A stretch of 35,006 bases of DNA, from positions 1 through 35,006 of the forward strand of contig JAQWBQ010000037.1 of the NCBI GenBank assembly GCA_028706295.1. Reading direction: 5' to 3'. A program made the position numbers and the translations under genes. Shown in pieces: positions 1 through 35,006 of the stretch. This DNA comes from Bacteroidales bacterium (GTDB taxonomy: Bacteria > Bacteroidota > Bacteroidia > Bacteroidales > FEN-979). The notes below the pieces were generated by a model that made no database searches, was not told where the DNA came from, and saw only the letters and a list, made by a program, of their open reading frames with translations. Each line of letters begins with the position of its first letter. Position 1 is the stretch's first letter.

Positions 1-28
1 AATGGATAATGGACAATGGACAATGAAA
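1..28. repeat. Heptamer micro-repeat array (AATGGAC type)
   Basis: Four 7-bp units run in tandem: AATGGAT, AATGGAC, AATGGAC, AATGAAA. The same unit recurs at 21868-21896. The array ends about 20 bp before the GTG start of the carboxypeptidase gene. It may continue to the left of the window edge. Confidence 0.75.
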
Positions 29-36
29 ATTTTCTG

Positions 37-44
37 TAAGTTTG
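37..44 (+). promoter_or_regulatory. Candidate Bacteroidetes -7 element for the LD-carboxypeptidase gene
   Basis: TAAGTTTG fits the TAnnTTTG consensus. It ends only four bases before the GTG start at 49, so a transcript from it would be nearly leaderless. No TTTG is seen at the expected -33 position, so confidence is modest. Confidence 0.4.
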
Positions 45-48
45 ACAC

Positions 49-948
49 GTGATTCAGCCCCCGTACCTGAAGAAAGGCGATAAAGTAGGTATTGTGTCGC
101 CGGCGCGGTGTATCTCCTTCGAGGAGGTTCATCCGGCAATCAGGCTTTTGCAGCGGTTTAACCTGGAAGTAGTGCTTGGAACGCATGTTTTCAGCCGCGA
201 TCACCAGCTTGCCGGAACCGACCTGCAGCGAATCCACGACCTCCAGCAGATGCTCGACGATCCGCAGATCAGGGCAATCCTTTGTTCCCGGGGAGGTTAT
301 GGCATGGTGCGCATCATCGACCGGCTTGATTTTACCCGTTTCTGTCAAAATCCCAAATGGATCATCGGATTCAGCGATATTACCGTTCTTCATTCCCATA
401 TTCACCAGCGGTTCGGAATCGAGACCCTGCACGCCGTCATGCCGGTGAACATCAAATCGGACAAGCCCGATGAATCGGTCCAGACCATGCTAAACGCGAT
501 CTTTGGCTACCGGATTTCCTATACCTGGCCCCGGTCACCCCTTTCGCGCAACGGAACCGCCCAGGGAATCCTGACAGGCGGAAACCTTTCAATCCTCGCC
601 AACCTGTCGGGAACGGCCTCCGACATCGATACCACCGGAAAAATCCTCTTCCTGGAAGATCTGGATGAGTACCTGTATCACATCGACCGCATGATGTTAA
701 ATCTGAAACGAAGCGGGAAACTGACCAACCTGGCCGGTCTGATTGTCGGAGGGATGACCGGGATGCGGGATAACGCCATTCCCTTCGGTAAGACAGCCGC
801 CGAAATTGTGGCGGATGCCGTCAAAGAGCATTCCTATCCGGTCGTTTACGATTTTCCTGCCGGCCATACCATCCCCAACCTGGCCCTGGTCCTGGGCCGC
901 AAAGCCACCCTGAAGGTAGATGCAGAAGCGGAACTGACCTTTGCCTGA
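49..948 (+). CDS. LD-carboxypeptidase, peptidase family S66
   Basis: The 299-residue product has the length and motifs of S66 LD-carboxypeptidases. These remove the terminal D-alanine from murein tetrapeptides during peptidoglycan recycling. The N-terminus (KKGDKVGIVSPA) is typical. The RGGYG motif is at residues 81-85. The expected catalytic triad is visible: Ser109 in GFSDIT, Glu203 in LFLEDLDEYLYHIDRM, and His273 in GHTIPNLALVLG. No signal peptide is apparent, as expected for a cytoplasmic enzyme. The start is GTG at 49; no in-frame ATG lies near it and the family's N-terminal sequence begins right there. The yraN gene follows after about 100 bp on the same strand. Function is inferred from motif conservation. 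Confidence 0.94.
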   Translation: MIQPPYLKKGDKVGIVSPARCISFEEVHPAIRLLQRFNLEVVLGTHVFSRDHQLAGTDLQRIHDLQQMLDDPQIRAILCSRGGYGMVRIIDRLDFTRFCQNPKWIIGFSDITVLHSHIHQRFGIETLHAVMPVNIKSDKPDESVQTMLNAIFGYRISYTWPRSPLSRNGTAQGILTGGNLSILANLSGTASDIDTTGKILFLEDLDEYLYHIDRMMLNLKRSGKLTNLAGLIVGGMTGMRDNAIPFGKTAAEIVADAVKEHSYPVVYDFPAGHTIPNLALVLGRKATLKVDAEAELTFA

Positions 949-957
949 TCTGAAATT

Positions 958-995
958 CATTCGTAAATCGTAAATCTTGTCAATCGGAAATCTTT
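958..995. repeat. Dispersed repeat with CGTAAAT units, copy 1
   Basis: A stretch built on CGTAAAT units followed by TTGTCAATCG. A closely matching copy lies at 33286-33328, and a shorter related piece lies near 27973-27992. Both full copies precede a plus-strand gene and contain an in-frame TTG TCA ATC. Confidence 0.7.
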
Positions 996-1051
996 TCTGT
1001 CTTGGGTTGACTTTTTCCGGATTTTGCCGATTAACCGGAAACTGCATCGAT

Positions 1052-1414
1052 ATGAAAGAACACATCGAACTTGGAAAAACCGGCGAAAACCAGGCCGTCG
1101 GATATCTCTGCCGGAAAGGGTACCAGGTTATCGACCGGAACTGGCGCCTGGGGCACCACGAGATCGATCTCGTTGCCATGGATGGAGGAACGGTGGTAAT
1201 TGTGGAGGTGAAAACCCGAAATTCAGGATCGTACTGCGATCCGGGACAGGCAGTCGGGCCTTTGAAACAGAAGATTCTGGTTTATGCCGCCAATGCATGG
1301 ACCCGGTTTCACAGTTATGAGGGCGAGGTACGTTTCGATGTGGTGACCATCCTCATGGTCAAAGGGGAAAAACCCCTTATCCGGCACATCAAAGACGCCT
1401 TTTATCCGTGGTAA
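1052..1414 (+). CDS. YraN family protein (UPF0102)
   Basis: The 120-residue product matches the YraN/UPF0102 family in length and motifs: an N-terminal helix (GKTGENQAVGYLCRKGYQV), then NWR, HEIDLVAMD, and VVIVEVKTR followed by an AVGPLKQK helix. The D/E-x-K arrangement is that of a PD-(D/E)xK nuclease-like fold. The family's molecular role is not firmly established. The ATG at 1052 is preferred because family homology starts there. The open frame extends back to a TTG at 977, but that extension is encoded partly by a dispersed intergenic repeat. It lies about 100 bp after the LD-carboxypeptidase gene and may be cotranscribed with it. Confidence 0.93.
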   Translation: MKEHIELGKTGENQAVGYLCRKGYQVIDRNWRLGHHEIDLVAMDGGTVVIVEVKTRNSGSYCDPGQAVGPLKQKILVYAANAWTRFHSYEGEVRFDVVTILMVKGEKPLIRHIKDAFYPW

Positions 1415-2048
1415 ACGGGCCGGACGAAATGAGCGATTTCAACCGTACTTCGGCTGTTTGGGTTTGCCATGAAAAGCATAACAAACCGTTCATTAAAACT
1501 GAATTTAGACCATTGTTCCGGGATGCTGAGTTTATCGAAGTACGCAAAACCCTCAAGGTTCAATATCGTATGGAAAAGAATACCCGGCTAAATCTTTCGG
1601 GTTAAATAAACTGCCCCATATGACAACCTGGAGCAATACTGAATCTTGGTGACTCTTCAATAGTAAAGTCGCTTAGATTCAGTGATACTGAGCCGATTAT
1701 GAATGTAACTTTTTGCAAATTCAGGCAGTCGCAGTATAAATTGTGATACGAACGGTGGGCTGTACCACGACAAAGAAAATTTGCTCCGGTTCAACCGGAA
1801 TAAAACCCCGGGATACAGTGTTAGGTGTGTGCTGAATTGACAGGCAGACCGTAATTTCCGATGATCCGGAAAATCATTCCATTCTGCCTATTCGGTTTTC
1901 AACCATAAACTCCTCCGACAAAAAATCACCTCTTGTCATAAAATTGCCTTTCATTTCTCCATCTTCGGGAATAACAAACCAGAATTCCTTGGGGCTTGAA
2001 CTACTATTCTGTTGCCTAATGCCTGATGTCTATTGCTTTGTCTTATAA
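1415..2048. other. Intergenic stretch without a recognisable gene
   Basis: About 630 bp with no reading frame that resembles a known protein. A 65-codon frame overlaps its start but is not convincing. The visible structures are an interrupted inverted repeat at 1638-1683 and, near 2013-2030, a GCCTAATGCCTGATG fragment like the micro-repeats elsewhere. The right end runs into the kinase promoter. Confidence 0.6.
1638..1683. repeat. Interrupted inverted repeat, possible RNA hairpin
   Basis: ACTGAATCT at 1638-1646 is matched exactly by AGATTCAGT at 1675-1683. Inside these arms GACT (1651-1654) pairs with AGTC (1667-1670), with four-base internal loops on each side. This could be a folded transcript end or the remnant of a small element. 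No U-tract follows it. Confidence 0.45.
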
Positions 2049-2079
2049 TTTGCCGGTGAAAAAAAGATATGTAATTTTG
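2049..2079 (+). promoter_or_regulatory. Bacteroidetes-type promoter for the sensor kinase
   Basis: TTTG at 2049-2052 and TAATTTTG at 2072-2079 are separated by exactly 19 bp, matching the -33/-7 consensus TTTG-N19-TAnnTTTG. The promoter lies downstream of the first possible start codon at 2026, which argues for translation from ATG 2104. Confidence 0.75.
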
Positions 2080-2103
2080 TGGACTAGCCCCGCTCCGGTA
2101 CTG

Positions 2104-4227
2104 ATGAAACAATCCTGGCGTGCATTTATTCGGACATTTTGGCTCTCTCCCTGGTTTATTGCCTTGCCAGTAGCGCTGATGGTGATATTTATGCTGCCGG
2201 ACATTTTTGATAAATATACTCTTAAAGTTGAAAAAAACGGACCCGTTCACAAACTGAACGGATACGAATATTACGACGACCTCGACGGCGACGGAAACAG
2301 CGAACAAATAGTGCTCTTTAACAACTCTGAGGGCAAAGCGTCGTTAAAGATCCTCGATCACCTTGGATTTATCAAGGATCACTTTTACTTCACCGGTCAG
2401 ATCATTCTCAAGGTCGGTTCATTGACCTCCGGAATATATGATTCAACTGGCAAGAAGGGAATTTTTCTGATGACAAAGTCGAATGATTCGATCTTCATGC
2501 ATGGAATTGCACCGCTTAACCGGAATAAGATGCTGTTTCATGACCTGCTGATAACAATCCTGTCAGAGCAGAATGGCGATAATGATTACAACCTTGGAGC
2601 AATTCAATTATTTGACCTTGACCACGATGGATTAAAGGAGATCGTATCGGGAATTCAAGCCGGTTTTCAGGCGCAGCCCCGTTTTATATATTCCTTCAAT
2701 CTGAAAACTGATAGTCTGATAAAGACGACCCCGATGCTTGCATGTCAAGACATTACTGACACAGCCGACCTGGACCGGGATGGTTATCCGGAGTTGATAG
2801 CGTCATCCTATTCGATCGATAACAACAAGGGGCGGTTCAAGCTTCCCTGCGACGATAACAGCGCGTGGTTGTTAGTATACAACCGCCACCTTGAATTTTT
2901 TTTCCCCGCGGTTCAATTTCTGGGCGAGTACATCGAACTTGAACCGGTGATCGTCATGCAACAAAACAAACATTATCTTTTCGTCTTGCATGAACCAAGA
3001 ATAAAGGGAGTTGGTCTGCCAAAACTGATGCTTTTCAGCGCCCGTGGAAATTTCATCCGCGAGCGCATTTTGGATGACGATTCATTGCGCAGGACTTACG
3101 AATTGTTTCGTTCCGACGCGCTTGGCGGCCGCGTTTTCCTGATCCGCGAAGGAGGGATCGTCGAGGAGTACGATACCAATTTACAGGTTGTAAAACGTAT
3201 TGTAATTGAGGATGTTACGTTGTCAGCACACACACCATTCGACATCGACGGGGATGGTAGGCCTGAAAACAGATTTTATGCGGACGAGGGTACAAGGATC
3301 ATTTTCACCGAGGCCGATTTCTCAAATCCGGTTTCACTGAACAATCCATTTGAGAACACGGAACTTCATTATCAGTCAATAAGAGAGTCGGGGAAGCGTG
3401 GCAAATTGTTTATTCAGCATCAGAACCGTAGGATCATCTGTTCCTATGAACCGAACCCATTGCATTATTTCAAATACCCTGTCTATCTTACGGTTTACTT
3501 GCTTATCCTGGGTTTTGTGATGCTGGTCCAGTACCTCCAGCGTCGCCGGACCCGACAACTCGTCAATGCACAGCAGAAGATCTCCGAAATGCAGTTGTTA
3601 CTGTTGAACGATCAGCTCGATCCCCACTTTACCTTCAACGCCATCAACTCCATCAGCGCATCGATCCTGGACGAAAAACCTGAGGAGGCCAACCGCAACC
3701 TGCTCTCTCTGTCGAGGCTCATGCGATCGTTTGTGCTGCACCACGATAAACTCTCGCGTACATTGGCCGAGGAGCTTGACTTTTTACAAAACTACCTTGT
3801 GCTGATACACACCCGGCTGAACGCCGCCTTTACCTATATGTTCGACATTGGCGAGGAGGTCGACCTGAATGTCCAGGTTCCCAAAATGATCACCCAGATA
3901 TTTGTGGAGAATGCCATCAAGCATGGCTTGAAACCGTTGAAGGAGAGTGGCGAACTAAAGGTGATCGTTCGCCAGCATATCAACCTGGTAACAATAGATA
4001 TAACGGATAACGGCATTGGCCGGAAAGAGGCCGGTAAGCAGGGCGAACAGGGCGCCGGCAAAGGCATGACCATCATCGATCAATCGGTAAAGATCATCAA
4101 CAAGTACAATCAGAAGAAGATTCAGTACCTTGTAGCCGACCTTACAGACGAACATGCAAACTCAGCCGGAACCCGCGTCAGCATCACCATTCCCGTTGGA
4201 ATGAACTACAGTTTTACAAAGACCTGA
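2104..4227 (+). CDS. Sensor histidine kinase, LytS type, with FG-GAP/VCBS-like sensor region
   Basis: From ATG 2104 the product has 707 residues. The layout is a short cytoplasmic tail, a membrane segment at about 15-33, a roughly 420-residue extracytoplasmic region, a second membrane segment at about 458-480, then a LytS-type kinase core. The H-box DPHFTFNAINSI holds His508, the N-box is VENAIKHG (Asn603) and the G-box is TDNGIGR (from about 634). The outer region contains four DxDxDG-type loops (DLDGDG, DLDHDG, DLDRDG, DIDGDG), as in calcium-binding FG-GAP/VCBS repeats; a propeller-like sensor is inferred. The frame extends up to 2026, but a consensus promoter at 2049-2079 favours 2104. The likely partner is the LytTR regulator at 5738, on the same strand beyond an inverted ATPase gene. 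The signal sensed is unknown. Confidence 0.92.
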   Translation: MKQSWRAFIRTFWLSPWFIALPVALMVIFMLPDIFDKYTLKVEKNGPVHKLNGYEYYDDLDGDGNSEQIVLFNNSEGKASLKILDHLGFIKDHFYFTGQIILKVGSLTSGIYDSTGKKGIFLMTKSNDSIFMHGIAPLNRNKMLFHDLLITILSEQNGDNDYNLGAIQLFDLDHDGLKEIVSGIQAGFQAQPRFIYSFNLKTDSLIKTTPMLACQDITDTADLDRDGYPELIASSYSIDNNKGRFKLPCDDNSAWLLVYNRHLEFFFPAVQFLGEYIELEPVIVMQQNKHYLFVLHEPRIKGVGLPKLMLFSARGNFIRERILDDDSLRRTYELFRSDALGGRVFLIREGGIVEEYDTNLQVVKRIVIEDVTLSAHTPFDIDGDGRPENRFYADEGTRIIFTEADFSNPVSLNNPFENTELHYQSIRESGKRGKLFIQHQNRRIICSYEPNPLHYFKYPVYLTVYLLILGFVMLVQYLQRRRTRQLVNAQQKISEMQLLLLNDQLDPHFTFNAINSISASILDEKPEEANRNLLSLSRLMRSFVLHHDKLSRTLAEELDFLQNYLVLIHTRLNAAFTYMFDIGEEVDLNVQVPKMITQIFVENAIKHGLKPLKESGELKVIVRQHINLVTIDITDNGIGRKEAGKQGEQGAGKGMTIIDQSVKIINKYNQKKIQYLVADLTDEHANSAGTRVSITIPVGMNYSFTKT

Positions 4228-4335
4228 CCAGCTGACCGATCTTCACTTTTTGTAGCTAAAAACGATACCTTTTCTATAGGTCGATGGCCGATGCATATAC
4301 TTTTGTTCCGATTTTACCGACCAGGTTTGTTTTTT

Positions 4336-5508
4336 TCAACCCCAAATCCGCGGCAAAAAATCAAGAATGAAACGGGCAGGATCGCATACACTGATATGGT
4401 CATTCAACAAATAAGATTCGTCGCAGTTGGGAATGATGATGAAGTTATTTTTACATTTCAGGTCGGCGATGGCCGTTGTGAAGCCTTTGGTTGTTCTCGG
4501 GGCATCAGCAAATTTTATTTCGATGCATGCCACTACATCTGCGCCCCTGCTCAGGACGAGATCACATTCAGCTCCCTCTGCCGTTCTGAAGAAGAAGGGG
4601 AGAATGCCGACAGGCAGCGCATTGATGACCTGTTCAATGACGAAGCCTTCCCAGGAATTTCCCAACATTGGATGTCCAAAGAGCTGGTTTAATACGTCAA
4701 TACCCAGCAGATGATGAAGCATCCCGGAATCCCTCAGGTATATCTTAGGAGATTTTACCAGGCGCTTTTTCAAATTGGCATGCCATGGGTGCAACAATCT
4801 GAAAAGGAATACACGTTCGAAGAATCCGATATATTTTGAGACCGTAGGACTGCTGATGGCCAGTGATCTTGCAAAATTGGCATGGTTCAGCAACATGGCA
4901 TGATTGTGTGCAACCATTTGCAGCATTCTGTTCAGCAATAAAGGATCGACGCTCAGGCCCAGTAAGGGAATGTCTCTTTCAATATAGGTAAGTATGAAAG
5001 AATGGTACCAGAGCCGGCGTAGTTCCGGGTCATCCAATATGAATGGTTCGGGGAACTGCCCGTTCACCCATAAGTTGTTGACCGGGGACACGCCTTCAAT
5101 TTCAGGGATCAGCAGTCCGGTCAATTCCGTATAGGCAATCCTGCCGGCAAGGCTTTCAGAACTTTGTTTCAATAATTCAGGACTCGCAGAACCGAGAATA
5201 ATAAACCGGCCCGGGTTTCTATCGCGGTCGATCATTGAACGCATAACCGGGAATAAATCGGGCCGTCGCTGTATTTCATCGATGATGATGCAGGCCTCTT
5301 TGTTAGTTTCAAAGAAGATCTGCGCATTGGTCAGTTTGGCGATATCCGAGGGCAATTCGAGGTCAAGATAGATGACCTTGCGGACGAAGGCAGTGATGAG
5401 CGATTTTGCAAGGGTGGTTTTTCCGATTTGCCTTGGGCCCAGTATTGCCACGGCTGGAAAATGGTCCAACAGTTTCAGGATGCGGGTATGCAGCAATCGG
5501 GAGATCAT
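4336..5508 (-). CDS. AAA-type ATPase with C-terminal DUF4143 domain
   Basis: The 390-residue product is a typical AAA_14/DUF4143 protein. Walker A is GPRQIGKT (24-31), Walker B is CIIIDE (73-78), and GRFIILGSAS around 104 fits the sensor strand. The middle carries a winged-helix-like region (ISSPTVSKYIGFFERVFLF). The C-terminal part has features of a PD-(D/E)xK nuclease-like fold: WEGFVIEQ, ECDLVL near residue 313 and IEIKF with Glu330/Lys332. Such genes are abundant and scattered in Bacteroidetes and are often linked to toxin-like or defence roles, but the biochemical function is not established. The gene is convergent with the kinase gene and divergent from the regulator gene, so it interrupts a two-component pair. 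It looks intact. Confidence 0.92.
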   Translation of the reverse strand: MISRLLHTRILKLLDHFPAVAILGPRQIGKTTLAKSLITAFVRKVIYLDLELPSDIAKLTNAQIFFETNKEACIIIDEIQRRPDLFPVMRSMIDRDRNPGRFIILGSASPELLKQSSESLAGRIAYTELTGLLIPEIEGVSPVNNLWVNGQFPEPFILDDPELRRLWYHSFILTYIERDIPLLGLSVDPLLLNRMLQMVAHNHAMLLNHANFARSLAISSPTVSKYIGFFERVFLFRLLHPWHANLKKRLVKSPKIYLRDSGMLHHLLGIDVLNQLFGHPMLGNSWEGFVIEQVINALPVGILPFFFRTAEGAECDLVLSRGADVVACIEIKFADAPRTTKGFTTAIADLKCKNNFIIIPNCDESYLLNDHISVCDPARFILDFLPRIWG

Positions 5509-5526
5509 TCCATAGAATTATTCCTG

Positions 5527-5534
5527 CAAATATA
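5527..5534 (-). promoter_or_regulatory. Candidate -7 element for the DUF4143 ATPase gene
   Basis: On the minus strand TATATTTG matches TAnnTTTG about 18 bp before the ATG at 5508. The -33 region is only a weak match (T/C-rich without TTTG). Confidence 0.5.
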
Positions 5535-5675
5535 AAAGAATGTTTTAATATTACGGGAAAAATTGAGTAATTTTGGTCGTTATAATGATAAACGGCGATA
5601 CAGTCAGGTTGGTCGACTATTACTGCCACAATTTCTTGGATACCTTTTGGGGAAATTACAGCTCAACTTGCATGT

Positions 5676-5706
5676 TTTGAAGTTTTATGGGAGTTTTCTA
5701 TCTTTG
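5676..5706 (+). promoter_or_regulatory. Bacteroidetes-type promoter for the LytTR regulator
   Basis: TTTG at 5676-5679 and TATCTTTG at 5699-5706 are exactly 19 bp apart. The ATG of the regulator follows at 5738, giving a leader of roughly 25 nt. The regulator therefore has its own promoter, independent of the kinase. Confidence 0.75.
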
Positions 5707-5737
5707 ACAGTCGAAGTAACCTTACATTTCTGTACTG

Positions 5738-6487
5738 ATGGACCAACAGATCACTGTCATGGTGGTGGATGACGATTTGCGCTCGCGCGAAGTGCTCACC
5801 TTGCATCTTCGGGCCATCCCGGGCATCAAGGTCATTGACTCGGCCCGCAGTGCAGACGAAGCGCTGGCTATGCTTATGATGAATGTTCCCGACATCCTGT
5901 TCTTAGATGTAGAGATGCCCGGAAAGACTGGCTTTGACCTTGTTTCAGATCTGAAGCGGCTGAACATAAGCACCTGCATCGTTTTCCAGACAGCCTACGA
6001 CAAGTATGCCATTCAGGCCATCAAACACGCGGCGTTCGACTACCTGATGAAACCCATCGATCCGGAAGAGTTACGCGAGGTGGTGTCGAAATACCGGCAA
6101 TCGCAGAAATTGGGCGATTTCGAAGAAAAGATCGACCGGTTGCTCAACCAGTTGAACCCCCATAAAAAAATCAAGCTGCACACGCACAAAGGTTTTATCC
6201 TGATCGACACCGATGATATTTACTATTGTGAGGCCGATTGGAATTATTCCATCGTACATTACGGCAACCAGCAAAAGGAGACGCTGAGTATCAATTTGGG
6301 AAAGCTAGTCGAAATGCTGCCTGTTTCTTTATTTCACCGAATCAGCAGATCTATAGTCATCAACATGAGATATCTCACCAGGATCTCAAGGAAAACCCAC
6401 AAGTGTCACCTTGTTGTTCACGGAGTTGAACTCAGTTTTAGTATTTCCAGCAAGATGAGTCTGGAATTGGAAGAGAGACTGGGGTGA
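5738..6487 (+). CDS. Response regulator, receiver plus LytTR DNA-binding domain
   Basis: The 249-residue product has the LytR/AlgR layout. The receiver domain (about 5-120) has the acidic pocket DDD at 11-13, the phospho-acceptor Asp57 in LFLDVEMPG, a Thr in FQTAYDKYAIQA and the conserved Lys in YLMKPID. After a linker, a LytTR domain occupies about 140-245, with IKLHTHKGFILIDTDDIYYCEA and the FHRISRSIVINMRYL signature. LytTR proteins bind paired direct repeats in promoters and usually partner LytS-type kinases, here most likely the product of 2104-4227. The gene has its own promoter at 5676-5706. The following gap contains an 11-bp direct repeat that could be an operator. Confidence 0.96.
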   Translation: MDQQITVMVVDDDLRSREVLTLHLRAIPGIKVIDSARSADEALAMLMMNVPDILFLDVEMPGKTGFDLVSDLKRLNISTCIVFQTAYDKYAIQAIKHAAFDYLMKPIDPEELREVVSKYRQSQKLGDFEEKIDRLLNQLNPHKKIKLHTHKGFILIDTDDIYYCEADWNYSIVHYGNQQKETLSINLGKLVEMLPVSLFHRISRSIVINMRYLTRISRKTHKCHLVVHGVELSFSISSKMSLELEERLG

Positions 6488-6799
6488 ATTATCGCGTTCA
6501 ATGAAAAGGCCAGAATAAATCTATACTAATGCATTAGAACAAGAAAAGCCTAAAATCACATTGCATGGTCAATGATTTGGCATCAATCTTATGAAAATTC
6601 AATAGAATCAATCATCGTGCACTATAATTTTTCCCATTGTGCATAATCTTGGTTATTTTATTCTCATCGCATCCTTTTTCTACCACTAAGTTCGAAAATA
6701 ATCACTTCTCAACCATGAACGTTTTCTGATAAAGGAGATGTTAAAACCAAGGCATTGAAACCTTCTGTTTCACAATATGAAGGTTCAGAACCCATAGTT

Positions 6800-6830
6800 C
6801 CATCATAATACTGGTACTCCCATCATAATA
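6800..6830 (+). promoter_or_regulatory. Candidate LytTR operator (direct repeat)
   Basis: CCATCATAATA occurs at 6800-6810 and again at 6820-6830. The start-to-start distance of 20 bp is about two helical turns. LytTR regulators characteristically bind two direct-repeat half-sites about two turns apart. The repeat sits about 57-87 bp upstream of a candidate -7 element and next to a LytTR gene. The assignment is inferred; no consensus for this regulator is known. Confidence 0.4.
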
Positions 6831-6886
6831 AACAGAGATCTTCCTCAATATTTACTTGCATGTCAATATTCTGCGTTTTGTTATGC

Positions 6887-6894
6887 TATGTTTG
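6887..6894 (+). promoter_or_regulatory. Candidate -7 element for the giant repeat protein
   Basis: TATGTTTG matches TAnnTTTG and lies 55 bp before the ATG at 6950. There is no TTTG at the usual 19-bp spacing, so this promoter may depend on an activator. Confidence 0.5.
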
Positions 6895-6949
6895 GTACGT
6901 TCTCCAAAGAAGCAATCTCAAGCAATTTAACCTTTAATCAAAAAAAGCC

Positions 6950-9900
6950 ATGAAAACTGTCATCTTTAAAATTGTTGTTATTATTGGTTTTCTTATGATC
7001 AATTCTTTGAATATTAGCACACAGGCACAAGAGGTTACAATTTTTTCTGATAACTTCGAATCTCCTACTGCTTTTATAGCAAATTATTGGACATACGATG
7101 CAAATTCAAGTGGAACTGAATGTTATTGGTATGGAGTTTCTGATGCATTTTTTGGTGGCTTAACAATCCCAAATGCTCATTCCGGAACCCAGATGGCCTA
7201 TTGCGCAGGTGTTGGATATAGTGGAGTAGCGCTCCAACCATATTATCAGAACTATATGGATGCAAACATGCAAACAAAAGCAGGAGTAATAGATCTTACG
7301 AATTACCAAAGTGCTAAAATTAAATTTTACTACTACTTACAAGGCATTGATAATAGAGAATTTGGCCAGGTTGGATGGGATGATTATTTCCAGGTGTTGA
7401 TCACTGATCCTTCCGCTGTAAATTCAGTCGCTGTGACATGGTCCAATGGAGAAATAGCGACTGATGAGGAAACTTCAGATTGGACATATAAAGAATTTCA
7501 GATTCCATCACAATTTTTAGGGGACGAAGTAGTTGTTTATTTTCGATTTGTCTCAGATTATTATAATACTGACAATGGTGTTTGGGTTGATGACTTTAGT
7601 GTGGTCGGTGTACCGCTTTTAATCAGTGGCTATGTAAAAGACGCTAATAGTAATCCTATTGCAGGTGTAACATTGACGTTCTCAAATATCTCACCGGCAA
7701 CAGTCGTGACTAATAGCGCCGGATTCTACTCGAAAGAAATTCCGTATGGTTATTCAGGAATAGCCACCCCTTCAAAAGGTTGCTATACATTTTCACCGGT
7801 CAGTAAATCCTATTCAAATGTCACGACAAACCAGATAAATCAGAATTACACCGGGACCTTAGGAACCGTGACAATAAGCGGATATGTAAAGGATGCCAGC
7901 AGCACCGGGATTTCAGGGGTGACGCTAACTTTTACTAATGTGACCCCCAGTACAGTCGTTACAGATAACGCAGGATATTATTCGAAGACAGTTCCCTGTG
8001 GATATTCTGGTACAGCCACCCCTTCAAAAGATTGCTTTTCATTTTCGCCCGTCAGTAAACCATATTCAAACATTACGACAAATCAAACCAATCAGAATTA
8101 CACGGGGACCTTGGGAACCGTGACAATAAGCGGATATGTAAAAGATGCCAGCAGCACCGGGATTTCAGGGGTGACGCTAACTTTTACTAATGTGACCCCC
8201 AGTACAGTCGTTACAGATAACTCCGGGTATTATATTAAGACTGTACCCTGTGGATATTCGGGAACTGCCACTCCATCCAAGGTACAATGCACATTCACAC
8301 CGATAAACCGTAGCTATTCCAACTTGACAACAAATCAATCCGGCAAAGATTATACAGGGAGCTGCATAGGACCTACATATACAATTAGCGGATATATAAA
8401 AGATAGTCAACTTAATCCAATTTCTGGTGTCACTGTGACTTTCACAAATTTAACTCCAGTTAATACAGTACAGACTGATGCTTTAGGATTTTACTCAATG
8501 ACGGTTCAGTCAGGCTATACAGGATCAGCAACCCCGTCAAAGGTTGCATGCACATTCACCCCAGTAAACCGACACTATTCGAACGTAACAACAAATCAAT
8601 CCAATCAGGATTATACGGGTAGTTGTCCAATAAGTACAATTACCATTAGCGGCTATATAAAAGATAATCAACTTAGTCCAATTTCTGGCGTCACTGTGAC
8701 ATTCACAAATTTAACTCCAGTTAATACAGTACAGACCGATGCTTCAGGATATTACTCTATGACGGTTCAGTCTGGTTATACTGGAACAGCAACTCCTTCA
8801 ATGGGTGGATGCACATTTACCCCAGGTAATAGAAGCTATTCGAACGTAACAACAAATCAATTAAACCAAGATTATTCAGGCATCTGCCAAATTAGTAGCT
8901 CCCTGCCTTTTCAGGATTGTTTTGAATCCGGTGGATTTACGGCGGGAGGCTGGACAACATCAGGCAATGCACAGATAAGCACTTTGAATCCTTACGAAGG
9001 CATTTACTGTGTAAAAGGAGAAGGAACATATACCCTTGAAAAGATCATGTCCGGCATCACTGAGAACATAATTACAATTGAGTACGTGATGAAGGCATCG
9101 CAGGATGATAGAAATTGTGTTAATTTCAATGTGATGGACCCAAATGGCAACTTATCTGCATCGGTATTTTTTCGTTGGACAGGTAATATTGAAGCGTATA
9201 ATGGAGGGGGAGCTGCCAATTTAACGGTCTTGATGGCATACAATGCAGGTACATGGTATCAAATGAAAATAGTTTTAAATACATTAACCAAGAAATATGA
9301 TGTATATATTAATGGTGTACTTAAAGCAGACGATTTTAATTTTTATAACGCAACATTCAGTACTATTAATAAATTTCAATGGGGTAGCGGTGAATTTGAT
9401 GGCATCGGCTGGATTGATTGTGTAAACATGTATGGCAGCACCACTGGTCCAGTAATTTCTGGACAAATAAAAGATGCTGGTAATAATCCAATACCCGGGG
9501 CCACCGTCTCCTTCTCCAATATATCTCCTGGCACAACGCTTACCGATTCACTGGGAAACTATTCAATGACGGTTCCTTCCGGTTACTCAGGTATAGCTAC
9601 TCCATCGAAATCGTGCCATACTTTCATTCCAATAAGCAAAACCTATACGAATGTAACAAGTAATCAAACCAACCAAAACTATACTGGCACATTAGGAACG
9701 TTAACTATCAGTGGATACATTAAAGATGCAGCCAACACTGGAATTTCAGGGGTAACAATAACATTCACAAACGTTACTCCCACTACAGTGATCACGGATA
9801 ACACGGGCTATTACACAAAGACCGTTTCCTGTGGATATTCAGGACTCGCAATACCTTCTAAAGACTGTTATACCTTTACACCGCTTAACAGAAGCTATAG

Positions 9901-12832
9901 CAATGTAAGTGCGGACCAGACAAACCAGGATTATTCTGGCACACCTGGTTCAGTGGTAATTAGTGGTTATGTAAAGGATGGTAGTAATATTGGGATAGCA
10001 GGTGTCACATTAACCTTCACCAATGTGACACCCAGTACAGTGGTCACAGATAACAATGGCTTCTACAGCAAAACGGTTCCATGCGGCTATAATGGAATAG
10101 CAACCCCTTCAAAGGATTGTTATTCTTTTAATCCGGTTAATCGGACCTATACGAATGTGCTGACCAATCAGACAAACCAGGACTACACAGGTTCTTCAGG
10201 AACTGTAACCATCAGCGGGTATATAAAGGATGGCAGCAATATTGGGATATCAGGTGTTACATTAACCTTCACAAATGTGACACCAAGCACGGTGGTCACA
10301 GATAACAGTGGCTTTTACACGAAAACCGTTCCATGCGGCTATACTGGAATAGTAACGCCATCAAAGGATTGTTATTCTTTTAATCCGGTTAATCGTACTT
10401 ATACGAATGTCACGACCAATCAGACCAACCAAAACTACACCGGTTCTGCAGGCACCATCAATATCAGTGGTTATGTGAAAAATGGCAGTAATAATCCAAT
10501 TGCAGGCGTGACGCTGACATTCACAAATGTTACGCCTGGCACAGTGGTCACGGACAACAATGGTTTTTACACTAAAACAGTACAATGTGGTTATAGCGGT
10601 GTGGTAACTCCTTCAAAGGATTGCTATGCTTTTGTTCCTTTGAACAGGACCTATACTAATATCCAATCGACACAATCAGATCAGAATTACACAGGAACAC
10701 CTGGCTCAATTACAATCAGTGGCTATGTGAAGGATGCAGGAAATGCTCCTATTTCCGGAGTAACAGTCACTTTCACAAATGTAACACCAGGAACAGTTGT
10801 TACAGACAACAACGGATACTATTCCAAATCGTTTACTTGTGGTTACAGCGGAACAGCGACTCCCTCCAAAGATTGTTACTCATTTACCCCAACGAATAGG
10901 ACATACACAAACATAATTACCAACCAATCCGGTCAGGACTATACCGGTTCGTCTGGATCAGTAACTATAAGTGGTTACGTAAAAGATGCTGGCAGTCCAC
11001 CGATGCCGATACAAGGCGTTACTATCACATTCACCAATGTCACTCCTGGAACGGTCATTACAGATAACGCCGGGTTCTACACCAAGACAGTGCCATGTAA
11101 TTATTCCGGCACTGCTACTCCTTCGAAGGACAATTGCACATTCACTCCACTTAACCGCAGTTATTCCAACATAAATAGCAGTCAAGGCAATCAGGATTTT
11201 ACCGGAAATTGCCTCATTACGCCGAACCATTTCGTTCCTGTATGGTCCGGCAATCCGTTGGATCCAATGACGATTTCCTGCACCCAGGCATTGATACAGT
11301 CTGTATCGCTGGGAGCTAATGATGAAATCGGTATTTTCGACGGCGCCATCTGTGTTGGGGCTATTAAATTAACGCAGCCCATCAATCCGCAGAATTCCTC
11401 GACGTTTGTTTATATTCCCTGTTCCAAGGATGATCCGGGTACAACGGCAATTGATGGGTATACAGTCGGCCATACAATAACTTACAAACTTTGGAAACAT
11501 GAAACACAAGAGGAATGCTCTCAGGTAACAGTAACTTTCCCTTACGCGCCGACGGGTCAGTTCAGTGTGTTTACTGTTAATGAAACTGCAATTGTTTCGT
11601 TGGAGTGCGTGAATATATTTACACAGAACATTATTTTAAGCCAGGGTTGGAATATAATCTCATTCTATGTTTTACCGGTAAACATGAATATGCTTAATAT
11701 TTTGCAACCATTAATCACAGCCGGGAACCTGGTCAAGGTCATCGACGAGACCGGCGCAATTATTCAAAATATGCCCTGGGGTTGGGTAAATAATATTGGT
11801 GACATGGCTGTAACTGAAGGATATTATATAAAGGTTGCATCAGCATGTACGTTGACTGTCTCTGGAAATCTTGCACCTAGCCCGACACCTATCCTGCTGG
11901 CTGCAGGCTGGAATATTATGGGTTACCCATGTCAAAATCCCCAAAATGCGCTGACCGCTCTGCAACCATTAATAACTGCCGGAACCTTGGTCAAAGTTAT
12001 TAATGAATCTGGAGCCATCATTCAGAACATGCCCTGGGGTTGGGTGAATAACATTGGAGACTTCGTTGCAGGAGAGGGATATTATGTCAAGGTTAATACT
12101 GCAACCTCAATTACATTGACGAATCCTGTTTCGAAATCGACTACTTCTGAAAACAAAATGGTAACTAAACCGATGCATTTCGTTCAGCCGCAACCCGGGA
12201 ACCCTTATGGACCAATGGCAATAGCTATAGCAATTGCTCCTGATTTGTTTTCCAAATTGAGGATTGGTGATGAAATAGCAGTTTATGATGGTTCTCTTTG
12301 CGTAGGAGGTTTTGTGATCGATGGTAGTTCTAGCCGCAATGTAATTGTCACTGCATGGGCCGATGATCCACTGACTGATATTGTGGACGGTTTCGTCGAT
12401 TTCCGGCAGATATACTTCAGACACTGGTCGAAAATAAAAAATACTGAGTCGATACTCGATGTTCGTTATTTGCTTGGTGATGAAACATTTAAATCGTTAG
12501 GTACCTTTGTCGGTGAAGTTAAGGATTCACCCAATGGAATTGCAGATGGAGCCTCGGATCTCGCATTCCTGGGATATAATCATCCCAATCCATTTAGTGC
12601 CAATACCTGGATCGATTATTATCTTGGCCGACCTGCACAGGTTAAACTGACAATTTTCTCACCCATCGGTATCTGGATTGCAGAACTCGTTAATTCTTAC
12701 CAAGAGGCAGGGTCCTATTCCGTGTCATTTGCCAGGGACGACCTTGCTGTTGGGATTTATTTGTATAGAATTGAGATCAAAGGCGATGAACATTTCTACT
12801 ATGAAAAAACCCGCCGCATGATCGTGAAATAA
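6950..12832 (+). CDS. Giant T9SS surface protein with twelve ~84-residue carboxypeptidase-regulatory-like repeats
   Basis: The 1960-residue product begins with a signal peptide (about 1-27). A MAM/jelly-roll-like domain follows (about 28-220). Twelve Ig-like repeats begin with ISGYVKD or a variant and carry GYSGxATPSK: five start at residues 225, 309, 393, 479 and 566, and seven start at 836, 920, 1004, 1088, 1172, 1256 and 1340. A LamG-like domain (about 651-830) separates the two blocks. Next come a WSGNPLDPMTI module (about 1425-1555), two copies of a GWNII...PWGWVNNIGD...EGYY.KV unit (about 1563-1730) and a diverged second copy of the WSGNP module (about 1742-1860). The C-terminus is a T9SS type A sorting domain (HPNPFSANTWIDYYL to the end). 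The repeats resemble CarboxypepD_reg folds. The protein is probably exported and displayed as an adhesin or matrix protein. GC content is visibly lower than in the right half of the window. Confidence 0.9.
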   Translation: MKTVIFKIVVIIGFLMINSLNISTQAQEVTIFSDNFESPTAFIANYWTYDANSSGTECYWYGVSDAFFGGLTIPNAHSGTQMAYCAGVGYSGVALQPYYQNYMDANMQTKAGVIDLTNYQSAKIKFYYYLQGIDNREFGQVGWDDYFQVLITDPSAVNSVAVTWSNGEIATDEETSDWTYKEFQIPSQFLGDEVVVYFRFVSDYYNTDNGVWVDDFSVVGVPLLISGYVKDANSNPIAGVTLTFSNISPATVVTNSAGFYSKEIPYGYSGIATPSKGCYTFSPVSKSYSNVTTNQINQNYTGTLGTVTISGYVKDASSTGISGVTLTFTNVTPSTVVTDNAGYYSKTVPCGYSGTATPSKDCFSFSPVSKPYSNITTNQTNQNYTGTLGTVTISGYVKDASSTGISGVTLTFTNVTPSTVVTDNSGYYIKTVPCGYSGTATPSKVQCTFTPINRSYSNLTTNQSGKDYTGSCIGPTYTISGYIKDSQLNPISGVTVTFTNLTPVNTVQTDALGFYSMTVQSGYTGSATPSKVACTFTPVNRHYSNVTTNQSNQDYTGSCPISTITISGYIKDNQLSPISGVTVTFTNLTPVNTVQTDASGYYSMTVQSGYTGTATPSMGGCTFTPGNRSYSNVTTNQLNQDYSGICQISSSLPFQDCFESGGFTAGGWTTSGNAQISTLNPYEGIYCVKGEGTYTLEKIMSGITENIITIEYVMKASQDDRNCVNFNVMDPNGNLSASVFFRWTGNIEAYNGGGAANLTVLMAYNAGTWYQMKIVLNTLTKKYDVYINGVLKADDFNFYNATFSTINKFQWGSGEFDGIGWIDCVNMYGSTTGPVISGQIKDAGNNPIPGATVSFSNISPGTTLTDSLGNYSMTVPSGYSGIATPSKSCHTFIPISKTYTNVTSNQTNQNYTGTLGTLTISGYIKDAANTGISGVTITFTNVTPTTVITDNTGYYTKTVSCGYSGLAIPSKDCYTFTPLNRSYSNVSADQTNQDYSGTPGSVVISGYVKDGSNIGIAGVTLTFTNVTPSTVVTDNNGFYSKTVPCGYNGIATPSKDCYSFNPVNRTYTNVLTNQTNQDYTGSSGTVTISGYIKDGSNIGISGVTLTFTNVTPSTVVTDNSGFYTKTVPCGYTGIVTPSKDCYSFNPVNRTYTNVTTNQTNQNYTGSAGTINISGYVKNGSNNPIAGVTLTFTNVTPGTVVTDNNGFYTKTVQCGYSGVVTPSKDCYAFVPLNRTYTNIQSTQSDQNYTGTPGSITISGYVKDAGNAPISGVTVTFTNVTPGTVVTDNNGYYSKSFTCGYSGTATPSKDCYSFTPTNRTYTNIITNQSGQDYTGSSGSVTISGYVKDAGSPPMPIQGVTITFTNVTPGTVITDNAGFYTKTVPCNYSGTATPSKDNCTFTPLNRSYSNINSSQGNQDFTGNCLITPNHFVPVWSGNPLDPMTISCTQALIQSVSLGANDEIGIFDGAICVGAIKLTQPINPQNSSTFVYIPCSKDDPGTTAIDGYTVGHTITYKLWKHETQEECSQVTVTFPYAPTGQFSVFTVNETAIVSLECVNIFTQNIILSQGWNIISFYVLPVNMNMLNILQPLITAGNLVKVIDETGAIIQNMPWGWVNNIGDMAVTEGYYIKVASACTLTVSGNLAPSPTPILLAAGWNIMGYPCQNPQNALTALQPLITAGTLVKVINESGAIIQNMPWGWVNNIGDFVAGEGYYVKVNTATSITLTNPVSKSTTSENKMVTKPMHFVQPQPGNPYGPMAIAIAIAPDLFSKLRIGDEIAVYDGSLCVGGFVIDGSSSRNVIVTAWADDPLTDIVDGFVDFRQIYFRHWSKIKNTESILDVRYLLGDETFKSLGTFVGEVKDSPNGIADGASDLAFLGYNHPNPFSANTWIDYYLGRPAQVKLTIFSPIGIWIAELVNSYQEAGSYSVSFARDDLAVGIYLYRIEIKGDEHFYYEKTRRMIVK
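7622..8890 (+). repeat. First block of 252-261 bp tandem repeats (five units)
   Basis: Unit starts at 7622, 7874, 8126, 8384 and 8645 encode ISGY(V/I)KD. The segments 7856-7970 and 8108-8222 are nearly identical at the DNA level, with about two differences including silent changes. This indicates a recent duplication or conversion between units 2 and 3. Units 4 and 5 form a second closely related pair. Confidence 0.85.
9455..11219 (+). repeat. Second block of 252-bp tandem repeats (seven units)
   Basis: Units start at 9455, 9707, 9959, 10211, 10463, 10715 and 10967, each exactly 252 bp after the last. The final unit carries a few extra codons (SPPMPIQ). Each unit encodes an ~84-residue repeat, usually with two Cys residues (CGYSG and DCY or variants). 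The units at 9959 and 10211 are especially close in DNA sequence. Confidence 0.88.
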
Positions 12833-12840
12833 GAGGAATG

Positions 12841-12888
12841 CAAATCACCGTATCATATGGCATTAACAACCTGTGATACGGTGATTTG
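12841..12888. terminator. Strong stem-loop after the giant repeat gene
   Basis: CAAATCACCGTATCA at 12841-12855 is perfectly complementary to TGATACGGTGATTTG at 12874-12888, giving a 15-bp stem with an 18-nt loop. It starts nine bases after the stop codon and sits before the next plus-strand gene. There is no clear U-tract, so it could be a terminator, an mRNA-stabilising hairpin or a processing site. Confidence 0.6.
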
Positions 12889-12905
12889 TTACAAAAACTG
12901 TTTAA

Positions 12906-14348
12906 ATGAAATGTAAAACAATATTTATGGAAAAGAAATTCAGGCATAATAGACCGCATTCAATGGTTATAGTTCTGATGTTATTTGCTTCTTTATTTCC
13001 CTTATTATCAAGGGCCTCGCATTTTACAACAGTGTGGTCCGGAAATCCTTTTGATCCTATGACAATAATTGTGACGGGGGCTGTTTTTGATGGAACAAAT
13101 TTAATTGCAGGTGATGAAATTGGCTTATTTGACGGCGCTTATTGTGTTGGAATGGGAACTATCGCGGCAGCTATAAATCCAGCAAATTCGGCTACATATT
13201 TGTACATAATTTGTTCAAAGGATGATCCAGGTACAACGGGTATTGAAGGTTATACTGCTGGAAATCCAATAACCTATAAATTATGGAAACAGTCAAACAG
13301 TTCGGAATGTGCCAATGTTATAGCAACATTTCCATTTTCGCCAATCGGCGTATTTACTACTTTCACAGTCAACGAAACTTCTATTGTTGCCTTGTCTTGT
13401 TCAACAACGCTACCAGGACCTCATTTTACAAAAATCTGGAGTGGTAATCCACTGGATCCCATGACAATTGTTGTCACCCAGGCAATGGTCGACGGGATTA
13501 ACCTGATGACTGGAGACGAGATAGGTATTTTTGATGGTAATCAATGTGTAGGCACTGTCATTCTTACAGCCCCGATTAATCCTCAGAACTCGGGTTCATT
13601 TGTTTTTATTGTATGTTCTAAAGATGATCCTGGAACCACAAATATTGATGGATATACTTCTGGAAATCCGATTTTATATAAACTCTGGAATCAATCGACA
13701 GCACAAGAAGTTACCGCCAATGCAACATTCCCGTATGCGCCAACCGGAGTCTTTCAGCAATTCACAATCAATGAAACAGCAATTGTGTCTTTGTCTGGCA
13801 ACAATGTCCCGGCGAACCTGCAAGTAACTAATGTAATTGTTACATCAGGCCAGAACAATTGCTATAATGCAACACAAATAATTACTGTTGCAGGAGCCGG
13901 AACATTTTTTAATGTTCAGAGTGGAGGGGCTGCCACGTTTATTGCAGGTCAAAAAATTTCGTTTCTACCCGGAACTGTTGTAAATTTTGGGGGACAACTT
14001 TTAGCTCAAATCTCTACTAATGAAAATTATTGTAGTAATGTTTCATATTTGGCAGTCAATTTGTCTGGCCCTGAAGGGAAACAACATCTCGATTCAATAA
14101 TACCTGGAAAGTTTATTTTGTACCCAAACCCAACCTCGAATTTTTTTACAATTGAGTTTAATGGTGATGAACGGAATTTAGTTAAATGTGTAACGATTCT
14201 TAATAGCTATGGAGACATAATACTTTCAAAAAAAATATTAGGAAATGGAAAATTGCAAATTAACCTTCAGGAACAAATCCCTGGATTATATTTCATAAAA
14301 ATACTGATGAACGGGCAAATTCGAATAGCAAAAATTTCAAAAATATAA
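12906..14348 (+). CDS. T9SS surface protein with two WSGNP modules
   Basis: The 480-residue product has a signal sequence; the hydrophobic core follows MEKKFRHNRPHSM, so ATG 12927 is an equally plausible start. Two consecutive ~130-residue modules follow (roughly 38-170 and 176-300). Each contains WSGNPxDPMTI, GDEIGxFDG, C-V-G, a PxN-rich turn, CSKDDPGTTxIxGYTxGNPIxYKLW and a closing NE(T)xIVxLS. The same module occurs twice in the neighbouring giant protein. A linker with a lipid- or sugar-binding look (about 305-385) precedes a T9SS type A sorting domain with the YPNPTSNFFTIEF motif. No function is known for the module. Proximity and shared modules suggest the two genes arose by duplication and act together at the surface. 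Confidence 0.87.
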   Translation: MKCKTIFMEKKFRHNRPHSMVIVLMLFASLFPLLSRASHFTTVWSGNPFDPMTIIVTGAVFDGTNLIAGDEIGLFDGAYCVGMGTIAAAINPANSATYLYIICSKDDPGTTGIEGYTAGNPITYKLWKQSNSSECANVIATFPFSPIGVFTTFTVNETSIVALSCSTTLPGPHFTKIWSGNPLDPMTIVVTQAMVDGINLMTGDEIGIFDGNQCVGTVILTAPINPQNSGSFVFIVCSKDDPGTTNIDGYTSGNPILYKLWNQSTAQEVTANATFPYAPTGVFQQFTINETAIVSLSGNNVPANLQVTNVIVTSGQNNCYNATQIITVAGAGTFFNVQSGGAATFIAGQKISFLPGTVVNFGGQLLAQISTNENYCSNVSYLAVNLSGPEGKQHLDSIIPGKFILYPNPTSNFFTIEFNGDERNLVKCVTILNSYGDIILSKKILGNGKLQINLQEQIPGLYFIKILMNGQIRIAKISKI

Positions 14349-14576
14349 CATAAGTCCCTGAAGATGCACTTAAAGGGTTTTAATCCGGTAATTTTTTACC
14401 AGACAGTCGTTTCTGTAAGTCGTTTTTTGGTGGGGGTACATTTAAATAATGATTACGAGTCAAAAGATTACTATCATAATGAGTGGAGATATGAATTCAA
14501 TTAAATTTAGTTTAACAACTTTTCTTCCACCTTCATAAATGTAAACCGCCCTAATGACAGAAACCATTTTCAGTCA

Positions 14577-15209
14577 TCATTTTCTTCCGAAGTCAGCGGG
14601 AATCTCGCCCCAGTATTCTGTTTCCCATTTGAGCACCCGGTTCTTGTATTCATGTTCCTTCAGCCATTTCAGGGCGCGGCCGACCAGGTTAAAAAGTTCC
14701 CGGTTTTTCGGCGAAGGTTCCAGATTGGTATTGATGGCTTTTTTACGAACCCAGGCGATGGCGGTTCGCGAGTCGGAATAAACCGGCCAATTGCTTTCCC
14801 TTTGTTTCAGGTAGGCCAGGGCGTGGACAATTGCCAGAAATTCTCCCAGGTTAACGGTACCTTGCGGGAAGGGGCCGATCCGGAACAGTTCCGCGCCCGA
14901 TCGGGTATCGACCCCGCGGTATTCGAGCACACCCGGGTTTCCCGAACAGGCAGCATCGACACAAATGCTATCGGCAATGGGCTCCCCGATCAACGGATTG
15001 CTACAGACGATCTTTTTCGGGCTGTTCAGTTTTTTCGACAGATATTTCGAAGGGTCATCGTTCAGCGCGCTCTGCGCCAGCTCCCGGGTCGGGAAACCCC
15101 TGAACAACGCACCGTTGAACCCCTCGACCTGTTTGCGGCAATCGGCCCATCCTTCGTAGATCCCGGGCTGCTTCCCCTGCCAGACCACATAAAATTTATT
15201 TTTTGGCAT
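14577..15209 (-). CDS. Ribonuclease H with N-terminal viroplasmin domain
   Basis: The 210-residue product has an N-terminal caulimovirus viroplasmin domain (about 4-50; FYVVWQGKQPGIYEGWADC, then FNGALFRGF). This domain binds RNA-DNA hybrids. A type 1 RNase H domain follows (about 78-208). The four catalytic acidic residues appear intact: Asp85 in CVDAACSGNPG, Glu123 in NLGEFLAIVHAL, Asp146 in YSDSRTAIAWV and Asp206 near the end (EIPADFGRK). It would cleave RNA in RNA-DNA hybrids in the cytoplasm. The gene diverges from the flippase gene across an 84-bp gap, and TATCTTTG on the minus strand at 15226-15233 serves as its likely -7 element. Confidence 0.94.
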   Translation of the reverse strand: MPKNKFYVVWQGKQPGIYEGWADCRKQVEGFNGALFRGFPTRELAQSALNDDPSKYLSKKLNSPKKIVCSNPLIGEPIADSICVDAACSGNPGVLEYRGVDTRSGAELFRIGPFPQGTVNLGEFLAIVHALAYLKQRESNWPVYSDSRTAIAWVRKKAINTNLEPSPKNRELFNLVGRALKWLKEHEYKNRVLKWETEYWGEIPADFGRK

Positions 15210-15225
15210 AAATCAAAATCGGATG

Positions 15226-15233
15226 CAAAGATA
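15226..15233 (-). promoter_or_regulatory. Candidate -7 element for the RNase H gene
   Basis: Minus-strand TATCTTTG, 17 bp upstream of the ATG at 15209. No clear -33 TTTG at the standard spacing. Confidence 0.5.
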
Positions 15234-15280
15234 GGAGGGAAGAACCCAATTTGAATCATTAAAAGTTTCTGCAAATCCGA

Positions 15281-15288
15281 TACCTTTG
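15281..15288 (+). promoter_or_regulatory. Candidate -7 element for the flippase gene, nearly leaderless
   Basis: TACCTTTG ends five bases before the ATG at 15294, so the transcript would have almost no leader. The -33 region has no TTTG at standard spacing. Confidence 0.45.
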
Positions 15289-15293
15289 CAGGG

Positions 15294-16799
15294 ATGAATC
15301 CTTTCAAACGGCTTGCAGGGCAAACGGCGATTTATGGAATTCCCAGCATCCTGGGGCGGTTCCTCAATTTCCTGCTGGTCCCCCTTTACACTTATGGCCT
15401 CCTCACCCGGGGGGAATTCGGGATTGTCAACATCTTCTACTCCTATACCGCGCTGCTGATGGTCATCCTGACCTATGGCATGGAGACCGCGTTTTTCAGG
15501 TTTAGCGAAACCGAAACCGACAAGAAGAAAGTTTACAGCACCGGATTGATCTCGATTCTGGTTTCCACGGCAGTGTTCCTGTTGGCCGTCAACCTTTTCC
15601 CGGGCGCCGTTTCCCGGTGGCTGCAATATCCGCAGTACCGAAATGTCATCATCTGGTTTTCATGGATCATCGCACTCGATGTGATTTCGGCCATCCCCTT
15701 TGCCCGCCTCCGTGCGCTGAACCGCCCCATATGGTTCTCGGTCATCAAATCGGTCAACATCTTTACGCTGGTGTTGCTGAACCTTTTTTTCCTGCTGCTC
15801 TGCCCCTGGCTCTTTAACAATTATTCACATACATGGATTGGCAGTTTGGTCGGATACATATACCGGCCCGACTGGAGCATCGAGTACATCTTTATCGCCA
15901 ACCTCATTGCCAGCCTGCTGACGCTGATCCTGCTGTTGCCGCAGGTTCTCGGGCTGAAGTGGCATTTCGATACCGCCCTCTGGAAAAGGATGATCCTCTA
16001 TTCGCTGCCGCTGATGGTAGCGGGAATGGCCGGAATCGTGAATGAAACCATCGACCGGATATTACTCCGTTACCTGCTCCCCGGCACGCCGGCCGAGGCG
16101 GAAGCCCAGGTAGGAATCTACAGCGCCTGTTACAAGATCGCCGTGCTGATGGTCCTGTTTATCCAGGCTTACCGCTTTGCGGCTGAACCTTTCTTCTTTG
16201 CCCAGATGAAAAACAAGGATGCCCGGCAGATGTACGCCCACATCATGGATTATTTCATCATCGCGGTGTCGGTCATCTTCCTGTTGACCATGCTGTTTCT
16301 CGATACGGTTTTCATCCATCTTACCGGGCCACAATTCCGCGAAGCCCGCGCTGTGATTCCCGTCCTGATGCTGGCCAAACTCTTCCTCGGGATCTATTTC
16401 AACCTTTCCATCTGGTTTAAGCTGACCGGAAAAACTCTTTGGGGAGCCGCGATCACCATTGCCGGGATGGCGGTGACCCTGGCGCTGAACCTGATCTGGA
16501 TCCCGCGATCGCCCGATCACTTCTTTCACGGGTATTACGGCTCGGCATGGGCCACCTTCTTCTGTTACGCGACGATGATGGTTCTTGCTTACCTCACCGG
16601 CCGGAAATATTACCCCATTCCCTACAACCTTGGAAAATTCTTCGGATATATCGCTCTTTCACTGCTCCTCTACGGCATCAGCACACAAATCCGTTTCGAA
16701 CACTTCATCCCCGCCGTTGGTTTCAACCTTTTCCTGTTTGCCATCTTCGGAGTAGCCGTCTGGGTTGTTGAGGTTAAAAGAGGATTTAAAATGTGCTGA
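15294..16799 (+). CDS. Polysaccharide flippase (Wzx/MurJ-like, MOP superfamily)
   Basis: The 501-residue product is a polytopic membrane protein with about 12-14 hydrophobic segments. Its N-terminus (LAGQTAIYGIPSILGRFLNFLLVPLYT) is typical of oligosaccharide flippases of the MOP superfamily, followed by GEFGIVNIFYSYTALLMVILTYGMETAFFRF. These proteins move lipid-linked saccharides across the inner membrane for polysaccharide or lipopolysaccharide assembly. It heads a same-strand run: dut, TPR lipoprotein, DUF4292 lipoprotein, EnvC-like protein. I recognise this order as recurrent in Bacteroidetes, although the gap to dut is filled with micro-repeats. The substrate cannot be read from sequence. 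Confidence 0.92.
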   Translation: MNPFKRLAGQTAIYGIPSILGRFLNFLLVPLYTYGLLTRGEFGIVNIFYSYTALLMVILTYGMETAFFRFSETETDKKKVYSTGLISILVSTAVFLLAVNLFPGAVSRWLQYPQYRNVIIWFSWIIALDVISAIPFARLRALNRPIWFSVIKSVNIFTLVLLNLFFLLLCPWLFNNYSHTWIGSLVGYIYRPDWSIEYIFIANLIASLLTLILLLPQVLGLKWHFDTALWKRMILYSLPLMVAGMAGIVNETIDRILLRYLLPGTPAEAEAQVGIYSACYKIAVLMVLFIQAYRFAAEPFFFAQMKNKDARQMYAHIMDYFIIAVSVIFLLTMLFLDTVFIHLTGPQFREARAVIPVLMLAKLFLGIYFNLSIWFKLTGKTLWGAAITIAGMAVTLALNLIWIPRSPDHFFHGYYGSAWATFFCYATMMVLAYLTGRKYYPIPYNLGKFFGYIALSLLLYGISTQIRFEHFIPAVGFNLFLFAIFGVAVWVVEVKRGFKMC

Positions 16800-16806
16800 T
16801 GTGATA

Positions 16807-16988
16807 ATTGATTTATTGATTGACTGAATGACTGATTGACTGAATGACTGATTTATTGATTTATTGATTGACTGAATGACTGAATGACTGATTTATTGAT
16901 TGACTGAATGACTGATTGACCGAATGACTGATTTATTGATTTATTGATTGACTGAATGACTGATTGACCGAATGACTGAACGACTGAA
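16807..16988. repeat. Tetramer/octamer micro-repeat array (TGAN type)
   Basis: About 22 consecutive 8-bp units, almost all TTGACTGA, ATGACTGA or TTTATTGA with a few C substitutions, keep strict register over 180 bp. It lies between the flippase stop and the dut promoter. Related arrays are at 27143-27185, 32551-32626 and 33226-33290. Confidence 0.9.
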
Positions 16989-17029
16989 AATCCATAGTCT
17001 TCATTTTCCATTTTCAATTCTTTTCCCGT

Positions 17030-17160
17030 CCGCTCTTCGTCCGCTAGTCCGCTAGTCCGCTAGTCCGCTCTTCGTCCGCTAGTCCGCTAGTCCGCTCTTC
17101 GTCCGCCCGTCCGCCCGTCCGCCTGTTCCCGTCCGCTTGTCCGCTTGTCCGCCCGTCCGC
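17030..17160. repeat. GTCCGCNN micro-repeat array
   Basis: A GC-rich array of GTCCGCTA, GTCCGCTT and GTCCGCCC octamers with occasional longer units (GTCCGCTCTTC). It directly follows the TGAN array and stops ten bases before the dut -7 element, so it occupies the -33 region. Composition is unlike the adjoining array, although the unit length is also 8. Confidence 0.88.
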
Positions 17161-17169
17161 ATTTTTTAA

Positions 17170-17177
17170 TACCTTTG
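17170..17177 (+). promoter_or_regulatory. Candidate -7 element for dut
   Basis: TACCTTTG lies 16 bp before the ATG at 17194. The -33 region is made of GTCCGC repeats and offers only CTTG at 22-bp spacing. Confidence 0.5.
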
Positions 17178-17193
17178 TAACAAATTTGACTGA

Positions 17194-17628
17194 ATGAAGA
17201 TCAGAATAGTAAGCCACTCCCGGCATCCGCTTCCTTCATACGAAACCGGAGCATCGGCAGGGATGGATTTACGGGCCTCGCTCGACGCTCCCGTACTCCT
17301 GAAACCTATGGAACGGGCCTTGATCCCCACCGGTCTGTTTGTTGAGATCCCCGAAGGATATGAGGCGCAGATCCGTCCCCGGAGCGGCCTTGCCATAAAG
17401 CACGGGATCACGGTATTGAATACGCCCGGGACCATCGATGCCGATTACCGTGGCGAAGTCAGGATCATCCTCGTGAACCTGTCGAAGGAGGATTTCACCA
17501 TCACCGACGGCGAACGCATCGCCCAGATGATCGTGGCCGCGCATGAAAAGGTGGATTGGGAACCGGTTGTTGAACTCGCTGAAACAGCGCGTGGCGCCGG
17601 TGGATTCGGTCACACGGGGAATAAATGA
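17194..17628 (+). CDS. dut: dUTP diphosphatase (dUTPase)
   Basis: The 144-residue product has all five trimeric dUTPase motifs. Motif I is AGMDLRA (22-28), motif II RPRSGLA (61-67) and motif [19 protein letters not shown] (76-91), with Asp84 as the likely catalytic residue. Motif IV is GERIAQ (106-111) and motif [11 protein letters not shown] (133-142). It hydrolyses dUTP to dUMP and pyrophosphate, keeping uracil out of DNA and supplying dTTP synthesis. Length is normal. The stop codon overlaps the start of the following TPR gene (ATGA), indicating translational coupling. Confidence 0.98.
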
Positions 17629-19451
17629 AGGTTTTAATCAAAGAGATATCCGGTCAAGCTATGAAGAGAGGATCCGTCACACCTGCTATTATTATCGTTC
17701 TGCTTGCCGGATTGCTTACCGGTTCCTGCTATGCATCGGGGTGGTGTACTGCCGTTTGTTCCCGCCATGACGGGGAACGTATCAGCATCCCCGATAAAAA
17801 GAAGCAGAAAAAGAACCAGGAGGGAACTGCTGCCGTCGCCGGGAATACCAGTCAACTCATCGATGCCAAAAAGGAGGCGATCATCGGGAACCTGAAAGGG
17901 GCCCGGGAGCTCTTCCGGAAGTACGTGGAGAGTTACCCCGGCGATCCCGTAGGCTATTACGAATTGGCCCGCATGGAGGTAATGCTGAAAAATCCCGCTG
18001 ACGCTGTCACCCTTGCCCGGAAAGCGGTGCAACTCAACCCCGACAGAATCTGGTATCAGCTCTTCCTTGCGGAACTTTACCAGATGTCGGGAAAGCCCGC
18101 CGAAGCCATCCCCATCTATGAAAAAGTTGTTACCGATAATCCTGAAAACCCCGACTACCAGTACCAGCTTGCCGCACTTTACCTGCAGGATGAAAAATTT
18201 CGGGAGGCTATCGGCGTCTACAACCGGATCGAAGAAGAGGCCGGTGTATCGGAAGAGATCTCCCTCCAGAAACAGAAGATATATCTTCATCTGAATGATC
18301 TTGAAAATGCAGAAAATGAGGTGCAGAAACTGATCGCGGCATTTCCCGGCGAAAGCAAGTATCAGGCGATCCTCGCCGAATTTTACCTGGCAAACAACAT
18401 GCCCGAAAAAGCCTTGGCCACCTACCGGAAAATTGCTGAAACCGACCCGGAGAATCCCTATATCCACATGTCGCTGGCCGATTATTACCGTAAGACCGGC
18501 AATAAGGAAAAAGCCTTCGAAGAGCTGAAGCTGGGATTCGCAAATCCCAACCTCGACATCGATGCCAAAGTAACCATCCTGCTCTCTTTCTATTCGGTCA
18601 ACGAGATTTACAACAACCTGAAAGATCAGGCTTTTACCCTCGCCTCCATCCTGATCAACACCCATCCCGGGGATCCGAAGGCCTGGTCGATCTACGGAGA
18701 TTTCCTTACCCAGGACAAAAAATACGTGGAAGCCCGGGAGGCATTTCTTAAAGTACTCTCTCTCGACAGCACACGCTACGCGGTCTGGGAACAGGTATTG
18801 CGTCTGGATCTTCAGGAAAGTCAATACGATCACTTGCTTACCTACGGCAAAAGGGCCATGGAACTCTTCCCCGATCAGCCGGTGCCCTTTCTCTTCACCG
18901 GACTTGCCGCACTTCAGTTGAAACAGTACGACGTATCCCTTAAAATATTCCGCTCCGGCGCTTCGCTGGTAGCCGACAACGATGATCTGCTCGCCCAGTT
19001 CTACATGTATGAAGGAGATGCAAGCCACGCCCTGAAAAATGAAGAAGAAGCTTTTAAAGCGTATGAAAAATCCCTCAAACTCAAGAACGACAACGCCTAT
19101 GTCCTGAACAACTACGCCTATTACCTTTCGGTAAAAGGCGTTGAACTCGAAAAAGCTGCGAACATGGCCCAGAAAGCAGTCATACTCGATCCGGAGAATT
19201 CCTCGTTTCAGGACACCTATGGGTGGGTATTCTTCATGCAGGGAAAATACAAGGATGCCGAAGAATGGATCCGTAAAGCGATCGAAAATAAAGAAGAACC
19301 CAGTTCCGATGTGCTGGAACACTATGGCGACGTGCAATTCAAGCTTGGAAATTCATCGAAAGCGCTCGAATACTGGCAAAAGGCGAAGCAAAAGGGAGAA
19401 GGATCCGATATGCTGGAAAAAAAGATCGCGGAGAAAAAGTACCTTCCATAA
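17625..19451 (+). CDS. TPR-repeat lipoprotein
   Basis: The 608-residue product carries a lipoprotein signal ([10 protein letters not shown], Cys35). ATG 17661, which would place that Cys at residue 23, is a possible alternative start. I keep 17625 because it overlaps the dut stop. From about residue 85 onward it consists of TPR-type helical pairs such as [40 protein letters not shown] and [20 protein letters not shown]. The C-terminal part ([20 protein letters not shown]) is typical of envelope TPR proteins. It probably acts as an outer-membrane-anchored scaffold. The adjacent DUF4292 lipoprotein suggests a shared envelope assembly role, but no function is shown by sequence. A long antisense frame across it is a shadow. 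Confidence 0.9.
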
Positions 19452-19475
19452 ACGGACAGAAAAATCAAGATCAGG

Positions 19476-19505
19476 CAATAGGCAATAGGCATTAGGCAAT
19501 AGGGA
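19476..19505. repeat. GGCAATA heptamer array
   Basis: Four units in 7-bp register (GGCAATA, GGCAATA, GGCATTA, GGCAATA) in the gap between the TPR and DUF4292 genes. It ends about 25 bp before the ATG of the latter. Confidence 0.75.
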
Positions 19506-19529
19506 AAAAAACGATAATTCAAGATACAA

Positions 19530-20417
19530 ATGTCAAAATTCAAAGTTTACCCGTTCACCCACTTTCCTGCTTTCCGTTTTCTGTTTTCCGTTTTCCATTT
19601 TCCATTTTCCATTGTCAATTATTCCTTGTCCATTATTTTCCTCCTCCTGCTCTTCTCCTGCAGCCCGACCCGCAGCGTGATGAAAGCCCCGCTGAAGGAA
19701 GAGGGCGCTGATTATCTTTTTGAAAAGCTTAAGGAAAAAGAGCTGAAATACGACTGGCTTTCGGCCAAATTCTCGGCTACATACACCAACCAGGGAAAAG
19801 AGACCAGTTTCAGCGGACAATTACGCATCCGCAAGGACAGCCTGATCTGGATTTCGCTCACCCCGATGTTGGGGATTGAGGCCATCAGGCTGATGATCTC
19901 CGTTGATTCGGTGAAGATGATCAACCGGCTCAACAACACCTGGTTTATGGGCGATTATGAATATCTGAACCAGGTATTGAACACCAACCTCGATTATGAC
20001 CTGCTGCAGGCATTTCTGCTGGGCACCGACCTTCAGTTTTATGAAAACGGGAAGTTCAGGGCCTCCATCGACCGGGGATTTTATAAACTCTCGACCAGTG
20101 AGCGGTACAAGCTGAAGAAATTCGTCAAATCGGGCCATGAGAATCTCAAGATCCTGATCCAGAATATCTGGCTTGATCCCGAAACCTTCAAGATCACCCA
20201 TACCGACGTCAAGGAGATTCGCCGCGATAACATCAAACTTGAATCATCTTACAGCGCGTTTGAATCCATTGATGGGCAGATGGTACCCCACGAGATGCGT
20301 TATATCATCTGGGCCGACAACACCATCCGGGTGCAGGCCACCTTTTCGAAGATCGTGCTCGGGAATCCCCTTCAGTTTCCCTTTAAAATTCCGGCGAGTT
20401 TCCGGCAAATCAAGTGA
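19530..20417 (+). CDS. DUF4292 lipoprotein
   Basis: The 295-residue product has a lipobox LLFSC with Cys44. It continues as a DUF4292-type beta-rich envelope protein resembling the LolA/LolB-like fold (SFSGQLRIRKDSLIWISLTP, then a middle DLLQAFLLG and a C-terminal PFKIPASFRQI). A role in outer-membrane lipoprotein handling is often suggested for such folds, but it is not demonstrated here. The signal peptide is unusually long, and residues about 14-37 are encoded by a TTTTCCA heptamer array, the same class of repeat found between genes. No later start leaves a functional signal, so the array must be translated if the protein is exported. The stop overlaps a GTG of the next reading frame. Confidence 0.88.
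   Translation: MSKFKVYPFTHFPAFRFLFSVFHFPFSIVNYSLSIIFLLLLFSCSPTRSVMKAPLKEEGADYLFEKLKEKELKYDWLSAKFSATYTNQGKETSFSGQLRIRKDSLIWISLTPMLGIEAIRLMISVDSVKMINRLNNTWFMGDYEYLNQVLNTNLDYDLLQAFLLGTDLQFYENGKFRASIDRGFYKLSTSERYKLKKFVKSGHENLKILIQNIWLDPETFKITHTDVKEIRRDNIKLESSYSAFESIDGQMVPHEMRYIIWADNTIRVQATFSKIVLGNPLQFPFKIPASFRQIK
19570..19640. repeat. TTTTCCA heptamer array inside the DUF4292 signal peptide
   Basis: Successive 7-bp units TTTTCCG, TTTTCTG, TTTTCCG, TTTTCCA, TTTTCCA, TTTTCCA then decaying ones. The array is translated as a Phe/Ser/His/Ile-rich stretch. Similar units occur around 17002-17025 and, reverse-complemented, at 21905-21930. Confidence 0.85.
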
Positions 20418-20605
20418 ATCGCATGAACCATTACCCGGAACCGATCAAACGTTCGGCAACCACTTCCTTCACCGGAAAGAGGGGTTCAACGGCTGATGTT
20501 ACGGGTTTCGGGCAGGAGCTGCCGCCAATAGTTCCGGATCCATACTCCGGTCCGGTAGCCGGCATCATTACGGTGAAAAAATCCCGGAACCGGCTCACTC
20601 CCGGG

Positions 20606-21856
20606 ATGTACCTCTTTCCCCGGATAATTCTGACGTTGTTTTTGATCCTGATCCTGATCGGTCAGGCCGGCGGACAGGCTGCAAAAGAGAAGGAGCGGCT
20701 CGAACGGACCCGCCAGCAGTTGGAGAACGAGATCAGGTACACCACCGATCTTCTCGAAAAGACCAAACAGAGCAAGCAGTCCTCGCTGAACAAATTACAG
20801 ATACTCACCCGTCAGATCAAGAGCCGGGAGGCGCTGATCAACGCGATCGACAAAGAGCTCAATGACGTGGAAGTCAGGATCGCTGTTGAAAATGTTGAGA
20901 TCGACCGGATGTCGCGCCAATTGCGGCAACTGAAAGAGGAATATGCCCGGATGATCAGTTATGCCTACCGGAATATGAATGGGCAGAACAGGCTGATGTT
21001 CATTTTTTCAGCAAAGGATTTCAACCAGGCTTACCGGCGGATGAAGTATTACCAGCAATATGCTTCGTACCGGCGGATGCAGGCCGAACGCATCGAGTCG
21101 ACCCAAACAGCCATCAACAGGCAGCGGAAAGAGCTGGAGGAGATCAAAACGAAGAAACTCACCCTCATGCAATCGCAGAAAGCCGAAAAGCAAAAGCTCG
21201 ACCGGGAAAAGACGGAGAAGGCTAAATCGGTGAAGGAATTCTCTTCAAAGGAGAAACAGTTGCGTTCGACCTTGCAGACCAAGCAACAGGCTGCACAGCG
21301 ACTGGAGTATGCAATCCAGAAGCTGATTGCCGATGAGATCCGGGCTTCGAAAACCGAAGGGAAGAACCGCAAGGCGACCGGTACTTCCGCCGGCGGCAAT
21401 GTCCTGGAACTCACCCCTGTGGAGCGACAACTATCCTCCTCCTTTTCAGCGAACCGCGGCCACCTGCCCTGGCCCACCGACCGGGGCTTTATCTCGGGGA
21501 GCTTTGGCCAACATGACCATCCGGTTCTCGAACATGTGAAGGTGAAAAATAATGGCATCGATATTATGACCGAACGGGGAGCCGCGGTCCGGGCGGTATT
21601 CAATGGCCGCGTCAGCCGCGTGTTTTCACTGGCCAGCATCAACAAGGTGGTGATCATCCGCCACGGCGAGTACCTTACCGTTTACTCGAACCTGGGGGAT
21701 GTGATGGTCCGGGAAGGTCAACAGGTTACTGCCCGCCAGCAGATCGGCAGGGCTTTCGTCGATCCCGATGAACAAAAGTCGGAGGTCCATTTCGAGATCT
21801 GGCGTGGAAAAACCATCCAGAATCCGGAGTCGTGGCTGGCTACGCGGGGGAACTAG
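20606..21856 (+). CDS. EnvC-like peptidoglycan hydrolase activator (degenerate M23)
   Basis: From ATG 20606 the 416-residue product starts with a signal peptide (MYLFPRIILTLFLILILIGQ), followed by a long coiled coil (about 22-245) and a C-terminal LytM/M23 domain (about 290-412). The open frame reaches back to a GTG at 20414 overlapping the DUF4292 stop, but that would bury the signal peptide 65 residues in. Zinc ligands of active M23 enzymes are missing: the first H-x-G-x-D reads NNGID, and the last HxH reads EVHFE with only one His. YSNL replaces the usual YxHL. This matches EnvC/NlpD-type activators, which stimulate amidases at the septum instead of cutting peptidoglycan. It is the last gene of the dut-containing run. 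Confidence 0.88.
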   Translation: MYLFPRIILTLFLILILIGQAGGQAAKEKERLERTRQQLENEIRYTTDLLEKTKQSKQSSLNKLQILTRQIKSREALINAIDKELNDVEVRIAVENVEIDRMSRQLRQLKEEYARMISYAYRNMNGQNRLMFIFSAKDFNQAYRRMKYYQQYASYRRMQAERIESTQTAINRQRKELEEIKTKKLTLMQSQKAEKQKLDREKTEKAKSVKEFSSKEKQLRSTLQTKQQAAQRLEYAIQKLIADEIRASKTEGKNRKATGTSAGGNVLELTPVERQLSSSFSANRGHLPWPTDRGFISGSFGQHDHPVLEHVKVKNNGIDIMTERGAAVRAVFNGRVSRVFSLASINKVVIIRHGEYLTVYSNLGDVMVREGQQVTARQQIGRAFVDPDEQKSEVHFEIWRGKTIQNPESWLATRGN

Positions 21857-21867
21857 TTAGACAAAAA

Positions 21868-22064
21868 ATTGACAATGGACAATGGACAATGGACAATGAA
21901 AGGAATTGAGAATGGAAAATGGAAAATTGAAAACGGGTGAACGGAAAAATTTTGAATTCCTTTTCCCTATTCGCTAATCGCTAATATCTGATCCCTTATG
22001 TTGGCTATTCGCTATTCCCTATTCGCTATTCGCTATTCGCTAATCGCTAATATCTGATCCCTTA
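21868..22064. repeat. Composite micro-repeat region before the permease gene
   Basis: Begins with AATGGAC heptamers (21868-21896), then GAATGGAAAATG-like units (to about 21935), then ATTCGCT/ATTCCCT heptamers. A 32-bp stretch at 21967-21998 is repeated exactly at 22033-22064. The array ends two bases before the TTG start of the next gene. Confidence 0.85.
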
Positions 22065-22066
22065 AT

Positions 22067-22990
22067 TTGAATTCTGTTTTGACGCATCATCTGGGTGAAT
22101 TTGCTGCACTGCTCACCGCCATGTTCTGGACGGTAACTGCCCTTGCCTTTGAAGCTGCCAGCCGGCGCATCGGTTCGATGGCCGTCAACTTGTTGCGACT
22201 GGTTATCGGGTTTTCTTTTCTGACGCTTTTTACCTGGGCATACCGCGGGGTGATCCTCCCGGTCGACGCCTCCACGCATGCCTGGCTTTACCTCACCCTG
22301 TCGGGGCTGATCGGGTTTGTTTTCGGCGACCTGTGCCTCTTTCAGGCGTTTGTGGTGATCGGCGCCCGGGTTTCGATGCTGCTGATGGCGCTGGCTCCTC
22401 CCATGACTGCCTTCCTCAGTTGGATCATACTCGGTGAAACACTCAGCCCGATGAGCTGGCTGGGTATGATCCTGACCATAACCGGCATTGGTATCGTGGT
22501 CCTGAAACGACAGGAACCGGGAACCGAGGGGAACGGGTTTGGCAGGGTGAAATTCAACTATCCCCTCTGGGGGATCTTACTGGGACTGGGCGGCGCTTTG
22601 GGTCAGGCGGGCGGACTGGTACTGAGCAAGGTGGGAATGCAGGGTTACGACACCTTTGCCGCGACTCAGATCCGCGTCATAGCGGGAATTACCGGATTTT
22701 CGGCGATGTTCTTCATCATGCGGCGCTGGAAAGATACCTTCCGCGCACTCACCAACCGGAAAGCCATGATGCAACTGACCCTGGGAGCTTTCTTCGGTCC
22801 TTTCCTCGGGGTATCCTTCTCGCTGATCTCCATAAAATATGCCGATACCGGGATTGCCGCAACCATAATGGCACTGGTGCCGGTACTGATCATTCCGCCC
22901 TCCATGCTCATCTACAAAGAGAAAGTGACCTTAAAGGAAGCCGCCGGCGCATTTATTGCAGTTACCGGCGTGGCTTTGTTTTTCCTTTGA
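22067..22990 (+). CDS. EamA/DMT-family permease
   Basis: The 307-residue product has about ten hydrophobic segments in two homologous halves, the hallmark of EamA (drug/metabolite transporter) proteins. Typical motifs include the first-half helix (GEFAALLTAMFWTVTALAF), LRLVIGFSFL, GLIGFVFGDLCLFQAFVVIGARVSMLLMALAP and, in the second half, KYADTGIAATIMALVPVLIIPPSMLIYKEKV. The substrate is unknown. The start is a TTG at 22067 directly after a micro-repeat array; a second TTG at 22079 is possible. The first ATG (22121) would remove part of the first helix. Confidence 0.88.
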   Translation: MNSVLTHHLGEFAALLTAMFWTVTALAFEAASRRIGSMAVNLLRLVIGFSFLTLFTWAYRGVILPVDASTHAWLYLTLSGLIGFVFGDLCLFQAFVVIGARVSMLLMALAPPMTAFLSWIILGETLSPMSWLGMILTITGIGIVVLKRQEPGTEGNGFGRVKFNYPLWGILLGLGGALGQAGGLVLSKVGMQGYDTFAATQIRVIAGITGFSAMFFIMRRWKDTFRALTNRKAMMQLTLGAFFGPFLGVSFSLISIKYADTGIAATIMALVPVLIIPPSMLIYKEKVTLKEAAGAFIAVTGVALFFL

Positions 22991-23050
22991 CCTCTGTGGG
23001 TTCTCCGTGACTCTCTTTTCTATATTTAATACAGAGAGCCCTTTCAACTT
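22991..23050. other. Spacer after the permease gene
   Basis: Contains a CTCTGTGGGTTCTCCGTGAC phrase that resembles low-complexity CTCTGTG/CTCCGTG intergenic phrases I have seen in other Bacteroidetes. No gene is apparent. Confidence 0.4.
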
Positions 23051-23520
23051 CTCCCTCCCCTTCATGGGCTACTCTTTATAAAGTCTATAGGACCTCACCC
23101 CGGCCCTCTCCTTCAAGGAGAGGGAGACCCTCTACCTGTAAGAAAAAAGGGATCATTACAAAAACCTCAGTATCATAATACCAAAACCTTTCATCACTCC
23201 ATCTCGTTGTTCTTCATGTTGTTTCCGGTCAGGTCTGTCATGTACCGGACCATCAACTTCGATTACAAGTCTTGTTTCATGACAATAGAGATCAGAAGGC
23301 AGAAAAAATACGTGAATGTTGAAAACTTATCATATTTTCTGGTAAAGTCATATCAAATTCCGAATACAGAATTCGCTGAACTGCGGTAATATCAACAATA
23401 TAAATGTTTTTGTTTTGGTTCAGAGTTTCCCTCTCCTTGAAGGAGAGGGCCGGGGTGAGGTCATATGGGCTTTTGGAGAATGTGTATAAAGAGTAACCCT
23501 TCAAGGGGAGGGCGGGGAGG
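23051..23520. mobile_element. Inverted-repeat-bounded element carrying a decayed DUF559 gene
   Basis: The perfect 35-bp inverted repeats are at 23091-23125 and 23428-23462. Each has an inner palindrome (CCCTCTCCTTGAAGGAGAGG on the right). Outside them a second, imperfect inverted pair lies at 23051-23080 and 23485-23520 (CCCTCCCCTT, then ACTCTTTATA or its complement). Between the arms are about 300 bp whose minus strand encodes the second half of a DUF559 endonuclease. The structure suggests a small non-autonomous mobile unit, or a formerly mobile one. No flanking target duplication was identified by eye. Confidence 0.65.
23156..23504 (-). pseudogene. Decayed DUF559 (Vsr-like) endonuclease gene
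   Basis: A first minus-strand frame (23504 to 23292) starts in the right inverted repeat and reads DLTPALSFKERET, the translation of the repeat. It ends before any catalytic motif. In another frame, about 23300 down to the stop at 23156, the DNA encodes DLYCHETRLVIEVDGPVHD followed by RDGVMKGFGIMILRFL. This is the conserved second half of DUF559 proteins, with the VIEVDGxxH core. The N-terminal half of the domain and the usual C-terminal tail are missing and the frames differ, so the gene is broken. Confidence 0.75.
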
Positions 23521-23532
23521 AGTCATAAACCC

Positions 23533-23572
23533 GCCCCGAAAACATCAACTGGCTTAAAGGGGATAAGCAGTT
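23533..23572. repeat. Dispersed 40-bp repeat, copy 1
   Basis: Matches 34712-34751 with one difference. It contains the short hairpin GCTTA-AAGGGGA-TAAGC. It directly follows the DUF559 element. Confidence 0.8.
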
Positions 23573-23588
23573 TTAAACATTTCTCAGG

Positions 23589-23885
23589 CTATAACCGCAG
23601 TCGCAGGCTTACGAAAAACTCCCGGCCGGGAGCAGCCTGGTAACTGTTGTAATCGGGGCCGTTGTTGGGTTCGGTAAACCCGAAATACTGCTCATCGAAC
23701 AGGTTCTTGCAGAACAGGCTGATATCACCGCTCAGGTCACCCAACCGCCAGGCATATTTCAGGTTTGCATTGGCGACGGTAAAACCGGTCCGTTCACAGG
23801 AACTGCGCCTGATCCCGTTTTCAGTGTAATAATTGTAGATTGAATCATCAACCTGGATGTACCATTTCGATTCATAACCAGATTC
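23589..23885 (-). pseudogene. C-terminal fragment of a TonB-dependent receptor
   Basis: Reading the minus strand from directly after the stop codon of the BNR protein, 98 codons encode a typical receptor C-terminus. It contains WYIQVDDSIYNYYTENGIRR, LKYAWRLGDLSGDISLFCKN, NLFDEQYFGFTEPN, and APGREFFVSLRLRL followed by a stop. The NLFDxxY motif and a final strand ending in an aromatic/basic pattern are standard for SusC/TonB receptors. There is no start codon, plug domain or remaining barrel, so this is a remnant. It is in the same frame as the upstream 1303-residue gene, separated only by its TGA. Confidence 0.82.
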
Positions 23886-26800
23886 TCAGTACCCGGGCGC
23901 CTGTTTTCGGATGATCAGCTTCCGGGTGAACGGAGTTCCCGATGTCGTTACAGTCAGCAAATATACACCATCGGGAGCAGTATTCAGATTGATTTTTTTG
24001 ATCCAGGTCGCCGGATGGCGGTGGATTATTTCGTGAAACACCACCGACCCGTTTGCATCGTGGATGGTCAGGGTGACGGGTTCATCCGCCAGGGTATGCA
24101 TCCCGATCAGGAACCGGCCATCTCCCGGGTTGGGCCATACCCGGATGGTTTCCAGTTGCGGCTCCTCAATACCCGTACAGTTTTTAAAGGTAATCACGAC
24201 GGAATCCTTTGCGGAACAGGAGAAGCGGTTCATGACGGTAAGGCGGTACCAGTAACTTCCCATCCCGCCGGTCGCTGCCGTATCGACTGTGATCTCCGGC
24301 GTGGTCATCCCCCCGGGGATCCACCGGTAGGCTGCAATCCCGGCGGTATCGGCTGCGAGGAGGATTGCGTTGCCGGCACATACGGTATCGTAAGGCGAAA
24401 CCGTGATGAAGGCGTGTGGCAGCGGGCGGATGGTGATCACCTTGTTCTTCGCCATGCTGCCATACTTCCCGTAGCCTGTAAGCCGGAGTGTGGCGGTTCC
24501 TTCAATGATGTCGAGGGTGCCGGGCGTGTAAACGGTATTCAGCGCGGTATCATTGGCAAATACACCATCACCGAGGGTGGTCCACCGGATGGAATCGTAC
24601 TGCGATGCCGTGGCTTGAAGCGGTACCAGCTTACCGGCACAAAGGGTGTCGGCCGGGCCCGGATCGACAGCCGGGAGTACCGGTGGCGGGAAGGCGATAA
24701 AATCGACCCAGGCTTTGTCGAGCCCGTACGTAAATGCCAGATCCTTACGGTAGATCCATTTGTACTGGTGCAACCCGGCGGCAACAGGAAAGGCAACCCG
24801 CGTCCAGGGGGTCTCTCCCGACCATTGACCCTGCGTCACGTTATCAATCTGAAAGATCAGGAAGTCGTACCCCTGTTCGCTCGAGGTCCTCAAAAAGAAG
24901 GAGATCGAATCATCGGCAGCCGATTCATAGGTGACGAACATCTGGGAGCTCTGGTAGTCGGAGATGGCCCCCGACTGCGCGCAATACGCCCCTTCCCAGG
25001 GATTCACATCCGTGATGGTCCAGGGGAGCGTACCCATCTGCTGCCAGGGGAACCGGGTAAAGGAATTGCTTTCCCAGTCTTCGGCCACCACGCCGATGAT
25101 CTCACGGAATGTACCATGCGCGTTATACCCTCCCGAGATCAACCGGTAATACAGGTCCACGGCGCTGCCCAGGGGTGCATCTGCATCAACCACTGCCGTG
25201 AATGCTGCCGGTTTCACAGCGCCCGGGAGGAGGGTGCCGAGGAAAGTACTGTCGGAAAGCAGCGTCAGGTAAGGAGAAAGGATGGTTAATTGTCCCGATG
25301 TCAGCAGGCAGGAGAAATCACCGCTGTTTTTATTGGTGAAAATGAGTTCGACGGTCTCGCCCGGGTCCATGCGGCCATTTGAATTTCCGCCGGCGCTGTC
25401 GTTCACCGATAATCCCGTAATCCGGGGCGCCGGCGCCCTTGATTCTACGGCAAAATGGCTGTACCACACCGAGTCGGGCGTCGAGGCCCTGACGTCGAAG
25501 CGTACCGGCACCCCGTCGGGGATGGTATCGGAGACTTTCAGGGTGAATCCGTTCACCACCGTTCCGACTGCTCCGGCCGCGATGGCGCCATAAAACGCGG
25601 TGCTGTCGGTGATCTCCACAAGGGGCGAAGGGGAGGAGAGTGTTGCAGCAACCTCCTGGGCCGGCTGGTCGCCGATGTTCTTCAAACCGAGCGTCAGATA
25701 GAGGGAGTCGCCAAAGGTCAGCCCCCCGGATTCACGGTTCCTGAACCTTGCGGATGTTGTAAGTTCCCCGGTTACCGCTGTTCCTGTGACGGGTGACTTC
25801 AGGAGGGGCACAGGCGCGAGCGAGTCGGAATAATAGACCACCCAGGGTTGGTTGGGATTCGGGCCCAGGTCGAAGGGCGAGACATACGACATGGCTCTTC
25901 CCTGGTGGTTGCTGGTAAAGATGGGATAGACCTTCATATTCCGCGACTGGATGCCGATATAATCGCCGAAGTAGTTGTAGGGCAGTCCGGGAATCGGCGC
26001 AGGAGTAAACTGGTAGTCGCTCACCTGAAAGTCGGTCCAGATAAGGCCGCCGTCCCACGAACAGGAGACGAAAACGGCGACTTCGCCCGGGCCCGCGTTG
26101 CGGTCGTCGTAATAAATCACGCACAGTCCGCCGGTAACCGGATCGCAGGTGATCCAGGGAAAGAAGTGCTGTTTGCCCAACCCGGGCGGATCCTGATTTA
26201 CCCGGACAGGCGCCGACCAGGTATCGCCCCCGTCGGCGCTGCGGATCAGATAAATATCGATATCGGTGCCGGTATTGACGCCCGGGAATCCCACGTTGGG
26301 AAAGACCACGTAGAGGGTACCCCGGTGCGGACCGGTACTGTTGTCAACCGCCATGGACGGAAAGGCGTTGACGCGCATCTGCTTTGCAGTGAGGGATGCC
26401 CTTATCCCTTTGATGTTGTTGATGATCCTGACGGCCGGGGTAAAGATCCCGCCGCCATCCAGCGATTTGGAAAAACCGATGGCTGTTTCATCGGCAGGCC
26501 ATGCATCGTAGATGCTCCACACTGCGTAAACCTCGCCAGACGGGCCGGTATGCAGGTTGACCCCGTGATTCAGATTCAGGGCGCCGGCCCCCTGGCTGAT
26601 TCCCACCGGCGAGGACCAGGAGAGTCCGTGGTTGGCCGACCGGGAAACCTGGATCTGCAAGCTGTCGGGCGACCCGGGCATAAAGTTGGTCCAGGCATCA
26701 TAGAGATAGCCTTCATAAGGACTTCCCGGGGTGTTGTCGATCCACAAATGGTTCTTGTCGAGCAGCCCGTCGCCTGCGACCGGACCGTTGGCAACCACGA

Positions 26801-27797
26801 CACGGGTCCACGTCTTTCCCTTGTTTTTGCTGTAGGATACCGACTGTCCCGACGTCGCGTCGATCTTTCCGACGTACCACCAGCCGTTGGTACCGATGGC
26901 GGATGCCGGATCGCCCTGGTTGGTACCCCCGGCGCCACGCGTAGTCCCCTGCCAGCTCATCCCCCAATCGGAGGTGTGCAGCGCATCCGCGCCATATAGA
27001 TCCTCGGCAAAGCCTACGATCCAACTGCTTGAGTTGTTGCTGTTGAGCGCTACCGACTCATCCTGCGGATCGATGAATACCGAATTTTCACTCTGGGTCA
27101 CCTCCGTTTCGCCGGTCACCGGAATGTCGGGAGAAAAAAGAATGATTGACTGAATGACTGATTGACTGAATGATTGATTTGAATTTTTTTCCCTGATTCC
27201 TGATTCCCAAGGCCCAATGCCTGATTTTGAATTTTGAACTTTACCCGGTTCATAAGCCCTGATCTCCGTCCCGGTAAAAGTTCCGGGGGGTACCTTCACG
27301 GCGGAGGTTGGCAAAACATACCCCTTCTTCATCATCCGCCGCCAGTATCCCATGTTGTCGATCCGGGTATCGACTTTTCCTTTGCCGGCAATGGTCACTT
27401 CGACAACCGCACGGATGGTATCGCTCCCCTGATTTATTAATCGCTCCGGGTTAGTTCCCGGCTGCTTGCAACGGAATCCGGAGCCGGAACTTGTATCCAG
27501 GTTCATACCGTTGATTCGCTTCCGGATTAATTCCCCGCTGCCTACTGCGGAGTCATTCACCCGTGAACCAAGCGTTGCCTCCGGTTCTGTGTTTTTAACA
27601 CGATCATGTGCCGTATTGGGAATCGCATCTGTGACTTGCATCAAGACGGAAACCCGGCTGAAAACAGGGAATCCAATGAATTCTAACCCGGCTGGAAAGG
27701 TCATTGCGGGAATCATCGCTCCGGCCAATGGGGACGGAACAAGATAAACCAGAATGAATAACAGGATGGCTGTAAATTGGATTCCGCGTTGGCTCAT
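23886..27797 (-). CDS. T9SS surface protein with sialidase-like (BNR/Asp-box) domain
   Basis: The 1303-residue product begins with a signal peptide (about 1-28) and an uncharacterised, low-complexity N-terminal region to about 250. A sialidase-like propeller follows (about 255-640) with repeated Asp boxes: SKNKGKTWTRV, SANHGLSWSSPV, SADGGDTWSAPV and SWDGGLIWTDF. Next come CARDB-like beta domains (about 690-880), a jelly-roll domain (about 895-1040), two PKD/Ig-like domains each starting with a (T)LCAG or TVCAG motif (about 1050-1205) and a T9SS type A sorting domain with VWPNPGDGRFLIG. Catalytic sialidase residues were not confirmed, so the propeller may only bind ligands. Residues about 187-218 are encoded by an intergenic-type micro-repeat. 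Its stop abuts a TonB-receptor fragment. Confidence 0.9.
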   Translation of the reverse strand: MSQRGIQFTAILLFILVYLVPSPLAGAMIPAMTFPAGLEFIGFPVFSRVSVLMQVTDAIPNTAHDRVKNTEPEATLGSRVNDSAVGSGELIRKRINGMNLDTSSGSGFRCKQPGTNPERLINQGSDTIRAVVEVTIAGKGKVDTRIDNMGYWRRMMKKGYVLPTSAVKVPPGTFTGTEIRAYEPGKVQNSKSGIGPWESGIREKNSNQSFSQSVIQSIILFSPDIPVTGETEVTQSENSVFIDPQDESVALNSNNSSSWIVGFAEDLYGADALHTSDWGMSWQGTTRGAGGTNQGDPASAIGTNGWWYVGKIDATSGQSVSYSKNKGKTWTRVVVANGPVAGDGLLDKNHLWIDNTPGSPYEGYLYDAWTNFMPGSPDSLQIQVSRSANHGLSWSSPVGISQGAGALNLNHGVNLHTGPSGEVYAVWSIYDAWPADETAIGFSKSLDGGGIFTPAVRIINNIKGIRASLTAKQMRVNAFPSMAVDNSTGPHRGTLYVVFPNVGFPGVNTGTDIDIYLIRSADGGDTWSAPVRVNQDPPGLGKQHFFPWITCDPVTGGLCVIYYDDRNAGPGEVAVFVSCSWDGGLIWTDFQVSDYQFTPAPIPGLPYNYFGDYIGIQSRNMKVYPIFTSNHQGRAMSYVSPFDLGPNPNQPWVVYYSDSLAPVPLLKSPVTGTAVTGELTTSARFRNRESGGLTFGDSLYLTLGLKNIGDQPAQEVAATLSSPSPLVEITDSTAFYGAIAAGAVGTVVNGFTLKVSDTIPDGVPVRFDVRASTPDSVWYSHFAVESRAPAPRITGLSVNDSAGGNSNGRMDPGETVELIFTNKNSGDFSCLLTSGQLTILSPYLTLLSDSTFLGTLLPGAVKPAAFTAVVDADAPLGSAVDLYYRLISGGYNAHGTFREIIGVVAEDWESNSFTRFPWQQMGTLPWTITDVNPWEGAYCAQSGAISDYQSSQMFVTYESAADDSISFFLRTSSEQGYDFLIFQIDNVTQGQWSGETPWTRVAFPVAAGLHQYKWIYRKDLAFTYGLDKAWVDFIAFPPPVLPAVDPGPADTLCAGKLVPLQATASQYDSIRWTTLGDGVFANDTALNTVYTPGTLDIIEGTATLRLTGYGKYGSMAKNKVITIRPLPHAFITVSPYDTVCAGNAILLAADTAGIAAYRWIPGGMTTPEITVDTAATGGMGSYWYRLTVMNRFSCSAKDSVVITFKNCTGIEEPQLETIRVWPNPGDGRFLIGMHTLADEPVTLTIHDANGSVVFHEIIHRHPATWIKKINLNTAPDGVYLLTVTTSGTPFTRKLIIRKQAPGY
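27143..27240. repeat. Micro-repeat array embedded in the BNR protein gene
   Basis: On the plus strand TGACTGAATGACTGAT-type tetramers run from 27143 to about 27185. CTGATTC and similar units follow, then TTTTGAA units. Read on the minus strand it encodes a segment including NSNQSFSQSVIQSII without interrupting the frame. It is the same family as the intergenic arrays at 16807, 32551 and 33226. Confidence 0.85.
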
Positions 27798-28114
27798 GGT
27801 ATGCGTGTAAAAGGTTTTCGGGTATTACCGGATATAACAGGATTTCGTTGCCGGCTTACCTTTTCGGTCAGGTTTGGCAGCATTTAACGGATGATCCGTT
27901 GATCCCGGTCATCCCATCACAAAGTTACTGAATATAGCGCTGCAGCTTAACAAAAATGTACGGCATTTGTTTTCATTCGTCAATCGTAAATAGATAGGTT
28001 TTCACCTGACAAACTAAATTTAAACAGACTCTTAGGTGCAGTTATACCGTGAGGAACAGCATTTCTATTTCACCGGTCACGATTTCCTTGTATATTTGCT
28101 GAAATACAACGATT
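27798..28114. other. Divergent promoter region
   Basis: A 317-bp gap between divergently transcribed genes. It holds a minus-strand TAACTTTG (27920-27927) as a possible -7 element for the BNR protein gene, a short CGTAAAT-type repeat piece near 27973-27992, and the promoter of the CNNM gene at the right end. Confidence 0.55.
28068..28098 (+). promoter_or_regulatory. Bacteroidetes-type promoter for the CNNM/CorC gene
   Basis: TTTC at 28068-28071, 19 bp spacer, TATATTTG at 28091-28098. The ATG follows at 28115, so the leader is short (about 12 nt). Confidence 0.65.
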
Positions 28115-29398
28115 ATGATATCAGCCATTGTCGTTCTGCTCATTCTCTTCCTGATCAACGGGTTCTTTGTCATGGCCGAGATCAGCCTGGTTTCGGCACG
28201 GAAGTCGAAGCTCGACCTTGATGCCCAGAAGGGCGACCGCGCCTCGCGGCTGGCCCTCGAAAACGCCAATGCCCCTACGCGCATCCTGTCGACCATCCAG
28301 ATCGCAATCACGCTCATCGGAATCCTCACCGGGGTCTTCTCGAGCGATGAGATCACGGCATCGATGTCGGCGGCGCTCAGCAAAGCCGGCCTCTCCACAC
28401 CCTGGAGCGAAAACCTCGCCCTCGCTCTCGTTGTCCTCATCGTGACCTTTATCTCGATGGTGGTCGGCGAACTTGTACCCAAACGCATCGGACTCATGAA
28501 TGCCGAACGCATTGCCCGGATGATGGTACGCCCCATGATCTTCGTGTCGACTGTGACCTGGCCCTTCACCTGGCTTCTGACCCATACCACCGACCTCATT
28601 CTGCGCATCCTGCCGGTAAAACCGTCGTCCGAATCAAAGGTCACCGAAGAGGAGATCAAGGCAATGGTGCAGGAGGGGGCCGACGATGGAGAGGTCCAGG
28701 AGATTGAACAGGATATCGTCGAACGCGTATTCCACCTGGGCGACCGCAAAATCTCATCGCTCATGACCCACCACAGTGATCTGGTCTGGATCGATGTGCA
28801 CGATTCGCCCGTAGAGATCCGGAAAAAGATCGGCGACCAGCTTCACTCCGTGTATCCGGTATGTGAAGACGACCTCGACAACGTGAAGGGAGTGCTCTTC
28901 ATCAAAGACCTTATCCTGAAAAACCTTTGCGATGAAGCCCTCAGCCTGACCGGGATGATCTGGCCGGCCCAGTTCATCCTCGAGACCATCACCGCCTATG
29001 AAGCCCTCGAACTCTTCAAAGTGCAGAAGATCCACTACGGACTGGTGGTCGATGAATACGGGTCGACCGTCGGAATGGTGACCCTCAACGACATCCTCGA
29101 GGCGCTGGTGGGCGACTTCAACGAACCGAGCCCCGATGAGCCGCGCCTCACCCCCCGCGACGACGGATCATGGCTGGCCGACGGACAAATGTCGTTCTAC
29201 GAATTCGCCTATGAACTCAACATCCAGGGCTTTGATAAGTCGAAGGTTAAGTTCGACACCCTCGCCGGGCTGGCTATGAGCATCCTGCGCCACATCCCCG
29301 AACCCGGAGAAAAATTTACCTGGAAAGAGTACGAGTTCGAAGTGGTCGATCTCGACGGCAACCGGATTGATAAACTTATTGTGAAAAGAATTAATTGA
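28115..29398 (+). CDS. CNNM/CorC-type membrane protein (hemolysin family, DUF21-CBS-CorC_HlyC)
   Basis: The 427-residue product has the standard layout. An N-terminal DUF21 transmembrane domain (about 1-190) shows FLINGFFVMAEISLVSARK and a conserved GELVPKR in the third hydrophobic region. A pair of CBS domains spans about 205-335 (MTHHSDLVWIDV, VVDEYGSTVGMVTLNDILEAL), and a C-terminal CorC/HlyC domain (about 345-425) ends in FEVVDLDGNRIDKLIVKRI. Members are linked to magnesium or other divalent-cation efflux and sometimes named hemolysins. The exact ion is not readable from sequence. Length and motifs look complete. Confidence 0.95.
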   Translation: MISAIVVLLILFLINGFFVMAEISLVSARKSKLDLDAQKGDRASRLALENANAPTRILSTIQIAITLIGILTGVFSSDEITASMSAALSKAGLSTPWSENLALALVVLIVTFISMVVGELVPKRIGLMNAERIARMMVRPMIFVSTVTWPFTWLLTHTTDLILRILPVKPSSESKVTEEEIKAMVQEGADDGEVQEIEQDIVERVFHLGDRKISSLMTHHSDLVWIDVHDSPVEIRKKIGDQLHSVYPVCEDDLDNVKGVLFIKDLILKNLCDEALSLTGMIWPAQFILETITAYEALELFKVQKIHYGLVVDEYGSTVGMVTLNDILEALVGDFNEPSPDEPRLTPRDDGSWLADGQMSFYEFAYELNIQGFDKSKVKFDTLAGLAMSILRHIPEPGEKFTWKEYEFEVVDLDGNRIDKLIVKRIN

Positions 29399-29455
29399 AA
29401 ATAAAATGTCCGCATTAGGAAATTCACGTTGAGAAAATCGAGGAATGAGCGTTAA

Positions 29456-29501
29456 AAACTGCGGCGTGTTTGAGGAGCGAAGCGACGAGTTTCCGCAGTT
29501 T
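29456..29501. repeat. Palindromic REP-like element
   Basis: AAACTGCGG (29456-29464) and CCGCAGTTT (29493-29501) are exact inverted copies around a GAGGAGCGAAGCGACGAG core, itself partly palindromic. It resembles extragenic palindromes that occur in multiple copies in some Bacteroidetes. Copy number could not be checked. Confidence 0.6.
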
Positions 29502-29553
29502 AGCGAATGACGATGATTTTTAGTGAATTTCCGGAAGCGGTGAGTTTTCTTTG

Positions 29554-29608
29554 CTTCTTTCTTTTGATGGCAGCAAAAGAAAGAAGAGATAACAGCAAAA
29601 GAAAGAAG
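29554..29608. repeat. 13-bp hairpin plus direct repeat (AAAGAAAGAAG element)
   Basis: CTTCTTTCTTTTG (29554-29566) pairs with CAAAAGAAAGAAG (29574-29586). CAGCAAAAGAAAGAAG at 29571-29586 is then repeated at 29593-29608. On either strand this could act as a terminator-like hairpin between the CNNM gene and the glycosyltransferase gene. Confidence 0.65.
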
Positions 29609-29637
29609 GATTAGCATAAGTTTCAAATGAAACTCTC

Positions 29638-30387
29638 GTGATCCATCAAAAAAAGATCGTCGTCGTCTTGCCGGCCTACAATGCCGAGAAAACGCTGGAA
29701 CAGACCATCGGGGAGATACCCGCGGGGCTGGTCGACGAGCTCATCCTGGTCGATGATGCCAGCCGGGATGCGACGGTCGACACGGCCCGCCGCCTTCCAA
29801 TCCACCATGTGATCCGGCATGAACGGAACAGGGGATATGGCGCCAACCAGAAGACCTGTTATGATACCGCGTTGCAACTGGGCGCCGATATCGTGGTCAT
29901 GCTCCATCCCGATTACCAGTATACGCCGAAGCTGATCGCGGCGATGGTCCACCTCATTGCCGACGGGGTCTATCCTGTGGTGATCGGGTCGCGCATTCTG
30001 GGGAAAGGCGCCCTCCGCGGCGGAATGCCCTACTACAAGTACTTCTTCAACCGTATCCTGACCCTGATCCAGAACCTGCTGATGAATGAAAAGCTATCGG
30101 AGTACCATACCGGCTACCGGGCCTTTTCGCGCGAGGTGCTCGAAACCATAAACTACCCGGCCAACTCCGACGATTTCGTCTTCGACAACCAGATGCTTGC
30201 CCAAATCCTTTGTCATGGCTTTCAGATCGGCGAGATCTCCTGCCCGACCCGCTACTTCCCCGAAGCCTCCTCCATCAGCTTCACCCGCAGCCTCCGCTAT
30301 GGCCGGGGCGTGCTGATCACTACCCTGATGTATATGATTCATAAGACGCGGATCATTTCGTTTCCGATTTTCAGGAAAAGAAGTTAA
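29638..30387 (+). CDS. Family 2 glycosyltransferase
   Basis: The 249-residue product has a GT-A fold of the dolichyl-phosphate mannosyltransferase-like GT2 type. VVVLPAYNAEKTLEQTI at the N-terminus and ELILVDDASRDAT (about 34-46) bind the nucleotide. HERNRGYGANQKTCYDTALQ and VMLHPDYQYTP (88-97) provide the acidic metal-site region, and YHTGYRAFSREVL lies in the acceptor half. It probably transfers a sugar to a lipid or glycan at the cytoplasmic face of the membrane. There is no C-terminal membrane anchor. The start is GTG at 29638, as no ATG fits. A weak -7-like TAAGTTTC lies 14 bp upstream. Confidence 0.93.
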   Translation: MIHQKKIVVVLPAYNAEKTLEQTIGEIPAGLVDELILVDDASRDATVDTARRLPIHHVIRHERNRGYGANQKTCYDTALQLGADIVVMLHPDYQYTPKLIAAMVHLIADGVYPVVIGSRILGKGALRGGMPYYKYFFNRILTLIQNLLMNEKLSEYHTGYRAFSREVLETINYPANSDDFVFDNQMLAQILCHGFQIGEISCPTRYFPEASSISFTRSLRYGRGVLITTLMYMIHKTRIISFPIFRKRS

Positions 30388-30411
30388 ACGGGGAAGGTAT
30401 TTGCTGAGCAG

Positions 30412-31248
30412 CTACCGGCAAACGGCTTTCATAAATTCAGAGGCCTCTTCGCTGCCTGCTTTCATGGCTTTGAGGAGATCCTTACAGCCGGTTTCCTGCA
30501 TTCCCGATTCCACTTCGACTGCCCCAATGAGGTACCACAACTTTGCATCAGAGGGTTGTATCTCCAGTGCCTTTGAGAAGTCACCGATCGCCCCGGCCAG
30601 ATCCTTCAGCCGGTATCGGGCCAGTCCGCGGTTCATACAGAGGGTGTACAACGGAGGAGAGAATTCCTTTGCCATGTTGTAATCGCTCAGGGCCCCGATA
30701 AAATCTCCGAGTTCATATTTCGCATTTCCGCGATAAAACCAGGCGGCCCCGAAAACGGGGTTCATCGCGATGGCCTGGTCGAATTCAATAACGGCTCCGG
30801 CGAAATCGCGCAGATCCGATTTGGCATTGCCCCGGTTGAAGCAGGGAAGGGCCTCCCAGGGATGGTCGGTAGGAGTGGCAAGTGTGGGATTCAGCCGCAC
30901 CGCTTCCCGGTAATCGGCCACCGCACCGGAAAAATCCTTAGCGCCATAACGGGCCAGCGCACGGTTGTAAAACACATAGGGAGCCTTCGCATTCAAAGCG
31001 GCAGCTTGGGTGAAATCTTCAACGGCGCCCTTGAAATCCTGCAGGACATACCGGGCAATACCCCGGTCGTACCAGGCCGAAAACAGCTCCGACTTCACAG
31101 TCAGCGCCTTTGTGCGATCCGCGATGATGCGCTTGTAATCATCCGCCCCGTACCGGGCAATGGCAGTGTTGAGAACCGGCAGACTCTTTTGTCCGTAACC
31201 CATTATCCCAATCAGTAATAGTGCTGATAACCCTAACAATCTATTCAT
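30412..31248 (-). CDS. Exported TPR-repeat protein
   Basis: The 278-residue product has a signal peptide (about 1-19, ending near GYGQ) and about six TPR units, for example WYDRGIARYVLQDFKGAVED, FYNRALARYGAKDFSGAVAD, FYRGNAKYELGDFIGALSDY and MNRGLARYRLKDLAGAIGDF. It is probably a periplasmic or surface protein-interaction scaffold. No partner is evident; the gene is convergent with the glycosyltransferase gene and lies downstream of a DUF3108 gene on the same strand. Confidence 0.88.
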   Translation of the reverse strand: MNRLLGLSALLLIGIMGYGQKSLPVLNTAIARYGADDYKRIIADRTKALTVKSELFSAWYDRGIARYVLQDFKGAVEDFTQAAALNAKAPYVFYNRALARYGAKDFSGAVADYREAVRLNPTLATPTDHPWEALPCFNRGNAKSDLRDFAGAVIEFDQAIAMNPVFGAAWFYRGNAKYELGDFIGALSDYNMAKEFSPPLYTLCMNRGLARYRLKDLAGAIGDFSKALEIQPSDAKLWYLIGAVEVESGMQETGCKDLLKAMKAGSEEASEFMKAVCR

Positions 31249-31544
31249 GAGGATATTTGTCGGTTTGTAAAAAGCCTGTAAAAGTAATAAAAATCAGGCT
31301 TGTTAGGGAAAAAACCTAATTATTTGTAAGGGTCTTAAGATCAGGGATATATCCATCAGTCGGGTAGCGGGATACCGGGTTTTAAACTGGAAAGAATGCC
31401 ATGAAAGGTTCCTAAAAAGACACTCCGCTGTGGGATAGCGGTCAGAAGCAGTGTTCGCCGTTGGATTTCATTTGATCCCGGTTGAATTTCCAACTTAACG
31501 GGTAAAAAGCAGTGTCGTGGGATATGTCCCGGGGCAATACCGGT
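31249..31544. other. Intergenic stretch between two minus-strand genes
   Basis: About 300 bp without a plausible gene. Small hairpins are visible: TTAGG-CCTAA around 31303-31320 and CCGCT-GTGGGAT-AGCGG around 31427-31443. Neither is convincing as a terminator. Confidence 0.5.
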
Positions 31545-32372
31545 TTATTTTGATAACAGAGCCGTCATCGGGTTTTGCAGTCCCCGGGCTTCTTTAAGGT
31601 AGATCTTCACGGTACCCACCTTGAGTTCGGCCTCCACGTAAACCGGAAGTTTGTTTTTATCGGCGGTCATCCACACCACCACATCCGACCCCTCTTTGAA
31701 ATAGCTCACCGTGGCGTTCATCTTCACGATGAACTTGCTGCAATGGTACATCTTCCCGTCGCGGTCCTTGATGATGCCCTTCCCGCCGGCCACCATCCGC
31801 AGGGCGGTGGGCTGATCGTTGTACAGGATCGACAGGGGGAAAACCGTTCCCGGGCGCTGATTTTCGAGTTCGAGTGTGCGCGGGAAGAAGACCGACGAAA
31901 CCATGTCGTTCATACACTTGCCGATGCTCCCCTTGCCGTTCGACACGGGCTCGTTGTTCAGCTTGTAGTTATAGGTGAAAAACGATTGGGCCGGGTACAT
32001 AAACAGGGTCATCAGCACCGTGTTCTGGTTGTGCATGGTATAACGCTGGAACTTTACCGGTGCCCAGGTCGCTTCATTTACCCATGATTCATAGGAGTCG
32101 CGAACCTTGAAGAGGTGGTCGTACATCGGGTAGGTACGGACATTCAGCTTCAAGTGCAATACCCCGCTGCCACCCGCCGTTTCCCGGACCGTCGACATGG
32201 TAAACGACGCAACATTCGACCACACCGGCCCCACCTGGTACGAAACATCGTAGGCGAGGTATTCCCCCGGACCGACGGCCGTATTCCCGCGGAAACACTG
32301 CGCCGGTGCGCAAAACGGCGCCATCATCAGTACGGCGACACCTAAAAACTGCAACATGATCCTGATAAACAT
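31545..32372 (-). CDS. DUF3108 domain protein, exported
   Basis: The 275-residue product has a signal peptide (MFIRIMLQFLGVAVLMMAPF, cleavage near APAQ) and the DUF3108 pattern: GEYLAYDVSYQVGPVWSNVA, then HLKLNVRTYPMYDHLFKVRD, then LPVYVEAELKVGTVKIYLKE near the C-terminus. DUF3108 proteins are periplasmic or outer-membrane-associated beta-rich proteins of unknown role, common in Bacteroidetes and Proteobacteria. A second Met at 32357 is an alternative start. Confidence 0.88.
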   Translation of the reverse strand: MFIRIMLQFLGVAVLMMAPFCAPAQCFRGNTAVGPGEYLAYDVSYQVGPVWSNVASFTMSTVRETAGGSGVLHLKLNVRTYPMYDHLFKVRDSYESWVNEATWAPVKFQRYTMHNQNTVLMTLFMYPAQSFFTYNYKLNNEPVSNGKGSIGKCMNDMVSSVFFPRTLELENQRPGTVFPLSILYNDQPTALRMVAGGKGIIKDRDGKMYHCSKFIVKMNATVSYFKEGSDVVVWMTADKNKLPVYVEAELKVGTVKIYLKEARGLQNPMTALLSK

Positions 32373-32410
32373 GGTATTGTTATTTTGAGGTTATCTTTGA
32401 AAAATTTTTG

Positions 32411-32440
32411 TAAAGGTACGAGAGATTTTCTACTTTCAAA
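32411..32440 (-). promoter_or_regulatory. Candidate promoter for the DUF3108 gene
   Basis: On the minus strand TTTG (32437-32440) and TACCTTTA (32411-32418) are 18 bp apart. This is one base off the -7 consensus. It lies about 40 bp upstream of the ATG at 32372. Confidence 0.45.
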
Positions 32441-32550
32441 TTCCGACCCTTCTGAAATTCAAAAAACCCCCCGCCGGAAATATTATTGTAAAAAACTTCC
32501 TATCTTAGCACAAAAAAACCAAACCCACCCCCATTACCCACACCCACACC

Positions 32551-32626
32551 CCAATTCACTCAATCACTCAATCACTCATTCATTAAATCAGTCAGTCAGT
32601 CATTCAATCATTCAGTCAATCAATCC
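32551..32626. repeat. Tetramer micro-repeat array before the small membrane protein
   Basis: AATC, ACTC, AGTC and ATTC tetramers in register, the reverse complement of the TGAN family. The array ends two bases before the ATG at 32629, so it would form the leader of that gene. Confidence 0.85.
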
Positions 32627-32628
32627 CC

Positions 32629-33162
32629 ATGCTCCTCTCCTCCACCCTCATCCCCGTCGATCTCCGCTTCCTGGTGATCATCACCCTCTTTCTTTCGGTG
32701 GCGGCTTTTGTCATGAGCGCCTTCTCGGTGTTCCTGTTCTACAAATTTTACCGCGACACCATCAAGCCCCTGCCCGCGCTGATCCCGTCGGTGACCGAAA
32801 ACAACATCTCCCTGCGACTTTTCAACAACGGGAACAGCCCCTTTTTCATCTCGGGATTCCGGGTTTCGAAGCATGATAAAAGTTCCGGATCCATCTCCGA
32901 CTTCCTCCCGCTGATCGATGAAAACACCGGTTATATCTCTTTTACGATCATCCGCGACGGATTAAAGGTGATGCCCGAACAGTCGCTCAAGATCTTTGAA
33001 TTCGACCTCACGGGTTTCGAAACGGGCATCGACCCCGCGATGGTACGCGAAATTCTCAGCCACCTCGACGGACTTTCATTCGAAGTTCAATGCCGCGACA
33101 TCGGCAAACGCTTTAAGACCGTTATAAGCAAAACCATGACACTCGGGGAGAAGACCGGATAG
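32629..33162 (+). CDS. Hypothetical single-pass membrane protein
   Basis: The 177-residue product has one strong membrane helix (about 13-41, LRFLVIITLFLSVAAFVMSA and following). A soluble domain without a family I recognise makes up the rest (LRLFNNGNSPFFISGFRVSK, then FEFDLTGFETGIDPAMVREI). The codon pattern matches the neighbouring GC-rich genes, supporting a real gene. The start directly follows a tetramer array. A 163-codon frame in another phase overlaps it and is probably a shadow, since it reads through the array. Confidence 0.72.
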   Translation: MLLSSTLIPVDLRFLVIITLFLSVAAFVMSAFSVFLFYKFYRDTIKPLPALIPSVTENNISLRLFNNGNSPFFISGFRVSKHDKSSGSISDFLPLIDENTGYISFTIIRDGLKVMPEQSLKIFEFDLTGFETGIDPAMVREILSHLDGLSFEVQCRDIGKRFKTVISKTMTLGEKTG

Positions 33163-33174
33163 AAGACGATTCAA

Positions 33175-33330
33175 AATAGGGATTAGGTATTAGCGAATAG
33201 GGATTAGGGGAAAAAATAATTCTAAATTAAAATCAATCATTCAATCAATCAGTCAATCAGTCAATCAATCATTCAGTCAATCAATCATTCGTAAATCGTA
33301 AATTTTGTCAATCGTAAATCAATTTTTCCG
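33175..33330. repeat. Composite micro-repeat region before the FlaA1-like gene
   Basis: GGGATTAGG/GCGAATA-type heptamers (33175-33212), then AATC/AGTC/ATTC tetramers (33226-33290). Then comes the second copy of the CGTAAAT...TTGTCAATCG repeat (33286-33328). The TTG used as the likely start of the next gene (33305) lies inside this last repeat. Confidence 0.85.
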
Positions 33331-34633
33331 CTTTTGTACCCGTCCGCTTGTCGATGGCCTGATCGTAGTGGCTTCGGTATTCCTGGCTTACCTGTTGCGG
33401 TTCAACTTTGATGTTCCGGCCAGCGAAATAGCTGAGATCCCGATCGTGCTGGCCATCATGGTCGTCGTTCGTGTCGCTTTATTCCTCACATTCCGTGCTT
33501 ATACCGGAACCGATCGCCATCCCGGACTTGCCGGCGGTTTCCGGCTGGTTTTCATCCTCATCTCCGGCAGTTTTCTCTTTATCCTTACCGACTTCATCAC
33601 CTACTATTTTATCAACCAGCGCCTCTTCATCCCCCTGACCATCATCATCCTTGAATTCCTGATCACCACGGCGCTGATCTTCCTGTTCCGCTCACTGGTC
33701 CACGGCGGTTTCGACACCCTGCTCCGCAGTGTGAAACCGGCTGCTGTGGCTGAAGAATCCGTACCTGCAACCAAAAATGCGGGACCGGGAACCATTGAAT
33801 ACTCGTTTTCCCAGGAACGAACTGAGGAGATGGAACGCGCTATCCGGGGTAAACGGGTTCTTATTGCAGGTGCGGGAGGTACGACAGGCGCCGAACTGAC
33901 CCGCCAGATCCTTGCCTTCAGACCCGCGTCGCTGATCCTTGCCGACCGTTCCGAAAAGGCGCTGACGCAACTCCGTGCCATCATCCAAAACCCGCAACAA
34001 GTCCCGGTAATCCTCGCCCTCACCGACATCACCGATGAACCCGGTTTGGCCGGACTCTTCGAACGACACCGTCCCGAAATGGTAATCCATGCCGCCCTGT
34101 ATCACGATGCCGCCCTGCTCGAATCGAATCACCGCGAGGCATTCCGGAACCATGAAGAAGGGACCGGAATCCTGACACGGTGTGCCGCCCGCCATGGCGC
34201 TGACCGGTTCATCCTCCTTTCGTCGTACCGTGAAACGGGCGGGGACGGGGTGAAACAGCGCTCCATGCAAAAGGCCGAAGAGGCCGTGTGCGGACGCGTG
34301 GATCTGCGCCCCGGTTGGATGGCAGAACTTCAACAGAATAACACCCCGGTATCACCACCTATGGCCGCGATGATCCTGCGCCGCCCCGATACCACCACCG
34401 TCCCTGTTTCGCTGCCCGCCTTCTGCACCCTCGTGCTCGAAGCGCTTACCACCGGCGCGAACGGCGACATTTTCACCGCCTCCCTCCGCGAACCCACCCG
34501 CAAACTCGACCAGGCCCGGCAAATGATCCTCCAATCCGGACTTCAGCTTTCGGGTGATGACGAAAATTCCGATACCCCATCCAGGCACCCCGCTGCCGTA
34601 AAGTTGATGGAAGCGGTTTTAAAGAGGATTTGA
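33305..34633 (+). CDS. Short, degenerate FlaA1/CapD-like nucleotide-sugar epimerase/dehydratase homologue
   Basis: The 442-residue product has four N-terminal membrane helices (about 13-32, 46-64, 80-103 and 108-128). A Rossmann domain follows with VLIAGAGGTTGAELTRQIL (185-203). The order of remaining motifs is that of the FlaA1/CapD/WbpM family (UDP-GlcNAc 4,6-dehydratases): VIHAALYHDAALLESN (260-275), FILLSS (302-307), PAFCTLVLEAL (371-381), then GDIFTASLREPTRKLDQA. The family's active-site stretch (usually STDKAVNPT...MGATKR) reads SSYRETGGDG...MQKAEEA, and the substrate-binding part is shortened, so dehydratase activity is doubtful. Usual family members have over 600 residues. The start is TTG at 33305 within a repeat; the first ATG would delete the first helix. 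Confidence 0.82.
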   Translation: MSIVNQFFRFCTRPLVDGLIVVASVFLAYLLRFNFDVPASEIAEIPIVLAIMVVVRVALFLTFRAYTGTDRHPGLAGGFRLVFILISGSFLFILTDFITYYFINQRLFIPLTIIILEFLITTALIFLFRSLVHGGFDTLLRSVKPAAVAEESVPATKNAGPGTIEYSFSQERTEEMERAIRGKRVLIAGAGGTTGAELTRQILAFRPASLILADRSEKALTQLRAIIQNPQQVPVILALTDITDEPGLAGLFERHRPEMVIHAALYHDAALLESNHREAFRNHEEGTGILTRCAARHGADRFILLSSYRETGGDGVKQRSMQKAEEAVCGRVDLRPGWMAELQQNNTPVSPPMAAMILRRPDTTTVPVSLPAFCTLVLEALTTGANGDIFTASLREPTRKLDQARQMILQSGLQLSGDDENSDTPSRHPAAVKLMEAVLKRI

Positions 34634-34944
34634 GAATTTGGGGATTTTTAAACTGCTTATCTACTTTGAGCAAGTATCAAAAACGGCAACCGGCTTATAA
34701 AATGACCCCTCCCCGAAAACATCAACTTGCTTAAAGGGGATAAGCAGTATTTCTAATTATTTTTTCCCTAATCGCTATTCGCTAATGCCTAATCCCTATT
34801 CGCTATTATGTCAGTGCTATGTTTTTGATTTTATGAATTTTAGATTTTCCAATTTCTGATTTTCAAGGCGTTAGGTTTTTACCCTGACAAAAAAAAGTTG
34901 AAAAAAAGGCACAAAAAAACTTGTTTTTTCGAAAAACATTTGAG
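34634..34944. other. Repeat-rich intergenic region at the right end
   Basis: No gene seen. It contains an inverted repeat (34650-34751), heptamer CGCTATT/CCCTAAT repeats (34765-34807) and AT-rich GATTTT-type units to about 34870. Confidence 0.6.
34650..34751. repeat. Inverted repeat including the second 40-bp dispersed repeat
   Basis: About 25 bp at 34650-34674 are the imperfect reverse complement of 34727-34751 (CTGCTTATC...TTTGAGCAAGT against CTTGCTTAAAGGGGATAAGC). The right part, 34712-34751, is the copy of the repeat at 23533-23572. It follows the FlaA1-like gene by 17 bp and may serve as its terminator or be a small mobile repeat. Confidence 0.65.
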
Positions 34945-34952
34945 TACATTTG
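34945..34952 (+). promoter_or_regulatory. Candidate -7 element for a transcript leaving the window
   Basis: TACATTTG matches TAnnTTTG; CTTG at 34920-34923 lies 21 bp upstream within an A/T-tract-rich stretch. Nothing after it in the remaining 54 bases is long enough to identify the product. Confidence 0.45.
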
Positions 34953-35006
34953 TTACTCGATTGAAAATCCCCCGGTTAATCTCCTGTCATGGGGATCGGA
35001 GCCGGG

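Follow-up and report, generated by a model that had tools for sequence, protein, structure and literature searches.

Polar arrays of short repeat words at the gene borders of a Bacteroidales genome

The question raised by this locus is what the degenerate arrays of 4-, 7- or 8-nucleotide units in the gaps between its genes are, and how they came to lie there. An initial annotation of the window (i.e. the whole stretch of 35,006 nucleotides analysed here, contig C71 of a source genome of 3,994,337 bases in 149 contigs, 95.6% complete) had read them as a dispersed, self-propagating system tending to end at start codons and possibly tuning expression through leader or promoter spacing or, alternatively, as neutral slippage in a lineage with weak repeat clearance. 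The arrays belong to a known kind of bacterial repeat, the layout of which is here unusual.

Arrays of the window and their words

Arrays had been listed at eleven places in the window, and all eleven were recovered by Tandem Repeats Finder at the threshold used for these calls (score of at least 30). According to our own gene calls, which are home-made and wrong for some starts and small genes, the window has 16 intergenic regions of at least 30 b (6,285 b in total). These hold 11 arrays of period 4, 7 or 8 at score 30 and eight at score 36, compared with means of 0.55 and 0.05 in 20 dinucleotide shuffles. The 1.08 Mb of the genome that were sampled (51 pieces, 1,081,705 b, 471 intergenic regions of at least 30 b) contain 141 such arrays at score 36, compared with 1.1 in 10 dinucleotide shuffles. 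The smallest period is 4 (n = 20), 7 (n = 77) or 8 (n = 52) in 149 of 196 intergenic arrays, other values including 14 or 16 (n = 12), 11 (n = 11), 9 (n = 5) and 6 (n = 1); in coding sequence, periods of 9 and 12 are as frequent as 7. Eight contigs of the sample had been picked for TGAN matches, and when counts were redone without them and without the window, period 4, 7 or 8 was found in 56 of 79 arrays. Tandem copies of a 5–11-nt unit are therefore present beyond chance, as in long simple sequence repeats of the heptamer-rich intergenic kind.

Each word consists of a fixed core and one to three variable register positions, most other positions being 87–100% conserved; since families were assigned by consensus unit with change allowed at some positions, differences between arrays are partly constrained by the assignment, those between units within an array are not. 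Aligned in register, the words are TGA[T/A]TGA[C/T/G] (33 arrays), AAT[G/T]GA[C/A] (18), [C/G][C/G]CTA[A/T]T (16), TTTGA[N][C/T] (13), GATT[T/G]A[C] (12), CTGAAAC[C/T] (11) and GCGGAC[N][A/G] (3). The units are thus as initially given, except that TGAN acts as an octamer, TGA[T/A]TGA[C/T/G]. The description of a strict register within which point mutations accumulate was misleading as to accumulation, variation being mainly at the one to three register positions of each word. Mixed ancestral arrays or a constraint acting on the core could each account for a fixed core with the same variable positions. The seven consensus profiles contain no GGG run, the feature by which a potential for G-quadruplexes was judged.

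When 47 fuzzy copies of one word core were read with their flanks in samples of this genome and of a sister species (G006, taken to be the genome of SACF01000033.1), the arrays appeared as parts of one composite. Outward from the gene, it consists of modules Z (GCGGACnn), A (GATTTAC), B (TGANTGAN), C (AATGTGCT) and D (ATTTGARR) or E (AATKGAV), then a stretch such as TTTTGAATTATTTTTT, followed by F (SSCTAWT) and G (TTTGANY).

In the window (coordinates below are Tandem Repeats Finder spans unless stated otherwise), an AATGGAC heptamer array of module E, truncated by the window edge (1-25, + strand), lies upstream of an S66 peptidase ORF at 49 (Pfam Peptidase_S66), the start of which is likewise preceded by an array of AATGGAC words in the sister. 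A short CGTAAAT array of module A (961-995, – strand; program span 961-976 with 2.3 copies, the weakest of the window) follows a stop at 948 and breaks the outward rule described below. A long TGA[T/A]TGA[C/T/G] array of module B (16809-16988, + strand; periods of 8, 32, 40 and 48) runs outward from a Polysacc_synt gene (Pfam) ending at 16799. At the other side of the same gap, a GTCCGCNN array (17028-17160), which is module Z (GCGGACnn) on the – strand, runs outward from the start of a dUTPase gene (Pfam dUTPase) at 17194. Between this GTCCGC array and the dUTPase start, TACCTTTG is found at 17170-17177, as it is in the sister, and resembles the Bacteroidetes –7 promoter element, TAnnTTTG. 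Further along, an AGGCAAT array, an F-type word in antisense (19473-19503, – strand), begins 22 b past the stop of a TPR gene. A TTTTCCA array, module E in antisense (19559-19634, – strand; program span 19571-19634), is placed after the ATG of ORF 19530-20417 (DUF4292), in its N-terminal stretch.

The stop of an M23 peptidase gene at 21856 is followed by an AATGGAC/AATGGAA/AATTGAA array of module E (21865-21933, + strand) and then by CTATTCGC/CTAATCGC arrays of module F (21958-22064, + strand; program span 22004-22049), i.e. in composite order. Inside the longest reading of ORF 23886-27797, a TGAATGAC array precedes CCTGATT and ATTTTGA arrays (27143-27242, + strand, modules B and F/G-like; program span 27143-27179). 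A TCAN array, module B in antisense (32556-32625, – strand), runs outward from a start at 32629. Three arrays within 33177-33320, all on the – strand, form one antisense composite anchored on the right-hand gene, with TAGGGAT (33177-33209, module F), AATC (33231-33290, module B) and, nearest to the gene, TCGTAAA (33289-33320, module A), so that the order outward is A-B-F. It is, with the E-then-F sense composite of 21865-22064, one of the two clear composites of the window. Lastly, a TTCCCTA/CGCTATT array of module F (34764-34807, + strand) adjoins a MITE-like palindromic element. Neither an Rfam family at gathering score nor a tRNA was found in the window.

Placement and polarity at gene borders

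Arrays hug gene borders, in the source genome stops above all. The tandem-repeat search and the comparison with random placement, both proposed in the initial annotation, revealed arrays on other contigs too and a placement that is non-random with respect to genes and enriched at stops, rather than random placement or confinement to one contig. Within 30 bp of stops there are 52 of 154 arrays, compared with 15.5 expected in random intergenic DNA and 30.8 within the same regions, and within 30 bp of starts there are 26 (19.7 and 28.1 expected). The sister is enriched at both ends, with 15 of its 66 arrays near starts (7.3 and 9.6 expected) and 17 near stops (6.0 and 8.8). In two congeners, G008 (16 arrays; seven near starts, nine near stops) and G009 (23 arrays; six and 13), starts and stops are all enriched relative to random gaps (for starts, 7 versus 1.4 and 6 versus 2.1). 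Same-gap chance at starts (5.4 and 6.0) is not exceeded, and the same-gap test shows enrichment only for the stops of G009 (13 versus 8.4, p 0.022). The tendency to end at start codons therefore holds for some arrays of the window and, as described below, for one gene in 12 of 17 congeners, but not for the source genome at large.

Array density in the source genome is 1.35 and 1.56 per kb in co-directional gaps, 0.92 in convergent and 0.35 in divergent ones. With starts at chance, stops enriched and divergent gaps so sparse, the tuning of expression through leader spacing is unsupported as a general role. Most intergenic regions are array-free (77 array-bearing regions, with 401 regions of at least 60 b), and arrays are overdispersed among contigs (97.5 versus a mean of 39), of which accessory regions could be the cause. 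As regards phase variation, one window array (19559-19634) lies in a reading frame, and placement favours stops. On contig C87, which carries polysaccharide and AAA_14/DUF4143 genes, and in L068, several genes terminate inside modules A/B. Three genes share the terminal junction ACAAAT-TGA-TTTACG; in the sister, one of them has the same end followed by a different series of blocks, and its relative in G009 stops two residues earlier, without junction or modules.

Most words hold one orientation relative to the nearest gene border, whatever the direction of the gene. Within 40 bp of a border, 27/27 TGAN arrays, 11/11 AATnGAn, 10/10 of the AGCGAAT group and 3/3 GCGGAC run outward, a count from whose word families 72 of the 154 arrays fall out; the CTGAAAC word is the exception (1/6 outward). 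A test blind to the words gave the same picture, since 242 of 258 pairs of arrays with the same word in different regions agree within 40 bp (random flips average 0.50), as do 451 of 670 at all distances and, among the pieces picked without regard to TGAN, 50 of 53 within 60 bp. Elsewhere, agreement is weaker in the sister (20/28), and is 7/7 in G009 and 1/4 in G008. When modules are counted instead, those from Z to E that lie no more than 60 bp from a border face outward in 66 of 71 cases for the source genome and 29 of 34 for the sister, where module A is split (two outward, three inward).

The polarity is also visible as a strand skew. Read in RNA sense, 71 of 89 arrays lying up to 60 bp from a stop have more G than C, and 33 of 39 at starts have more C than G, with the same direction, in small numbers, in G009 (11/14 and 5/7) and G008 (5/8 and 5/7). 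Array-free DNA beside stops has no such skew (G 0.216, C 0.213). Part of the effect at starts is general, because array-free DNA there is also G-poor (C 0.190, G 0.149). Stop codons are concerned too: their density in arrays at stops is 0.097 outward versus 0.047 inward (array-free control, 0.047 and 0.046), and all three frames contain one in 44 of these 89 arrays outward and 19 inward, compared with 17 and 14 of 39 at starts. Tolerance or use of stop-bearing words can thus explain part of the polarity at stops and little of it at starts. Stop codons would account for many of the words at stops, but as the only cause of the polarity they were rejected, since AATGGAC and GATTTAC, which have no stop in that sense, keep the polarity and the excess at starts is slight. 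A hairpin formed by one word flanking both sides of a gap was likewise discarded, because the two sides mostly carry different words (L075 is an exception).

Module order and comparison with relatives

The order of the composite is a preference with exceptions. Among nearest pairs of modules, scored with nine module patterns, 157 of 164 are on the same strand and the seven others all face each other, as would two composites starting from two borders. B precedes F (TGAN before CTAATCGC) in 15/15 cases and G in 14/14. When Z was included and the linker left out, at least two kinds of module were counted in 38 regions, 31 of them with all modules on one strand (13.1 expected); 27 of the 31 are in order, although these counts are descriptive and partly fitted, the patterns having been drawn up after reading this genome. 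The sister, an only partly independent sample in this respect, gives 15 of 19 (6.5 expected) and 12 of 15. Exceptions in the source genome amount to seven regions with modules on both strands and four one-strand regions with broken order, and 40 of 78 module-bearing regions hold a single kind. In co-directional gaps, 17 composites are in sense and eight in antisense.

Dispersed copies with ordered modules are what BOX/MITE-like elements have. Inspection by eye of the 47 copies and of nine of the 70 intergenic pairs orthologous with the sister revealed no terminal inverted repeat, target duplication, constant 3′ end or clean empty site. Of the system initially described as dispersed and self-propagating, dispersal stands, since words recur across many intergenic regions mostly in one order and strand; neither a clean empty site nor a terminal repeat or enzyme that would speak for self-propagation was seen.

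The sister is close (its TPR protein, from SACF01000033.1, is the nearest relative of the window's, 97% identical). Its record and the corresponding MAG (L009) are labelled Alphaproteobacteria, against the labels of the other 20 of 21 named relatives of the TPR gene, which are Bacteroidales, Bacteroidetes, Fermentimonas or Draconibacterium. The comparison of unit numbers with a close relative, also proposed initially, showed that the sister keeps most sites with lengths that often differ by whole units. Among the 70 orthologous pairs, 12 have an array in either species and nine of these in both, and a length difference of at least 7 b is seen in 11 of the 12 array regions versus six of 58 array-free ones. 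The sister has 42 b (six heptamers) more at 19473 and 14 b (two heptamers) less at 22004; a further difference, of 35 b, is again in heptamers, and the additional 36 b at 27143 are in the 4-nt TGAN register. Such whole-unit variation between relatives is typical of long simple sequence repeats. Other changes are not multiples of the Tandem Repeats Finder unit (a difference of 8 b at 19571, and 16 b absent from the sister at 961). The array at 19559-19634 has another length in the sister, where the reading frame is maintained. The sister array at 32556-32625 is shorter, and the gap 16800-17193 is rebuilt between the two species, the sister having a short TGAN array and an expanded TTTGCTGA-type array at the 16809-16988 site and few units left of the 17028-17160 array. 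Arrays as breakpoints of gene order were unsupported at this sample size (synteny with the sister sample broken in 1 of 11 array regions versus 7 of 53 others).

Exact copies of CGCTATTCGCTAAT number 44 in the source genome, 31 in the sister and none in the other 17 congeners, and one to three copies are present in each of six genomes from further genera within the family. The long TGAN pattern is patchy, being found in 16 of 100 genomes (248 matches in the source genome, 196 in G006 and 238 in G009). In distant genomes there are single sites only, for the CTAATGTGC word in 1 and for AATTGAC in 5 of 246 other genomes, and a search of viral contigs with one core word gave no match. The dUTPase and TPR genes overlap by 4 b in the source genome and in the sister, leaving no gap. 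Of 17 congeners, 12 have a heptamer array that reaches to within 5 nt of the candidate TPR start and, by eye, fills the short dUTPase–TPR gap from the stop codon of a dUTPase-like frame, with the words AATTACG, AATTACA, AATTAAA, AATTGAA, TACAAAG and AAATGTG. Such a set of words at a single site suggests that the period may persist while the word drifts in place, copying between sites being unnecessary. Past the TPR stop, an array exists in only four of 19 genus members, i.e. the source genome, the sister, G009 (CGTAAAT, 9 b) and G008 (GGTCATT, 27 b). L036 has a larger duplication upstream of the TPR start, which takes in the end of the upstream frame.

Origin of the arrays and relation to known repeats

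The reading that we favour, tentatively and with a confidence that falls a little short of even, makes the arrays modules of a dispersed intergenic repeat specific to the lineage, in which slippage would drive growth and ectopic exchange the spread. Dispersal, preferred order, polarity and whole-unit length change are observed. Slippage by units would lengthen or shorten blocks and let a word drift as a whole, while ectopic exchange between intergenic regions, by gene conversion or recombination on shared blocks, would copy blocks and composites and, as happens in satellite DNA, keep words uniform within a lineage. The outer limit of arrays would be set by coding sequence, and words with stop codons in all frames would be best tolerated after genes. 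The comparisons made, with nine of the 70 orthologous pairs viewed, caught no exchange event, and what looks like drift in place in the congener dUTPase–TPR gap counts against a need for exchange. The finding that congener arrays are mostly at the TPR start slightly lowers the odds of slippage with exchange and raises those of local slippage and of leader regulation. We see the arrays as mainly tolerated or selfish sequence, affecting untranslated regions as a by-product, more than as a regulator at start codons. Loops of 7–8 nt are poorly recognized by mismatch repair. As for the neutral slippage initially put forward, whole-unit differences from the sister agree with slippage as the source of length change, but the idea of weak repeat clearance is unsupported, as the genome encodes two MutS-domain proteins. 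Avd-like four-helix-bundle proteins (PF05635) were rejected as makers of arrays because their counts do not track them (eight in the source genome, 11 and 12 in the array-rich G006 and G009, and 12 and 22 in G018 and G019, both without a TGAN match). One PF05635 ORF (23S rRNA-intervening sequence protein, E 4.4e-13), missed by the gene calls, lies between TGAN and TCAN arrays at L075 10329-10718.

Could the composite instead be mobile? BOX elements are built of modules boxA, boxB and boxC, one of which is repeated, and a non-autonomous element of the BOX/MITE kind might transpose as a unit, whole or by its 5′ end GCGGACAAATTGATTTACG, with a preference for gene ends and the micro-arrays as internal modules of variable copy number. 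The mostly fixed module order in both gene-relative orientations and the shared terminal junction of three genes would fit, but the copies and pairs viewed have none of the hallmarks of transposition listed above and about half of the module-bearing regions hold one kind of module only, so that we consider such an element unlikely. Slightly less probable still is a model in which, in a repeat-tolerant lineage, each site slips on its own and words drift in place without being copied from one site to another. It fits the whole-unit differences from the sister, and in-place drift predicts related words at one site such as the congener TPR leaders. The recurrence of words, with their variable positions, at many sites in mostly one order and strand is something that it does not predict and argues against it.

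Selection could also act on the arrays. They might be gene-border elements whose outward strands insulate genes, for instance through effects on 3′ ends, through a block on antisense transcription or through stop codons provided in every frame. The outward polarity at both gene ends, which array-free stops lack, the doubled outward density of stop codons at stops, the gene stops supplied by modules and the same polarity described in Xanthomonas and Nostoc (PMC4692102) are in line with this, but one main word core is absent from 17 congeners and most intergenic regions manage without arrays, which makes it quite improbable. Least credible, and very unlikely in our judgement, is the initial suggestion of regulators of leader or promoter spacing beside start codons. 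Two window arrays end about 4 and 34 bp before a start (at 32625 and 17160), the sister has more arrays near starts than expected, those of G008 and G009 exceed any-gap though not same-gap chance, and the TPR starts of 12 congeners are closely preceded by arrays. Against it stand the chance frequency at starts in the source genome, where stops are enriched instead, and the low density between divergent genes. At single genes, as with the congener TPR leaders, such a role may exist.

Several known systems come near. The short tandemly repeated repetitive sequences of cyanobacteria are heptamers. Closest in layout are the intergenic GGGNATC heptamers of Xanthomonas and Nostoc, which adjoin the 5′ neighbouring ORF whatever its orientation (Rehm et al., 2015; PMC4692102). 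In the accessible text of that paper they share with the present arrays the scarcity between divergent genes, the outward polarity (here too the repeat strand lies beside the 5′ neighbouring ORF in any orientation) and sites mostly kept with changes in length, but are of one G-rich word type that forms quadruplexes in vitro and has no ordered multi-word composite, whereas the main words here lack a GGG run. The TAACTGA direct repeats of Beggiatoaceae, Cyanobacteria and Bacteroidetes are mostly located just upstream of starts in the main genome treated, with larger assemblages of different heptamers in Elizabethkingia and other heptamers in Gramella and A. sublithincola (MacGregor 2015; PMC4679880). 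They too are intergenic heptamers near gene borders with a patchy distribution, and the congener TPR-start arrays resemble their start-anchored sets, but the portion of the paper available describes one main word and neither a module order nor an outward rule. The BOX elements of Streptococcus pneumoniae, which are likewise small, intergenic and dispersed and have been judged parasitic, have extensive secondary structures (PMC3049150), whereas the modules here are micro-satellites without Rfam match. The tandem repeats of Borg elements are likewise fast-evolving and some are intergenic, but are said to arise independently (PMC9879509), unlike the shared and ordered words of this lineage. No description of an ordered multi-word composite was found among the papers listed by searches of the open-access literature.

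Some bacterial genomes are rich in heptamer repeats, a period that still lacks an explanation. In the present genome, the set of words, their preferred order and the outward polarity at either end of genes are all countable, and differences between close species at shared sites make the mutation process directly watchable. Should the polarity prove general, which the agreement with Xanthomonas and Nostoc suggests, it would point to a rule of intergenic growth beyond models of slippage only or transposition only. A syntax shared by these distant bacteria and this Bacteroidales lineage, in which tandem words of 7–8 nt begin at the edges of genes and extend outward along one fixed strand, the vocabulary being replaced per lineage while period, polarity and (here) order persist, seems doubtful at present. 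If true, intergenic DNA would have to be extended or converted away from genes by a polar copying process not yet known.

Other features lie beside the arrays. The MITE-like palindromic element, with GATAAGCAG ends and a G/C-rich stem, is found at 23497-23574 and 34650-34764, and related copies are present in array gaps of the sister. A 13.2-kb stretch (1370-14580), partly of low G+C and encoding a 1,960-residue multi-domain protein (CarboxypepD_reg, Big_1), is replaced in the sister by 187 b (L009 6703-6889) between flanks that are 96% identical; ORF 6950-12832 contains coding tandem repeats of ~252–261 bp at 7700-10633. About 140 b of intergenic DNA at ~29466-29607, without Rfam match, are unchanged in the alignment of the two species amid surroundings that differ. 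Finally, the motif CTTCGACARGCTCAGT has eight copies in the sample, several of them beside arrays (L101 3658, 3708, 5228, 8961 and 18493; L068 7192; L079 4387; L105 2508).
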